From Undibacterium sp. KW1 (GTDB lineage Bacteria; Pseudomonadota; Gammaproteobacteria; Burkholderiales; Burkholderiaceae_D), in the NCBI RefSeq assembly GCF_009937955.1, contig NZ_AP018439.1, positions 2,976,001 through 3,040,000 on the forward strand: a DNA stretch of 64,000 bases. Direction: 5' to 3'. The first letter of the stretch is position 1; each line of letters starts with the position of its first letter. Positions 1 through 64,000 of this stretch are shown here, piece by piece. Position numbers and translations under genes: made by a program. Below the pieces are notes generated by a model that did not search any database, was not told the origin of the DNA, and was given only the letters and a program-made list of their open reading frames with translations.

Positions 1-356
1 ACAAACTCATATTGCCACACGGAATTTAATGCCACAAGGTAATTATTAAAAATTGTGTCTTTAAAATAAAGCTTTTAACTTCAATCACTTACATCATTAA
101 ATATAACTATCAAGGACTTATATCCAGTAGCATAAAACATATATGATTATGCTTAAAGTTTATATCAATGAATATTAGTAGATTTTTTTACAATGTCAAT
201 ATTGCAATTCACCATTATTTTCGCGATTCAAGTGCGCAATGGAATAAATCATTTAAAGATTTTAAAAATTAAGTGACCGGCACGGCCCTATAACCTACTA
301 TGCTTGTAGCAATGCAATGCTGAGTCGAAAGACATGTCGCTAAAGAGGAGACAAAA
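1..356. other. AT-rich intergenic leader
   Basis: This stretch is visibly much richer in A and T than the rest of the window. I see no convincing gene in it. The last bases before the first gene contain a good ribosome binding site, AAGAGGAG, placed six bases before the ATG at 357, so the promoter of that gene should lie here. A 34-codon open frame at 168-272 has no ribosome binding site and was not called. Confidence 0.5.
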
Positions 357-689
357 ATGGCAGAGAAATTTACTGATTTTTCGAAGTTTTATGCTTTTTA
401 CCTGACCGAGCACAGCAACAAAACTTGCAGGCAATTGCATTTCCTGGGAAGCAGCCTTGTTCTCCTGTGTGTCGCCACATTCATGATCACGGGTCAGACT
501 GGTTATTTGCTGGCGGCACCAGTCTGTGGCTACGGCTTTGCCTGGTTAGGTCATTTTGTTTTTGAAAAGAATCATCCGGCCTCATTCAAACAGCCCTTGT
601 TCTCTTTCATGGGGGATTGGGTCATGTATTGGCAATTACTGAGTGGGGAAATCAGCTTTTCCTCTCAGGAGGATGTGCGCAAAACATGA
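357..689 (+). CDS. Mpo1-like (DUF962) small membrane protein
   Basis: A 110-residue protein of the DUF962/Mpo1-like family, named after the yeast 2-hydroxy fatty acid dioxygenase Mpo1. The sequence shows the family layout: an N-terminal stretch beginning FYLTEHSN, a helix around residues 30-45, a second hydrophobic segment with GYGFAWLGHFVFEKNHPA (about residues 58-75), and a short tail with FMGDWVMYW. The histidines in EHSN, in LGHF and in KNHPA are the positions usually proposed to bind iron. The start is supported by a strong AAGAGGAG site. The gene stands alone, convergent with the minus-strand cluster to its right. Family assignment is good; a fatty-acid oxidation role in bacteria is inference. 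Confidence 0.85.
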   Translation: MAEKFTDFSKFYAFYLTEHSNKTCRQLHFLGSSLVLLCVATFMITGQTGYLLAAPVCGYGFAWLGHFVFEKNHPASFKQPLFSFMGDWVMYWQLLSGEISFSSQEDVRKT

Positions 690-713
690 CATAAAACATG
701 GAATCAAGATGCA

Positions 714-731
714 GCCCTGTCATATCAGGGC
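714..731. terminator. Small hairpin between convergent genes
   Basis: GCCCTG and CAGGGC form a six-base stem with a six-base loop between two convergent genes. It has no clear T-run on either side, so it is at best a weak bidirectional terminator. Confidence 0.35.
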
Positions 732-745
732 CGCTATTGAATTAA

Positions 746-1180
746 TCAGGCAAAGTGGTAAATCATACTGACATGAGGAATGCCAGCTTCTTCAAAAATC
801 TCGCCATCGCGGATATAGCCTTCTTTAAGATAGAAGTTCTCTGCTGATTGTTGCGCATTCAGGCGCACAGCTACCTCGCCTCTGGCCTTCGCCTCTTTCA
901 TCAGGGTACGCAAAATCTGTGCACCTACACCCAAACCACGCGCCGTTGCCAATACAGCCATGCGACCTATGTGTGCGTCAGGCAACAGGCGACCTGTTCC
1001 CACTGCCCGGCCATCCACATCATAAGCAACCGCATGCAGGCATTCTGTATCAGCCGCGTCCCATTCCAGCTCTGCCGGGATTTTTTGCTCTATGACAAAC
1101 ACTTCATAGCGTATGGCCTGCGCATCTTTTTGCAGCGTGGCCCAGTCAGCAATAACCAGGCGGAGGTTTTCAGTATTCAT
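746..1180 (-). CDS. GNAT family N-acetyltransferase (ElaA/YjcF-like)
   Basis: A 144-residue single-domain GNAT acetyltransferase. The acetyl-CoA pyrophosphate-binding loop is visible as RGLGVG (residues 81-86), preceded by the strand IGRMAVL. The start of the fold, IRYEVFVIEQ, and the late motif GIPHVSM are characteristic of the ElaA/YjcF branch, whose substrates are mostly unknown. Its ATG overlaps the TGA of the upstream thioesterase by four bases (ATGA), which indicates translational coupling. It is the last gene of the minus-strand lipid/acyl-CoA cluster. Function beyond acyl transfer cannot be read from the sequence. Confidence 0.85.
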   Translation of the reverse strand: MNTENLRLVIADWATLQKDAQAIRYEVFVIEQKIPAELEWDAADTECLHAVAYDVDGRAVGTGRLLPDAHIGRMAVLATARGLGVGAQILRTLMKEAKARGEVAVRLNAQQSAENFYLKEGYIRDGEIFEEAGIPHVSMIYHFA

Positions 1181-1620
1181 GTTCGGGTATCAGCGGGTGC
1201 ATGCGTTTCAAAGGATGAAATTATCGCACGCCATGCATCTGTGACGGCAACTGCCTTGCGTTTTTCTGTATCGGCATACACATACACCAGCTCGCCTGAT
1301 ATCAAATGGTTTTCACCAATATAGATTTCGAGGACGAACTGCAGAGAAGACCTGCCTATGCCGGCACAACGCACACCAATATCGAGCTCATCATCAAACC
1401 TTGCTGGCGCCATGAATTCGATAGTAGATTTGCGGGCAAACAATTCCTTGCCCTCGGCTGCCTGGGTAATCACATTCGGCAAACCGGTAGCACGCCAGTA
1501 TTCGGTAAAAGCCACGTCAAAATAATTGAGGTAATTGCCATTAAAGACAATGGCTTGCATATCTACCTCAGACCAGCGCACCCGCAAGCGATGAAAAAAA
1601 GCAAAATCAGCTTTGGCCAT
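1177..1620 (-). CDS. YbgC/4HBT-type acyl-CoA thioesterase
   Basis: A 147-residue hotdog-fold thioesterase of the 4-hydroxybenzoyl-CoA/YbgC type. The N-terminal signature RVRWSEVDMQAIVFNGNYL (residues 13-31) carries the catalytic aspartate at D20, followed by the long hotdog helix NYFDVAFTEYWR. The family hydrolyses acyl-CoA thioesters in the cytoplasm as a homotetramer. Five bases separate it from the upstream alpha/beta hydrolase and it overlaps the downstream acetyltransferase, so the three are almost certainly co-transcribed. The substrate chain is unknown; the context suggests an acyl-CoA produced by the neighbouring dehydrogenase and thiolase. Confidence 0.88.
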   Translation of the reverse strand: MAKADFAFFHRLRVRWSEVDMQAIVFNGNYLNYFDVAFTEYWRATGLPNVITQAAEGKELFARKSTIEFMAPARFDDELDIGVRCAGIGRSSLQFVLEIYIGENHLISGELVYVYADTEKRKAVAVTDAWRAIISSFETHAPADTRT

Positions 1621-1625
1621 AATCC

Positions 1626-2522
1626 CTAACTCTGCAAAAATTGACGAATAAGGCGATTCACACGCTCCGGTTGTTCATGGATAACCCAGTGTGAACCCTC
1701 AGCAATACGCTGTATCTGGATATCATCGACAAAACTCTCAATACCATCGAGCAAGGTCTTGGGCAAGGCTTTGTCATTTTCACCCCAGATGACGCGGGTG
1801 GGCACCTTGACTTGAAAATCAGCCGGATTCAGATTTAACTGCAAAGGCCCGGGACTTTTTTCTGTCGGTGGGTGTAATGGTGACGCGCGGTAATAATTGA
1901 CGCCACCAGTCAAACCACGCGCCCAGCAAGCATGGTAAGCCGCCTGGGTCTCTGCATCAAACCAGATAGCTTCACCCTGACCCATGCCATTGAAGAAGCC
2001 ATCCATGAGAGCAAAATCATCTTTGGCAAGCGCTTCTTCAGACCCTGGATTGCGCAACCAGTTCATGTATTCACTGGAAGTCTTTTGCGCAGGATCAGTC
2101 GCCAACGCCTGCATGAACAGGTAAGGATGAGGTGAATTGATGATGATCAGTTTTTCAAACAAAGCTGGTAGGGCAATCGCCATATTCCAGCATACCGCCC
2201 CACCCCAGTCATGCGCAACGACCGTAGCTTGCTGATAACCGAGCTGTGCAATCAGCAAACGCAGGTCATCGACAATATGCCTGGCCTTGTAGGCAGCAAC
2301 ATCTGTAGGCATATCAGAAAGATTGAAGCCGCGCAAATCCGGTGCCACGGCAAAATAATCCTGTCCAAACTCAGCCAGTTGCGCCGACCATTCATACCAG
2401 AACTCTGGAAAGCCATGCACGAACAAGATCAATGGCCTGCCGCGCTCACCCGCACTGGCAAAATGCAGGCGGGTTCCATTGTCCAGTGTGGCAAACTGAT
2501 TACTTAGTATCTCTGCTGTCAT
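1626..2522 (-). CDS. Alpha/beta hydrolase, epoxide-hydrolase-like
   Basis: A 298-residue alpha/beta hydrolase. It has the oxyanion motif HGFPEFWYEW (H36 onward) and a nucleophile elbow AHDWGGA with aspartate D105 instead of serine. The acid is in VIWGENDKAL and the catalytic histidine in EGSHWVIHEQPE near the C-terminus. An Asp nucleophile with an HGFP motif is the arrangement of soluble epoxide hydrolases and haloalkane or fluoroacetate dehalogenases. I cannot tell these apart from sequence alone, although the HGFPEFW signature favours epoxide hydrolase. It lies inside the acyl-CoA cluster, 32 bases after an SDR gene. Confidence 0.85.
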   Translation of the reverse strand: MTAEILSNQFATLDNGTRLHFASAGERGRPLILFVHGFPEFWYEWSAQLAEFGQDYFAVAPDLRGFNLSDMPTDVAAYKARHIVDDLRLLIAQLGYQQATVVAHDWGGAVCWNMAIALPALFEKLIIINSPHPYLFMQALATDPAQKTSSEYMNWLRNPGSEEALAKDDFALMDGFFNGMGQGEAIWFDAETQAAYHACWARGLTGGVNYYRASPLHPPTEKSPGPLQLNLNPADFQVKVPTRVIWGENDKALPKTLLDGIESFVDDIQIQRIAEGSHWVIHEQPERVNRLIRQFLQS

Positions 2523-2554
2523 CTATGCTTCTCCATGATGCTTAAAAGTGATAA

Positions 2555-3454
2555 TCAAGCCTTGAGCTTGGCTCTGAGCATGTCACGGATATGCGGCGCT
2601 GCCTTGTAAGGATCACCAGGGTTGCGTTGCAGGACGATGTCTTCCATGCGCTCCTGCACATTACCCAGGGCACCGGGATGAGAGAAGATGTAGAACTGTT
2701 CGTCAGCAATTGCCTTGAAGGTGTTTTCAGCCACTTCTTCGGCGGTTACCTTGCCAGAATTCACAGCCTTGTCTGACATGGCCTGTGCCGCTCTCTGGCT
2801 GGCGGTCGGTGCAGAACCTGGCACATCTTCAGGGCGGTTTCTATGGGATTGTGAAATGCCGGTAGGCACGAAATAAGGGCACAGTACAGAAGCGCCTATC
2901 GGTGCTTCTATCAGTTTCAAATCCTGATACAGGGACTCTGACAAAGACACAACGGCATGTTTGGAGACGTTATATACACCCATGGTCGGTGCATTGAGCA
3001 AGCCAGCCATGGATGCCGTGTTGACGATATGCCCTTCAAATTGTGGATCTTTCTTTGCGCATTCCAGCATCAAATTGGTGAAGATGCGCACACCATGAAT
3101 CACACCCCAGAGATTGACGCCCAATACCCATTCCCAGTCTGCCTGGGTATTTTCCCAAACCAGACCGCCAGAACCGACACCGGCATTATTGAACACCAGA
3201 TGCACGGCACCAAATTTCTCCATGGTGGCATCAGCCAGGGCCTGCACTTCTTCTGCATGGCGTACATCGCAACGCATGGCCAACACCTGTGCACCTTGCG
3301 CTTCCAGCTCTGCTCTGGCTTTATCCAGGGCATCTTGCTGCACATCAGCCAGTACCAGTTTCATACCCAGGCGTGCGCCGATAATCGCAAATTCACGGCC
3401 AAAACCGCTGGCACCACCGGTGATTACGGCTACTCTGTCTTTAAATACTTTCAT
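2555..3454 (-). CDS. SDR family oxidoreductase
   Basis: A 299-residue classical short-chain dehydrogenase. The dinucleotide-binding loop TGGASGFG is at residues 12-19, NNAG near residue 89, the catalytic serine at S148, and the YxxxK pair at Y161 and K165. The aspartate D37 after the second strand (LVLAD) suggests a preference for NAD over NADP. The C-terminal 50 residues, with the phrase DEQFYIFSHPGALGNVQERM, are typical of a beta-proteobacterial SDR group annotated only as SDR oxidoreductase. Downstream spacing of 32 bases fits operon membership. Confidence 0.88.
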   Translation of the reverse strand: MKVFKDRVAVITGGASGFGREFAIIGARLGMKLVLADVQQDALDKARAELEAQGAQVLAMRCDVRHAEEVQALADATMEKFGAVHLVFNNAGVGSGGLVWENTQADWEWVLGVNLWGVIHGVRIFTNLMLECAKKDPQFEGHIVNTASMAGLLNAPTMGVYNVSKHAVVSLSESLYQDLKLIEAPIGASVLCPYFVPTGISQSHRNRPEDVPGSAPTASQRAAQAMSDKAVNSGKVTAEEVAENTFKAIADEQFYIFSHPGALGNVQERMEDIVLQRNPGDPYKAAPHIRDMLRAKLKA

Positions 3455-3501
3455 GTTGTCTCCTGTATGTGATTTATTAAATTTATTTGTTTTGGATTAA
3501 T

Positions 3502-4434
3502 TTATTTTGCGCGTTTCATCTGGAAGCCTACACGTGGGAAATGCACGACCACGGTTCCAGCCCGTTCATCTTGACGAAGCACGGCCAATTCATTTTCGCT
3601 GGCAATGAGCAGTTCCCCCACGACAGGATCCAGCGCATAGTCGGTCGGCATGATGGCAACTTGCTCACCCAACGCTATGCCATGGCTGTCAATAAAATCG
3701 CGCCCTGCTGTATCAAAGCCATGCGCATTTTTGGCGATCTCAAGTGCTTCTGCGCTGCTCAGAGCTTCAGACTGGTGATAACCGAAAGCAGCGATACGGT
3801 CCATCCACTCCAGAAGCTTTGGATAAGCGTCGAAAACAGGATTGATCGTTGGAGCCAGTCGTATCAGCCACAAAGCCTGATACACAGAGAAATCAGCAAT
3901 GCTGGCTTGTGTACCCAGCAGAAACGGCGCATCTCCGCTGAGCATATTTTCCAGGCGACTTAAGTATTCTAAAAGCTGCCCTTTTGCTTCACCCATGCTG
4001 GTGCGCGGCATATTGCCACGCATGGTGGCACGGTCTGCACTGAAGGCCTGCAATTCTTCAGCGCTGATATTGCCGAATATGGATGGGATAGCCGCGGGCT
4101 GAAATGCATAGGGGATTGCTGTCCAGAACAGCGTAGTATCCGCCCATTGTGCCAGATTGCGCGCCAAACCATTGATAGCAGCCGGGTATAGAGCAGGTGC
4201 GGGCGATCGTTTTTCCAGCACCTCGGCAATCAAAGACGTATCGCAATAAATATCTCCACCGATTTGCAGTATCGGCGTGCGTCGGTAACCACCTGTCAAT
4301 GCCGTCACATCCGGCTTGGGCATGATGATGGGTACCGTTACAGATTTCCACTTCAATTGTTTGAAACCGAAAATCAGGCGAATCTTTTCTGAAAATGGAG
4401 AAATCGCAAAATTATGGAAAATAAGGTCGGACAT
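3502..4434 (-). CDS. Glutathione S-transferase family protein
   Basis: A 310-residue protein with an N-terminal thioredoxin-like GST domain (residues 1-80). This begins IFHNFAISPFSEKIRLIFGF and includes the glutathione-contact region GGYRRTPILQIGGDIYCDTS. A helical GST C-terminal domain follows (about 90-205, with FLLGTQASIADFSVYQALW). The C-terminal extra 100 residues are unusual, since a standard GST has 200-230 residues. The extension contains VGELLIASENELAVLRQDER and may form an additional small beta domain. The position in the cluster suggests detoxification or isomerisation of an electrophilic intermediate, which is inference. Confidence 0.85.
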   Translation of the reverse strand: MSDLIFHNFAISPFSEKIRLIFGFKQLKWKSVTVPIIMPKPDVTALTGGYRRTPILQIGGDIYCDTSLIAEVLEKRSPAPALYPAAINGLARNLAQWADTTLFWTAIPYAFQPAAIPSIFGNISAEELQAFSADRATMRGNMPRTSMGEAKGQLLEYLSRLENMLSGDAPFLLGTQASIADFSVYQALWLIRLAPTINPVFDAYPKLLEWMDRIAAFGYHQSEALSSAEALEIAKNAHGFDTAGRDFIDSHGIALGEQVAIMPTDYALDPVVGELLIASENELAVLRQDERAGTVVVHFPRVGFQMKRAK

Positions 4435-4469
4435 GATTGCTCTGTGCTCTTCAGGTTTATACGACTAAC

Positions 4470-5480
4470 TCAAATAAGCTTCACCAATTGCTTGCCGAAG
4501 TTCTTACCTTTCAACAGACCAATAAATGCTTCTGGCGCAGCAGCAATGCCTTCTGCAACAGATTCTCGGAATTTCAGTTTGCCAGTCGCAACCAGGCCAC
4601 CCAATTCTTTCAAACCTTGCGGCCACAAATCCATGTGCTCAGAGACGATGAAGCCACGCATAGTCAAACGCATCGTCAGGAACACGCGAGCATTCTTGAT
4701 GCTTAATTGCTCGCCGTTGTAACCTGCAATCAAACCACACAGGGCGATACGGCCAAAGGCATTCATGCGCGCCAGGCTGGCATCAAAGATTCCACCACCG
4801 ACGTTTTCAAAAACGGCATCAATACCATCTGGGGTTGCGGCGGCAAGATCGGTTTCCAGATTGCCTGCCTTGTAATCGATGCAGGCATCAAAGCCCAGTT
4901 CATTGACAACGTAAGCACATTTGTCTGCGCCACCGGCTATGCCAACCACGCGGCAACCCAGTTGCTTGCCCAACTGACCGACCACACTGCCCACTGCGCC
5001 GCTGGCAGCAGACACCACGATAGTTTCGCCAGCTTTAGGCTGCATGATCTGGGTCAGGCCGTACCAGGCTGTCAGGCCAGGCATGCCGACTGAGCCCAGG
5101 TAGGCAGATAAAGGAATATGCGTCGTATCAACTTTACGCAACAGCAAGCCATCAGACACACCCATTTCTGACCAACCCAGCATGCCTATGACTTTGTCAC
5201 CAACATTGAATTTGGCATTTTTGCTGGCGACCACTTCACCTACCGTGCCGCCTATCATGGTTTCACCTATGACTTGTGGGGCAGCATAGCTTTTTGCATC
5301 TTCCATGCGGCCACGCATATAAGGGTCGAGTGACATGTAGTGATTACGCACCAGTAGCTCTCCATCCTTGAGTTCTGGCACAGGCAGGGATTCAAGGCGG
5401 AAATTTTCTGGCACAACCTGACCTTTAGGACGAGAGGCCAGCACGATACGTTGGTAAGAAAGTTGAGAATTAGTAGTCAT
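4470..5480 (-). CDS. Zinc-free NADP-dependent oxidoreductase (MDR, CurA/PTGR type)
   Basis: A 336-residue medium-chain dehydrogenase/reductase without the zinc ligands of alcohol dehydrogenases. The N-terminal YMSLDPYMRGRM (residues 48-60) and the nucleotide-binding loop SAASGAVGSVVGQLGK (about residues 157-172) are the hallmarks of the prostaglandin-reductase/CurA/YncB group. Members reduce the double bond of alpha,beta-unsaturated ketones and aldehydes with NADPH. The gene is seven bases from the upstream serine hydrolase. An enone reductase fits a cluster handling unsaturated or oxidised acyl compounds. Confidence 0.9.
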   Translation of the reverse strand: MTTNSQLSYQRIVLASRPKGQVVPENFRLESLPVPELKDGELLVRNHYMSLDPYMRGRMEDAKSYAAPQVIGETMIGGTVGEVVASKNAKFNVGDKVIGMLGWSEMGVSDGLLLRKVDTTHIPLSAYLGSVGMPGLTAWYGLTQIMQPKAGETIVVSAASGAVGSVVGQLGKQLGCRVVGIAGGADKCAYVVNELGFDACIDYKAGNLETDLAAATPDGIDAVFENVGGGIFDASLARMNAFGRIALCGLIAGYNGEQLSIKNARVFLTMRLTMRGFIVSEHMDLWPQGLKELGGLVATGKLKFRESVAEGIAAAPEAFIGLLKGKNFGKQLVKLI

Positions 5481-5487
5481 GATTTGC

Positions 5488-6804
5488 TCATTTCATCAAG
5501 TGATTTGCCAAAGCCTGGAAGGCGCGGTAGGTGACAGGGTCAGTCGCACCATTGGCAGCAATGGGATGGGAAGAAAATTTAACGATGACCATTTCAGCCA
5601 CCGGGTCGATGTAAATACGTTGTCCGTGTATGCCACGGGCTTCAAATGTCTGGTGGCTGTTATGCCCTATCCACCACATATTGCGGTAGGAGTAACCTGG
5701 CAAAGTGGCATAGCCCGCCTTGGCAAACTTGGCCGGGTCAGCACCCTTGCGTATATCTTCCACTGCAGCGGCAGGAATGATTTGCTGGCCATTGAATTTG
5801 CCATTCAGGCGCATCATTTCACCAAAGCGTGCCATGTCACGTAGCGTCAGATTCAAACCGCCTCCGCCCTGCTCGGTGCCTACGCTATCTACCGAAAAAT
5901 AGGCATCATTCTCGGCACCAAGTTTTTGCCAGATACGTTCAGACAAGAGATCAGACAGATTTTGCCCGCTAGCGCGTTTGACTATCCAGGCCAGCACTTC
6001 AGCACTGACCGTCTTATAGGCAAATGCTTCGTCATGCTTGCCTTCTTTTTTCAATTTCACCAGGAAGTCATAAAAGGTTTTAGGCCCATCATAAGTTGGT
6101 GCTGTCGGCAGCAGTCCGCCTGATCTGGCATAATCCCAGACTTCAGCTTTGGGGTCTGCATAATTTTCAGAGTACTGTACACCGATGGTCATATCCATGA
6201 CCTGGCGCACAGTCGCGTCACCATAGGCTGTGTCTTTGAGTTCAGGAATATATTGCGTAACAGGCGCACTCGGATCGAGCTTGCCTTCCGCAGCCAAAGT
6301 CGCTGCCAGCGTACCGACAAAGGACTTGGTGACCGACATCGCGATATGCGGCACATAGTTCTTGGTAATACCAAGGTAACGCTCGTAGACTATTTTTCCC
6401 TTGTGCAGTACCAGTATGCTGTCGGTATAAGTGCGGGCTTGCATATCCGCCCAACTTATATCGCTGCCCTTTTCATCGGCAAATCGCAATTTATCGAGAT
6501 CACGCAAAGCTAACGGCAAAACTGAAACCGGGCCTGCGCCATGCCAGACATTGCTGGTCGGCCCCAGTTCACGCCCATGCGAAAACGACCAGCGGGTACG
6601 GGGAAACTGATAGTTGCTGCCATTGGCAAACTTGATGAGCTTGTCAGGCGCCGGAGGAAATCCTTGCATCCAGCCCATTTTTTGCGGATCGCTTGCCTCA
6701 GCATCAGGCAAGGCAGTTTGTGCCGTAGACATGCTCATGAAAGGTCCACAAATTAAAGCTGAAAAAAGTAATGCAAAGCGGGTCTGCTGCATGTTGGTCT
6801 CCAT
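5488..6804 (-). CDS. Exported serine hydrolase, beta-lactamase/NylB family
   Basis: A 438-residue protein with an N-terminal signal peptide (residues 1-29, ending STAQT). It has a class-C beta-lactamase-like fold: the catalytic SxxK tetrad is SVTK at S157-K160, and the tyrosine region is YSENY at 211-215. The C-terminal phrase HGQRIYIDPVAEMVIVKFSS matches the style of 6-aminohexanoate-dimer hydrolase (NylB) relatives, which act as esterases or amidases on small substrates. It should act in the periplasm. It is the only exported enzyme of the minus-strand cluster, so it might release the substrate that the cytoplasmic enzymes process; this is inference. Confidence 0.87.
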   Translation of the reverse strand: METNMQQTRFALLFSALICGPFMSMSTAQTALPDAEASDPQKMGWMQGFPPAPDKLIKFANGSNYQFPRTRWSFSHGRELGPTSNVWHGAGPVSVLPLALRDLDKLRFADEKGSDISWADMQARTYTDSILVLHKGKIVYERYLGITKNYVPHIAMSVTKSFVGTLAATLAAEGKLDPSAPVTQYIPELKDTAYGDATVRQVMDMTIGVQYSENYADPKAEVWDYARSGGLLPTAPTYDGPKTFYDFLVKLKKEGKHDEAFAYKTVSAEVLAWIVKRASGQNLSDLLSERIWQKLGAENDAYFSVDSVGTEQGGGGLNLTLRDMARFGEMMRLNGKFNGQQIIPAAAVEDIRKGADPAKFAKAGYATLPGYSYRNMWWIGHNSHQTFEARGIHGQRIYIDPVAEMVIVKFSSHPIAANGATDPVTYRAFQALANHLMK

Positions 6805-6844
6805 TTATTTTTATAAGACTTGCAGAAACGACGTCAATTTTTAA

Positions 6845-7312
6845 TCAGTCACTACCATAGAGTTTTTTCATATTCTCGCCAGACTTCAAGCGTCGCAAGT
6901 ATTTGAAAGTACCCATGGCTTTGGCAATGAGCTTGTCGCCATTCCAGACCTCTCCCTCGCAAAAGCACATGGTGGTGGATTGATGAAAAGCCTTGCCTCG
7001 CGCTTCCATGCGGCCACCCGGTACACCGCCTGGCTGCAGGAAGGTGGTTTTCATCTCTACAGTGACGACTCCCTTGAGGTCGCTACTCATGGACCGGCCA
7101 GCCATCGCCATCACCACATCAAGCATGGTCATAATCACACCGCCATGGGCAATTTGCCAGCTGTTCATATGTCGTTCGCTCAGGTCAAGCGCCAGTCGTG
7201 CATGACCATTTTCCATTTCCAGGAACTCAACGCCTAGGTCGTGCAAGAAAGGATTCAATACCGGCGTTGGTTGCGCAATGGGAAGCGCCGCAGCAGACTT
7301 GGCATCTGTCAT
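6845..7312 (-). CDS. PaaI-family thioesterase
   Basis: A 155-residue hotdog thioesterase of the PaaI type. The signature HGGVIMTMLDVVMAMAGR runs from H56, with the catalytic aspartate at D65, followed by the strand VTVEMKTTFLQP. Such enzymes hydrolyse medium-chain or aryl acyl-CoA esters. The ATG overlaps the stop of the upstream SDR by four bases, indicating translational coupling. It is the second thioesterase of a different subfamily in the same cluster, so the two probably handle different acyl-CoA species. Confidence 0.88.
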   Translation of the reverse strand: MTDAKSAAALPIAQPTPVLNPFLHDLGVEFLEMENGHARLALDLSERHMNSWQIAHGGVIMTMLDVVMAMAGRSMSSDLKGVVTVEMKTTFLQPGGVPGGRMEARGKAFHQSTTMCFCEGEVWNGDKLIAKAMGTFKYLRRLKSGENMKKLYGSD

Positions 7313-8103
7313 ACAGCAGATACTCCGCCATCCACTGCCAGGGTTTGGCCAGTAATGTGCTTACCAGCGTCACTGGCAAACAGCATGGCCACACCCTTCA
7401 AATCTTCATCATCACCTATGCGCTGTAAAGGCGCTTCTTTGGCGAGTTTTTCTTCGCCCAGGTTTTCCAGTATGCCTTTGGTCATCTTGGACGGGAAAAA
7501 TCCAGGTGCAATTGCATTGACGGTAATGCCATGCACACCCCATTCACCAGCCAGAGTACGGGTGAAGTTGATCACGGCTGCCTTGGACGTGTTGTAGGCA
7601 ATGGTCTGCATGGTACCTGGCGCATTGCCAGCCAGACCGGCGATAGAGGCGATATTGATGATGCGGCCATACTTGCGCGGTATCATCGAACGCTTACCAA
7701 CTGCCTGCGAGATCAGGAATATGCTGCGGATATTCAGGTTCATGACTTTGTCCCAGGCATCAACCGGATAATCTTCTGCCGGTGCACCCCAGGTAGCGCC
7801 AGCGTTATTGATAAGAATATCGATATGGCCCAGACGGGCCAGTGCTTCATCTACCAATGGTTGTACCGCTGCTTCTTTCGACAAATCAGCAGCGATCGCA
7901 CTGGCATCAATGCCACGGCTTTTCAGATGGGCAACGGCCTCATCCAGGTCAGATTGTTTGCGTGAAGATAGCACCACTTTGGCACCTTGCTCCCCAAGTG
8001 CCTCTGCCATTTGCAGCCCCAATCCACGGGAGCCGCCAGTAATCAGTGCTGTCTTGCCATGCAAGTCAAATAACTGTTGTACGGTGCGAATTGCTTTGTT
8101 CAT
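7309..8103 (-). CDS. SDR family oxidoreductase (FabG/gluconate dehydrogenase-like)
   Basis: A 264-residue classical SDR. Visible motifs are the cofactor loop TGGSRGLG (residues 22-29), an NNAGATWGAP stretch, the catalytic serine in IINIASIAGLAG, and AYNTSKAAV with the YxxxK pair. The C-terminus TGQTLAVDGGVSAV is typical of FabG-like enzymes. SR after the glycine loop suggests NADPH. It is coupled to the thioesterase that follows and preceded by a 94-base gap holding a perfect hairpin. A 3-hydroxyacyl-CoA dehydrogenase role between the acyl-CoA dehydrogenase and thiolase is plausible but not shown. Confidence 0.87.
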   Translation of the reverse strand: MNKAIRTVQQLFDLHGKTALITGGSRGLGLQMAEALGEQGAKVVLSSRKQSDLDEAVAHLKSRGIDASAIAADLSKEAAVQPLVDEALARLGHIDILINNAGATWGAPAEDYPVDAWDKVMNLNIRSIFLISQAVGKRSMIPRKYGRIINIASIAGLAGNAPGTMQTIAYNTSKAAVINFTRTLAGEWGVHGITVNAIAPGFFPSKMTKGILENLGEEKLAKEAPLQRIGDDEDLKGVAMLFASDAGKHITGQTLAVDGGVSAV

Positions 8104-8131
8104 TTTTTGTCTCCGGTATATGCGGCCACCA

Positions 8132-8151
8132 CCTGTCTGCGCGCAGACAGG
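8132..8151. repeat. Perfect 20-bp palindrome inside the operon
   Basis: CCTGTCTGCGCGCAGACAGG is its own reverse complement. It lies between the acyl-CoA dehydrogenase and the next SDR gene, 28 bases before the SDR start on the minus strand. No T-run follows, so it is not a normal terminator. In RNA it would be a stable hairpin, which could define mRNA ends or differential stability. As DNA it could be an operator. Confidence 0.6.
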
Positions 8152-8197
8152 AAGGGCATCGTTTGTTATGTGTTTTTGATTATTCCAGGGCTATGGT

Positions 8198-10015
8198 TCA
8201 GAACCAGGCATCCTGCATATCGAAAGTCGTCATATCGATATTCGACAGCAAATCCAGTTGAGGATGAACGCGCGGCAATTCCCAGTGGAAGAAGTATTTA
8301 CAAGCCTGCAGTTTGCCTGCATAGAAATCAGCATCATGGTGAGTTTCTTTATTCAGGCACAAAGTAGCTTGCTCCAGCCACATCCACGCAATCACGGCAT
8401 GGCCAAATACTTCCAGATAAGCCGAGGCATTTGCCAGGGTTTTGTTGGTATCTCCCACGCCATGCAGTTGCTGGGTAACGCTGGCCAGTCTTTGCAGCAC
8501 ACGTGCCAGTGATTTGGTATAGGCCAGCAATTCAGGATGAGCCGCAGCTCTCGCCAGCGTCTTGTGCATGATTTCGCCCAAAGCCTCGAGCGCTGCACCA
8601 TCTTGCATGACAACCTTGCGGCCCAATAAATCCAGCCCCTGTATTCCGTGCGTACCTTCATGGATGGGGTTGAGGCGGTTATCGCGGTAAAACTGTTCTA
8701 CATTGTATTCACGGGTATAGCCATAGCCACCATGCACCTGTATCGCCAGATTATTCGCTTCCAGACACCATTGTGAAGGCCAGGATTTGGCAATCGGTGT
8801 CAGTATTTCCAACATCTGCGCAGCATGGGTACGCGCTTCTGGCGACGGCGCGGTGCGCTCTTCATCCACCAGACGGGCGCAGAATAAATTCAAAGCCAGG
8901 CCACCTTCGACATAGGCTTTTTGTGCCAGCAACATACGCTTGACATCGGTATGTTCAATGATAGGCACTTGTGGTGCAGCCGGGTCTTTGTTCAGCGGTG
9001 CACGTCCCTGTGGACGGTTACGGGCATAATCCAGTGCATGCAAATAACCGGTATAGCCCAACATGACAGCACCCAGGCCTACACCTATACGTGCCTCGTT
9101 CATCATGTGGAACATGTTTGCCATGCCACGGTGCAAGGTCCCAACCAGATAACCTATTGCACCAGCCTTGCCTTGCGGCTTGAATTTACCTTCACCAAAA
9201 TTCAGCATGCAATTGGTGGTGCCGCGATAACCCATCTTGTGATTCAGGCCGGCGAGCACTACGTCATTGCGTTCACCCAGGCTGCCATCTTCGTTCACCA
9301 GTTTTTTAGGCACGATGAAAAGCGAAATGCCTTTGACGCCAGGTATCAACTTGCCGTTTGCATCCGGCACTTTGGCCAATACCAGGTGCACGATATTCTC
9401 TGCCAGCTCATGCTCCCCTGCCGATATCCACATCTTGTTGCCGGTCAACCGGTAAGTGCCGTCTTCTTGAGGCTCAGCCCTGGTGACAATATCTGACAAA
9501 CTGGAGCCAGCCTGTGGTTCAGACAAACACATGGTGCCAAAGAAACGACCTTCCAGCATGGGCTTGACGAAGGTTTCTATCTGCTCAGGCGTGCCGCATT
9601 TGAGCAAGGTATTGGCATTGCCTATGGTGAGGAAGGGATAAGATGCCGTCCCTACATTCGCCCCTTTGAAATAAGCAAAACCAGCTTTTTCAACCACGCA
9701 GGGTAACTGCATGCCGCCGACATCAAAGTCTTGCCCTGCCGCCATCAGGCCAGCTTCGCAAAATGCTTTCAGGGCCGTCTTAACTTCAGGAATCATGTGC
9801 ACTTCTTCACCATCGAAGTGCGGCTCCTGCTGGTCATTTTTTTTATTGTGGGTAGCGAACAGGTCTGTCGCTATTTGTTCGCAGGTATCAAGGGCGGCAT
9901 TGAAAGTTTCGCGACTATGATCGGCGAAACGCGGCCTTTGATTCAGTGACTCTACATTCAGCCATTCATACAGCATGAATTCGAGATCACGGCGGGAAAG
10001 AATTTTAGATTGCAT
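8198..10015 (-). CDS. Acyl-CoA dehydrogenase, long form (DmdC/AcdA-like)
   Basis: A 605-residue FAD-dependent acyl-CoA dehydrogenase of the long subfamily. It has an N-terminal helical domain, a middle beta domain with FFGTMCLSEPQAGSSLSDI and YRLTGNKMWISAGEHE, a C-terminal helical domain with QVHGGYGYTREYNVEQFYRD, and an additional ~120-residue C-terminal domain. Family relatives include 3-methylmercaptopropionyl-CoA dehydrogenase DmdC. YRDNRLNPIHEGTHGIQGLDL contains the usual active-site region. It introduces the alpha,beta double bond of an acyl-CoA and passes electrons to ETF. It is the second gene of the cluster after the thiolase. The true substrate is unknown. Confidence 0.9.
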   Translation of the reverse strand: MQSKILSRRDLEFMLYEWLNVESLNQRPRFADHSRETFNAALDTCEQIATDLFATHNKKNDQQEPHFDGEEVHMIPEVKTALKAFCEAGLMAAGQDFDVGGMQLPCVVEKAGFAYFKGANVGTASYPFLTIGNANTLLKCGTPEQIETFVKPMLEGRFFGTMCLSEPQAGSSLSDIVTRAEPQEDGTYRLTGNKMWISAGEHELAENIVHLVLAKVPDANGKLIPGVKGISLFIVPKKLVNEDGSLGERNDVVLAGLNHKMGYRGTTNCMLNFGEGKFKPQGKAGAIGYLVGTLHRGMANMFHMMNEARIGVGLGAVMLGYTGYLHALDYARNRPQGRAPLNKDPAAPQVPIIEHTDVKRMLLAQKAYVEGGLALNLFCARLVDEERTAPSPEARTHAAQMLEILTPIAKSWPSQWCLEANNLAIQVHGGYGYTREYNVEQFYRDNRLNPIHEGTHGIQGLDLLGRKVVMQDGAALEALGEIMHKTLARAAAHPELLAYTKSLARVLQRLASVTQQLHGVGDTNKTLANASAYLEVFGHAVIAWMWLEQATLCLNKETHHDADFYAGKLQACKYFFHWELPRVHPQLDLLSNIDMTTFDMQDAWF

Positions 10016-10105
10016 GGCTTTATCTGGACAAGAGAGATGAGGTACTCATTTTGCCCAAACCGCATGACAACATCATACAGCCTGGGCACCCGACATGCAT
10101 CCAGC

Positions 10106-11284
10106 TTAGACTACTTCAAACAAACCTGCAGCGCCCTGGCCGCCGCCAATACACATGGTGACCACTACATATTTTGCGCCACGGCGTTTGCCTTCGATCA
10201 GTGCGTGGCCAGTCAGGCGTGCGCCGGAGACACCATAGGGATGGCCCACGGCAATCGCACCACCATTGACATTCAATTTATCCATAGGAATGCCAAGTTT
10301 GTCTGCGCAATACAAGACTTGCACGGCAAATGCCTCATTCAATTCCCACAAACCGATGTCCTCAACTTTGAGGCCGGCTTTTTTCAGCAATTTGGGAATC
10401 GCAAAGACCGGGCCTATACCCATTTCATCTGGCTCGCATCCTGCAATCGCAAAACCACGGAAAATACCCAATGGTTGCAAGCCCTTTGCTTCAGCCAGTT
10501 TGCTGCTCATCAGAATGGCAACAGAAGCACCGTCAGAAAACTGACTGGCGTTACCGGCAGTAATCACACCACCTGGCACTGCGGTACGGATTTTGGAGAC
10601 GCCTTCGAGCGTGGTATCTGCACGTATGCCTTCATCGGCAGAAATGGTGACCTCTTTGGTGATCAGCATGCCGGTCGTTTTATCAGCGACGCCCATGGTG
10701 GTAGTCATAGGCACGATCTCGGCATCAAACAAACCTGCAGCCTGGGCTGCGGCTGCGCGCAACTGGCTTTGTACGCCGTATTCATCCTGGCGTTCGCGTG
10801 GAATACCATAACGCTTGGCGACGGTTTCTGCTGTTTGCAGCATAGGCCAGTAAACTTCTGGCTTGTGTTGCTTCAACCAGGTTTCAACGATCATGTGGCT
10901 ATTGGCTTCGTTTTGTACGCAAGAGATAGACTCGACACCGCCTGCCGCATAGACATCGCCTTCACCGGCAATAATTCTTTGTGCTGCCAGGGCAATGGTC
11001 TGCAAGCCAGAAGAGCAAAAACGATTGACCGTCATGCCAGCAGTAGTTACCGGGCAACCTGCACGCAAAGCGATCTGACGAGCAATATTGCTGCCAGTTG
11101 CACCTTCTGGTGTGGCACAGCCCATGATGACATCTTCCACCTCACCTGATTCTATCTTTGCCCGGGTAATGGCTGCATTCAATACATGGCCACCCATGGT
11201 AGCACCATGCGTCATGTTGAAAGCACCCTTCCAGGATTTTGCAAGGCCAGTGCGGGCGGTGGATACGATAACTGCGTCAGACAT
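10106..11284 (-). CDS. Acetyl-CoA C-acyltransferase (thiolase)
   Basis: A 392-residue degradative thiolase, the usual length for FadA/PcaF-type enzymes. The nucleophile is C90 in [10 protein letters not shown]. The catalytic histidine is H348 in [14 protein letters not shown] and the second cysteine C378 in [15 protein letters not shown]. It cleaves 3-ketoacyl-CoA to acetyl-CoA in the last step of beta-oxidation. It is the first gene of the minus-strand cluster, so the cluster promoter should lie in the intergenic region to its right, which contains a TetR-style palindrome. Confidence 0.92.
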
Positions 11285-11470
11285 GTAGATCTCCTGATTA
11301 ATATAAGTATGTGTACAGGCTGGAACTGCTGATAACCATCATAAGTAATAATTTGCCCTTTGCAAACCAACATGCAGGAACAAACTTCCATAGCCCTGTT
11401 TTGCCTGAACCGAATTGCCTTAATTAAAAGCATATAGACCAAGCTCAAAACCTAGAATATCACATTTTAG

Positions 11471-11484
11471 TACGACCGTTCGTA
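11471..11484. promoter_or_regulatory. TetR-style palindrome TACGACCGTTCGTA
   Basis: The arms TACGA and TCGTA are perfect inverted repeats around CCGT. ACGA-N4-TCGT is a layout seen in operators of TetR-family regulators, several of which control acyl-CoA metabolism. It lies about 190 bases upstream of the thiolase start. No tetR gene is in the window, so the binding protein is unknown. Confidence 0.4.
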
Positions 11485-11549
11485 AATTAATTTCATGCAA
11501 TTACAGTGCTCAATATTGCTCTTCTTTACATATTCAGGATAGCGCTTTT

Positions 11550-11591
11550 GTAAGTTTCTGTAAGTTTCGAGCAAGCAAGCCGTAAGTTTCG
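11550..11591. repeat. Three direct repeats GTAAGTTTC(T/G)
   Basis: The ten-base word GTAAGTTTC(T/G) occurs at 11,550, 11,560 and 11,582, that is at spacings of 10 and 22 bases. These spacings are close to one and two helical turns, placing the copies on the same face of the DNA. They lie about 100 bases upstream of the transporter start and could be tandem regulator sites. Confidence 0.45.
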
Positions 11592-11692
11592 ACTTGCACA
11601 CTTTGCTTGCAATAAAAATTATGTCGGAAATGTGATAGTGGGATTCCGGCCATTTTTTAGCATATTTAATATACATAAAACAGGAGACAAGC

Positions 11693-13357
11693 ATGGCGAC
11701 AGCACCTATCGCAACGTCAGGCGGCATGACAGCAGAAGAACGCAAGGTTATTTTTGCGTCTTCACTGGGAACCGTCTTTGAATGGTACGACTTTTATCTA
11801 TATGGCTCACTTGCGGCCATCATTGCAAAACAGTTCTTCGCTGGCACTGACCCCAATACTGCGTTCATCTTTGCCTTGCTGGCATTTGCAGCGGGCTTTA
11901 TCGTGCGCCCCTTCGGCGCATTGGTCTTTGGTCGCCTTGGTGACATGATAGGCCGCAAATATACCTTTCTCGTGACCATCCTGATCATGGGCGGCTCGAC
12001 GTTCTGCGTTGGCTTACTGCCTAGCTATGCCAGCATAGGTATTGCAGCGCCAGTTATCCTGATCACTCTGCGCATCTTGCAGGGTCTGGCATTGGGTGGT
12101 GAATATGGCGGCGCTGCAACATATGTTGCAGAACATGCTCCTCATGGCAAGCGCGGCGCCTACACGGCCTGGATACAGACTACAGCTACATTGGGATTGT
12201 TCCTTTCGCTGATGGTGATCCTGGGCACCCGTATGGCCATAGGCGAAGAAGAATTTGGCAACTGGGGCTGGCGTGTTCCCTTCCTGGTATCGGTTTTCCT
12301 GCTGGCTATTTCAGTCTGGATACGCTTGTCCATGAATGAATCACCTGCTTTTGCCAAAATGAAAGCTGAAGGCAAAACTTCCAAAGCTCCACTGACAGAA
12401 TCCTTCGGTCAATGGAAAAACCTGAAGATCGTTATCCTGGCTCTGCTGGGTTTGACAGCGGGTCAGGCTGTGGTCTGGTATACAGGTCAGTTCTATGCAC
12501 TGTTCTTCCTACAACAAACACTCAAAGTCGATGGCCCGACTGCCAACGTTCTGATCGCTGCATCGTTGGTCATAGGCACGCCCTTCTTTATCGTGTTTGG
12601 TACCCTGTCGGACAAAATTGGCCGCAAACCGATTATCCTGGCAGGCTGCCTGATTGCAGCGGCCACCTATTTCCCAATTTTTGGCGCACTCACACATTAT
12701 GCCAATCCTGCTCTGGAAGCCGCATTGAAAAATGCACCAGTCGTGGTAACGGCGGATCCAAATGACTGCCAATTCCAGTTCAACCCGACAGGCACGAAGA
12801 AATTTACCTCTTCATGCGATATCGTCAAGGCAAAATTAGCTGCCGCTTCAGTCAATTACTCAAACGAAATAGCTACACCAGGAACCATTGCATCCGTCAA
12901 AGTTGGCGATAAAGTCATTACTTCTTACAATGCAAATGGCTTGCCAAAAGATGAAGCCACCGCAAAAGACAAGGCCTTCTCAAAAGATCTGGGTGAAGCG
13001 ATCAAAGCTGCAGGCTACCCAGCCAAAGCTGATCCTGCACAAGTCAACAAGCCTATGGTACTGGTCTTGCTGATCATCCTGGTCATCTATGTGACCATGG
13101 TGTATGGCCCTATCGCTGCCATGCTGGTGGAAATGTTCCCGACACGCATACGTTACACCTCGATGTCCTTGCCCTATCACATCGGCAATGGCTGGTTCGG
13201 TGGCCTGTTGCCAACTACAGCGTTTGCTCTGGTTGCGTTCAAGGGAGATATTTACTTCGGCTTGTGGTATCCGATCATCATTGCCTTGGCCACTTTCGTT
13301 ATCGGTCTGTTATTTGTCAAAGAAACCAAAGACAATGACATCTATGCTGCCGATTGA
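11693..13357 (+). CDS. MHS-family MFS transporter with large insert loop
   Basis: A 554-residue major facilitator of the metabolite:H+ symporter group (relatives of ProP, KgtP and ShiA). The sequence shows FEWYDFYLYGS in helix 1, then the loop GALVFGRLGDMIGRKYTF and its C-half counterpart FGTLSDKIGRKPIIL. The start ATG has AGGAGAC upstream. A hydrophilic stretch of about 110 residues (342-452), with two cysteines and sequences such as DPNDCQFQFNPTG, separates late helices; standard MHS proteins of about 430-500 residues lack it. The substrate is probably a carboxylate or zwitterion. The transporter diverges from the thiolase cluster and ends at a strong terminator. Confidence 0.9.
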   Translation: MATAPIATSGGMTAEERKVIFASSLGTVFEWYDFYLYGSLAAIIAKQFFAGTDPNTAFIFALLAFAAGFIVRPFGALVFGRLGDMIGRKYTFLVTILIMGGSTFCVGLLPSYASIGIAAPVILITLRILQGLALGGEYGGAATYVAEHAPHGKRGAYTAWIQTTATLGLFLSLMVILGTRMAIGEEEFGNWGWRVPFLVSVFLLAISVWIRLSMNESPAFAKMKAEGKTSKAPLTESFGQWKNLKIVILALLGLTAGQAVVWYTGQFYALFFLQQTLKVDGPTANVLIAASLVIGTPFFIVFGTLSDKIGRKPIILAGCLIAAATYFPIFGALTHYANPALEAALKNAPVVVTADPNDCQFQFNPTGTKKFTSSCDIVKAKLAAASVNYSNEIATPGTIASVKVGDKVITSYNANGLPKDEATAKDKAFSKDLGEAIKAAGYPAKADPAQVNKPMVLVLLIILVIYVTMVYGPIAAMLVEMFPTRIRYTSMSLPYHIGNGWFGGLLPTTAFALVAFKGDIYFGLWYPIIIALATFVIGLLFVKETKDNDIYAAD

Positions 13358-13383
13358 TCAGTAAGTAAGCAAACCGTCGATTG

Positions 13384-13416
13384 AAAAAAACGCCCGTCTG
13401 TTGACGGGCGTTTTTA
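13384..13416. terminator. Bidirectional rho-independent terminator
   Basis: The stem ACGCCCGTC/GACGGGCGT has a four-base loop, flanked by an A-run on the left and a T-run on the right. It serves the transporter on the plus strand and ldcA on the minus strand, which converge here. Confidence 0.92.
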
Positions 13417-13426
13417 TTGTGAGCGG

Positions 13427-14332
13427 CTACAAGTTGTAGTTCATGACCAGGCTGGCCCGTCCAACTTCCACATCCAATTGCGCCTCGCTGCCAACCACGA
13501 GGCTGGCACGGGTTGAGATGTGGCCAAAAGGCAAACCGATAATGACAGGCACATCGATCACACTACGAATGTAAGCAAGCATGGCATTGAAGTCATAGCC
13601 ATTGTCATGAACAGCCAGTTTGTAGGCAGAAAAATTCCCGAGTACGATCGCTTTTTGCTTACTCAACACTCCAGCGAAATGCAGTTGCAGCAGCATGCGC
13701 TCTATGCGGTAAGGATGCTCGCCTATGTCTTCCAGGAACAATATTCCGTCTTCAACTTCAGCCCAATACGGTGTACCGACGGCATGGGTCAGCATCGCCA
13801 GATTACCGCCCCATAGCTTACCCTCAACATGCAAATCTTGTTCGGTAGCAGTTTCAAATTCAACTGTATGCATGGTATTGCTGACACACACATGAAACTG
13901 CTGCAAGGTATATTCAACAGGCTGCTCACGTACGTAATCATCACAAAGCATGGGGCCTGCAATACTGGTGCGGCCACGCGCCAGCATTGCCAGATGCACG
14001 AGGGTAAAATCACTATAGCCAACAAAACACTTGCCACTATTTGCCAGCAAATCAAAATCAAGCAAAGGCATCAGCCGTGACATGCCATAACTGCCACGCA
14101 AGGCCATGATGATCTGCACATCTGGATTTTGCGCCGCCTCATGGATTTGCCTGGCACGTTCTGCATCCGTCGCTCCAAAGCGTTGAAATTTGGCATCAGC
14201 ATCATAGTAGCTATGCACCTTAAAACCTTGTCCGGCCAATCGCTGCAAGCCACGCTCAATCAGGCTATCGTCGAGAGGTGCGCCACTGGGGGCAATGATG
14301 GCGATTCCGGTTTGCGTGCTTGATCCAGGCAT
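13427..14332 (-). CDS. ldcA: LD-carboxypeptidase (muramoyltetrapeptide carboxypeptidase)
   Basis: A 301-residue serine peptidase of family S66. It removes the terminal D-alanine from murein tetrapeptides in the cytoplasm during peptidoglycan recycling. The catalytic serine is in VGYSDFT (S107). The glutamate lies in GILFLEDIGEHPYRIERM and the histidine in GLPFGHIST. Length and motif order match the family. It is the last gene of queE-queD-tadA-ldcA, eight bases after tadA, and ends at the terminator at 13,384-13,416. Confidence 0.92.
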   Translation of the reverse strand: MPGSSTQTGIAIIAPSGAPLDDSLIERGLQRLAGQGFKVHSYYDADAKFQRFGATDAERARQIHEAAQNPDVQIIMALRGSYGMSRLMPLLDFDLLANSGKCFVGYSDFTLVHLAMLARGRTSIAGPMLCDDYVREQPVEYTLQQFHVCVSNTMHTVEFETATEQDLHVEGKLWGGNLAMLTHAVGTPYWAEVEDGILFLEDIGEHPYRIERMLLQLHFAGVLSKQKAIVLGNFSAYKLAVHDNGYDFNAMLAYIRSVIDVPVIIGLPFGHISTRASLVVGSEAQLDVEVGRASLVMNYNL

Positions 14333-14340
14333 AATGTATT

Positions 14341-15344
<1,004 letters not shown>

Positions 15345-15350
15345 GAAAAC

Positions 15351-15986
15351 TCAAGGAATCTGTAATAGTTTATGGGTTTGCAAACTCAGCTTCCATTGCG
15401 GATGCTGTTTGCAGTATTCAATTGCAAGACGCAAATTATCGTCTTTTAAAGGGCCATCCATGGCTTGTACAAAGTAATGTTCAAAATCAAGATTTGCGTA
15501 TGCAGCCATATCCTGACCAAACTGCGGGATCACCACTTTGAGCTCACTACCTTTTCTGACAACCAGTTCTGATCCCATTTTTGGACTGACGCAAATCCAG
15601 TCTACACCATCAGGAACAGGCAAGGTACCATTGGTTTCTATGGCGATCTCAAAACCCACTGCGTGCATTGCTTCAATCAAGGCCGCATCAAGTTGCAACA
15701 AGGGTTCTCCACCGGTAAACACCACATACTTGCTTGCAGTATAGGACACTGGCCACAAAGCATTGATCGTCGCAGCCAGCTCGGCGGCCAGCTTGAACTT
15801 GCCACCACCCTCGCCGTTTGTACCAACAAAATCAGTATCACAAAACTGACAAACCGCAGTTGACCTGTCTTCTTCGCGCCCCGACCACAAGTTGCAGCCA
15901 GAAAAACGACAAAACACTGCCGGGCGCCCGGCATGATTGCCCTCGCCCTGCAAAGTATAAAAAATTTCTTTGACGCTATAAGTCAC
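15351..15986 (-). CDS. queE: 7-carboxy-7-deazaguanine synthase
   Basis: A 211-residue radical SAM enzyme making 7-carboxy-7-deazaguanine from carboxytetrahydropterin. Its cluster motif is the unusual C-x14-C-x2-C: C31, C46 and C49. The C-terminal region GPLKDDNLRLAIEYC and LSLQTHKLLQIP agree with the family. Translation starts at GTG (15,986), giving the usual N-terminus TYSVKEIFYTLQGEG. It is the first gene of a four-gene operon with queD, tadA and ldcA. The first queuosine gene (queC/folE type) is not in the window. Confidence 0.93.
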   Translation of the reverse strand: MTYSVKEIFYTLQGEGNHAGRPAVFCRFSGCNLWSGREEDRSTAVCQFCDTDFVGTNGEGGGKFKLAAELAATINALWPVSYTASKYVVFTGGEPLLQLDAALIEAMHAVGFEIAIETNGTLPVPDGVDWICVSPKMGSELVVRKGSELKVVIPQFGQDMAAYANLDFEHYFVQAMDGPLKDDNLRLAIEYCKQHPQWKLSLQTHKLLQIP

Positions 15987-16239
15987 GTCTTATTCCCGCA
16001 AGATGATCAGCAGCGACTTAAAGGCTGCACAGGCAAGGCTTTTTGACAAAGCCGCTCTCTTTTACACGGCATGAAAATGCAGTATATGAAATTCAGTGCG
16101 TTTTTGGAACGCAAAAAGGCGTCATGATACCACGGACTGGCATATTGGCCTTCTAACTTGCATGTAGTCCCAGCGTAAGCTAGTCGAGAATTTAATATCA
16201 ACTATTAAATAAACATCACTATCGAGGCAAAATAAGACC

Positions 16240-16313
16240 CCAGCAATGACGCAGGCTTCCGGAGTGTTTCGTGCCTTAAGTTGCCTGAGTTGCCAGACCT
16301 GAAATCATTCCCA
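16240..16313 (-). repeat. Distal att-like copy of the guaA 3' end
   Basis: This 74-base segment aligns with 18,013-18,086 in the same orientation, at about 75 percent without gaps and a little over 80 percent with one small shift. It includes the block GCAATGACGC of the terminator loop and the final AAATCATTCCCA, which is the complement of the guaA stop and last codons. Its terminator stem is degenerate. It is the presumed far attachment site of the relic element. Confidence 0.75.
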
Positions 16314-16572
16314 CTACTTATTAATTGCTATTGAAACCGTAGCATTGACGTCTAATTCCAAATCATCCATATAGAGAATACCATGTTAACTACAACGATT
16401 AGGATCGTGCAGCAAAGACAACAATAGAATTGTTAAACCATATCACATAGACAAAAAAATTGGCCGCCCCATATCAAGGCTAACAACGTAAGCGCGTAGC
16501 CAAAATTTCCCGTTATGGACTTGAATGTTGTGACTTGATCAGTATGACGATCTACTTCAGTTGCAAGCTACC

Positions 16573-16595
16573 GATTAGCCGTGTCACGGCTAATC
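16573..16595. terminator. Hairpin downstream of orphan membrane protein
   Basis: GATTAGCCGTG and CACGGCTAATC are perfect inverted repeats around a single T, 12 bases past the stop of the 209-residue gene. No T-run follows on the minus strand, so termination efficiency is uncertain. Confidence 0.45.
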
Positions 16596-16606
16596 CGATT
16601 GACCAA

Positions 16607-17236
16607 TCAGTTAGATCGGACTTCACGAACATATCGGAGCCCGAAAAATCCCCTGCCGCTCACCAACAAAGCATTTTCGCCAACCTTAAGATGTTTGTAT
16701 CGTCGATTTTGATCAAGTAGGCTACGGGTTTCAAAAGGCGCCTGATTCATTACGAATGTAAATCTATGACTTCTTTTCCCAACATTTCCAACCAGTTTGA
16801 TGTCCGACACATTAACGGCAATAACTTCTGGTTCCGAGAAATCCAGAATGTAATTTGCGTATAGGAATACTGGCAGCAGAATCAATCCTAATGAACCGAC
16901 GGTTGCCATCGTTGCTGCAAATATTTGTAGAGAATAAAAACCATAAGGTAGCTTTGTAGCAAGGTATAAACCCAATGGACATCCAATCAAAAAGAGAACA
17001 AACATCCCAATGCCGAAGTTGTCTGCATTCTCGCTATCCCAAAGAACCACGTCAGAGGAAATAGTCCAAAACATGGACAACATTGACATGACCATCACTA
17101 TTGAGCTAACAATGAGCATTCTTCGTTGGCGATTTTGAAATAAGACATCTGTCTCAACATGCCCCGTCGCACTCTTCGATTCTTTGCGCCATGACTCGTA
17201 TGGCCGGGCAAACCATGGTTTTTCTTCTTTGGGCAT
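16607..17236 (-). CDS. Orphan three-helix membrane protein
   Basis: A 209-residue protein I do not recognise. Three hydrophobic segments are visible (about residues 40-60, 76-95 and 104-130). An N-terminal hydrophilic region begins PKEEKPWFARPYESW, and a soluble C-terminal part of 75 residues starts SEPEVIAVNVSDIKLVG. The C-terminal part alternates hydrophobic residues as in a small beta domain, ending GRGFFGLRYVREVRSN. The gene is AT-richer than its neighbours and lies inside the guaA relic element, so it was probably brought in by transfer. Intact reading frame and clear topology suggest that it is still a functional gene. It could be an inner-membrane protein of a cargo or immunity module, but nothing proves that. 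Confidence 0.6.
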   Translation of the reverse strand: MPKEEKPWFARPYESWRKESKSATGHVETDVLFQNRQRRMLIVSSIVMVMSMLSMFWTISSDVVLWDSENADNFGIGMFVLFLIGCPLGLYLATKLPYGFYSLQIFAATMATVGSLGLILLPVFLYANYILDFSEPEVIAVNVSDIKLVGNVGKRSHRFTFVMNQAPFETRSLLDQNRRYKHLKVGENALLVSGRGFFGLRYVREVRSN

Positions 17237-17577
17237 TGGGATCTAACGTGGAAGTGAGGTACAGCCGGAGCGAAGCATGGGGAACCACAAACGAATGCGA
17301 TAATTTAGCACAAATATGACAAAGTCAAGGAGTAACGTACAAATCCGAACACAAGGGATTAACCGCAAACAACGTCTTCAATAGTCTAGGCGTCAGCTCA
17401 TGCACCTTGGTTGCAGGATGTTGCCCCACGGGCTGAAATACATTCACGAAGTAATTGTAGGTTTAACGTAGAAGTAATAGATACACGAGAGAGCGCAAAA
17501 AAAGTGAACAACCTACTAAAACAGATATTCGCTCACGCGCACATGCGCGGGGAACCTTGTTACCACTAACAACCCTA

Positions 17578-17771
17578 TTATGCCCACGTGGCTATGCCGC
17601 CATTCCCGCACCGACCCAACGTGACAGTTCCCTGATAACCGTTGATCGTGTTGTTGTGCCAAAATGAAATAGAACCTGTAGGTGTGACAGCGACATACAA
17701 CCTGTCACGGTCATTCACTTTATATTTTTTTCTTGCGACTTGAGATTGCGTAGTTTGGTATCGATGAGTAT
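17578..17771 (-). pseudogene. N-terminal fragment of a DUF4102-type tyrosine integrase
   Basis: Read on the minus strand, one frame gives LIDTKLRNLKSQEK (17,769 downward). After a one-base shift in a run of seven A's near 17,730, the next frame gives YKVNDRDRLYVAVTPTGSIS and then NGYQGTVTLGRCGNGG before a TAA at 17,578. Together they match the arm-type DNA-binding domain at the start of P4-like integrases (LTDTKLR, then YKVNDRDGLYV, then a TLGRYGxGG strand). The expected initiator position reads ATA. The catalytic core is entirely missing. The position next to the guaA stop is where the integrase of a guaA-specific island is expected. The match is from memory of the family, not a search. Confidence 0.75.
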
Positions 17772-18008
17772 TAGAAAACGTCGTTTTTTGTTAGCAATAC
17801 CACGATTAAAAACAGTCGGTCTATTTTCATAATTATCAATAAATTCAAAGACTTAGCAAATTAAAATAACATGTCCATCAAAAAAACCATGACATGGCAT
17901 CAATCGACATCAAGAAAAAGTGTAGTGATAATACCATCAACTATGCCGTTAAAAATAATTGCTTGGCCGTACTTTTCTTTGCCAGACATTGCCAGACCAA
18001 AAATGCAA

Positions 18009-18032
18009 AAAGCCCGCAATGACGCGGGCTTT
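18009..18032 (-). terminator. guaA rho-independent terminator
   Basis: The stem AAAGCCCGC/GCGGGCTTT has a six-base loop. On the minus strand it is followed by a T-run, and it lies 46 bases after the guaA stop. A decayed version is present in the distal copy at 16,240. Confidence 0.85.
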
Positions 18033-18086
18033 CGGGGTGTTTCTTGCTTTCAGTTGCCTAATATTGCCTGATCCAAATCATTCCCA
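18013..18086 (-). repeat. guaA-proximal att-like repeat
   Basis: This is the intact counterpart of 16,240-16,313. It runs from inside the guaA terminator to the last three codons of guaA, so the coding sequence is restored at the junction, as is usual for elements that insert at the end of an essential gene. Confidence 0.72.
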
Positions 18087-19670
18087 TTCTATGGTCGCAG
18101 GTGGCTTGCCTGAGATGTCATAGACTACGCGGTTGATGCCGCGCACTTCATTGATGATGCGATTCGACACTTTACCCAGCAGTTCATGCGGCAAGTGTGC
18201 CCAATGGGCAGTCATGAAGTCCTGAGTTTGTACGGCCCGTAACGCGACCACATATTCGTAAGTGCGGCCATCGCCCATGACGCCGACGGACTTGACCGGC
18301 AGGAATACGGCAAAAGCCTGACTTGTTGCGTCGTACCAGCTTTGCGGCTTTTCTGCATGCGGATCGACAAAGGTGCTGCGCAATTCTTCAATGAAGATGG
18401 CATCAGCACGGCGCAGCAAATCGGCAAATTCTTTTTTGACTTCACCGAGTATGCGTACACCCAGGCCAGGGCCAGGGAAAGGATGGCGATAGACCATGCT
18501 GTGTGGCAGACCCAGGGCTACGCCCAGCTTGCGCACCTCGTCCTTGAACAATTCACGCAGTGGTTCAAGCAATTTCAGGTTCAGGGTATCTGGCAAGCCA
18601 CCAACATTGTGATGACTCTTGATAGTGTGCGAACCTTTTTTACCTTTACCGGCGCTTTCGATAACGTCTGGGTAAATCGTGCCCTGCGCCAGCCATTTGG
18701 CATTGATCAACTTGCCAGATTCAACCTGAAAGACTTCGACAAATTCACGACCTATGATCTTGCGTTTGGCTTCCGGATCTGTCACACCTGCAAGATGTCC
18801 CATGAATTGTGCAGTCGCATCAACATGAATGACTTTGACGCCGAGGTTCTTGGCAAACATTTCCATGACCATCTTGCCTTCATCAAGACGCAGCAAGCCG
18901 TGGTCTACGAATACACAAGTCAGTTTATCACCTATGGCGCGGTGTATCAGGGCTGCAGCAACACTGCTGTCCACACCGCCAGACAAACCGAGTATAACTT
19001 CATCTTCACCAACCTGGGCGCGAATCGCCGCAACAGCTTCGGAGATGTAGTCAGGCATATTCCAGTCAGATTGGCAGCCGCAGATTTCGTGCACAAAACG
19101 GCTGATGATGGCTTCACCCTTCAATGTATGCGTGACTTCGGGGTGGAATTGCACGGCATAAAAACGGCGCTCTTCATCCGCCATGGCAGCGATAGGGCAA
19201 TTGTCGGTAGATGCCATCAGTTTAAAGCCTGGCGGCATTTCATTGACCTTGTCGCCATGACTCATCCATACCTTGAGCATGCCATGACCTTCTGGCGTGA
19301 CGAAGTCATTGATGTCCTTGAGCAGGGCTGTATGGCCACGGGCACGGACCTCGGCATAACCAAATTCTCGGACCAGGCCATTTTCAACTTTGCCACCAAG
19401 TTGCTCAGCCATGGTTTGCATGCCGTAGCAAATGCCCAGCACTGGGACACCGGCTTCAAATACGGCCATAGGTGCACGAGGGGTGTCGCCTTCTGTCACA
19501 CTGTTTGGGCCACCAGACAAAATAATGCCGGCTGCGCCATAGTTCTTTATGAACTCATCACTGACGTCATAAGGATGAACTTCAGAAAAAACACCAGCAT
19601 CTCGAACGCGGCGAGCGATCAGTTGCGTGACCTGGGAACCAAAATCGAGGATAAGAATTTTTGAGTGCAT
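18078..19670 (-). CDS. guaA: GMP synthase (glutamine-hydrolysing)
   Basis: A 530-residue enzyme that amidates XMP to GMP with glutamine and ATP, the last step of GMP synthesis. The N-terminal class-I amidotransferase domain has the nucleophile C81 in GICYGMQT and the His/Glu pair in FHPEVTHT. The ATP pyrophosphatase loop is [11 protein letters not shown]. The C-terminal dimerisation domain ends PPATIEWE. Its start lies three bases after the stop of the GAF-GGDEF gene, so the two are tightly coupled. Its 3' end is the attachment site of the relic element. Confidence 0.97.
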
Positions 19671-19673
19671 AAA

Positions 19674-20723
19674 TCAAATTATCATGTCAGGTTGTGCAGG
19701 CGTGGCCTGGACAACACAATTGTTTCCTGCATTTCTGGCGGAAAGCAGGGCTTTTTCTGCGTGGCTAATTAAAGTTTCTGGTTCGGCATCAGGAAAGATG
19801 TCAGTTGATGCGGTGCCAGCACTGATCGTCAAAGCTGTATCGACATCATTCATTTTTTCAGGATGCATGAGCACAGAAGCACGTATGCGCTCCCCTACTG
19901 CTGTGACCACCAGGTGGGATGCACCCGGCAATACCACCAGCAGCAAGTCAGTGCCAAAACGCCCCAGGGCGTCAAAAGGACGCACGCAAGAGCGAATACG
20001 GCTGACAGTCTTGACCAGTATCATGTCTGTGATGGCGATACCATGCAGATCACGCAAATGTTCCATCTGATCCACACTGGCTATCAGCAGGGCCAAAGGT
20101 TTCATGGCCTTGGCACAGCGCTCCATCTCCAGCTTCAATGAACGGATGATGGCAGATTTGTTCCAGGTGCCCAGCAAAGGGTCTATCAGTGAATCACGTT
20201 TGAGATTGCGGTTTTGTTTGATGACTTCGAGCTGCGTCTGGTAAAGGGCACTGAAAGCCATTTCACGCTCAACCATGGAGGCAAGATCGGCAAATGACTG
20301 TCTTTCCTCATCATCCAGGTCACGGGTTTGATAGTCGATCAGGATGACACTGCCAATTAACTGGTTGCCATGATCAAAAACGGGATGAGAAGCAAAGAAA
20401 CGTATGGATGGCGGACCTGCCACCATAGGATGCTTACCCAGATGCTCATGCAGACGCAGGTCAGGTATGACCAGGATTTCATCAACAGGTGGAACAGAAT
20501 CGCAAAACTCGGCTTCCATATTGGTAATGGAATGCACCAGATGGTCAAACCTTGGCACCAGCTTGCCAAAACTGACCAGACAGTTAGCCACCCCAAACAA
20601 CTTGATGCCAAGTCGTTCAAAGCGGCCCAGGCGCAGCTCCATCCGTTCAGAAACCATGCGCTCAAAACCCGAACTGACCGGTGTCGTTGTCGATGGGCCG
20701 GAACGATCTAGGTTCGTTGACAT
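19674..20723 (-). CDS. GAF plus degenerate GGDEF protein between guaB and guaA
   Basis: A 349-residue soluble protein. Residues 40-155 form a GAF domain (EILVIPDLRLHEH, then PSIRFFASHPVF and LIGSVILIDYQTRDL). Residues 178-335 form a GGDEF domain that has lost its catalytic signature: GTDLL at 257-261 replaces GGDEF, and the first metal aspartate is replaced by serine at S216. The product-binding I-site RxxD is retained at R248-D251 in the standard position. This combination, known from the c-di-GMP receptor PelD, predicts a c-di-GMP sensor rather than a cyclase. It lies between guaB (55 bases) and guaA (3 bases), so it is made together with the GTP-supplying enzymes. Function is inference. 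Confidence 0.85.
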   Translation of the reverse strand: MSTNLDRSGPSTTTPVSSGFERMVSERMELRLGRFERLGIKLFGVANCLVSFGKLVPRFDHLVHSITNMEAEFCDSVPPVDEILVIPDLRLHEHLGKHPMVAGPPSIRFFASHPVFDHGNQLIGSVILIDYQTRDLDDEERQSFADLASMVEREMAFSALYQTQLEVIKQNRNLKRDSLIDPLLGTWNKSAIIRSLKLEMERCAKAMKPLALLIASVDQMEHLRDLHGIAITDMILVKTVSRIRSCVRPFDALGRFGTDLLLVVLPGASHLVVTAVGERIRASVLMHPEKMNDVDTALTISAGTASTDIFPDAEPETLISHAEKALLSARNAGNNCVVQATPAQPDMII

Positions 20724-20778
20724 TCCACTCTCCAGGCATCCTCAATTCGGGTCATGCTTCTCAAGCGCATTTCAAACA

Positions 20779-22266
<1,488 letters not shown>

Positions 22267-22344
22267 TTATACAGAAAACTTGCGAAGTCGTCTTGCTCCG
22301 TGTAAAACTCTTGCATAATCCCATGTTTTTCTTGAAAGCAAATT

Positions 22345-22857
22345 ATGTCTATCTTACGAGTATCACGATCAGGCGCTGCACTTTTAATGTCGTTAGCATT
22401 CTGTGCAGTCGCACATGCGCAATATGTGTGGATTGATGACAAAGGCAATAAGCAGTTTTCGGACTTGCCACCTCCAAAATCCGTGCCCAAGGACAAAATC
22501 CTCAAAGCGCCAGGTGGTGCCAAGGCCGTCCAGGCACCAGCAGCAGATGACAAAGCAGCTTCTGCCAGTCAAGCTGCGCCCAAGCTGGAAAAACCCGTAA
22601 CGTTGGCGACCAAGAACGAAGATTTCAATAAACGCCGTGCCGAGCAAGCTGAAAAAGACAAGAAGGCAGAGCAAGAAAAGGCAGCCGCTGATGATAAGGC
22701 AAAAAATTGCGAAAGAGCCCGTAATTATCAACAGTCGCTGAATTCCGGCGCACGCCTGAGCCGTACAGACAAAAATGGCGAACGTAGTTTTTTATCTGAT
22801 GCTGAGCGTCAACAAGAGCTGGATACAGCAAAAAAAGCCCTGGCTGACTGCAAATAG
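22345..22857 (+). CDS. Exported DUF4124-domain protein
   Basis: A 170-residue protein with a signal peptide (residues 1-27, ending VAHAQ) followed directly by a DUF4124 domain (YVWIDDKGNKQFSDLPPPKSVP). A lysine/alanine-rich linker follows, then a C-terminal region with two cysteines (NCERARNYQQSLNSG and ADCK). DUF4124 proteins are common in beta- and gammaproteobacteria and act outside the inner membrane, but no biochemical function is established. It is divergent from guaB and convergent with rnfH; the seven-base gap leaves no room for a terminator. Confidence 0.85.
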   Translation: MSILRVSRSGAALLMSLAFCAVAHAQYVWIDDKGNKQFSDLPPPKSVPKDKILKAPGGAKAVQAPAADDKAASASQAAPKLEKPVTLATKNEDFNKRRAEQAEKDKKAEQEKAAADDKAKNCERARNYQQSLNSGARLSRTDKNGERSFLSDAERQQELDTAKKALADCK

Positions 22858-22864
22858 CAGAAAA

Positions 22865-23161
22865 TCAGGTACCTGCCTGTTTTTTAGCCCTGCGCCTGCG
22901 CGCCTCCATGGGGTCCGCGACCAGGGGACGGTAGATTTCTATCCTGTCCCCTGCGTGCAAACGGCTGTCGAGCGCCTTGAGTTTGCCAAAGACACCAACC
23001 TTGAGAACACTGACATCAATCTCAGGATGCGCTTGCACAATGCCACTTTGCTGTATCACCTGCAGAATCGTGGCATCCACAGGCGCCTGGACATCCAGTA
23101 AACTGGTCCTATCCAGTCCGGCATAACAGACCTGGACAATCATGTTGATTTGCTCAACCAT
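22865..23161 (-). CDS. rnfH: RnfH family ubiquitin-like protein
   Basis: A roughly 98-residue beta-grasp protein of the RnfH family: IVQVCYAGLDRTSLLDVQAP, then VGVFGKLKALDSRLHAGDRIEIYRPLVADP, ending in RRRRAKK. The ATG at 23,161 overlaps the ratA stop by eight bases; an alternative ATG lies six codons further in. The longer frame to 23,197 would overlap ratA by 44 bases and is less likely. Pairing with ratA is conserved in proteobacteria. The cellular role is not settled. Confidence 0.85.
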   Translation of the reverse strand: MVEQINMIVQVCYAGLDRTSLLDVQAPVDATILQVIQQSGIVQAHPEIDVSVLKVGVFGKLKALDSRLHAGDRIEIYRPLVADPMEARRRRAKKQAGT

Positions 23162-23585
23162 ATAATGTCTCGGCACGGGCGCAAAAGGAATCGACAAAAC
23201 TATTGGCGATCTTGGAGAAAACAGGACCTATCAAATGTTCCAGCAATTTGCTGGAAAATTCATAGTTAAGTTCAAATTCAATTTTGCAGGCATCTGCGCG
23301 CAACTCAGTAAACTTCCAGCAACCCGATAATTGCTTGAATGGTCCCTCAACCAGACTCATCTCAATAGAATGCGGGCGTTTATTACTATTACGCGTCGTA
23401 AAATGCTGTTTTAAACCATGATAATTAATAGCAAGCGTGGCAACTAGCTCATGATCGGTACGCTCTGCCACCCTTACCTCGCCACACCATGGCAGAAATT
23501 GAGGATAATTTTCCACTTGATCAACCAGAGCAAACATCTGCTCAGTGCTGTAAGCTACGAAAACTGTTTTATGTACAACTGCCAT
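23154..23585 (-). CDS. ratA: RatA/Coq10-like START domain protein
   Basis: A 143-residue member of the RatA/Coq10 (START-like) family. Signature phrases are AVVHKTVFVAYSTEQMFALV, ENYPQFLPWCGEV and the C-terminal KIANSFVDSFCARAETLYG. E. coli RatA was described as inhibiting 70S ribosome association, while Coq10 relatives bind ubiquinone, so either role is possible. I place the start at the ATG at 23,585, because the longer frame runs into the divergent promoter region of smpB and adds non-family residues. It forms an operon with rnfH. Confidence 0.88.
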   Translation of the reverse strand: MAVVHKTVFVAYSTEQMFALVDQVENYPQFLPWCGEVRVAERTDHELVATLAINYHGLKQHFTTRNSNKRPHSIEMSLVEGPFKQLSGCWKFTELRADACKIEFELNYEFSSKLLEHLIGPVFSKIANSFVDSFCARAETLYG

Positions 23586-23696
23586 CAAGAAGAACCATTT
23601 GGTAGAATCACAGGTTCGCATTTTAACCGAGTCATAAGCAGTACCAAAATGCATTCATGCATTTCCGCACTCTAATTTGACCAATTTTCATCCTAC

Positions 23697-24146
23697 ATGA
23701 GCATCGCTGATAACAAAAAAGCATTCCACGATTATTTTATCGAGGAACAATACGAAGCTGGCATCGTCCTGCAAGGCTGGGAAGTCAAAGCCATACGCGC
23801 GGGCCGTGCGCAGTTGAAAGAAGCCTATGTCATCGTCAAGAATGGCGAAATTTTCCTGTTTGGCGCGCATATTGGGGCCTTGCCGACGGCCTCTACCCAT
23901 ATTCACCCTGACTCTGTACGCACACGTAAATTATTGTTAAATGCGGCAGAAATCAGCAAACTGATAGGCAAAGTAGAGCGTTCTGGCTACACCATGGTGC
24001 CGCTGAACCTGCATTTCACCAAGGGGCGGATCAAATGTCAGGTCGGCCTCGCCAAGGGTAAAAAGCAGCACGACAAGCGCGATACTGAGAAAGAAAAAGA
24101 CTGGCAGCGCGAGCAACAGAAAATAATGAAGCAAAACAGGCGCTGA
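23697..24146 (+). CDS. smpB: SsrA-binding protein
   Basis: A 149-residue SmpB, partner of tmRNA in rescuing stalled ribosomes. The family blocks are present: [41 protein letters not shown] and [23 protein letters not shown], with the basic C-terminal tail. Length is normal. The gene is divergent from ratA-rnfH, a conserved arrangement. No ssrA (tmRNA) gene was found next to it. Confidence 0.96.
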
Positions 24147-24170
24147 TATTTATTGAGAATTTGGGAAGAT

Positions 24171-24533
24171 TTAGCGGGCAGGACGATATAGTTCGTGCCC
24201 GACATCCTGAATCTGGCGACGCAGGGCGCGCTTTTCTTCCGGCGTGAGACGACCAGCTTTTTTGCTATCCTCAGCACTGCCACAAGCGCGTTCGCCAATA
24301 TGGCGAGCGTCATTACAGCGTTCAAGCAAGCTGTTTTTTTCAGCCTGTTTATTAAGTTGCCGCTCGCGCTGTTTTTCTTCTTTGCGCGCTGCATCATTTT
24401 TTTGCTGGGCATTGCCGTTATTAAATCGCCCCCATAGTGCCGAACCACCATTACCTTTATTATCCGCCATAGCCCCAGCAGTCACGATCAGCGACAAGAG
24501 CAGGACAGAAATTTTTTTGTACGGTATATTCAT
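24171..24533 (-). CDS. Small exported basic protein
   Basis: A 120-residue protein of unknown function. The ATG at 24,533 gives a clean signal peptide (NIPYKKISVLLLSLIVTAGAM, cleavage near AMADN). The longer frame to 24,743 adds unlikely sequence and overlaps the response regulator leader. The mature part is highly charged (KEEKQRERQLNKQAEKN), with two cysteines in ERCNDARHIGERACGSAED and a C-terminal helix with LTPEEKRALRRQIQDVGHELY. It could be a periplasmic helical protein. It is convergent with smpB. Confidence 0.6.
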   Translation of the reverse strand: MNIPYKKISVLLLSLIVTAGAMADNKGNGGSALWGRFNNGNAQQKNDAARKEEKQRERQLNKQAEKNSLLERCNDARHIGERACGSAEDSKKAGRLTPEEKRALRRQIQDVGHELYRPAR

Positions 24534-24766
24534 CGACTTGAAAACGAATGGCCTTGCAAGCAAAACCGGTGAGGCAAGCAAAAAGATATAAATGGATTGC
24601 AATTCTAAGTGCAAATGGCCGTGCCTTACCAGCATCAATTTGTATGAATTTAGTTTACGATAGCCACATGAATTGCGCAGTCCCATTCCGTAAAGTGTGT
24701 AACAGTTTGTAATCCAGAATATTAATTTTGTTTGCAAGCTCACTCTATGACAGTACTATTAAGCCC

Positions 24767-25534
24767 ATGAACACGACGCCCCCTACCCCAGACTCCACAA
24801 ATAACAATTCCAGCAACCCCAAGGCCAAGATTCTGGTGGTTGATGATGATCTGCGTTTGCGCGATTTGTTGCGCCGCTATCTGACAGAACAAGGTTTTCA
24901 AGTCGTCAGTGCAGAAAATGCCCAGGCCATGAACAAGCTCTGGATACGTGAACGCTACGACATGCTGGTGCTGGATCTCATGTTGCCTGGCGAGGATGGC
25001 CTGGCCATCTGCCGTCGGTTGCGCGGCGCCGGCGACAAAACCCCCATCATCATGCTGACCGCCAAAGGCGAAGAAGTCGATCGCATCATCGGCCTCGAAA
25101 TGGGTGCAGACGATTACCTGCCAAAACCATTCAGCCCGCGCGAGCTGGTTGCCCGCATCAATGCCGTGTTGAGGCGTAAAGCTCCAGACGAATTGCCTGG
25201 TGCACCTTCCGACGGTCCACAGACTTTTGCCTTTGGTGACTTTGTCCTTGATCTCGGCACCCGTACGCTGAAAAAAAATGATGACAATATTTCACTGACC
25301 ACAGGTGAATTTTCTGTATTGAAAGTCTTCGCCCGTCATGCCCGCCAACCACTTTCGAGGGAAAAACTCATGGAACTGGCAAGAGGTCGCGAGTATGAGG
25401 TATTTGACCGCAGCCTGGACGTACAAATTTCACGTCTGCGCAAACTGATAGAACCTGATCCCAGCAATCCACTTTACATACAAACAGTATGGGGGCTGGG
25501 CTATGTGTTTATTCCTGATGGTCAATCACATTGA
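24767..25534 (+). CDS. ompR: OmpR-family response regulator
   Basis: A 255-residue response regulator from the ATG at 24,767; the frame also opens at a TTG at 24,728, which is less likely. The receiver domain has the acidic pair D26 and D27, the phosphorylated aspartate D70 in LVLDLMLPGEDG, and LTAKGEE and YLPKPF further on. A winged-helix DNA-binding domain follows (FSVLKVFARHARQPLSREKLMELARG, then DVQISRLRKLIE and TVWGLGYVF). Sequence style and a linked EnvZ-like kinase point to OmpR. The symbol is by similarity. Confidence 0.88.
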   Translation: MNTTPPTPDSTNNNSSNPKAKILVVDDDLRLRDLLRRYLTEQGFQVVSAENAQAMNKLWIRERYDMLVLDLMLPGEDGLAICRRLRGAGDKTPIIMLTAKGEEVDRIIGLEMGADDYLPKPFSPRELVARINAVLRRKAPDELPGAPSDGPQTFAFGDFVLDLGTRTLKKNDDNISLTTGEFSVLKVFARHARQPLSREKLMELARGREYEVFDRSLDVQISRLRKLIEPDPSNPLYIQTVWGLGYVFIPDGQSH

Positions 25535-25580
25535 TATCCAGGCTATTTTTACATCAGATTGTTTTCTTTGCAAAACTTGA

Positions 25581-26942
25581 ATGCGTGATTACCTCAACAG
25601 TCTGGACTGGCTAAAAAGCGGACTGTTCTGGCGTACCTTCCTCATGCTGGCCGTGCTTGTCACCGCCAGTATGCTGGCCTGGATGTCCAATTTTCGCACC
25701 CTGGAAACAGCACCGCGGGCTCAGCAGATGGCGGCGCAAATTGTCTCCATTGTCACTATCACGCGTGCGGCCCTGACCCACTCTGCCCCAGAGAAACGGC
25801 ATGAACTCTTGCGCGACCTGGCCAACAAAGAAGGTGTGCAGATCTACCTGCTGGAAGATACTGATCGTGTAGAAGAGCCAGAAGCCACCCCCTTCTTTCT
25901 TGAATCCCGGCCCCTGATGTTGCGCGGACTGGGGAATAACACCCGCTTTGCCAGCAAGCTCAACGGTATCAGCGGCTTCTGGATCAGCTTTGATATTGAA
26001 GAAGATCATTACTGGTTGAGATTGGAGCAAGACCGCCTGGACCCTCCTATAGGGCAGCAATTATTCAGCTGGGCTATCCTGACTCTCTTTTTGACCTTGC
26101 TGGGTGCAGCCATCATCTCCAAGCTCATTAATGACCCATTATCACGTTTGAGCAATGCAGCACGCGCTGTCGCCAAAGGCAAACAACCACCACCTCTGCC
26201 ACAAAAAGGCCCAAAAGAAATCCGCGAGACCAATGTCAGCTTCAATACCATGATGGAAGACCTGGTCAGGATAGAAACAGACCGCTCCATCATTCTGGCC
26301 GGCATTTCGCATGATTTGCGCACCCCTCTGGCACGCATGCAGCTTGAAGTTGAAATGGCCAGCCTCAGTGATGAGGCCCGGACCGGCATGCAATCCGATC
26401 TGCAGCAGATGGATGACATCATCAGCCAGTTCCTTGATTACGCCAAGCCCCTGGACAAAGTCGAATTCGAGCGCATCAACATCAGCGAAGTCATGCAGCA
26501 AATCATGGATGAGGCTTTTCGCTTTCAAAACCTGCGCCTGCGCACCGCGATCAAACCAAATATCTATGTCAATGGCAATCTGACTGAACTCAGGCGTCTG
26601 TTCAACAACATCGTGGAAAATGCCTGTCGCTACGGAAAAACCCCAGGCTCCCCCGTCATCACACTCGACGTGCAATGCTCACGCAAAAACAAGGACAGAA
26701 AGCTGGGCATACAAATCAGCTTCCGTGATCATGGGCTGGGTGTGGCAGAACAAGACCTGGTCCGATTGCTGCGACCCTTCACCCGTGGTGATGCTTCGCG
26801 CAGCCAGGCCAATGGCTCTGGTCTGGGCCTAGCCATTGTCGATCGCATCATCAAAAGCCATGGCGGCAAATTGCGCATCTACAATCATGCTGAAGGCGGT
26901 TTTGTCATCGTGATAGCACTACAGGAAGCAAAAGAAGCCTGA
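25581..26942 (+). CDS. envZ: EnvZ-like sensor histidine kinase
   Basis: A 453-residue inner-membrane kinase. The N-terminal helix (about residues 14-35) is followed by a periplasmic domain of about 125 residues, a second helix (about 163-183), a HAMP linker, and a HisKA box ISHDLRTPLARM with the phosphorylated histidine H244. The ATP-binding part shows NNIVENACRYG, DHGLGV and GSGLGLAIVDRI. It follows the response regulator by 46 bases and almost surely phosphorylates it. EnvZ similarity predicts a response to osmolarity, though the signal cannot be read from the sequence. Confidence 0.88.
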   Translation: MRDYLNSLDWLKSGLFWRTFLMLAVLVTASMLAWMSNFRTLETAPRAQQMAAQIVSIVTITRAALTHSAPEKRHELLRDLANKEGVQIYLLEDTDRVEEPEATPFFLESRPLMLRGLGNNTRFASKLNGISGFWISFDIEEDHYWLRLEQDRLDPPIGQQLFSWAILTLFLTLLGAAIISKLINDPLSRLSNAARAVAKGKQPPPLPQKGPKEIRETNVSFNTMMEDLVRIETDRSIILAGISHDLRTPLARMQLEVEMASLSDEARTGMQSDLQQMDDIISQFLDYAKPLDKVEFERINISEVMQQIMDEAFRFQNLRLRTAIKPNIYVNGNLTELRRLFNNIVENACRYGKTPGSPVITLDVQCSRKNKDRKLGIQISFRDHGLGVAEQDLVRLLRPFTRGDASRSQANGSGLGLAIVDRIIKSHGGKLRIYNHAEGGFVIVIALQEAKEA

Positions 26943-27096
26943 TCCCCTACCGACTTCACGGATGGCTTTGATCCGACAACCAGACCGTAATACCGAAACA
27001 AATAGCCTGACGCACATCAATAAAACCCTCTGTTACAGAAAAGTTTAAATGTTACAATTGCCGCAATTTTTAGGGCTCTTAAAGACCAATAAACTC

Positions 27097-28038
27097 ATGC
27101 GTAACCAAATTTCAGCCCTGCTCGTCACCTGCATTGCAATCAGCTCACCTTCCTTTGCAGAAACCTATCCTCCTTCAGCCTATAAAGACGGCGCTGTAAA
27201 GTGCATGCAAGTACGCAGCTATGATTGCGCAGAAAAAAACTGGAACCAATATATCAAAATGCGTCCTACCGACGCAAAAGCCATCGCCAGCCTGGCAATC
27301 ACCTATCATTGGGCAGACAAACCGGAGGCGAGTATCGTCCAGGCTGAAAAAGCCATCAGTATGGGAGAAGGCGCCTACGACTTGTTCGCTGCTTATTCAG
27401 AAAGCCTTGGAAAAACCGGTCGTATAGAAGAAGCCATAGACTGGGGCTATAAAACACTGGCAATAGTTCCCAGTCTGGTGAACGTGCGTGGCGACGTTGC
27501 GAAATATCTCGTCATGCGCAAGCGCGAATTTGAAGCTCTGGCCCTGCTCGCCTCATTCGATTCGTCACTGGAAGCACAGGGGCACGGCCATTATTTTGAC
27601 GGCCAGCGCATCGCCATTGAATCGTCATTGGAACGCCAAGGGCAAACTGCCACCACAACAGTGAAAAGCATGCGCCTGCCAAAGACCAAAGAGCATTTTT
27701 ACGCTCCCGTAAAACTTGGCAACAACAAAATAGAAGCATTCATGGTCGACACCGGTGCCACCAAAACCACGCTCAGCGACGATATGCTTAACGACTCCAA
27801 AGTGTCCTACAAAGTGGTAAAACCTCTCGTTAATATGCAGACTGCGGATGGAAGGATCATACAAGCCCGCGTCGTCACGATCGACAATATCAAAGTTGGC
27901 CCATTTGAATTACGCAAAGTCACGGCCGCAGTTTGCAAAACCTGCCAGCCACTGCTGGGCCAGGGATCGCTGTCGCAATTCAATATGGCGTCTTCCAAGA
28001 CGCAGGGAGTAGAATTTTTGACTTTGGAATTGCGTTAA
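27097..28038 (+). CDS. Exported TPR plus retropepsin-like aspartic protease
   Basis: A 313-residue protein when started at the ATG at 27,097, which gives a signal peptide ending SPSFAE (about residue 22). The ORF also opens at 27,049, but a TACAAT box at 27,053-27,058 fits a promoter -10 element and supports the later start. Residues 30-185 look like TPR-type helical repeats. Residues 190-313 form a clan-AA retropepsin-like domain with the active-site motif DTGA at D218-A221 and flap-like AVVCK and LLGQGSL regions. Bacterial relatives are periplasmic and probably work as dimers. It converges on the giant coiled-coil gene with a shared terminator. Confidence 0.8.
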   Translation: MRNQISALLVTCIAISSPSFAETYPPSAYKDGAVKCMQVRSYDCAEKNWNQYIKMRPTDAKAIASLAITYHWADKPEASIVQAEKAISMGEGAYDLFAAYSESLGKTGRIEEAIDWGYKTLAIVPSLVNVRGDVAKYLVMRKREFEALALLASFDSSLEAQGHGHYFDGQRIAIESSLERQGQTATTTVKSMRLPKTKEHFYAPVKLGNNKIEAFMVDTGATKTTLSDDMLNDSKVSYKVVKPLVNMQTADGRIIQARVVTIDNIKVGPFELRKVTAAVCKTCQPLLGQGSLSQFNMASSKTQGVEFLTLELR

Positions 28039-28090
28039 TTGCGTTAATTACCTTCGCACATTAATCGCCCACTACCATGTAATAGTTAAA

Positions 28091-28118
28091 AAGCCGCGCA
28101 AATTGCGCGGCTTTTTTG
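28091..28118. terminator. Bidirectional rho-independent terminator
   Basis: The stem AAGCCGCGCA/TGCGCGGCTT has a short AAT loop. It is preceded by A's and followed by six T's, between the convergent retropepsin gene and the giant coiled-coil gene. Confidence 0.92.
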
Positions 28119-28136
28119 TCCATACTATACTTCTGA

Positions 28137-31100
28137 TTAGCGACTACCCGCCAAAGCCAGTTGAGTGGTCGTGACCTTACTACCTTCGTCCGCCTTTGAG
28201 GGCGCCTGATCAGCAGGAGCAGCCAACTCATAAGTCATGTGCAAGCCACCATTCACTTTCTCGACTGGCGCAAGTTGTTCCAACACGGCCGTTTTTTGCG
28301 TCACTGCACGGGAAGCTGTCGCGCCGCTCAACGCAAAATTACTGAAACCGGCAAAACCTGCAATACCAGCACATAACAACAAACCGGCAATAACAGATGG
28401 GCGCAGACGGAAGCGTTTTTGTACTTCGTCTTGCTGAGCTGTTGCATCATAAGCCACAGTGATCGGTGCTGCCGCCAGCATTTGCTCAACCTGTTGGCGC
28501 CACTCTTCTGATGTTTGCCTGTTACTGAGCAGCTTGCTGATCAGGGCTTGCGCCAGTTGTTCTGCTTCCTGATGCTCAGCTTCCAGTGTTTGTTTTGCCA
28601 TTTCTGCTTCGGCTTGCAACTCCTCTTTTTGTTGCTGGATCTGCAGTCTGTTTTGTTCCTGCCATTCCCTGGCGGATGCCAAAGCCTGTTCAATAAATTC
28701 CTGAGCAGCAGCTTGTTGCTCAGCACGTTGTTGCAACATGGCTTGCAGTTCTGCTTCGTCGGCAGCTTGTTTTTCCAGTTGCGCCTGCAAGGCTTTTTCA
28801 TCGGCGATACGTTTTGCTGCCGCATCTGCTAATGCCTGTTGCTTTTGCTGAGTTTGAACTTCAACCGCAATCAATTGCTGCTGCAGCTCTTCTTGCAATG
28901 CCGCTTCCAATGACAATTGTTCTTCGAGTTTGGCTTGCAGCACACCTTGCTCTTCCATGCGTTTGGCGATAGCAGCATTAAGTGCCTGCTCTTTTTCCAG
29001 CCTTTGTGCTTCAGCCGCTTCCAGTTTGGATGCCAGCTCAGCCTGTAATACTGCCTCTACTGCCAGGGCTTGCTCAGCTTGCTTGAGCAAGTCACTCTCT
29101 TTCTCTGTACGTGCTGCAAAGCTTGCGGCCAAAGCCTGTTCTTTTTCCAGTCTCTGGGCTTCAGCAGTATGCAGTTTCGATGTGAATTCAGCTTTCAATT
29201 CTGCTTCCACAGCCAATGCCTGCTCAGCGTGGGCCAGCAATGTGTTTTCTTCTTCAACACGCGCGGCTATAGCTGCAGCCAGTGCTTGTTCTTTTTCCAG
29301 CCTTTGCGCCTCCAGTGTTTCAAGCTGGCTTTCTTCCAATAATTTGGCGCGCAGTTCTGGCAGTGCTTGTTCGTCGGCAGCGATTTGCAGGGCCGTGGCT
29401 TCTGCAATTTCACGCTCCAGTGCCAGTTTTTCTTGTTCCAGTGCGTTGGCGATCAACAGTTGTTCTGCGCGTTGCTTGCTTTGTTCTGCCAATTCTGACT
29501 CCAGACGTACGCGTTCTTCTGTCGCCGTAATGACCAGACGTTCAGCTTCCATTTTTTCTTCTATGAGGCGCAAGGCATCCTGCGTCATTTGCAGGCTATC
29601 CATCTCCATCTGTCTTTGCTGCTGTATGGTGATGATTTCGCGCTGTGCCAGCTCTGCACGTTGTTGTTCTGCTTGCTGCAAGATGAACAATTCTTCAGCA
29701 CGGGTCTGCGCTGCTTCAGTGGCTTGTTGCTCGGATATTGCCAGTGCATTTGCCAGTTCAGTTGCTTCTTTTTCGCTTTGCAACCTTGCCTGGATGGCGA
29801 CATTGGCATCTTGCTCTGCATTTGCGCGAATTTCGCACAGGCTCAGGTATTCTTGCTCTGCCAGTTTGCGTTGTTCTGCTTCTTGTGCTGCTTTTTGTTC
29901 AACCGCCAATTTTTGCTGCACCAAACTCAGTGCTTCAAGTTCAGTGGCAGCGCGCTGGTTTTCAGTCATGGTCAGGGCTTCAGCTTCGCGCAATCTGGTT
30001 TCTGTCGCTTCTGCTGCCAGACGCTGTGCCTCTGCGTGTTCAGCAGAGCGGGCCAGCAATGCTTGTTCAGCATTCGCCAGGCGCAATGTGGCTTCCAGAG
30101 CTTCTTGCTCCTTATAGGCACGTTCGCTTGCGGCTTCGGCAAATTCACGTTCTATCGCCAGTTTGGCTTGCAGGGTGATTTCTGCTGATTCTTCCTGTTC
30201 CAGTTTGGTTTTCAGCTCAGCACTGATTTGCTGTTCGACAGCGATTTTTTCCTGGCTGGCACGGCTCAATTCCAGCAACAAGGCTGTTTTTTCTTCGAGT
30301 ACGACGGCTGCCTGGAGTTTGATCAATGCTTCCTGAGCCGCTTGTGCCAACCATTGTTTTTCAGTTTCATTGAATTTTTCTGCCAGTTCGCGTGCTTGGG
30401 CTTCAGCAGCCTGGCGCTCAGAGATCAATTTGTGTTGCGCTTGTTCTGCCACCAGACGCGCTTCTGCTTCTGCAGTAGCTGCCAGCTCCGCCTGTTGTTT
30501 GGCTGTCAGGCTGTCCAGTACCGCTTGTTCAGCAGCGATACGTTGTTGTTGTGCAGCCAACAATTCCTGCTCTTGTTGCAGACGTTGTGCGAGCAGCTCA
30601 GCCATGAGACTTTGTGCATCAGCATGAGCAGCCAGTTCCTGGAACAGGGCTTTTTCTGATGCCAGGGTTGCTTCGGTTGCGGCGCGGATGATTTTTTCTG
30701 CACGTGCGCGAGCTTCAGCAAACTGTTGTGCCTCAGCTTCGCTGGACAAACGACTTTGCACGTCTGCGTGCGCTTCTTGTTCTGCCTGCAGTCTGGCTGC
30801 TGTGGTGTCCAGCAAGGCCTGATCATCTGCCAGGCGTTGCTGCAAGACAGCGTCAAGTTCAGCAACTTTTTTATTCTTTTCAATGACCAGTTCGTGGGCT
30901 TTATGCTGGCTGGCAGCATACGCTTGCGCCTGGATTTGCAGGGCTTGTTCGGCTTGCAATTTGGCCGCTGTCAATTCATTGGCTTCTTGCTCTGCCCTGG
31001 CCCTGACTGCTGCAGCCTGTGCATGTTGCTGTTCTGCTTTTGCTCTGACAGCCGCTGCTTCTGCGGCAATTTTTTCTGCGGCCAGTTTTTCTGTTGCAGC

Positions 31101-33857
31101 TTTTGCTTCCAATTCTGCAGCATCAGCTTTTTGTTTTTCCAGCCTGGCTTGCTCCTCAAGAGCCATCGCTGCCTGCTGCTGCGATTTGGCTTTTTCCTGT
31201 TCAAGTTGCGTCAATTGAGTAGCAGCTTTCACCCTTGCTGCAGCGGCAGTTGCCGCTTGTTGTTCAGCCTTGGCTTGTTGATTGTTTTGCTCCAGCAGTT
31301 TTTTTTCTTCTGCGACCTTGCTTTCCATCGCAGCACGCAAAGCTTGCTCAGATTGCAGACGGGCCAGGTGCTGGTCACGTTGTTCCTGCTCTACTACTGC
31401 CTTGGCTTGCAATTCTGCTGTCAGGCGTTTTTCTGCTTCCAGTTTTTGCTGGACCAGGTTCAGGGCTTTTTGCTCGGACTCTGCACGCAAGCGCAAAGTC
31501 TTGCCGAGTTCTTCAGCTTCAACAGCCTTGGTTTGTGCCAGTACCGCAGATTGTTTTTGCAGATCTGCGTGTTCCTGCATTTTTTGCAGGCGTACTTGTT
31601 CTGCTGCGATCATGGCCTGACGTACTGCACGGGCTTCTGCCTCTTGTTGCTGGCGTGCGTTCAGGACATTGGCATGCTCACGATCAGCATGAGCGCGGGC
31701 AATGACTTGCTCGGCGGCTGTTTTTTCAGCTTCCAGTTTTTCCTTGGCTGCTCTTGCCGCCTGCTTTTCTGCTTCCAGATGCATTTGCTCTGCGCGTGCC
31801 ATTTCTGTGGCTTGATGGCTAATCAGCAAAGCGACCTTGGCTGCCTTGCATTGAGCATCTTTTTGCAGTTCGGTTTGCTCAAGAGTAGTTTTTTCTGCAT
31901 CAAGTGTGGCTTCCAGCGCCAGTCTTTCTTCGCGTTCAGCTTGTTCCCTGGCGGCGGCAATTGCCTTGGACTCCTCTTCTGCGCGCAGTCTGGCTTCAGC
32001 TTCTTGCTGGGCGGCTTGTTCAAGTTGCAGCTTTTCCTGTGTTGCCTTCAGCACTTGTTGCACTGCATTGGCACGGCGACGTTCTGCCTGTAGTTTTTCT
32101 TCCTGAAGTTCCATCGCTTTCACCTCATCATTAGTGCGTTGCTGTTGGACGCGCAGAAGTTCGCTGGCATCTTGATTTTTTCTGGCAGCGGCTGCGGCCA
32201 TTTTTTGCTGCAATTCCACCTGCTCCATGGTTTTTTCCAGGCTCAGTTTTTCTGCCACACATTCTGATTCCTGAGCGATGCGGCGTGCATGTTCTGCCTG
32301 CTCTTGCATGCGCAAGAGTTCTGCGTGAGATTGCTCTGCCTTGGCCAGGGCTTCCGCTTCTTCTGTCATTTTGCGTTCGGCGGCCAATTTTTCCTGCAAG
32401 GCGGCTGCAGCTTTTTGTTCTGCTGCAGCGCGCATTTTTTCAGCCATCATCAATTCCTGGGCTTTTTTGGCTTTATCTGCGGCTGCCAGGTTGGCGCGTT
32501 TCAGCAATTCAGCCTGGAAGGCACTGGCACTCAGGGCTTGTTGTTCTGAATCGGCTTTTTCACGAGCATCTTGTACCGCCTGTTTTTCGATCTCCAGGCG
32601 CTCTTTGGCCAGCTTGGCAGCCCGTTGCTCTTCAGCGACACGCTGGCGGGCATTGTCTGCAGCTTCCTGCTCAGCCAGACGACGTTGGCGGGCTTCTTCT
32701 GCCAATGCGGCTTCAGCAGCTTGTCTTGCCCGCGCTTGCAGGTCAGCTTGCTGTTCGTTTTCTATGCGCGTCATGGCAGTTGATTGCAGTTCGCGCTCTG
32801 CGCGTATGCGTGACTCGGTCACCATGCGGATTTTGTCCTCTGCTTCACGACGGGCTTGGGCAGTCGCGGCAGCAATCTTTTCTGCCTGTTCGCGTTTGTT
32901 GGCAGCAATGCGCAAGTCTTCTTCCGACTGCATGCGCAACTGTATGGCTTCTGCTGCTTTTCTTTCAGACTCCATTCTGGCCTGGGCAATTGCCTCTTGA
33001 CCTTGCTCCAAGGCAACGCGCGCCAATGCATCTTCACGGGCGCGCAATTCCACTGGGGCGCGGTTGATGGCATATTCCAGCGCCATGGCTTCTGCCTGGT
33101 CGCGTTCTTTGCTGATTTGCAGGGATTCGCTGCGGACTTTGGCCAGCATTTCTGCAGTTTCACGGGCTTCGCGGTCGCGTTTTTCACGTTCGCGTGCCAG
33201 TTCAGTAATACGGGCATCAGCGCGGGCGCGTTCTTCTGCCTGTTGGCGTGCAGATTGGGATGCGGCAAAGCGTTCTGCAGCCCAGTTGCGGGCATTGGCG
33301 GTTTGCGTTGCGAGTTTTTCTGCTTCTGCATGGGCTTGAGAAGCCAGTTCTGACTCAGCTTTGAACTGATGCTCGGCTTTTTCTATGGCTTGTTGTTCGA
33401 GTTTGGCACGCTGTTCTGATTGTTCACGGGCCCGTGACTCTATCAGTGCGCGTTCTTGCAGATTCCTGGTTTCTTCGGCGGTGGCAGCTATTCTGGCTTC
33501 ACTGGCGGCGCGTGACTGGCGTTCTGCCATCAGTTTTGCCTGCGCGCCGGCGATAGCTTCTTGTTCCAATGCCAGTTTGCGCTGAGCCAGTTCGGCGGAT
33601 TCTGCTTCTGCCTGCGCCCTGGTTTCTGCCAGCGCCCTGGCTTGGGATTCTGCTTTCAGCCTTGTTTCCGCTGCTACGGTGGCCCTGGCTTCTGCCTCTA
33701 CCCGTGCGATGGCTTCACGAATACCTTTCACATCGATGCGGGTATTGGACTCAATTGCCTCTTCTGGTGGCAAATAATTGTCCTTGCGGTCGCCATGGCG
33801 ATCGAGGGAGTAATCTCCCAGAGATAATTTATTTAACAACGCCTGATTGCTGTCCAT
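28137..33857 (-). CDS. Giant C-tail-anchored coiled-coil protein
   Basis: A 1,906-residue protein I cannot assign to a family. I place the start at the ATG at 33,857, which has AGGAG seven bases upstream; the frame also opens at 33,908 without a ribosome binding site. After about 50 ordinary residues (LLNKLSLGDYSLDRHGDRK), about 1,740 residues are Ala/Glu/Gln/Lys/Arg-rich with only two or three prolines, as in a continuous coiled coil. A single hydrophobic helix (about 1,821-1,843, VIAGLLLCAGIAGFAGFSNF) and a 60-residue tail end the protein. The coiled part should be cytoplasmic and the tail periplasmic. It contains four exact 50-residue repeats. It could be a scaffold, filament or spacer; TolA-like proteins are much shorter and anchored at the other end. 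Confidence 0.85.
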   Translation of the reverse strand: MDSNQALLNKLSLGDYSLDRHGDRKDNYLPPEEAIESNTRIDVKGIREAIARVEAEARATVAAETRLKAESQARALAETRAQAEAESAELAQRKLALEQEAIAGAQAKLMAERQSRAASEARIAATAEETRNLQERALIESRAREQSEQRAKLEQQAIEKAEHQFKAESELASQAHAEAEKLATQTANARNWAAERFAASQSARQQAEERARADARITELAREREKRDREARETAEMLAKVRSESLQISKERDQAEAMALEYAINRAPVELRAREDALARVALEQGQEAIAQARMESERKAAEAIQLRMQSEEDLRIAANKREQAEKIAAATAQARREAEDKIRMVTESRIRAERELQSTAMTRIENEQQADLQARARQAAEAALAEEARQRRLAEQEAADNARQRVAEEQRAAKLAKERLEIEKQAVQDAREKADSEQQALSASAFQAELLKRANLAAADKAKKAQELMMAEKMRAAAEQKAAAALQEKLAAERKMTEEAEALAKAEQSHAELLRMQEQAEHARRIAQESECVAEKLSLEKTMEQVELQQKMAAAAARKNQDASELLRVQQQRTNDEVKAMELQEEKLQAERRRANAVQQVLKATQEKLQLEQAAQQEAEARLRAEEESKAIAAAREQAEREERLALEATLDAEKTTLEQTELQKDAQCKAAKVALLISHQATEMARAEQMHLEAEKQAARAAKEKLEAEKTAAEQVIARAHADREHANVLNARQQQEAEARAVRQAMIAAEQVRLQKMQEHADLQKQSAVLAQTKAVEAEELGKTLRLRAESEQKALNLVQQKLEAEKRLTAELQAKAVVEQEQRDQHLARLQSEQALRAAMESKVAEEKKLLEQNNQQAKAEQQAATAAAARVKAATQLTQLEQEKAKSQQQAAMALEEQARLEKQKADAAELEAKAATEKLAAEKIAAEAAAVRAKAEQQHAQAAAVRARAEQEANELTAAKLQAEQALQIQAQAYAASQHKAHELVIEKNKKVAELDAVLQQRLADDQALLDTTAARLQAEQEAHADVQSRLSSEAEAQQFAEARARAEKIIRAATEATLASEKALFQELAAHADAQSLMAELLAQRLQQEQELLAAQQQRIAAEQAVLDSLTAKQQAELAATAEAEARLVAEQAQHKLISERQAAEAQARELAEKFNETEKQWLAQAAQEALIKLQAAVVLEEKTALLLELSRASQEKIAVEQQISAELKTKLEQEESAEITLQAKLAIEREFAEAASERAYKEQEALEATLRLANAEQALLARSAEHAEAQRLAAEATETRLREAEALTMTENQRAATELEALSLVQQKLAVEQKAAQEAEQRKLAEQEYLSLCEIRANAEQDANVAIQARLQSEKEATELANALAISEQQATEAAQTRAEELFILQQAEQQRAELAQREIITIQQQRQMEMDSLQMTQDALRLIEEKMEAERLVITATEERVRLESELAEQSKQRAEQLLIANALEQEKLALEREIAEATALQIAADEQALPELRAKLLEESQLETLEAQRLEKEQALAAAIAARVEEENTLLAHAEQALAVEAELKAEFTSKLHTAEAQRLEKEQALAASFAARTEKESDLLKQAEQALAVEAVLQAELASKLEAAEAQRLEKEQALNAAIAKRMEEQGVLQAKLEEQLSLEAALQEELQQQLIAVEVQTQQKQQALADAAAKRIADEKALQAQLEKQAADEAELQAMLQQRAEQQAAAQEFIEQALASAREWQEQNRLQIQQQKEELQAEAEMAKQTLEAEHQEAEQLAQALISKLLSNRQTSEEWRQQVEQMLAAAPITVAYDATAQQDEVQKRFRLRPSVIAGLLLCAGIAGFAGFSNFALSGATASRAVTQKTAVLEQLAPVEKVNGGLHMTYELAAPADQAPSKADEGSKVTTTQLALAGSR
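28716..29315 (-). repeat. Tandem 150-bp repeat, four units, inside the coiled-coil gene
   Basis: The word for AQRLEKEQAL recurs at exact 150-base steps (landmarks at 29,284, 29,134, 28,984 and, decayed, 28,834). Each unit codes for 50 residues of the type EAQRLEKEQAL, then EQALAVEAEL, then ASKL. The first three are well conserved and the fourth is diverged. Recent in-frame duplication explains the pattern. Confidence 0.85.
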
Positions 33858-34062
33858 TTCTGCACTCCTGATCTGATAGTCGTTCACCGTCATCGCGGGC
33901 CCTGCCATGCCGGAACTTCTTATACTGGATTATCAATCAAGAAAAATTTGACGATGGCTGGAGCAGAAGTGGAAAAACACCTCAATTCCTGATTTATCCG
34001 TTTCCCTTAATGCTGGCTGGGACGTAAAATAGCGGTCAACTCAACATTGCCGGAGAATTACC

Positions 34063-34695
34063 TTGAACGAACTCGTTACCGAAATCAGACACCCACTGGT
34101 GCAACACAAACTGACGCTGATGCGCAGCAAAGACACGCCGACGGATAATTTCCGCCGTCTGTTGCGTGAAATCAGCCAGATGCTGGCGTATGAAGTCACC
34201 CGTGACCTGCCTATTGAACTGGTCAAGATCGAAACGCCGATTACCACCATTGATGCACCAACCATCAGTGGCAAGAAGTTGTGCGTGATCTCAGTCTTGC
34301 GCGCTGGCAATGGTATTTTGGATGGCATGCTGGATTTGCTGCCAAATGCGCGCGTAGGCCATATCGGTCTGTACCGTGACCCAGAAACACTGGAACCGGT
34401 CGAGTATTACTTCAAAGTGCCAGAAGATATCGCAGACCGCCTGGTGATCGTGGTTGACCCCATGCTGGCAACTGGCAACTCAGCCGCTGCCGCCATTTCC
34501 CGCCTGAAACTGCGTGGCGCGACGACGATCAAGTTCGTGTGCCTGCTGGCTGCCCCGGAAGGTATCAAGGTCATGAATGCGGCCCATCCTGATGTACCTA
34601 TCGTGACTGCTTCAATTGATGACCATCTCAATGAACATGGTTATATCGTGCCTGGCCTGGGCGATGCCGGGGACCGTTTGTTTGGTACAAAATAA
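34063..34695 (+). CDS. upp: Uracil phosphoribosyltransferase
   Basis: A 210-residue enzyme making UMP from uracil and PRPP in pyrimidine salvage. The start is TTG with GGAG eight bases upstream, giving the normal N-terminus [20 protein letters not shown]. The PRPP-binding loop [14 protein letters not shown] and the C-terminal uracil-binding [18 protein letters not shown] are intact. It is divergent from the giant coiled-coil gene, with 205 bases between them. Confidence 0.96.
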
Positions 34696-34738
34696 TCGTT
34701 TTATATCAATCGCTTATAGTTTTTGAAGAGTTTCACTG

Positions 34739-35905
34739 ATGACGACTACTGCCCGCTTCGTACCTGAGTCTAAATTGCCCGAAGTGGGCACCACCATCTT
34801 TTCAGTGATGTCTGCCCTGGCAGCAGAGAAAAAAGCGGTCAATCTTGGTCAGGGCTTCCCTGACTTTAGCTGCGACCCTGCTCTGCCTGCCCTGGTAGCA
34901 CAGGCCATGACGGATAATTACAATCAATATCCGCCCATGCCAGGCATGCCGCAGTTGCGCGAGCAAATAGCCACCAAGATCAAGAACATCTATGGTCATG
35001 CTTATGATGTGAATACTGAAATCACCGTCACTGCTGGCGCGACCCAGGGTATTTTGACGATCTTGCTGGCCTGCGTACATGCAGGTGATGAAGTCATTGT
35101 CATAGAACCTGCGTATGACAGCTATGTATCCAGTATCAAGCTAGCAGGCGGTGTGCCGGTGTTTGTCAGTATGGAATTGGGGACAAATGGCTATGCCATC
35201 CCCTGGGAAAAAGTAAAAGCCAGCATCACTGACAAGACCCGTTTGCTGATGCTGAATTCACCGCATAACCCTACCGGGTCGGTACTAAGTGTGGATGATA
35301 TCGCCGCTTTGAGCGATATCGTGCGTGATACCAGGGTATTGATTGCATCCGACGAGGTATATGAGCACATGGTGTTTGATGGTCAGCGCCACGAATCGCT
35401 GTCGCGCTACCCTGAGCTGGCAGAGCGCAGCTTTATCATTTCCAGCTTTGGTAAGACGTATCATGTGACAGGCTGGAAAGTTGGCTATGTAACGGCACCG
35501 GCAGCACTGATGGCAGAGTTCCGCAAGGTCCATCAATACAATGTCTTTACCGTCAATACACCTATGCAGGTGGGATTGGCGCAGTATATGAGCAAGCCTG
35601 CCCCGTATCTGGAGCTATCGGACTTTTATCAAGAGAAACGTGACCTGTTCAGGGCTGGCCTGGCCAATTCACGCTTGCGCTTGCTGCCATGTGCTGGCAC
35701 TTATTTCCAGTCTGTTGATTATTCAGCAGTTTCCGACATGACTGAACTGGAATTTGCCCGCTGGCTGACGACTGAGATTGGTGTGGCAGCCATCCCGGTT
35801 TCTGCTTTTTATCAGCAAGGCAAGGAATCTGGCATCGTGCGTTTTTGCTTTGCCAAGCAGGATACTACCCTGCAAGACGCCTTGCAGCGCCTGCAAAGCA
35901 TTTAA
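34739..35905 (+). CDS. PLP aminotransferase, methionine/YbdL type
   Basis: A 388-residue class I aminotransferase. Visible features are GQGFPDFSC near residue 37, the cofactor-binding NSPHNPTGS, and the PLP lysine K239 in SSFGKTYHVTGWK. The sequence is closest in style to the YbdL/methionine aminotransferase group, which prefers methionine, histidine and phenylalanine and may serve methionine salvage. It follows upp by 43 bases but there is no functional reason to link the two. It ends just before a small hairpin shared with the convergent DUF3999 gene. Confidence 0.88.
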   Translation: MTTTARFVPESKLPEVGTTIFSVMSALAAEKKAVNLGQGFPDFSCDPALPALVAQAMTDNYNQYPPMPGMPQLREQIATKIKNIYGHAYDVNTEITVTAGATQGILTILLACVHAGDEVIVIEPAYDSYVSSIKLAGGVPVFVSMELGTNGYAIPWEKVKASITDKTRLLMLNSPHNPTGSVLSVDDIAALSDIVRDTRVLIASDEVYEHMVFDGQRHESLSRYPELAERSFIISSFGKTYHVTGWKVGYVTAPAALMAEFRKVHQYNVFTVNTPMQVGLAQYMSKPAPYLELSDFYQEKRDLFRAGLANSRLRLLPCAGTYFQSVDYSAVSDMTELEFARWLTTEIGVAAIPVSAFYQQGKESGIVRFCFAKQDTTLQDALQRLQSI

Positions 35906-35906
35906 T

Positions 35907-35926
35907 ACCTGAGCAAATACTCAGGT
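35907..35926. terminator. Hairpin between convergent genes
   Basis: ACCTGAG and CTCAGGT form a seven-base stem with loop CAAATA, followed by CTTT on the plus strand. It overlaps the last codons of the convergent DUF3999 gene. It is a plausible but weak terminator for the aminotransferase. Confidence 0.5.
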
Positions 35927-37384
35927 CTTTGCCTTATCTTCTGACATATTCTTCAGCAGGGACCATACCATCCCGCCCAATAATAATAAACCAACACCTA
36001 ATGCCGCCCATAACCAGGGTTTGTGCTCTTTGGCGGGTGTCTTCTCAGCGACTGGTTTGACCACAGGCTGAGGTGCGACATAGTCGGCAATTTCCACACT
36101 GGCGATATCGGCCTGCACTGGCTTACTCAAATCCATTTTGGGAATGAGCGTTGTCAAAGGTATTGCAGCCCCCTCTTTGTTCTCCATTCCCCATTCGAGT
36201 TGGTAAGGCGGTTTGCCGCGCGCCAGAAAAACCAGCCTGCGCGGTAAGCTGGCGATCTGTATCTCAGGCAGGGTTTTGCGCAACTTGCTGAATGGGCTAT
36301 CGGTTCGCAAGCGCAAAGTCTTATAACTGGCACCATCCAAGAGCAAATCAGGTGACTTCACTTCACCATTCTGCAGATTGATTTTATAAACCATGCTGTC
36401 ATTCAACCAGACTTGTTGATCTACTACCTGCACTTCAGCATTACGCTTCTGATTCCTTAAGACATGCAGAGGATATAGCGGACTATGTCTGTGATGATAA
36501 GAGGACACCGGCGCAGTTGTCGTCGTCACCTGCGCCAGCACTGTGATATGTAACAGGGTGTTAGGCTCGCTCACCAGCAAACGCAGGCTGTCTATGGGCG
36601 TGTTGTCCGGGATGGAATAATCACAATAATTTGCACCACAAGCCCTCACCGGAATTGGCTTACTCCATTGCAAAATCGGTGGTGTATAGACTTCTTGCTG
36701 GCTGTCTATGATAACGCTGTCCAGCCAGGGTGCATCTGCAGGATTATTCCAGCGCAGGCGCAAATACTGCGCACTGACATGGTGTAGCCTGATGCCAAGA
36801 TTCTGCAACATGGAACCCTGATGACGCAATTGCACCAATTGTTCGCTACCCAGCGATTGCCAGTTTTTCAGGTCATCACTGCTTTCCAGCGTGAAGCCAA
36901 ACATGCCATCTACCTGTTCAGCTATACCGAACCTGGCTTGCAATAACTTGCCCTTGATCTTGCTGACATCAATAATCCAGGCAGGCACAGGATTTTGCCT
37001 GGTGATTTTCACTTGCGACAAGGCGCTTAGTGAGCCATCTGCATTTTGCCGGAAGCTGCTGAAGCTGCTGCTTTGTATGTCTTTCAAAGGAAAGGCGCTG
37101 ACTGTTTTGCTCTCAAGCTTGGCACTCGCCGTTTCTACGTCTGCCCAGGCAAACGACAAGAGATCACCATCAGCATTGCGCACACGTACATCATGCAGAT
37201 CGGGATGCAGGCTGCCAGGGTAAATACTGGTTGGTATATCCAGTTGAAAATACGGCCCCACTCCCGTGCTGGTGATGACAGCGTGCTTTAGCTGCGGAGT
37301 AATCGCCTGTGCTGCAACTACAGCTGAAGCTATCGCACAGGCAGCCAGCAATGACAATTTCATTTTCAGCTTGCTTATACTCAT
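35921..37384 (-). CDS. DUF3999 exported membrane-anchored protein
   Basis: A 487-residue DUF3999 protein. A signal peptide (residues 1-27, LLAACAIASAVVAAQA) is followed by a large beta-rich extracytoplasmic part with F5/8-type phrases such as SVIIDSQQEVYTPPILQWSK and ASYKTLRLRTDSPFSKL. A C-terminal transmembrane helix (about residues 455-477, WLWAALGVGLLLLGGMVWSL) precedes a short charged tail. Its ATG overlaps the stop of the DUF2339 gene by four bases. The two families are usually found as a pair. Function is unknown; an envelope role is likely. Confidence 0.85.
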   Translation of the reverse strand: MSISKLKMKLSLLAACAIASAVVAAQAITPQLKHAVITSTGVGPYFQLDIPTSIYPGSLHPDLHDVRVRNADGDLLSFAWADVETASAKLESKTVSAFPLKDIQSSSFSSFRQNADGSLSALSQVKITRQNPVPAWIIDVSKIKGKLLQARFGIAEQVDGMFGFTLESSDDLKNWQSLGSEQLVQLRHQGSMLQNLGIRLHHVSAQYLRLRWNNPADAPWLDSVIIDSQQEVYTPPILQWSKPIPVRACGANYCDYSIPDNTPIDSLRLLVSEPNTLLHITVLAQVTTTTAPVSSYHHRHSPLYPLHVLRNQKRNAEVQVVDQQVWLNDSMVYKINLQNGEVKSPDLLLDGASYKTLRLRTDSPFSKLRKTLPEIQIASLPRRLVFLARGKPPYQLEWGMENKEGAAIPLTTLIPKMDLSKPVQADIASVEIADYVAPQPVVKPVAEKTPAKEHKPWLWAALGVGLLLLGGMVWSLLKNMSEDKAKT

Positions 37385-40300
37385 GACGCCTTCTCCTGGT
37401 CTTCTGGTGTCTCGTCATCCGTGGATGCTGCAGCTGCCTGCATTTCTTTTGGCTTGACAGGTACATGTGCAAAGTAGCCAACCACCAGCAGCAATATCCC
37501 AACGCCAATGAAAGAGACAATACGGTATAAGCCACCACGGTCTGCCAGTTCTATCAGGAACAGTTTCACTACCACGACGCCCAGCAAGGCAGCGCCGGCT
37601 ATCCAGATGCTGCGTGACATGCGGCGGTTACCAAACAACATGACAGACACGCCGCAAATTGCCCAGGTAATGGAAACGGCAGCCTGACTCAGGCGCGAAG
37701 CAAACAAGGCATCTGCATCCCAAGGCACGCCGGCAAAATGGTGGCAACTACGCAAGACTATGCCCGTCAACAACGCCAGGGCTGTAGCGGCTACCAATGC
37801 TGTCGCGGCATGCTTGGTGTCTGTTTTGAGTGCCGCCATAGGTAAAGCGCGCCACCAGTGCAATAAGGACGCCAACACCAGCCATTGCCCCAATTCCAAC
37901 GGATTCAGTAAAGGCAGATAAGGCAAGGGGCTGGCATCGCCCGCGCTGAAGGCATTGGTCAACCAGCACCACGCCAGCAAATACAGGGCAACGGGCGCAC
38001 ATGCCTGCTCTATATAGGCTTTACGGTAAGAATTAAGCGGCCACCTGACTGCCAGCGGTTTGGCACCAATGAACCAGAAGACCAACGCAGGCACCAGCAC
38101 CCAACCCAGTAATGGCCAGCTTGACCAAGTATCAGCCAGTGGCGCAAGGCGTGCCTGACCTTCGCGGGCTGCCAATAACAGGAAGAACCAGAATCCGGCG
38201 ATATGCGTCAGACTCAAGAGTGGCGAAGAAGCAGCCATCCAGTTTTGCTGCTTCTTCAGTAGCTGCAAATGCCAGGCCAGTGCGAGGGGCCAGGCCAGCC
38301 AGCCCAGGTTTGCAGATGGCAAATAAGACCCATCCGCGCCGACCACGCCTATCAAACCAGCAAAAATCAGCAAAGGCAAAGTAACGATGGTGGCAAAACC
38401 CATTTGAGGCCATTGACGCCAGCCTGCCAGTGCCGCCATCAGGGCTGAACTGACCAGACCTATCACGATAGCGACGGTCGAAGAATAATTGCGGTGATCT
38501 GTGCGCACCAGGGATTCCAGACTTTCAGGGAACCAGGCACTCAACCACCATGCCAGCCCCCAGACAACTGGCAAACCAAGCGCCAGCTTGCTGTTGCACC
38601 AGGGATTGAGCCAAACAGATGGCAATTTTTGCCCTGCAGCATTGATCTCATCCGGTTTTGCAGCATGACCAAATCCACTTAGTTCCAGCAGCACGGCACG
38701 CATTCTGGCAGTTTCAGCCCGGATCAGATCAGCACTGAGCCATGCTGACACAGCCAGCGACAAAGGCACCAAAAAGCCTAGATGCGCAAATGCCGTGCCC
38801 TGGTATTTGCCAGGCTCCACCAGACACAAACCAGCAGCAATGACTTGCAAAGCAGCAGAGAAACCTGCCAGCGCACCATGCGACATGCGCAAACCTACCC
38901 ACAACAAGAGACAGGCCGTTAATGGCCAGATCAATGATGCCTGCGTCAGGTTGATGGCAAACAGCATGGCCAGATGCAACAGTGCACTACCACTGACGAT
39001 GGCAACCTGGTTCCAGATTGACCAGGCTGGCGGCAAGGATTTCGCCTGTGCAGCCCGCTTGGCCGCCACCATGGAGCGCCCTGCACTGAACAATATGCTT
39101 CCAGCAATGATGAGAGCTGCCAAGCCACCTTTCCAGCCATCTTCCAGCGCAGCATTACCATTGACGGCAACATGCAGGGTCAACATGAAAGAAGCCAGCG
39201 CGGCAGCCTGCAAAGTGGCAGAGATATGTTCAAAAACCTTCAGCGCATAACGACGGGCAATGGCCGATACCAGCAAGGCCACGACTGCCATTGCCGCTGC
39301 TGCAAATTGCGGGGCAAGCAACATCCAGGGCAACAAGGCCAGTGAAGCAACGCCTAGCCACGGCAATGCGGCATTTGGCATGGCTTCCCAGCTTGCAATA
39401 TTCTCTGGCTTAGCTTTTCTATGCAGATTCCAAACCACAAAGCAGCTAATTGCCAGCAATACCGGGCCCAGCAAACCACCCTGCAACAATGGCCCAGTTG
39501 CCTCGGGATTGATATAGATACCATGCAAGAGCTTGTACGCAGCTCCTACCATGACGACATAGGCAAAACCGCGCGCATAAGGACGCTGCTGGCGTATGCC
39601 CAGCCAGTACATGCCTGCGCCCTCAATGGCCCAGGCAGCACCTGTCCATGCGCCTTCCAATCCCAATGGTATCGCCAGCGTGGCAAAGATGGCAGCCACG
39701 ATGACATAAGCCTCTGCCAGCAGAGCCAATCCCTGCCTGGCTCTGGAAAACACAAACCTGGCCAGCAACAGGTAAAAGAAGCCAACAGCCAATGCAGAAA
39801 AAGCAGCGCCAAACTCGGTATGTTTGACCAGCATGTATTGCATGCCAAAGGCGGTGATGGGATTGCCAAACACCAGCGCGCTATCAACCCGCCCTACCCG
39901 CTTCAGGGTATCCAAAGGACCTTCCTGCACTTCCGCTTCTTTCAGGGTGCGGCGGGCAAACAGCAAGCCTATCAGGGCAAACAGGACGAAGAAAAAAATC
40001 AGAAAAGGCTGGACTATGCCGTACTGGCTATCGGTATAACTCCGCTCAGCCCAGCCCAATGCCAGGGTAAAAGTACCAACAAAACCGATCAGGTTCAGCA
40101 CACGCCACGCATTGAACCAGGCGACCACGAAGATACCTATATCCAGCACGGCCATGTATGTGAACAAACCGAGCGGACGGTTTTCACCGGTGGAAATCAA
40201 AACAGGGGTGGCAAAACCTTCAATTGCGGCAACAATGGCCAGCACAGGGGCATTTTGCAAGACCGCCAATATGGCACTGAGAACAGACACCAGAAACAGG

Positions 40301-41322
40301 AAGCCAAAGCCAACATCAGGAGAGATCAGCGCATGCAATTTCATTGCCGACAGTGCGGTCAGGTAAAACACCCCTATCGCCATGCCTTGCAATATCAAGG
40401 CATAGTCGCGGCGCTTGCTGCGCAAGAACCAGCCAAGTGCCAGCAAGACCACGCCAGACAGAGCCACACCTGCGTAACGCAGTTCCACTGGCACCGTGAC
40501 CCGCTCTGCGGTATAGCGCAGCAAAAATGCCAGGCCCAGAAACAAGATCAGGACACCGACTTTGACCAGTGCATTGCCACCAAAAATCAGTTTCGCCAGC
40601 GGCGCAGGCAAGCTTTCTCTCAACGTTTTTGGAGGCGGTGGTGGTGGGCGTTTGGCAACCGGCGGTTTTACGATGGCGGGACTTACTATTGGCGATTCAA
40701 TTGCTGCAGCTTCTACAGTTGCCAAGGGCTCTGTAACTTGAGCCACTGCCATTGGAGTGACTTGCTCTGTAACGACCGCCGGAATTTCTCTGGCAAGAAT
40801 CGCTTCTTCCAAAGGCTGCATATCCAGGTCCAGCGCTGGTGGCTGCGCATTCTCTTGCGCGCCAGCAGTAACAGCGTCAGCCTGTGATCCAAATGCCGTT
40901 GTCAGCGGCACAGCTACGCTAGTGCTGGCGTCGGCTGCTTTTGCAGCAGCAAGAGCAACCTGGGGCTCTGCCATTGCTTTTTCTTCTGCAGCCGGCTGGC
41001 TTACCGGTTCTGATTGTGCTGCGGCATCCTTGATGATCAGGCCACCGGCTTTGAGCTCGGCCATTTCACGCTCCAGCGTTTGCAGCCGGTGTTCAAGCGT
41101 GAAAATTTTCTGGCGCATCTCTGCCATTGCATCGACAGGTTTGCTTTGCGCAGGCTGGTTTATTGGTTTATTCGCCACCGGCTTGGTATTGGTATTAGTC
41201 TTGCGCGAACTGGCGATCAGATATCCAACAAAGCCGCCGGTCAAAGCAAAAAAGAACATGGCAGAACCAGAACCGGTCGCCACGCCCAAAATAAAGCCTA
41301 TGATTGCGCCCACAAACCACAT
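37381..41322 (-). CDS. DUF2339 large polytopic membrane protein
   Basis: A 1,313-residue protein of the DUF2339 family. It has an N-terminal glycine-rich membrane segment (residues 1-35), a short coiled coil EMRQKIFTLEHRLQTLEREM, an Ala/Pro/Glu-rich linker to about residue 230 and then more than 25 hydrophobic helices. The helices begin LAKLIFGGNALVKVGVLILF, the typical family entry. AGGAAA precedes the start. It is coupled to the DUF3999 gene downstream. Family members have no known biochemical activity; the size and fold suggest a membrane complex for envelope material. Polytopic topology is clear, function is not. Confidence 0.87.
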   Translation of the reverse strand: MWFVGAIIGFILGVATGSGSAMFFFALTGGFVGYLIASSRKTNTNTKPVANKPINQPAQSKPVDAMAEMRQKIFTLEHRLQTLEREMAELKAGGLIIKDAAAQSEPVSQPAAEEKAMAEPQVALAAAKAADASTSVAVPLTTAFGSQADAVTAGAQENAQPPALDLDMQPLEEAILAREIPAVVTEQVTPMAVAQVTEPLATVEAAAIESPIVSPAIVKPPVAKRPPPPPPKTLRESLPAPLAKLIFGGNALVKVGVLILFLGLAFLLRYTAERVTVPVELRYAGVALSGVVLLALGWFLRSKRRDYALILQGMAIGVFYLTALSAMKLHALISPDVGFGFLFLVSVLSAILAVLQNAPVLAIVAAIEGFATPVLISTGENRPLGLFTYMAVLDIGIFVVAWFNAWRVLNLIGFVGTFTLALGWAERSYTDSQYGIVQPFLIFFFVLFALIGLLFARRTLKEAEVQEGPLDTLKRVGRVDSALVFGNPITAFGMQYMLVKHTEFGAAFSALAVGFFYLLLARFVFSRARQGLALLAEAYVIVAAIFATLAIPLGLEGAWTGAAWAIEGAGMYWLGIRQQRPYARGFAYVVMVGAAYKLLHGIYINPEATGPLLQGGLLGPVLLAISCFVVWNLHRKAKPENIASWEAMPNAALPWLGVASLALLPWMLLAPQFAAAAMAVVALLVSAIARRYALKVFEHISATLQAAALASFMLTLHVAVNGNAALEDGWKGGLAALIIAGSILFSAGRSMVAAKRAAQAKSLPPAWSIWNQVAIVSGSALLHLAMLFAINLTQASLIWPLTACLLLWVGLRMSHGALAGFSAALQVIAAGLCLVEPGKYQGTAFAHLGFLVPLSLAVSAWLSADLIRAETARMRAVLLELSGFGHAAKPDEINAAGQKLPSVWLNPWCNSKLALGLPVVWGLAWWLSAWFPESLESLVRTDHRNYSSTVAIVIGLVSSALMAALAGWRQWPQMGFATIVTLPLLIFAGLIGVVGADGSYLPSANLGWLAWPLALAWHLQLLKKQQNWMAASSPLLSLTHIAGFWFFLLLAAREGQARLAPLADTWSSWPLLGWVLVPALVFWFIGAKPLAVRWPLNSYRKAYIEQACAPVALYLLAWCWLTNAFSAGDASPLPYLPLLNPLELGQWLVLASLLHWWRALPMAALKTDTKHAATALVAATALALLTGIVLRSCHHFAGVPWDADALFASRLSQAAVSITWAICGVSVMLFGNRRMSRSIWIAGAALLGVVVVKLFLIELADRGGLYRIVSFIGVGILLLVVGYFAHVPVKPKEMQAAAASTDDETPEDQEKAS

Positions 41323-41585
41323 ATATCATTTCCTTGGATTACAGTATGCCAATGCGGCTAACGCCAGACTGTAAGGAAATTTTTAGAGACTTGCAATACT
41401 TATATCGCAGCGCGGGATGGGATTCCATATTCAAATCTTGCCGTGGGCAACAGACAGCTATCACTTGTGGGCATTGCGCCAGCAGTGCTATCCCGGTTTC
41501 AGTAACCAAAAACCCGGAGGCAGCCTTCAAATGGCGGCATTTGATAAGGAAAAAGACTTACAGCCAGTTACAAATCTCTCAGCGA

Positions 41586-41990
41586 TCAGGGCTTGGCCTG
41601 GCGTTGCGCCAGCTCTCTGTCTAGTTGTTCTATACGGAGTTTACGCTGCAAGGCTTTGGCTTCCAGGGAAATTCTCTGCAAGGCAACGATGTATTGACGG
41701 CGCTTTTGTTTAACATCACTGAGACAATCATTGACAAAAAATGTATCGTGACAAGCTCGCTCAGACTGTTCGTACCAGCTTTGCAAACGCAGTTGCGCTG
41801 CATTACTTTCTTGCAGGGCAAGTTCGGCCTGCTCTGCGCTGCTGATAGTACCTGCAGCATATTTTTGATCCAGACTCGCAGACAGATTGGCAATCTGTGT
41901 AAGTTCAGTACTACCAGGAGTAGCCAGCGCATGTGCGGCAAACATTATTTGCGCAAACAATGCGAGGATTACAGGCAATAAACGTTTCAT
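41586..41990 (-). CDS. Small exported helical protein with conserved cysteine pair
   Basis: A 134-residue protein of unknown function with a clear signal peptide (KRLLPVILALFAQIMFAAHALA). The mature part is helical and contains two cysteines in ERACHDTFFVNDCLSDVKQKRR, which are likely to form a disulfide in the periplasm. The ATG shares a base with the zapE stop (TGATG), so it is translated together with zapE. I have a sense that this CxxxFFVNxCL pattern recurs in other Burkholderiales, but I cannot search. Confidence 0.65.
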   Translation of the reverse strand: MKRLLPVILALFAQIMFAAHALATPGSTELTQIANLSASLDQKYAAGTISSAEQAELALQESNAAQLRLQSWYEQSERACHDTFFVNDCLSDVKQKRRQYIVALQRISLEAKALQRKLRIEQLDRELAQRQAKP

Positions 41991-43087
41991 CAGGCAATAT
42001 TCTCCGCAAGTTGGCGTTGGTCAGCATCCATATATTCTTTTGATTGCATTTCTATGATGCGTGACACTGTTCTGTGAAACTCATTAGACAAGGTACCATT
42101 GGTATAAAGTTCCTCGGGAGGCACTTCTGCCGACATAATCAGTTTCACTTTGTTGTCGTAAAACACGTCTATCAGCCAGGTGAAACGCCTGGCCTCGGAA
42201 GACATGGCAGCCGACATGCGTGGAATCGACGACAAAACAACAGTATGAAAGCGACTGGCGATTTCGAGATAATCATTTTGCGAGCGTGGTCCGCCACATA
42301 AAGTGGCAAAGTCAAACCAGATCACACTGCCAGCACGGCGCAGGGACTTGAGCTTGCGCCCCTCGATATCGACTTGCGGGTCTTCATCACTGGTTTCTGC
42401 AACCCGGGCAAAAATATCGCGCAAAGTCTTGTCCGTAGCTGCACTCAATGGTGTCAGGTACGCCTGCACCTGTTCCAGAGCACGCTTGCGATAATCATTG
42501 CCGGAATCTACATTCAGGATATCGAGTTTTTCCTTCAGCAAGGCAATCGTTGGCAGCATGCGGTCGCGATGCAAGCCATCTGGATACAAAGTATCAGGCT
42601 GGTAATTCGATGTCATGACGAAAGACACGCCATTTTCAAACAGGGCATTGAGCAAGTTATACAGTAACATCGCGTCTGCCACGTCGGACACATGAAATTC
42701 ATCAAAGCAAATCAGACGATATTTCTTGGCGATCCTGCGTGCCACTTCATCAAGCGGATCTGCCACGCCTTTGAGTTCGTCCAGCTGCCGGTGTACGGCA
42801 CGCATGAATTCGTGAAAGTGCAAGCGGGTTTTGCGCACCACTGGCACAACCGAATAAAAACTGTCCATCAAAAATGACTTGCCGCGCCCGACTCCGCCCC
42901 ACATATAAACGCCACGCGGTACTTCAGGACGGGTGATCAGACGGGTAAATTTATTTGCACGCTTGCCCTTGTATTCCACCCATTCTTCATAGGCTGTCTG
43001 CAAGCGATCAACTGCGCGATTTTGTGCCTCATCGGCCTGAAAACCGCGCTGACTCAAGGCATCCTGATAATACTCTATGACATTCAT
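41990..43087 (-). CDS. zapE: Cell division ATPase ZapE (AFG1-like)
   Basis: A 365-residue AFG1-family ATPase. The Walker A motif is GGVGRGKSFLMD (about residue 65) and Walker B is LICFDEFHVSD, with later family blocks SNYQPDTLYPDGLHRDRMLP and CGGPRSQNDYLEIA. ZapE stimulates Z-ring constriction in E. coli; mitochondrial AFG1 is linked to respiratory-complex quality control. Position after the oxoglutarate dehydrogenase genes is a common arrangement in betaproteobacteria. A 145-base gap separates it from lpd. Confidence 0.93.
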   Translation of the reverse strand: MNVIEYYQDALSQRGFQADEAQNRAVDRLQTAYEEWVEYKGKRANKFTRLITRPEVPRGVYMWGGVGRGKSFLMDSFYSVVPVVRKTRLHFHEFMRAVHRQLDELKGVADPLDEVARRIAKKYRLICFDEFHVSDVADAMLLYNLLNALFENGVSFVMTSNYQPDTLYPDGLHRDRMLPTIALLKEKLDILNVDSGNDYRKRALEQVQAYLTPLSAATDKTLRDIFARVAETSDEDPQVDIEGRKLKSLRRAGSVIWFDFATLCGGPRSQNDYLEIASRFHTVVLSSIPRMSAAMSSEARRFTWLIDVFYDNKVKLIMSAEVPPEELYTNGTLSNEFHRTVSRIIEMQSKEYMDADQRQLAENIA

Positions 43088-43232
43088 GGGCGAGGGATAC
43101 TATCTTTGCTAGCTTGCCTGCGCATGGCAAGCGGGTAAAAAGCGACGCACCCTACCCCAATCAAACTGAGGGCAGAGTGCGCTGCCAATGTGGGCGCGAG
43201 TTTAGGCCCAGATTTCAAACAAGCGACTTGAA

Positions 43233-44660
43233 TCAGAAATTCAATGAACGCTTATCGACTGCCAATGCTGCTTCTTTAGTTGCCTCAGACAGAGATGGAT
43301 GTGCATGACAAATACGGGCGATGTCTTCTGCGGACGCCTTGAATTCCATCGCCACTACGGCTTCGGAAATCAATTCAGATGCCATAGGACCAACGATGTG
43401 CACACCCAGGATTTCATCTGTCGTGGCATCTGCCAGGAACTTGACCATACCTGAAGTATCACCCAGCGCACGGGCACGGCCATTCGCCATGAATGGGAAA
43501 GTACCGGCTTTGTAAGCCACGCCATCAGCCTTCAATTGTTGCTCAGTGCGGCCTACCCATGCGATTTCCGGAGATGTGTAGATGACCCATGGGATGGTAT
43601 TGAAGTTCACATGACCATGCTGACCGGCGATACGTTCAGCCACTGCAACACCCTCTTCTTCTGCCTTGTGTGCCAGCATAGGGCCACGTACCACGTCGCC
43701 TACAGCCCAAACATTCGCCAGATTGGTTTTGCAATCACCATCAACCGCGATGAAACCACGTTCATCGAGTTGCAGGCCAACAGCTTCTGCATTCAAACCA
43801 TTGGTGTTAGGTGTACGGCCAATAGAGATGATCAGTTTGTCGAACACTGCCTTGTGCTCAGCGCCTTTGTCGTCAGTGTAGTTGACAGTCACATCGCTGC
43901 CACCATTGACGATTTCGCCTATCTTGACGCCCAGGTTGATGGACAGACCTTGTTTGACAAACAGCTTGTGTGCTTCTTTAGCGATTTGTTCATCCACTGC
44001 ACCGAGGAAAGTCGGCAATGCTTCCAGTACTGTCACTTCAGCACCGAGACGACGCCAGACGCTGCCCATTTCCAAGCCGATCACACCAGCGCCAATGACG
44101 CCGAGTTTTTTCGGCACTTCAGCAATCTTCAATGCGCCGTCATTCGAGAGGATGGTTGTTTCATCAAATGCTGCGCCAGGCAATGCACGTGCATTCGAGC
44201 CAGTAGCCACGATGATGTGTTTGCCAGTAATGGTTTCTTCTGTTTTGCCAGCAACCTTGATTTCGTAACCGGCTGCATCGCCTTTCACAAACGAACCATG
44301 GCCATGGAAGAAAGTGACTTTGTTCTTTTTAAACAGGAACAGGATACCGTCGTTGTTTTGCTTGACGATAGTGTTCTTGCGACCCAGCATCTTGGATACA
44401 TCCAGACCCAGGCCTTGTACGTTGATACCGTGATCAGCGAAAGCATGACCAGCATGCTCATAATGCTCGGAAGACTGCAACAGCGCTTTGGATGGGATGC
44501 AACCAACGTTGGTGCATGTACCACCTGGAGCCGGGCCACCTTTTTCATTGGTCCATGCATCGATACAGGCGGTAGAAAATCCCAGTTGGGCAGCGCGGAT
44601 TGCGGCGATGTAGCCACCAGGGCCACCACCGATAACGACGACGTCAAATTGTTTGCTCAT
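43233..44660 (-). CDS. lpd: Dihydrolipoyl dehydrogenase (E3)
   Basis: A 475-residue FAD enzyme that reoxidises lipoyl groups of 2-oxoacid dehydrogenases with NAD. Visible are the FAD loop [14 protein letters not shown], the redox disulfide in [16 protein letters not shown], the NAD loop [13 protein letters not shown], and the C-terminal catalytic histidine region [10 protein letters not shown]. It has no N-terminal lipoyl domain, in contrast to the E3 of the pyruvate complex in this group. It belongs to the sucA-sucB operon and should serve oxoglutarate dehydrogenase. Confidence 0.96.
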
Positions 44661-44735
44661 GAAAATGTCCTGATTTTGTGTATATGAATTTAGCGCCGAA
44701 TCCAGTCGTGACGTCCACTCTTCGCCCTGTAGTTT

Positions 44736-45068
44736 TCAGCTCTCTTCGGGGATGAAAATCCAGGCCAGCAAATAAGCCACTACGCCAGCGCCAAAGTAAA
44801 GACTGAAGAAGACAAACATCAAACGCCATATCCAGGAATCCAGGCCAGTAAACTGTCCAAGACCACCACAGATACCACCCAGCCACTGGTCACGTTTTGA
44901 CCGGCGGAACTGGTTCAAATGATTAAAGCCCTGGCTCTGTTGATTGCCGGATGCGGAAGTGTCACCAGTTGCCAGCAATCTGGCTTTGGCTTGTGCAAAT
45001 TCTGCATCAGACAGGACTCCTGCCTGATGCAGTTCGTGCAGACGTTTGATTTCGTCAGCGATATTCAC
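44736..45068 (-). CDS. SHOCT plus PspC domain small membrane protein
   Basis: A 110-residue protein with an N-terminal SHOCT-type helical domain (residues 3-32, IKRLHELHQAGVLSDAEFAQ) and a C-terminal PspC domain (about 58-108). The latter has WLGGICGGLGQFTGLDSWIW and two membrane helices ending LLAWIFIPEES. PspC proteins sense or relay envelope stress in enterobacteria; SHOCT domains mediate oligomerisation. The gene sits between sucB (33 bases) and lpd (75 bases), an unexpected place for a stress-type membrane protein, and is probably co-transcribed with them. Confidence 0.85.
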   Translation of the reverse strand: MNIADEIKRLHELHQAGVLSDAEFAQAKARLLATGDTSASGNQQSQGFNHLNQFRRSKRDQWLGGICGGLGQFTGLDSWIWRLMFVFFSLYFGAGVVAYLLAWIFIPEES

Positions 45069-45101
45069 GGAATGATTCTCGCTTTGTGGGTTGAACCTGA
45101 A

Positions 45102-46361
45102 TTACAGATCAAGCAACAGGCGGGCTGGATCTTCCAGCGCGTCTTTCATTGCCACCAGACCCAGAACTGCTTCACGACCGTCAATGATACGATGGTCATA
45201 AGACATAGCCAGGTAATTCATAGGACGGATCACGATCTGGCCATTTTCAACCACGGCACGGTCCTTGGTCGCATGCACGCCCAGAATTGCGGATTGTGGT
45301 GGGTTGATAATAGGTGTAGACAACATGGAGCCGAAAGTACCACCATTCGAGATGGAGAAAGTACCGCCAGACAGATCGTCCAGTGTCAGTTTGCCGTCTT
45401 TTGCCTTGGCACCGAATTCACCGATTTTCTTCTCGATCTCAGCAATCGTCATTTGATCCGCATTGCGCAGGATAGGTACTACCAGGCCGCGTGGAGAACC
45501 GACTGCGATACCGATGTCGAAGTAACCGTGGTAGACGATGTCGTTACCGTCAACAGAGGCGTTGATGATAGGGTATTTTTTCAATGCAGCAACGGCAGCC
45601 TTGACGAAGAAGGACATGAAACCCAGTTTCACGCCGTGTTCTTTTTCAAATTTGTCTTTGTACTTGTTACGCAAGTCCATGACAGGTGCCATGTTGACTT
45701 CGTTGAAAGTTGTCAAAATAGCGTTGGTCGATTGCGATTGCACCAGACGTTCAGCGATACGGGCACGCAAACGGCTCATCGGTACGCGCTCTTCAGGACG
45801 GTCACCCAGGCTGGCGATAGCTGGTGCAGCAACTTGTTGTAGTGCTGGCTTGCCAGCTGCAGGAGCAGCCAGAGGAGCAACTACTGGTGCCGCAGCAGGT
45901 TTAGCGGCTACGGCTGCCAGTGCATCACCTTTGGTAACACGGCCATCTTTGCCGGAGCCGTCAACTTGAGCTGCAATCAGATTATTTTCTGACAGGATTT
46001 TTGCTGCTGCAGGCATTGCCACGCCAGCAGAAGATTTTGCGTCAGAAGAAGCTGCCGCAACTGCGGCAGGCGCAGCAGCAACTGGTGCCGCTGCTGGAGT
46101 TGCAGCAGTACCAGCACTTGCGGCTGTATCCAGGATAGCGATAACTTCGCCAGCAACAACCGTGCTGCCATCACCCTTGATGATTTGTGTGATCACGCCA
46201 GCATCTGGGGCTGGCAGCTCCAGTACGACTTTGTCAGTTTCCACGTCGATCAGGTTTTCGTCACGGCCAACTGCTTCGCCAACTTTTTTATGCCAGGACA
46301 ACAGGGTTGCTTCTGCGACGGACTCAGATAACTGAGGAACTTTTACTTCGATAATTGCCAT
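45102..46361 (-). CDS. sucB: Dihydrolipoyllysine succinyltransferase (E2)
   Basis: A 419-residue E2 of the 2-oxoglutarate dehydrogenase complex. The N-terminal lipoyl domain carries the modified lysine in ETDKVVLE (about residue 43). An Ala/Pro-rich linker follows, then a peripheral subunit-binding domain ([21 protein letters not shown]... in positions 120-155) and the catalytic domain with [12 protein letters not shown] near the C-terminus. It is the second gene of sucA-sucB-pspC-lpd. A perfect hairpin lies between sucA and sucB. Confidence 0.96.
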
Positions 46362-46388
46362 TTTTTACTCTCCGATTCGGGTAGCCAA

Positions 46389-46415
46389 ATGCGGTACCAG
46401 CTTCTGGTACCGCAT
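46389..46415 (-). repeat. Intercistronic hairpin between sucA and sucB
   Basis: ATGCGGTACCAG and CTGGTACCGCAT are perfect 12-base arms around a CTT loop, seven bases after the sucA stop (46,423). No T-run follows. In mRNA it would be very stable and could protect the sucA 3' end or set the E1:E2 ratio. Confidence 0.65.
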
Positions 46416-46422
46416 CGCGTCA

Positions 46423-49287
46423 TTATTTGGTCAGGACAAAGCCTTTGAGTTTGGAAAATGCCGTTTCCAGCAATGCTTTTTGTTGTGCATAGTGCTTGTC
46501 ATAGTAACCGACAGCAGGCGATGCACTGGCTGGACGACCTGCATAAGCAAGTTTTTGACCTTCTTCCAGGCTTTCAAAAATATTGTGCTGGATCTGGAAC
46601 CATGGTCCCTGATTTTGCGGCTCGTCTTGTGCCCAGACCAATTCCGCCATGTTCGGGAATTTTTTCAATTCTGCGGCAAAACTCTTATGCGGGAAAGGAT
46701 ACAGTTGTTCAACACGGATAATCGCTGTATCTGTCTGACCACGCTCTTTACGTGCATTGACCAGGTCGAAATACACTTTGCCAGAGCAAGCGACAACACG
46801 TTTGACTTTCTTCGCATCAATCTTTTCATCCACTTCACCGATAACGGTGTGGAAGCTACCCTTCGCCAGGTCAGACAAAGGTGAACCTGCATCCTTGTTA
46901 CGCAACAGGGACTTAGGTGTCATGATAACCAGAGGTTTGCGGAACATGCGTATCATCTGACGACGCAACAGATGGAAAATCTGCGCTGCAGTCGTAGGCT
47001 GTACCACTTGCATATTATTGTCAGCACACAGTTGCAGGAAGCGCTCAGGGCGTGCAGATGAATGCTCTGGACCCTGGCCTTCATAACCGTGTGGCAACAT
47101 CATGACCAGACCGGATGCGCGCCCCCATTTCACTTCACCAGAACTGATGAACTGATCGATAACAACCTGGGCACCATTGGCGAAATCACCGAATTGTGCT
47201 TCCCAGATAGTCAGGGTATTTGGCTCTGCTGTGGAGTAACCATATTCAAAGCCCAATACCGCTTCTTCAGACAACACGGAATCAATGACAGTGAATGGTG
47301 CCTGCTTGTCAGAAATGTTTTGCAGAGGGATATACGTACCCGCATCCCAGCGCTCACGGTTTTGATCATGCAAAACAGCGTGGCGGTGTACGAAAGTGCC
47401 GCGACCTGCATCCTGGCCGGTCAGACGGATGGCATAACCGGAAGAAACCAAGGATGCATAGGCCAGATGTTCGCCCATACCCCAGTCCAGGTTCATGTCA
47501 CCACGGCCCATGGCTGCACGGTCACCCAATACTTTTTCTACCAGGCTATGCGGCTTGAAGCCTTCAGGTACGACAGTGATACGTTCAGCCAGCCGTTTCA
47601 ATTCCGTGGATGGCACTGCTGTGTCAGCAGCATCTGTCCATTTACGGTTGAGGAAAGGAATCCAGTCAACAGCGTATTTGTTCTTGAAGTTGGAGATGAC
47701 AGGATCATGCGTGTGCTTGCCTGCATCCATGGCATCGCGGTAAGCCTTGACCATCTGATCGCCGCCATCCGCAGGGATAGTACCTTGCGCAGACAATTTG
47801 TCTGCATACATACGGCGCGTGCCTGGATGCTGACCAATCTTCTTGTACATCAAAGGCTGAGTCAGTGCAGGTGTATCTTGCTCGTTGTGACCCAATTTGC
47901 GGTAGCAGATGATATCAACGACAACGTCTTTCTTGAATTCCATACGGTAGTCCAGAGCGATTTGAGTCGCCAGGACAACGGCTTCAGGATCATCTGCATT
48001 GACGTGCAATACCGGTGCTTCGATCATTTTGACAACGTCGGAACAATACAGCGTAGAACGTGAATCGCGTGGATCAGAAGTCGTGAAACCGATCTGGTTA
48101 TTGATGACGATATGCACAGTACCACCTGTACCATAGCCGCGTGTTTGCGCCAGGTTCAGGGTTTCCATGACTACGCCCTGCCCTGCAAACGCGGCGTCAC
48201 CGTGTACCAGGATAGGCAAGACTTGTGAGCCATCTTTGTCACCGCGACGATCCATACGTGCTTTGACAGAGCCTTCAACCACTGGATTAACGATTTCCAG
48301 GTGGGAAGGGTTGAACGCGAGGGACAAGTGAACCGGGCCGCCTGGAGTCGAGATATCAGAGGAGAAGCCTTGATGGTATTTAACGTCACCAGCTGGCAAG
48401 TCATCACCATGTTTACCCTCAAACTCAGCAAACAGATCCTGAGGCATTTTGCCCAGGGTATTGACCAGTACGTTCAGACGGCCACGGTGGGCCATGCCGA
48501 TAACGATTTCTTCTACACCGCGCTCACCGGCGCGCTGGATAGTTTCATCCATGGAGGCGATAAAGCTTTCGCCGCCTTCCAGGGAGAAGCGCTTTTGACC
48601 AACGTATTTGGTATGCAGATAACGTTCCAGGCCTTCAGCCGCAGTCAGGCGATCGAGGATGTGCTTTTTCTTTTCAGGAGAGAAAGATGGTGTGGAGCGT
48701 ATTGCTTCCAGCTTTTGTTGCAACCAACGTTTTTCTGTCGGGTCGCTGATGTACATGAACTCAGCGCCGATGGAGCGGCAATAAGTGTCACGCAGGGCAT
48801 TCAAAAGGTCGCGCAATGATGCTGTTTCTGGCCCGAAATAGGTATTGCTGATATTGAACTGTATGTCCATATCGGCATCGGTAAAGCCATAGAAGCTTGG
48901 TTCCAGTTCTGGAATACTTGGACGTTCCTGGCGTTGCAGCGGGTCCAGATTGGCCCAGTGGCTGCCGAGGAAACGGTAAGCGGCGATCAGTTGCTGGGCA
49001 GCGACGCGTTTGCGTCCCATTTCAGCATCAGCAGTCGCATTGACTGTGCGTATCGGACCTTGTTTGGCACGTTCGGCAAACGATGCAATAACAGGTGCGT
49101 GGGCGACGTCTGGCTTGGCAGAGCCATCGACAGCAGGCACATTTTGCATGGCGTCGAAATACGCGCGCCAATTATCAGGAACAGAACCGGGATTATTCAG
49201 GTACGCCTCATACAGTTCTTCTACATACGGCGCATTGCCGCCGAACAAGTACGAGTTAGCGTTATATTGTTGCATCATCTTGCTCAC
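46423..49287 (-). CDS. sucA: 2-Oxoglutarate dehydrogenase E1
   Basis: A 954-residue thiamine-diphosphate enzyme decarboxylating 2-oxoglutarate and succinylating E2. The N-terminus NANSYLFGGNAPYVEELYEAY matches the family's E2-binding segment. Further blocks are GMAHRGRLNVL, HGDAAFAGQGVVMETLN, and the thiamine site with NNQIGFTT. The C-terminal YPFPHKSFAAELKKFPN and WAQDEPQNQGPW are intact. Length is normal (about 950). It is the first gene of its operon, and the 313-base gap upstream holds the gltA terminator and a long imperfect inverted repeat. Confidence 0.97.
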   Translation of the reverse strand: MSKMMQQYNANSYLFGGNAPYVEELYEAYLNNPGSVPDNWRAYFDAMQNVPAVDGSAKPDVAHAPVIASFAERAKQGPIRTVNATADAEMGRKRVAAQQLIAAYRFLGSHWANLDPLQRQERPSIPELEPSFYGFTDADMDIQFNISNTYFGPETASLRDLLNALRDTYCRSIGAEFMYISDPTEKRWLQQKLEAIRSTPSFSPEKKKHILDRLTAAEGLERYLHTKYVGQKRFSLEGGESFIASMDETIQRAGERGVEEIVIGMAHRGRLNVLVNTLGKMPQDLFAEFEGKHGDDLPAGDVKYHQGFSSDISTPGGPVHLSLAFNPSHLEIVNPVVEGSVKARMDRRGDKDGSQVLPILVHGDAAFAGQGVVMETLNLAQTRGYGTGGTVHIVINNQIGFTTSDPRDSRSTLYCSDVVKMIEAPVLHVNADDPEAVVLATQIALDYRMEFKKDVVVDIICYRKLGHNEQDTPALTQPLMYKKIGQHPGTRRMYADKLSAQGTIPADGGDQMVKAYRDAMDAGKHTHDPVISNFKNKYAVDWIPFLNRKWTDAADTAVPSTELKRLAERITVVPEGFKPHSLVEKVLGDRAAMGRGDMNLDWGMGEHLAYASLVSSGYAIRLTGQDAGRGTFVHRHAVLHDQNRERWDAGTYIPLQNISDKQAPFTVIDSVLSEEAVLGFEYGYSTAEPNTLTIWEAQFGDFANGAQVVIDQFISSGEVKWGRASGLVMMLPHGYEGQGPEHSSARPERFLQLCADNNMQVVQPTTAAQIFHLLRRQMIRMFRKPLVIMTPKSLLRNKDAGSPLSDLAKGSFHTVIGEVDEKIDAKKVKRVVACSGKVYFDLVNARKERGQTDTAIIRVEQLYPFPHKSFAAELKKFPNMAELVWAQDEPQNQGPWFQIQHNIFESLEEGQKLAYAGRPASASPAVGYYDKHYAQQKALLETAFSKLKGFVLTK

Positions 49288-49403
49288 CTTTCTTCGCGTT
49301 TCGCGAGATTAGCGGGTTAATCTAACCTTCCGCGACACGGCCTGACCGGTTAGCGGATTGCACATCAAGTTGTGGGGAAGGGCTTAATTCAATCTATCCT
49401 CGT

Positions 49404-49450
49404 GATTAAATCAAAAAGCATGTCATTTAAATATGTTTTTTGATTAAATC
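49404..49450. promoter_or_regulatory. Imperfect 18-base inverted repeat upstream of sucA
   Basis: GATTAAATCAAAAAGCAT (49,404-49,421) pairs with ATGTTTTTTGATTAAATC (49,433-49,450) with two mismatches and an 11-base spacer. TGATTAAATC is also a direct repeat. It lies 117-163 bases upstream of the sucA start and is a candidate operator for the oxoglutarate dehydrogenase operon. Confidence 0.45.
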
Positions 49451-49510
49451 GCGAAAGTTATTCCTAAAAATCACTTTCGTGGCGAAGCATAGCATAATTA
49501 CTGAAGAAAA

Positions 49511-49539
49511 AAAAAGCGAGTCGTAAAGACTCGCTTTTT
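49511..49539 (-). terminator. Rho-independent terminator after gltA
   Basis: The stem AAAAAGCGAGTC/GACTCGCTTTTT has a GTAAA loop, 62 bases downstream of the gltA stop on the minus strand, followed by an uninterrupted T-run. It closes the sdh-gltA operon. Confidence 0.9.
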
Positions 49540-49600
49540 ACAACAACATAAAATGACTAAAGATTAACGTTAAATCAAGGTTTTGAATTAATGCTTCGAA

Positions 49601-50905
49601 TTAACGCTTATCTATAGCTGGCACATCACGTTTGGCCGCGCCAACAAACAACTGACGTGGGCGACCGATTTTTTGCTCAGGATCAGAAATCATTTCTTTC
49701 CACTGAGCGATCCAGCCTACTGTACGCGCCAAGGCAAAGATACCGGTGAACAATGCAGTTGGGATGCCCAGTGCACGTTGTACGATACCAGAGTAGAAAT
49801 CGACGTTAGGATACAGTTTGCGGCTGACGAAGTACTCGTCTTCCAGAGCGATTTTTTCCAGTGCCATGGCCAGCTTGAACAGTGGATCATCTTGCAGACC
49901 TAGTTCTTGCAGCACTTCATAGCAAGTTTCACGCATCAGTTTGGCACGTGGGTCATAGTTTTTGTAAACACGGTGACCAAAGCCCATCAGCTTGACACCA
50001 GAATTTTTGTCTTTGACCTGAGCGATGAACTCAGGAATATTATCGACGCTGCCGATTTCTTCCAGCATGCTCAATGCAGCTTCATTTGCACCGCCGTGGG
50101 CAGGGCCCCACAGGCAAGCGATACCAGCAGCGATACAGGCAAATGGATTGGCACCAGAAGAACCTGCCAGACGGACCGTCGATGTAGAAGCATTTTGCTC
50201 GTGATCTGCGTGCAGGATCAGGATACGATCCAGAGCGCGCACCAGCACTTCATTGGTTTTGTATGGCTCACATGGTGTAGAGAACATCATGTGCATGAAG
50301 TTCGCGCTATAAGACAAGTCATTGCGTGGATACACGAAAGGCTGGCCGATGGAATATTTGTACGCCATAGCAACCAGTGTAGGCATCTTGGCGATCAGGC
50401 GGATAGCTGACACTTCGCGGTGATGCGGGTCATTAATATCCAGCGAATCATGGTAGAAGGATGCCAATGCACCTACTGTACCAACCAATACCGACATAGG
50501 ATGCGCATCACGGCGGAAGCCGCGGAAGAAGAATTGCATCTGCTCGTGCACCATGGTGTGATTGGTGACAGTCGCTACAAATTCTTTCTTCTGGTCTGCA
50601 TTAGGCAATTCGCCATTCAGCAACAGGTAGCAGGTTTCCAGGAAGTCGCCACCATTGACTGCCAGTTGCTCGATAGGATAGCCGCGGTACAGCAGCTCGC
50701 CTTTGTCGCCATCGATGTAAGTAATGGAAGAATTACAGGCTGCCGTGGACATGAAACCTGGATCATAGGTGAACATGCCGGTAGAACCATACAATTTACG
50801 GATGTCGATGACATCGGGACCAATAGAGCCCTTGTAAATCGGCATTTCCAGGGCTGGTGAGCCATCGGAGAATGATAGGGTGGCTTTTGTTTCAGAATTT
50901 GTCAT
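49601..50905 (-). CDS. gltA: Citrate synthase
   Basis: A 434-residue type II (hexameric, Gram-negative-type) citrate synthase. Visible active-site blocks are [23 protein letters not shown] and [14 protein letters not shown], which contain the catalytic histidines; the catalytic aspartate lies further on. The first 60 residues contain the N-terminal beta domain with SFDSGFM-like [19 protein letters not shown]. It is the last gene of sdhCDAB-sdhE-gltA and is followed by a strong terminator. Confidence 0.97.
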
Positions 50906-50966
50906 GGCTCTTCCTTCAGATAAGAGGTGAGTCGTTAATCAAAAAAACACAAGAAATCAAATTGAC

Positions 50967-51248
50967 TTACGCCGTTTGCAGGCGCAGCAATAATGCATGT
51001 ACATGAGGCAGATCGACTTCGGCTTCCGGTTTTGTCTTGGCCATGATCAGATCCATTAATGTATTGTCCGGCAACTCCATCAGGCGGCTGAAGGCATCCA
51101 CTTCCTCATCTGTCAGGGATTCTTCATTGGCGTCAAGAAAACGTGTCAAGATCAGATCGTTTTCCAGCAAACCGCGCCTTGCCCGCCACCGCAGCCTTGC
51201 CCGCTTTACCGGGTCGCTTTGATGGGATATAGCTTGTGACTCAGACAT
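50967..51248 (-). CDS. sdhE: Succinate dehydrogenase assembly factor SdhE
   Basis: A 93-residue SdhE/SDHAF2 protein that promotes covalent FAD attachment to SdhA. The conserved RGLLEND segment (with RRG at about residues 24-26) and EEVDAFSRLMELPDNTLMDL are present. It lies between sdhB and gltA, as in many proteobacteria. Two hairpins occupy the gap between sdhB and this gene, which may lower its expression relative to the enzyme subunits. Confidence 0.94.
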   Translation of the reverse strand: MSESQAISHQSDPVKRARLRWRARRGLLENDLILTRFLDANEESLTDEEVDAFSRLMELPDNTLMDLIMAKTKPEAEVDLPHVHALLLRLQTA

Positions 51249-51270
51249 AATTAATTCTCTTCCATACTGA

Positions 51271-51343
51271 CTATTTCATGCGGCTCTCAGCTCGCCTGGA
51301 AAACCGCATGAAATAGCAGCGATACCCCTGAGGAGCATCGCTG
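51271..51343 (-). repeat. Two tandem hairpins between sdhB and sdhE
   Basis: CTATTTCATGCGG (51,271-51,283) pairs perfectly with CCGCATGAAATAG (51,304-51,316). Directly next to it, CAGCGAT (51,317-51,323) pairs with ATCGCTG (51,337-51,343). Neither has a T-run. They probably act in mRNA processing or partial attenuation inside the sdh operon. Confidence 0.65.
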
Positions 51344-51355
51344 ACGAACAACAAC

Positions 51356-52066
51356 TTAGACCGCGCGACGGACCATGAGTTCTTTAATCTTACCGATAGC
51401 ACGGGTAGGATTCAGACCTTTAGGACAGACATCCACGCAATTCATGATCGTGTGGCAACGGAACAAGCGATAAGGATCTTCCAGATTATCAAGACGTTCG
51501 CCAGTTGCCTGATCACGTGAATCGGCAATAAAGCGATAAGCCTGCAGCAAACCTGCCGGACCGACGAATTTATCAGGATTCCACCAGAAAGATGGGCATG
51601 AAGTCGAGCAGCATGCGCACAGAATGCACTCATACAGACCATCAAGCTCTTCACGTTCGGCAGGAGACTGCAGGCGTTCTTTTTCCGGAGGAATGGAATC
51701 ATTCATCAGGTAAGGCTTGATCGAATTGTATTGCTTGAAGAATTGCGTCATATCCACGATCAAGTCGCGAATAACAGGCAAGCCTGGCAAAGGGCGCAAG
51801 ACGATGGGCTCAGTCAATTCATTCAGATTGGTGGTGCAAGCCAGACCATTTTTGCCATTGATGTTCATTGCATCAGAACCACACACACCTTCACGGCATG
51901 AGCGGCGCAGCGCAAGAGAATCATCAACATCAGACTTGATGCGTTGCAAGGCATCCAACAACATCTTGTCAGTGTCTTGCAACTCAACGGTCAAGTCCTG
52001 CATGTAAGGCTTGGCGTCCTTGTCCGGATCGTAGCGATAGATTTTAAATTTCAGTGTACGTGCCAT
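51356..52066 (-). CDS. sdhB: Succinate dehydrogenase iron-sulfur subunit
   Basis: A 236-residue subunit of complex II with three iron-sulfur clusters. The [2Fe-2S] ligands are in [21 protein letters not shown], the [4Fe-4S] and [3Fe-4S] ligands in [12 protein letters not shown] and [17 protein letters not shown]. It is 12 bases after sdhA. Length and motifs are normal. Confidence 0.97.
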
Positions 52067-52078
52067 ATCGGTATCTCT

Positions 52079-53854
52079 TTAGAATGTACGGGCTTTAGGC
52101 TTGAAGGTTTCTACAGTCAGTGGTTTGGTCACGACTGGCTTGTAGTCGAGGCGATTGCCTTCGGAATACCACAAGGTATGCTTCATCCAGTTCACGTCGT
52201 CGCGCTGTTCGTAATCGCGGTGCGCATGTGCGCCTCGGGATTCTTTACGGGCGGCAGCGGATGTGATCGTTGCCTTGGCTGTTTCGATCAGATTATCCAG
52301 TTCCAGTGCTTCTACACGGGCAGTATTGAAGACCTTGGATTTATCCTTGAAAGAAACATGCTTGCGACGCTCATCAAGCTCCATAATTTTCTTGTAGCCG
52401 GTTTGCAGCAATTCATCAGTACGGAACACGCCGCAGTACTGCTGCATGGTGCCGCGAATCGCATTGGCAACATCTTGCACGCGCTCGGAACCCGTACTGG
52501 TTTCCAGCTTGGACAAACGTGACAGCGCCAGATCAGCTGCATCAGCAGGCAAATCTTTATTGCTGCGAGCCTTGAGGTTACTTGCAACCACATGATTACC
52601 CGCTGCACGGCCAAACACCAGCAAATCAAGCAGGGAGTTCGTACCCAGACGGTTTGCACCATGCACAGATACACAGGCACATTCACCAATTGCATACAGG
52701 CCATTGACGATTTCGCTGCCACCGTTTTTCGGAGCAACTACCTGACCATAGATATTGGTCGGGATACCGCCCATCTGATAGTGGATCGTAGGAACGACAG
52801 GAATCGGTTCCTTGGTTGCATCCACATTGGCAAACTTGTGCGCAATTTCCAGAATCGATGGCAAACGTTTTTGAATGGTGTCAGCACCGATATGACGCAG
52901 GTCCAGCATGACGTGATCTTTATTCGGACCACAGCCACGGCCTTCCTTAATTTCCTGATCCATGGAACGGGAAACAAAGTCGCGTGGGGCCAGATCTTTC
53001 AGTGTAGGCGCATAACGCTCCATGAAGCGCTCGCCCTGGCTATTCACCAAAATACCGCCCTCACCTCGCACACCCTCAGTAATCAGGACACCAGCACCGG
53101 CAACACCGGTCGGGTGGAATTGCCAGAACTCCATATCTTCGAGTGGCAAACCAGCGCGAGCAGCCATACCCATACCGTCACCGGTATTGATAAATGCATT
53201 AGTAGAAGCAGCCCAGATACGACCAGCGCCGCCAGTTGCAAATATCGTGGTTTTGGCTTCCAGCATCATGACTTCGCCAGTTTCCATCTCCAGCGCGACA
53301 ACGCCCAACACATCACCTTCTGCATCACGGATCAGGTCGATTGCCATCCACTCAACAAAGAAATGGGTACGTGCGCGGACGTTACGTTGATATAAAGTAT
53401 GCAGCAAGGCATGACCGGTACGGTCAGCTGCAGCACAGGCACGCTGCACTGGTTTTTCACCAAAATTGGCAGTGTGGCCACCAAAAGGACGCTGATAAAT
53501 CGTGCCATCCGCATTACGGTCAAAAGGCATACCGAAATGTTCAAGCTCATACACGACCTTTGGTGCTTCACGGCACATGAATTCGATCGCATCCTGGTCA
53601 CCCAGGTAATCAGAACCCTTGACCGTGTCAAACATATGCCAGTACCAGTTGTCTTCGGACATATTGCCCAGGGAAGCACCAATACCGCCCTGCGCAGCCA
53701 CCGTATGAGAACGGGTAGGAAATACTTTAGACAGTACGGCAACATTCAGACCAGCTTCTGCCAATTGCAGCGAAGCGCGCATGCCGGAGCCACCGGCACC
53801 AACGATGACCGCATCAAAACGGCGGCTTGGGATTGTGGATTTAATTGCAGCCAC
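52079..53854 (-). CDS. sdhA: Succinate dehydrogenase flavoprotein subunit
   Basis: A 591-residue FAD subunit oxidising succinate to fumarate. The start is GTG at 53,854, with GGAG about ten bases upstream, giving the usual N-terminus [18 protein letters not shown]. The longer open frame to 53,908 overlaps sdhD and was not used. The FAD loop [14 protein letters not shown], the flavinylated histidine in [12 protein letters not shown], and QFHPTG and [15 protein letters not shown] are visible. It lies two bases after sdhD. Confidence 0.97.
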
Positions 53855-53856
53855 TT

Positions 53857-54225
53857 TTATACTCTCCACAAAATCTGTGCAGCATAGCCAGCACAAGCAA
53901 TCAGCCACAGAATAGTGGCAACTTGAAATACCAGACGAACAAATACGTTGTGCGTCACATAATCCATCCAGATATCACGCATACCAACCCAGGCGTGATA
54001 CAGCAGGCAGATGACAACAGAGAAAGTCGCCAGCTTGAACCATTGCATGGCAAATATGCCAGCCCAGGCAGCCTGATTGAAGTTTTTGCCCGTCAAAAAC
54101 AAACCCAGCAAAATGACGGTGTACGTTGCCATGACGATGGCAGTAACACGCTGCGCCAGCCAGTCACGCAAACCGTAACTTGCTCCCACGACCAGGCGCT
54201 TTGGTCCAATATTATTATTTGCCAT
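53857..54225 (-). CDS. sdhD: Succinate dehydrogenase membrane anchor SdhD
   Basis: A 122-residue hydrophobic subunit with three membrane helices and the haem/quinone-site pattern [15 protein letters not shown] (a histidine three residues before the G). The start ATG at 54,225 follows the sdhC stop by two bases; the longer frame to 54,390 lies inside sdhC and was rejected. The N-terminus [17 protein letters not shown] is typical of beta-proteobacterial SdhD. Confidence 0.93.
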
Positions 54226-54227
54226 TT

Positions 54228-54635
54228 TTAAAATACTCCGAACAGTTTCATGGCTACCAATGCTGCCAGCACAAGACTGATCGCCAACACACTCACCGCT
54301 GACTGACGTGCACTGTCCTTGTCGAGACCGTAGTGCAAATCCATCAGCAAGTGGCGGATACCAGCGCAGAAATGGTGCAGATAAGCCCACGACAAAGCCA
54401 GGATGATCAGCTTGACGAAAACACCAGATGCCAATGCCTGCAATTCGGCAAATGTTGCTTCTGATGTCAAACTCTTATCGAGCAGATACAAGATGAATGG
54501 CAACAACAAGAACATCAGCATTCCACTTGCCCGGTGCAAGATGGAAACAAAGCCTGCCAGCGGCAACCGGTAACCGGTTGCATCTATCAAGCGCATTACA
54601 CCAAAGCGTGGCTTGGTTCTTACAACTTCAGACAT
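54228..54635 (-). CDS. sdhC: Succinate dehydrogenase cytochrome b subunit SdhC
   Basis: A 135-residue cytochrome b556 subunit. The N-terminal RTKPRFGVMRL is followed by SILHRASGMLMFLLLPF and the haem-ligand region HHFCAGIRHLLMDLHYGLD. I chose the ATG at 54,635, with GGGGAGA before it; a second ATG five codons upstream has no such site. It is the first gene of sdhCDAB-sdhE-gltA. Confidence 0.95.
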   Translation of the reverse strand: MSEVVRTKPRFGVMRLIDATGYRLPLAGFVSILHRASGMLMFLLLPFILYLLDKSLTSEATFAELQALASGVFVKLIILALSWAYLHHFCAGIRHLLMDLHYGLDKDSARQSAVSVLAISLVLAALVAMKLFGVF

Positions 54636-54689
54636 AAATAATCTCCCCATTAACTAGTCTGTACATAAACCTTGCAATTTTCGCTCATT

Positions 54690-54706
54690 TTGGTGCATTG
54701 CACCAA
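54690..54706. promoter_or_regulatory. Palindrome TTGGTGCATTGCACCAA upstream of sdhC
   Basis: The arms TTGGTGCA and TGCACCAA are perfect inverted repeats around one T. The site lies 55-71 bases before the sdhC start, a typical operator distance. It does not resemble the palindrome at mdh, so if it is an operator it binds a different protein. It could also be a short leader hairpin. Confidence 0.4.
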
Positions 54707-54836
54707 CAAAAATCATCACGATTAACAAAATATCGCTATCTTAAACCTAAAGCTGTGTACACGCAGAGCCAGCGAAATTGCAGATCACGAGACTTTTCAC
54801 ATCCAAAAACCACAGCAAATCAAATACCTGATTGAT

Positions 54837-55640
54837 TTAGCTCAATTCATTTCTGTAGTGATGATTCATCGTCAGATATAAACCACGGCGCAACTCAACC
54901 GGCTTGTCGCCATAAGTAAAAGAAACACGCTCCACATTGAGCAAAGGCGTGCCAGCATCAACGTTCAGCAAACCGGCTATCGCTGCATCTGCGCAAACTG
55001 CCCGGATTTGCTCGGAAGCCCGTATCATGTGCGTGCCAAATTCAGTTTCAAATAAACCGTACATAGGCCCCTTGTATTCATTCAGACGCTCAGCCGTCAG
55101 ACCTTTGAAGATGGAGCCGGGCAACCACAGGTCATCAAGAATAGTGGGGACACCAGAAAAAGATTGAACACGCCGAATAAAAACGACGGAATCACCAGAT
55201 TTGATATCGAGCAAACGCGCCACTTCTGCCGGTGCACGCATACGCTTTACTTCAATGATGCGATTCTCCGGATAATGTGGCACACCCTCATCAGGCGCCA
55301 AACGCAAGAAGCGAAACTGGGAACGCGCCTCATGGTGGGTGGCGACAAAAGTACCCTTACCCTGCCGACGCACCACCAGGTTTTCAGCCGACAACTCATC
55401 AATCGCCTTGCGCACCGTACCCTGACTGACCTTGAAGCGACTGGCCAACTCCATCTCACTGGGGATCAACTCGCCCGGTTTCCATTCGCCAGATTGCAGG
55501 CTCTGGGTAATCAGTGCCTTGATCTGTTGATATAATGGACTAAAGGTGGGAGAAGCACTCAAAGACGATGCACCGACGCCAGCACCTGGAGTAACCGGGG
55601 TAGCAATCGGATTATTTGCGGTTGGTATGATAGCGTTCAT
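54837..55640 (-). CDS. GntR/HutC-family transcription regulator with UTRA domain
   Basis: A 267-residue regulator from the ATG at 55,640; the frame opens further upstream, but that part would overlap the promoter region. The winged-helix DNA-binding domain occupies about residues 30-100 (LYQQIKALITQSLQSGEW, LIPSEMELASRFKVSQGTV and VRRQGKGTF). A ligand-binding UTRA domain follows, with SVVFIRRVQSFSGVPTILDD and GLYLTMNHHYRNEL. It lies between the sdh operon and mdh, and the perfect palindrome at 55,696 is just upstream of its start. It is therefore a candidate autoregulated controller of TCA-cycle genes. The ligand is unknown; a TCA intermediate or related acid is plausible. Confidence 0.85.
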   Translation of the reverse strand: MNAIIPTANNPIATPVTPGAGVGASSLSASPTFSPLYQQIKALITQSLQSGEWKPGELIPSEMELASRFKVSQGTVRKAIDELSAENLVVRRQGKGTFVATHHEARSQFRFLRLAPDEGVPHYPENRIIEVKRMRAPAEVARLLDIKSGDSVVFIRRVQSFSGVPTILDDLWLPGSIFKGLTAERLNEYKGPMYGLFETEFGTHMIRASEQIRAVCADAAIAGLLNVDAGTPLLNVERVSFTYGDKPVELRRGLYLTMNHHYRNELS

Positions 55641-55695
55641 AGACTGCAATTTCACCACAAAACTACCCAGCACGTCCAGAACAAAAACTAAGTGA

Positions 55696-55715
55696 TATGT
55701 CTTATATAAGACATA
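55696..55715. promoter_or_regulatory. Perfect 20-bp palindrome, GntR-type operator
   Basis: TATGTCTTATATAAGACATA is its own reverse complement. The GT and AC positions fit the common pattern of GntR-family operators. It lies 56 bases upstream of the gntR start and 9 bases before the -35 box of the mdh promoter on the other strand. It is well placed to control both genes. Confidence 0.65.
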
Positions 55716-55724
55716 AGATATTGA

Positions 55725-55753
55725 TTGACACTTAGCCCCGCACGACCTACACT
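55725..55753 (+). promoter_or_regulatory. Strong sigma-70 promoter for mdh
   Basis: TTGACA (55,725-55,730) is followed after exactly 17 bases by TACACT (55,748-55,753). The -35 is perfect and the -10 differs from consensus at two positions. Transcription would begin near 55,760, giving an mdh leader of about 235 bases. Confidence 0.7.
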
Positions 55754-55764
55754 CCCGTACAAAC

Positions 55765-55801
55765 AATAGTTGAAGTCTGCATCGGGCCGCCCTCAACTAT
55801 T
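55765..55801 (+). ncRNA. 5' leader hairpin of mdh transcript
   Basis: AATAGTTGA (55,765-55,773) pairs perfectly with TCAACTATT (55,793-55,801) across a 19-base loop. With the predicted promoter it would sit at the extreme 5' end of the mRNA. Such terminal stems often protect mRNA from decay; a regulatory leader is possible. Confidence 0.45.
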
Positions 55802-55867
55802 AATCTGTCACAAAGCAGTCACACCAAGCAATATAGTTCGAACGCTTTCAATGTAAAGGACGAAAAC

Positions 55868-55891
55868 ATGTTTGCAGCGGATTTTGGCTGA
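55868..55891 (+). other. Possible seven-codon leader ORF before mdh
   Basis: ATG with AAAGGA seven bases upstream opens a frame of seven codons (MFAADFG) and a TGA, about 105 bases before mdh. A good ribosome binding site on such a short frame suggests a leader peptide, but it could be chance. Confidence 0.35.
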
Positions 55892-55995
55892 CTGACAGCG
55901 CTTTCAACGGTATCATTAAGTGTTTTACATAGCGTCGGCTTATCAGTCGCTGCAATTGTTTGAACATCGTTTTCACACCACTTCGGAGATGCATC

Positions 55996-56985
55996 ATGGC
56001 GAAATCCCCTATGCGCGTAGCTGTCACCGGCGCCGCAGGCCAAATTGGCTATTCCCTTCTGTTCCGTATCGCCAATGGCGACATGCTGGGCAAAGACCAG
56101 CCAGTGATTCTGCAATTATTGGAAATTCCTGACGAAAAAGCCCAGAAAGCGCTGAAAGGCGTAATGATGGAAATCGACGACTGCGCATTCCCACTGTTGG
56201 CTGGCATGACAGCTCACAGCGATCCAATGACAGCGTTCAAAGATATCGACGTCGCCCTGCTGGTTGGTGCGCGTCCTCGCGGCCCAGGCATGGAACGCAA
56301 AGATCTGCTGGAAGCCAACGCGCAGATTTTCACTGTACAAGGCAAGGCACTGGATGCAGTAGCATCCCGCAACGTTAAAGTTCTGGTCGTTGGTAACCCA
56401 GCCAATACCAATGCTTACATCGCGATGAAATCGGCACCTTCCCTGCCAGCGAAAAACTTCACAGCAATGCTGCGCCTGGATCACAACCGCGCCTTGTCTC
56501 AAGTGGCAGCCAAAGTTGGCAAGCCAGTGGCCGCAGTTGAAAAACTGTGCGTATGGGGCAATCACTCCCCAACCATGTACGCTGACTATCGCTTCGCGAC
56601 AGTTGACGGCGCATCTGTCAAAGACCTGATCAATGATCAAGTCTGGAACAAGGATGTATTCCTGCCTACAGTTGGCAAACGCGGCGCAGCAATTATCGAA
56701 GCACGCGGCCTTTCTTCTGCAGCTTCTGCAGCGAACGCAGCAATCGACCACGTACGTGACTGGTTGCTGGGCACAAATGGTAAATGGACAACAATGGGTA
56801 TCCCTTCCGATGGCTCTTATGACATCCCTGAAGGCACCATGTTCGGCTTCCCTGTGACAACAGAAAACGGCGAATACACTATCGTTCAAGGTCTGGAAAT
56901 CGACGAGTTTTCCCGTGAACGCATCAACATCACACTCAAAGAATTGCAAGAAGAGCGTGATGGCGTCAAACACCTGGTAGGTTAA
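55996..56985 (+). CDS. mdh: Malate dehydrogenase
   Basis: A 329-residue NAD-dependent malate dehydrogenase of the long beta-proteobacterial type. The nucleotide loop [16 protein letters not shown] starts near residue 11. Substrate arginines lie in [14 protein letters not shown] and LDHNRALSQ, and the catalytic histidine in WGNHSPTM. The start ATG at 55,996 has CGGAG seven bases upstream; the frame also opens at a TTG 12 codons earlier without a site. A strong promoter and leader lie upstream. Confidence 0.96.
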
Positions 56986-57051
56986 TCAGGTAAGGGGGCA
57001 GGTTCCGGCACTCGCTGGAATCTGCCTTGATTCACGACGATATATTAAGTA

Positions 57052-58023
57052 ATGCACCCATCTACAGTACTTTTTCAGGATCAAACTCTACCGGTTATAT
57101 TACCGGTCTGCGACCATTACGCAGGATCTGAAAAATTGATGCGCAAATCGATTGCGCTACAACAGGAACTGGGTGGAGTTTTTGACATCACTCTCGATTG
57201 CGAAGACGGCGCGGCCGCTGGCAACGAGATCAACCACGCAAATCTGGTCACCAGTTTGGTGAACAGTACAGATAATCATTATCAGCGCCTGGGCGTGCGG
57301 GTGCATGATGTACATCACCCCGCATTTGAGCAAGACCTGGAAATCATCCTCCCTGCATGTGCAGACAAACTCGCTTATCTGGTTCTACCAAAAATCAACA
57401 ATGTTGCCGAATTGCAGACTGCTCTTCAGCGCATTAATCATGTTGGCAAAAGAACTGATGGCCAACTGGTCCCTGTCCACGTCTTGATAGAAAGCCATGG
57501 CGCGCTGGCAGAAGTGCAGCAAATTGCCACCCTGCCCCAGGTAGAATGCCTGTCATTTGGTTTGATGGATTTTGTGTCCGCCCATTTTGGTGCCATACCT
57601 GCATCGGCGATGCGCTCACCTGGGCAGTTCAGCCACCCCCTGGTCTTGCGGGCCAAGCTTGAGATTGCTGCAGCCTGTCATCGCTACGGCAAGGTAGCCT
57701 CACACAATGTTACCACCGAGATCAAAGACGCCAGCGTCGTGGCGAATGACGCACATCGCGCAGCCAGTGAGTGCGGCTACACACGCATGTGGAGCATACA
57801 TCCAGATCAGATACGCCCCATCATTGAGGCATTTACGCCTGATGAAAACGACATCCATGATGCCGTAGGCATCCTGAGTCAGGCAAAAAAACAGGACTGG
57901 GGGCCCATACAATGGCAAGGACAGTTACATGACAGAGCCAGTTACCGTTATTATTGGACAATTTTAAAACGTGCCCAGTCCGGGTCATTTGTTTTACCAG
58001 CAGCAACACAAGAGTTAATCTAG
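57052..58023 (+). CDS. HpcH/HpaI-family CoA-ester lyase
   Basis: A 323-residue TIM-barrel enzyme of the citrate-lyase beta-subunit/malyl-CoA lyase family. The acid residues of the metal site are visible in LDCEDGAAAGNE and in VLIESHGALAEV, and the C-terminal region has CGYTRMWSIHPDQIRPI, typical of CitE-like proteins. Likely reaction: cleavage or synthesis of a 3-hydroxy-acyl-CoA such as malyl- or citramalyl-CoA. It lies between mdh and acnA, which suggests a side path from the TCA cycle. The substrate is inference. Confidence 0.88.
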   Translation: MHPSTVLFQDQTLPVILPVCDHYAGSEKLMRKSIALQQELGGVFDITLDCEDGAAAGNEINHANLVTSLVNSTDNHYQRLGVRVHDVHHPAFEQDLEIILPACADKLAYLVLPKINNVAELQTALQRINHVGKRTDGQLVPVHVLIESHGALAEVQQIATLPQVECLSFGLMDFVSAHFGAIPASAMRSPGQFSHPLVLRAKLEIAAACHRYGKVASHNVTTEIKDASVVANDAHRAASECGYTRMWSIHPDQIRPIIEAFTPDENDIHDAVGILSQAKKQDWGPIQWQGQLHDRASYRYYWTILKRAQSGSFVLPAATQELI

Positions 58024-58031
58024 GAGACACC

Positions 58032-58511
58032 ATGAAATTACTTTCTTTTATCAGCCTGGCATTTGCCGCATGCACCATCCTTGTGGCCAATGCCCATGCG
58101 GTGGAAGCGCCACGCAGCAAAACCAAATCCACGGCAAAGGCAGCAAAACCTGCAGCCACCCAGGCAACAAAAGAAGATGACGAGCCAGAACCAGACGTGG
58201 CATCGCACAAAAATTTCGACTACAAGTGCGAACTCGGCAACTCCCTGACCATGTACACCAATCCAGAAGATGCTGACCACGTGGCCATGCGCTGGAAAAA
58301 ACGCCTGTACCGCCTGACTAAAGTCGATACCACTACAGGTGCCGTGCGCTTTGAAAACCGCAAGTCTGGATTTGTCTGGATAGGCATTCCCGCCAAAGGT
58401 TTATTACTGGATTCTCACAAGGGCCAGCAATTGGCCAATGAATGCAAGACAGAAGCAGCATCACTGGCAGAAGTGAATAGCAGCGCCACCGGTGCAGCGC
58501 CAGTCAAGTAA
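58032..58511 (+). CDS. Exported MliC-like small protein
   Basis: A 159-residue protein starting at the ATG at 58,032, with AGGAGA before it. A signal peptide (to about residue 23, ANAHA) is followed by a lysine/alanine-rich linker and a C-terminal domain from FDYKCELG. The domain has cysteines at its start and near its end (ANECK), and FENRKSGFVWIGIPAKG in the middle. Cysteine spacing and the SGxxW motif recall MliC-type lysozyme-inhibitor folds, but the match is weak. It lies between the CoA-ester lyase (8 bases) and acnA. Confidence 0.65.
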   Translation: MKLLSFISLAFAACTILVANAHAVEAPRSKTKSTAKAAKPAATQATKEDDEPEPDVASHKNFDYKCELGNSLTMYTNPEDADHVAMRWKKRLYRLTKVDTTTGAVRFENRKSGFVWIGIPAKGLLLDSHKGQQLANECKTEAASLAEVNSSATGAAPVK

Positions 58512-58642
58512 GTTCTAGTGCCATAACACGCAATATTTGCTCAGTATGACCGGATGGAGTTGAGTGGGTATTGAGTGGATATTGCAGTAATTTAATGTAA
58601 TTATTTTTTGATCGTTGATTTTTGTAAATAAGAGGAAGAGCC

Positions 58643-61378
58643 ATGAGCCAAAATGCGTACAAAGATGCATTCAAAACCCTGAAAGATTTTAAAATTTCAG
58701 ACACCAAGAAAGGCAAGTTCTTTTCCCTGCCTGCACTGGAAAAAAATCTCGGCGTAAAAATCTCACGCCTGCCAGTCTCCATCCGTATCGTGCTGGAATC
58801 GGTACTGCGTAACTGCGACGGCAAAAAAGTCACCGAAGAGCACGTCAAGCAGCTTGCGAACTGGGGTGCAACTGCAGCCCGCACGGACGAAATCCCTTTC
58901 GTCGTATCCCGAGTTGTCCTGCAAGATTTTACCGGCGTCCCTTTGCTGGCTGACCTGGCTGCGATGCGCAACGTCGCTGCCAAGCAAGGCAAAAATCCAA
59001 AAAATATCGAGCCATTGGTTCCGGTTGATCTGGTCGTCGATCACTCCGTGCAGATCGATCATTTCCGCGAAAAGAAAGCGCTGGACCTGAACATGAAACT
59101 GGAATTCCAACGCAATAACGAGCGTTACCAGTTCATGAAATGGGGCATGCAGGCATTTGATACTTTTGGCGTGGTTCCTCCAGGCTTTGGTATCGTCCAT
59201 CAGGTCAATCTGGAATACCTCGCACGCGGCGTACACAAAATCAAAGATGCCAAGAAAAATGAAGTCTTCTATCCAGACACACTGGTAGGTACGGACTCCC
59301 ACACCACCATGATCAATGGTATTGGTGTCGTCGGCTGGGGCGTGGGCGGTATTGAAGCCGAAGCCGGCATGCTGGGTCAACCGGTCTATTTCCTGACACC
59401 TGACGTGGTTGGCGTGAACCTGACTGGCGCATTGCGCGAAGGTTGTACGGCAACGGATCTGGTACTGACAATTACCGAATTGCTGCGCAAAGCCAAGGTT
59501 GTTGGCAAGTTTGTTGAATTCTTTGGCGAAGGCACACGCTCCCTGTCCCTGACAGACCGCGCCACCATCGCCAACATGGCACCAGAATACGGCGCCACCA
59601 TGGGCTTCTTCCCGGTTGATGAAGCGACTATCGACTACTTCAAAGGCACAGGCCGCACCAAGGCAGAAATAGACGCATTCGAAGGCTATTTCAAAGCCCA
59701 GAAAATGTTTGGCATCCCTGCTGCTGGCGACATCGACTACACGACAGAAATCAGCCTTGATCTGTCCACCGTTGCACCATCTCTGGCTGGCCCTAAACGC
59801 CCACAAGATCGTATTGAAATCGGTAACGTCAAATCGACTTTTGCAGACCTGTTCTCGAAACCAACTTCTGAAAATGGCTTCAACAAAAAGGCAGAAGATC
59901 TGGATGCGGTCTACACCAACACTGATGGCGTAAAAGTCAAAAACGGCGACGTATTGATCGCTGCGATTACATCCTGCACCAACACATCCAATCCTAGCGT
60001 CTTGCTGGCAGCTGGTTTGCTGGCCAAGAAAGCCGTTGAAGCCGGCTTGAAAGTGGCCCCACATATCAAAACTTCGCTGGCTCCTGGCTCGCGCGTTGTG
60101 ACCAAATACCTGGAAGCAGCAGGTTTGTTGCCTTACCTGGAAAAACTCGGCTTCGGCGTCACAGCCTACGGTTGTACAACCTGTATCGGCAATGCCGGTG
60201 ACCTGACACCTGCAATGAATGAAGCAATTGTTGCCAACGACGTCGTCGCATCTGCAGTTCTGTCCGGCAACCGTAACTTTGAAGCACGTATTCATCCGAA
60301 TATCCGCTCCAACTTCCTGGCCTCCCCTCCTTTGGTGGTTGCTTACGCCATTGCTGGCAATATGACACGCGACCTGATGACAGAGCCAGTTGGCCGCGTT
60401 AAAGGCAAGGACATTTTCCTCGGCGACATCTGGCCTACCAGTGCAGAAATCAACAAGCTGATGAAATTTGCGATGAATTCCAAGACTTTCAAGGAAAACT
60501 ACGCTGACGTCAAAGGCGCACCAGGCAAGCTGTGGGAAAACATCCAGGGTGTTGCAGAAGGTGAAGTCTATAACTGGCCTACTTCCACCTATATCGCTGA
60601 GCCACCATTCTTTGCTGACTTCACGATGGAACCAAAAGCCGCCGCGACAGGTATCACTGGTGCGCGTGCACTGGGCGTATTCGGCGACTCCATCACGACT
60701 GACCATATCTCCCCAGCTGGCTCCATCAAGGAATCCAGCCCTGCCGGTAAATGGCTGAAAGAAAACGGCGTCTTGAAAGCCGATTTCAACTCCTACGGCT
60801 CACGTCGTGGCAACCATGAAATCATGATGCGCGGCACGTTTGCCAACGTCCGCATCAAAAATCTCATGATCCCGGCAAAAGAAGACGGTTCCCGCGTTGA
60901 AGGCGGCGAAACCCTGTTCCAGCCAACCGGCGAACCGATGGCCATTTACGATGCCGCAATGAAGTATGTTGCTGAAGGCACGCCAACCATGATTTTCGGC
61001 GGCGAAGAATACGGTACGGGTTCTTCCCGTGACTGGGCTGCAAAAGGGACGCAATTGCTGGGCGTCAAAGCTGTCATCGGCCGTTCTTTTGAACGTATCC
61101 ACCGCTCCAACCTGGTTGGCATGGGTGTATTGCCACTGCAATTCATCGGCACTGACAGTGTTGATACGTTGGGCATCACTGGCAATGAATCCTTTGATCT
61201 CAAAGGTATAGAAGATGAAATCAAGCCACAGCAAGAAGTGACTCTGGTCATCAACCGTGCCAACGGTGAGAAGAAGGAAGTCAAAGTCTTGCTGCGCATC
61301 GATACACCTATCGAAGTTGACTACTACAAACATGGCGGCATCTTGCCATTCGTCTTGCGCCAATTGCTGGCAGCCTAA
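58643..61378 (+). CDS. acnA: Aconitate hydratase A
   Basis: A 911-residue aconitase of the AcnA/IRP type interconverting citrate and isocitrate. The three [4Fe-4S] cysteines are in TSCTNTSNP and [11 protein letters not shown]. The N-terminal domain blocks ([20 protein letters not shown]) and the C-terminal swivelling domain ([17 protein letters not shown]) are complete. AGAGGAAGAG lies before the ATG. A 131-base gap separates it from the MliC-like gene, and a double hairpin follows. Confidence 0.97.
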
Positions 61379-61391
61379 GCTTAGAGCAAAC

Positions 61392-61453
61392 CCATCCCTG
61401 CTTGCAGGGATGGATTGAAAAAGAGTGAATTTCCATGGAAATTCACTCTTTTT
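61392..61453 (+). terminator. Double hairpin terminator after acnA
   Basis: A first stem, CCATCCCTGC/GCAGGGATGG with a two-base loop (61,392-61,413), is followed at once by a 36-base perfect palindrome (61,418-61,453). The palindrome's centre is TTCCATGGAA and its flank is a run of T. The second element is a classic, unusually long terminator. Confidence 0.88.
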
Positions 61454-61471
61454 TATTTGGTTTTTCTTTCA

Positions 61472-61487
61472 TTGCATGAACATGCAA
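61472..61487. promoter_or_regulatory. Inverted repeat TTGCATG-AA-CATGCAA
   Basis: Two perfect seven-base arms around AA, 64-79 bases upstream of the small membrane protein gene. It could be an operator in its promoter; no regulator is assigned. Confidence 0.35.
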
Positions 61488-61550
61488 GAATGATGTAAGC
61501 AAGCTCCTCTAAGCTTAGTCCATCTTATAAGCTCAACTCTGGAGACAATT

Positions 61551-61790
61551 ATGTGGAAAATTCTCGTCGGCTTTATTATTTTTGCAGCCGCTGCCCTGTT
61601 CCTGATTTTTAAAGCGGGTGACAAAGTCGATATGCAAGGTGAAGCAGCCGGCCATAATCCAACCGAGGTTCATTCCGCTTCCGCCAGTGCCACCGCTCCT
61701 GCTCCGGCAAGCCTGCCAGTTGCCGCATCTGAAGCGAGCGCAAGTGCCGCGCCAGCATCTGAAGCAGCAGCAAGCAGTGCCAGTAAATAA
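61551..61790 (+). CDS. Small single-pass membrane protein with Ala/Ser/Pro tail
   Basis: A 79-residue protein with an N-terminal membrane helix (about residues 3-22, ILVGFIIFAAAALFLIF). A low-complexity tail follows, rich in alanine, serine and proline (SASASATAPAPAS and SEASASAAPASEAA), as in small anchored linker proteins. TGGAGAC lies before the ATG. No family recognised. It stands alone between the acnA terminator and the convergent metC. Confidence 0.6.
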   Translation: MWKILVGFIIFAAAALFLIFKAGDKVDMQGEAAGHNPTEVHSASASATAPAPASLPVAASEASASAAPASEAAASSASK

Positions 61791-61845
61791 GTCTTTATTT
61801 AGTAAAACGAAGGCTGCCTGAATAACAAACTGGCAGCCATTGTCT

Positions 61846-63027
61846 TTACTCCAGCGTCATCAAAGCCTGCTCTATATCGGCAATCAGGTCTTGCGTATCT
61901 TCCAGGCCTATATTGAAACGTACCAAAGTCCCTGACTCTGTCCAGTTGCTACGCATATACTGCATGCGATAAGGCACGCATAAACTATGCGCCCCACCCC
62001 AGCTATAACCCAACTTGAACAGTTTCAGGCTATCGACGAAGCGGTCGGTTTGCTCTTCAGTATACTTCGCATCCAATAGCACCGAAAACAAGCCGCCTGC
62101 CCCGGTAAAATCACGCTGCCAGATTTCATGCCCAGGACAATCTGGCAAGGCTGGATGCAAAACCTTGCTGATCTCTGGTCGCCGGGCTAACCACGCAGCA
62201 ATTTTGCGTGCACTTTGATCGTGTGCATTAAAACGCAGTTGCAGCGTCGGCAAATTGCGCAGTACCAGATAGACGTCGTCCATGCCAATACCAAAGCCCA
62301 GACGCATGTGCGCCAGTTGCAACCGGGTATTCAGTGCCTTGTCACGGGTAATGACAGCTCCCATCAAGACATCCGAACCACCACTCTGGTATTTGGTCAG
62401 CGCCTGCATGATGATATCCACTCCATGCTCAAGAGCAGAGAACGCAAGCCCTGCCGACCAGGTATTGTCCATCGCCACCAATACCCCGCGCGCATGGGCA
62501 GCAATGCATATTGCGGGCACATCCGGTACTTCCATTGACACAGAACCCGGTGCCTCCACCCAGATCAGGCGGGTATTTTCTGCTATCAATGCTGCGATAC
62601 CAGCACCAATCAAGGGGTCATAATACTGCACACTGATACCGAAACTGCGCGATAACCAATCTGCCAGGTCACGGTTGGGGCCGTAGGCATTGTCCGGTAT
62701 CAGAACATGATCACCACTCTGCAGGAAAGCCATATCTACCAAGGTGATCGCTGCGAGGCCACTGGGTGCAAGCAGGCAGAAGTTGCCTTTCTCTATCTGC
62801 GCCAGCCTGGCTTCCAGGGTAAAACTGGTCGGTGTACCATGCAGACCATAAGTATACGCCGACTTATCCTGCCAGCTACGCTCGCGCATGGCGGCGACAT
62901 TTTCAAACAAGACAGTAGATGCATGATGTATGCCGACAGGAAAGGCAGCAAAACCTTCTGGTGCAACATATTCATTGTGGATGATGCTGGTATTAAATCC
63001 CGGCTCAGGTCGAATATTTTCTGACAT
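61846..63027 (-). CDS. metC: Cystathionine beta-lyase
   Basis: A 393-residue PLP enzyme of the trans-sulfuration (Cys/Met metabolism) family. It cleaves cystathionine to homocysteine, pyruvate and ammonia. The PLP lysine is in ALTKYQSGGSDVLMG, the cofactor aspartate in LVAMDNTWSAGL, and the C-terminal substrate-binding LVRFNIGLEDTQDLI is intact. The N-terminal segment has RSWQDKSAYTYGLHGTPTS. Cystathionine beta-lyase fits better than gamma-synthase, but the two can be hard to separate by eye. Confidence 0.9.
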   Translation of the reverse strand: MSENIRPEPGFNTSIIHNEYVAPEGFAAFPVGIHHASTVLFENVAAMRERSWQDKSAYTYGLHGTPTSFTLEARLAQIEKGNFCLLAPSGLAAITLVDMAFLQSGDHVLIPDNAYGPNRDLADWLSRSFGISVQYYDPLIGAGIAALIAENTRLIWVEAPGSVSMEVPDVPAICIAAHARGVLVAMDNTWSAGLAFSALEHGVDIIMQALTKYQSGGSDVLMGAVITRDKALNTRLQLAHMRLGFGIGMDDVYLVLRNLPTLQLRFNAHDQSARKIAAWLARRPEISKVLHPALPDCPGHEIWQRDFTGAGGLFSVLLDAKYTEEQTDRFVDSLKLFKLGYSWGGAHSLCVPYRMQYMRSNWTESGTLVRFNIGLEDTQDLIADIEQALMTLE

Positions 63028-63100
63028 GCCAATCCCGTTTCGCTAATAGTTCGAATGTTTGCACATATTAGCGTACAAGCAGTACGCACTCCATCATGAA

Positions 63101-63123
63101 AAAAGGCGCATCACGCGCCTTTT
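63101..63123 (-). terminator. Rho-independent terminator after the alpha/beta hydrolase
   Basis: AAAAGGCGC and GCGCCTTTT form a nine-base stem around ATCAC, followed by T's on the minus strand. It lies 19 bases after the hydrolase stop and 74 bases before metC. Confidence 0.88.
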
Positions 63124-63141
63124 AGAAGTCTGTCTTGTTAA

Positions 63142-64000
63142 CTATTTTTTTGACAGCTCGTTGATCATTTCACCTTCTGTCAGGCTGATGTTGCTGGCAG
63201 ACCCATCATCCAGCAGAATTTTTCTGGCGATCAGATCGTTACCAGGAGCCAGAATCGTAAAATGTGAAGCTCCTTTGATCGATAAGAATTTGATATAGGG
63301 ATTGCGGGATTTACTGCGAAGCGACTCCAGAGATTGGATATTTCCATCCACCCCCTCAATAACAAATAAAGGGCTTGCGACAGATGGCAGCCAGTAATAT
63401 GGTGCGCGAGCCAGCAAGTCCGCACTACTCATCTTGTCGTAATTAACCGGCATCATTTTCCCGTATTGACGCAACTCAGCGACCGGGCCAAATGAAAAAA
63501 CTGCCCTGAAGCGTTTGCTAGCCTCAGCCACCATCAATACCAGAGTACCGCCAGTGCTATGGCCACCAAGATAAATACGCGATGGATCTACCCAGGGTTG
63601 CTGGGCCAGATAATCTGCCGCTGCCAGCACATCATCAATCTCACCAAAATGCGCCTCATGCTTACCTGGATTGTCATTACCACCGCGCAAAGTCGGGAAC
63701 ATCATCACGATACCCGCTTTGCGGTAAGCCGCAGCAGACTGGTCATTAGTTCTGGGACTAGCCTGGGATAAAGTTGTTCCATCAATCGAATTGCAATCGC
63801 CGCCTGTAATCCAGATGATGGCCGGGTGTTTTTTCCCATCCTTGGGGTCGGGAGTCAACATGGCAGCAAGCTGCCCTACTGCTGACTGATACTGCACAGA
63901 TTTAAATACATTGTCTGGTGAATTACCTACAGGGCTACGATCATTCCCCTCATAAGCCACCTGAGTCTTGAACTGCTTGCGAAAGCTGGCAAAGGATGCA
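63142..64000 (-). CDS. Alpha/beta hydrolase (S9-like), truncated by window edge
   Basis: The reading frame stays open to the window edge, so the start lies beyond 64,000; a GTG at 63,960 is an internal codon because the residues before it (ASFRKQFKTQ) read as protein. About 286 residues are visible. The nucleophile elbow is YLGGHSTGGT (serine in GHSTG), preceded by an oxyanion region WITGGDCNSID. A C-terminal part with the acid and histidine (SIKGASHFTILAPGND) completes the triad. It resembles prolyl-oligopeptidase-type and dienelactone-hydrolase-type esterases. Function is not assigned. Confidence 0.85.
   Translation of the reverse strand, partial: ASFASFRKQFKTQVAYEGNDRSPVGNSPDNVFKSVQYQSAVGQLAAMLTPDPKDGKKHPAIIWITGGDCNSIDGTTLSQASPRTNDQSAAAYRKAGIVMMFPTLRGGNDNPGKHEAHFGEIDDVLAAADYLAQQPWVDPSRIYLGGHSTGGTLVLMVAEASKRFRAVFSFGPVAELRQYGKMMPVNYDKMSSADLLARAPYYWLPSVASPLFVIEGVDGNIQSLESLRSKSRNPYIKFLSIKGASHFTILAPGNDLIARKILLDDGSASNISLTEGEMINELSKK

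Follow-up and report, generated by a model that had tools for sequence, protein, structure and literature searches.

What a bacterium does with a protein that is nearly all rod is the question raised by one gene in a 64,000-nucleotide stretch of the Undibacterium sp. KW1 genome (the window, to which all positions refer). An earlier note on this DNA had described a giant open reading frame of about 1,900 residues at 28137..33857, and that description holds. The rod gene is one uninterrupted frame on the minus strand, its longest reading (28137-33908) encoding 1,923 aa. The start at 33857 is preferred over that at 33908 because an AGGAG Shine-Dalgarno (SD) sequence (33865..33869, minus strand) lies 7 nt 5ʹ of the ATG at 33857, is absent before the earlier in-frame ATGs, and has an SD-like counterpart at the equivalent start of 24 of the 26 full-length Undibacterium genes, the window counted (the exceptions are L048 and L049). 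Read from this start, which the orthologs share, the coding sequence (28137..33857, minus strand) specifies a protein of 1,906 aa, 211 kDa and pI 5.0. Directly 3ʹ of the stop lies a terminator-like GC-rich hairpin, GCCGCGCA-ATT-TGCGCGGC, followed by five T (28088..28111, minus strand), which was read by eye and is missing from the consensus scan output. The gene is solitary: upp diverges from it upstream, and an aspartyl-protease-domain gene converges on it from downstream. An Rfam scan of window positions 26000-36000 gave no match. Many antisense ORFs of up to 455 aa lie opposite the rod gene (28515-33871, plus strand) and seem to be a side effect of its Ala/Glu/Gln-rich codons.

Two other arrangements were seen in the window. 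Adjacent DUF3999 and DUF2339 (1,313 aa) genes at 35921-41322 (minus strand) overlap by four bases and are operon-like. At 18078-22239 (minus strand), a GAF-GGDEF gene of the diguanylate cyclase type sits between guaB-type IMP dehydrogenase and guaA-type GMP synthase genes on one strand; its product is possibly a c-di-GMP maker within a GTP-supply gene group.

The rod protein looks like a new sequence family; the earlier note had known of no described bacterial family with such a layout. Searches of Pfam (E up to 1), NCBIfam and PHROGs returned no family for the window protein, and Pfam returned none for its relatives L106, L113 and L114. Among PDB chains, phmmer found no match at E up to 0.1, a test that is weak for low-complexity coils. 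No paper on the rod protein was found in open-access titles and abstracts, a body of literature outside which most subscription papers lie, and a search for Undibacterium cell-size data gave no fitting paper. As a kind of thing, the protein is a long structural coiled coil, and other kinds are already known.

AlphaFold2 predictions, made as monomers, covered residues 1-400 (17 rows, mean pLDDT 81) and 1697-1906 (23 rows, mean pLDDT 73); all features that follow are on the minus strand. The head (residues 1-42; 33732..33857) consists of an MxxNQ-type peptide and an acidic linker and is predicted to be disordered. The rod opens with the most conserved peptide of the protein (residues 40-63; 33669..33740), in which I46, I50, R52, V53, E54 and A59 are invariant in 19 family members. 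Helix A (residues 43-243; 33129..33731) is followed by a hinge region (residues 244-268; 33054..33128) made up of a predicted helix break at 244-252 and the conserved P268, with helix resuming after the break as far as residue 399. Rod B (residues 269-1796; 28470..33053) carries a 14-residue repeat in a single register and one proline, P1500; helix was predicted at its two ends only, which are the parts modeled. In the C-terminal piece, helix runs to about residue 1796 and is followed by a linker, a transmembrane (TM) helix and a disordered tail. A pre-membrane Trp motif (residues 1785-1798; 28464..28505), with W1786 invariant in 23 aligned members, precedes the TM helix, which hydropathy and AlphaFold2 place at residues of about 1820-1840 (28338..28400). 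The 66-residue tail (residues 1841-1906; 28140..28337), predicted to be periplasmic from the topology, holds the motif LHMTYEL (family LxMSYxL; residues 1872-1878; 28224..28244).

When extended, rod residues 40-1796 would measure about 261 nm by computation, in keeping with the earlier estimate of more than 250 nm. The idea of one continuous helix with nearly 1,750 proline-free residues has to be given up: P268 and P1500 lie within the rod, and its longest proline-free stretch is 1,231 residues. Structure prediction, proposed earlier as a check, returned helices at both rod ends together with the break at 244-252 (two end pieces, monomers). Given this break and the conservation of P268, the rod, as modeled, is long with at least one conserved hinge and is not one unbroken helix. 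A single proline within residues 201-330, aligned with P268, occurs in all 26 full-length Undibacterium proteins, and 19 of 24 anchored proteins from other genera also have a single proline in that interval. In these 19, it lies 222 residues past the motif Ile (the window value) in 13 and 226 residues past it in six. Proline is absent from that interval in L101, L107, L110, L111 and L128, as well as in all 15 anchor-less proteins compared.

The protein has a single strongly hydrophobic segment, at about 1821-1839, with KRFRLR before it. Since this basic stretch is on the rod side of the membrane helix, the topology is probably N-in/C-out. The single C-terminal membrane helix of the earlier note thus stands as a prediction, as does its periplasmic tail, which is 66 rather than 60 residues long. 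TolA-like proteins have an N-terminal TM helix and a periplasmic rod; that identity was rejected on the C-terminal position of the sole strongly hydrophobic segment.

From the 3.5-residue periodicity of the rod, we infer that its chains pair as coiled coils. In the window protein, residues 14 positions apart are identical at a rate of 0.22 (0.13 expected), hydropathy peaks at 3.50 residues with a power of 18.1 (at most 5.6 across 20 shuffles), and charge repeats at 7.01 residues with a power of 35.5. Over residues 61-1790, 14 residues (two heptads) was the best of five model periods, on scores uncorrected for parameter number, with a single phase jump near residue 173. Skip residues, suggested by lags of 22, 50 and 78, were rejected because the phase model needs that one jump only. 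Ala predominates at the hydrophobic positions of the 14-mer. The hydropathy peak exceeds the protein's own shuffles in every one of 26 Undibacterium proteins, in 33 of 39 proteins belonging to other genera of the family, and in 3 of 12 that are more distant.

The profile search for relatives that the earlier note had called for uncovered a wide family whose members range from about 720 to 2,000 aa. When named genomes were scanned with the head alignment, 29 of 34 stretches were confirmed, and these belong to Undibacterium and to MAGs labelled Burkholderiales, Burkholderiaceae or Oxalobacteraceae. Within Undibacterium, the head model matches 39 of 43 genomes and 34 of the 35 good ones; in the 35th (G022), a contig end cuts the rod gene. 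The gene is therefore present in all 35 good genomes, with one contig-end cut and one broken frame. Among the 39 head-matched genomes, 34 have whole-length frames, four have frames that reach contig ends (G008, G020, G025 and G029), and one (G014) has a broken frame. Frequent frameshifts or clear membership of a known family would have spoken against the earlier proposal; apart from the four at contig ends, the frames are whole with this one break, and no profile matched. The G014 frame (L191, rod gene from about 1842, plus strand) lies in a complete single-contig genome and breaks near its end, at 1,476 aa, which may reflect a sequencing error or a genuine loss.

The family sample has head matches (E ≤0.01) in 176 of 294 genomes, which represent 24 of 44 genera, a count that includes two weak matches, G095 and G186 (E above 0.003), and treats as headless G150 and G241, which carry the C-terminal part. 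Among the matches listed, there is one per genome. The rod gene thins out across the order: a broader model matches 36 of 399 genomes at order level (nine belong to the same family, counting the own genome) and, at class level, 3 of 369, own genome included. Order relatives outside the family match less strongly, and four of them (L166, L170, L171 and L172) score only 22-40 bits with filters off and are tentative members. Protein database searches with the full-length sequence and the C-terminal part gave no match, the full-length miss saying little, as only the top word-sharing candidates were scored. The N-terminal part of a relative, scored in the same way against top word-sharing candidates, found one unnamed 857-aa protein. 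A plasmid search with the N-terminal 115 residues of L106 found no copies.

Rod length differs between genera, and some genera have a typical length. Frame lengths by genus were compiled in 115 rows from the 124 matches listed outside Undibacterium (150 matching genomes), leaving out nine rows with frames of 97-359 aa; some rows may sit at contig ends. Among the matches listed, lengths are 820-856 aa in 17 genomes of genus g30, 1,249-1,281 in ten of g47 and 1,331-1,352 in four of g66, with looser ranges in g48 (1,044 to 1,744), g55 (1,001 to 1,162) and g43 (777 to 1,004). The parts conserved across genera are the first 400-500 residues, the pre-membrane Trp motif and an LxMSYxL-like tail motif. 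Over the first 400 residues, an alignment of 17 rows, three of them anchor-less proteins, has 41 invariant columns, and ungapped matches to the window extend to residue 520 or beyond in several genera. In the C-terminal alignment, the tail motif takes the form [LMF]-x-[MLIFV]-[ST]-[YFV]-x-[LI] in 23 of 23 rows, and the rest of the tail aligns poorly; L101 and L111, outside this alignment, depart from the motif.

Within Undibacterium, rod length is near-constant, imperfectly so. Window residues 141-1540 (29238..33437, minus strand) were compared with orthologs as 14 segments of 100 residues each, with shifts of up to 60 residues each way. Zero shift fits best in 343 of 350 segments from 25 Undibacterium orthologs and in 133 of 148 segments from eleven further Undibacterium loci, or 476 of 498 when pooled. 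The 22 non-zero segments comprise four of G026, in which a 243-residue insertion at about residue 1068 shifts four later segments, all 14 of G003, whose rod has no gap-free alignment with that of the window, and four weak ones elsewhere. In the Undibacterium alignment, whose most divergent members are about 40% identical, length changes cluster past residue 1545. In this length-variable part (residues 1546-1700; 28758..29222, minus strand), 118-122 aa are absent from 20 of 25 aligned relatives; the subgroup of the window has about 120 extra residues near the end compared with most other species. The other gaps are a 27-residue deletion and gaps of 10-15 residues ahead of residue 131 in five rows, and a few small ones elsewhere. 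Heptad-exact length differences were considered and rejected, as the spacing between the N-terminal and Trp motifs is not single-valued modulo 7 (another Trp was caught in some rows, the window included).

The residues of the rod are conserved as well as its length. Across five close species, dN/dS over the whole gene is 0.04-0.06; residues 131-1545 give 0.03-0.04, and residues 1781-1906 give 0.07-0.19. Neighbor genes give 0 to 0.115 in seven nearby comparisons, and the rod gene gives 0.10 against the more distant G004. Because these ratios are low, the rod is, on codon comparison, under purifying selection on its residues, beyond the periodic pattern alone.

Membrane anchoring is probably ancestral to the family but is not universal. 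Of the proteins at 39 family loci outside Undibacterium, 24 finish with a TM helix, and 15 (L112-L124, L133 and L137; 719-1,077 aa) have none at that end. The 15 come from genera g28, g30, g36, g43 and g64 and form one clade (support 100/100), and a hydrophobic segment is present at the C-terminus of two proteins from outside the family, L162 (mean hydropathy 1.33) and L164 (1.39); for both reasons, a single loss of the anchor would be the simplest reading. The tree behind it is midpoint-rooted, and L162 and L164 are long branches whose joining was flagged by the tree tool. A separate anchor protein was sought in g28, g30, g36, g43 and g64 genomes with the C-terminal model, and no match was better than E 1.3e-5. 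Six weak hits of that model, three of them from anchor-less genera, are proteins that we take to be FliL-like. A C-terminal peptide, [TA]REV[LI]xR[FL], is common to 12 of the 15 anchor-less proteins (counted by eye) and may replace the membrane anchor. The earlier picture of a membrane-hung rod accordingly fits the window protein and the 24 other anchored loci, as predicted, and fails for one clade.

The gene neighborhood is not constant. In Undibacterium, the rod gene has upp, RisSA and smpB as neighbors; at 28 loci, upp adjoins it in 19 and an aminotransferase gene takes that place in six, the remaining three being short contigs. Nine window neighbors were sought near the rod gene in other genera of the family, and none was found. 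Two same-strand genes lie 3ʹ of the rod gene at 12 of 39 loci outside Undibacterium (L106, L102, L103, L105, L108, L125, L127, L130, L131, L132, L135 and L136; genera g47, g48, g52 and g55), and one of the pair at two more. At L106, they encode a TPR-NTF2 protein and a YkuD-NTF2 (Csd6-like) protein. The neighborhood was rejected as a functional clue, this following gene pair being widespread without the rod gene.

The strongest facts about the protein are its near-constant length, its conserved rod residues and its two conserved ends. They are best accommodated by a membrane-anchored structural rod acting as a fixed-length scaffold or tether, a reading to which we give a probability of roughly 0.45. 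Two or more chains would pair into a long coiled coil, fixed in the inner membrane by the C-terminal helix and extending up to about 0.26 µm into the cytoplasm. The LxMSYxL tail peptide would dock on a periplasmic envelope partner, and the conserved N-terminal 400-500 residues, with the hinge among them, would self-assemble or bind a cytoplasmic partner, leaving the distal rod as a spacer of genus-dependent length. Since five genera have anchor-less members, membrane tethering would not be needed by all. The near-constant length points to a length-dependent job, and the conserved residues along the rod suggest lateral contacts rather than a pure spacer.

By analogy with HMW2 of Mycoplasma pneumoniae, these two demands can be combined in one role. 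HMW2 is a giant rod of similar size, 1,818 aa with 1,257 in predicted coiled coil, and a coiled-coil ruler of the attachment organelle: aligned rods set organelle length, and altering rod segments demonstrated the length-setting role (PMC8191905). A long coiled coil of about 1,250 residues or more, as in that ruler, is predicted here from the 3.5 periodicity over about 1,600 residues. HMW2 differs in forming an attachment-organelle core in a wall-less bacterium, and the word "transmembrane" is absent from the text of the paper (PMC8191905); the likeness drawn here is one of description. In a survey of 22 proteomes, the longest coiled coils among prokaryotes were those of SMC, MukB and SbcC (PMC1322226), and SMC arms are described as functioning at certain lengths only (PMC5344682). 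These proteins have ATPase heads, whereas the Pfam scan of the rod protein (E up to 1) found neither an ABC ATPase head nor any other family.

Closest in layout are the tail-anchored golgins. Their part past the TM helix is very short, and the rod protein departs from them there, with 66 residues and a conserved motif. Giantin, golgin-84 and CASP are described as long coiled coils that reach into the cytoplasm from a C-terminal TM anchor (PMC4707255), an arrangement also predicted for the rod protein (TM 1820-1840, basic side toward the rod). Golgins are eukaryotic Golgi proteins with small-GTPase binding and frequent short coil breaks (PMC4707255), and no homology is claimed. A narrower form of the scaffold reading, which we hold as speculative and rather unlikely, would make the protein a molecular ruler on the Gram-negative inner membrane, setting a distance of roughly 0.1-0.26 µm, with genus-specific length, between an envelope site marked by LxMSYxL and a structure in the cytoplasm that the N-terminal rod would hold.

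The alternative that survives best, possible though on balance improbable, is a cytoskeletal filament in which rods lie side by side in bundles or sheets, in the manner of crescentin, FilP or HMW2, pinned by the TM helix and shaping or stiffening the cell. Crescentin, FilP and Scy (intermediate filament [IF]-like) are likewise cytoplasmic coiled-coil rods of bacteria. They are shorter than the rod protein and are not known to have a C-terminal TM helix, and phmmer against the PDB (E up to 0.1, a weak test) found no sequence relation to a solved IF-like member. Conservation of rod residues beyond the periodicity is what such packing would call for, the strong 7.01-residue charge repeat could drive it, and the anchor-less clade retains the N-terminal rod. 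A link to cell shape comes from the YkuD-NTF2 gene 3ʹ of the rod gene in L106, since two proteins with such domains, H. pylori Csd6 and C. jejuni Pgp2, are reported to have a role in cell shape (PMC4599014, PMC8038945). That link is weak because the gene occurs, at E below 1e-30, in 10 of 16 genomes of the order outside the family, none of them head-matched, and because in the window's genome the YkuD-NTF2 gene is about 73 kb from the rod gene, the distance at which two NTF2 (Cds6_C) domains were located.

An organizer of the cell pole or division site, tied to flagella or motility, is less probable still; here the tail would mark an envelope site and the rod would gather polar proteins. PodJ and TipN, the polar organizers of Caulobacter, are large coiled-coil proteins with few TM helices, and PodJ shares the layout, with its N-terminus in the cytoplasm and a single TM helix leading to a periplasmic C-terminus. 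Their rods are shorter, and PodJ has folded repeats and a peptidoglycan-binding part, whereas no domain was found in the rod protein. In the family sample, 175 of 176 rod-bearing genomes have flagellin, compared with 92 of the 118 in which the head model had no match (Fisher p 1.4e-10; genomes not independent), and all six flagellin-less genera are without a head match (one-sided p 0.0055 by genus; genera not independent). The sole rod-bearing genome without flagellin, G111, is an assembly 89% complete. The comparison matched two tables by hand, with seven flagellin-less genomes deduced from numbering gaps and flagellin as the single trait, and shared lineage alone could produce the association. 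Against such a role, 92 genomes carry flagellin without a head match, and no flagellar gene is among the scanned window neighbors of the rod gene.

It is very unlikely that the chain is instead a single amphipathic helix, or a partly disordered Ala/Glu/Gln-rich polymer serving as a cushion or stress protein of no fixed length. The composition (23% Ala, 16% Glu, 12% Gln), the mostly Ala hydrophobic positions of the 14-mer, the lack of a solved relative in the PDB sequence search and a hydropathy peak within shuffles in 15 of 77 family members tested are all compatible with it; over some 1,600 residues the window protein repeats at 3.50 residues rather than 3.6 or 3.67, and near-constant length and low dN/dS likewise argue against it. 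A neutral low-complexity ORF opposite something else, which the long antisense frames might suggest, is refuted by the in-frame dN/dS of 0.04-0.06, the conserved SD sequence and head matches in 39 of 43 Undibacterium genomes.

The general view is that bacteria have few long coiled coils. Among the bacteria it covered, the survey of 22 proteomes predicted none with a coiled-coil domain longer than 400 residues, discontinuous ones such as SMC excluded, using another program whose numbers are not directly comparable to those given here (PMC1322226), yet a family of mostly-rod proteins is common in one bacterial family. In Undibacterium, this rod is under strong selection and near-constant in length, and the family is unnamed in the libraries searched. 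If the ruler form of the scaffold reading were true, the protein would be a bacterial counterpart of tail-anchored golgins in layout and of HMW2 in logic. The family makes it testable how a bacterium bridges or measures distances within its cell, and the natural loss of the anchor offers a ready comparison.
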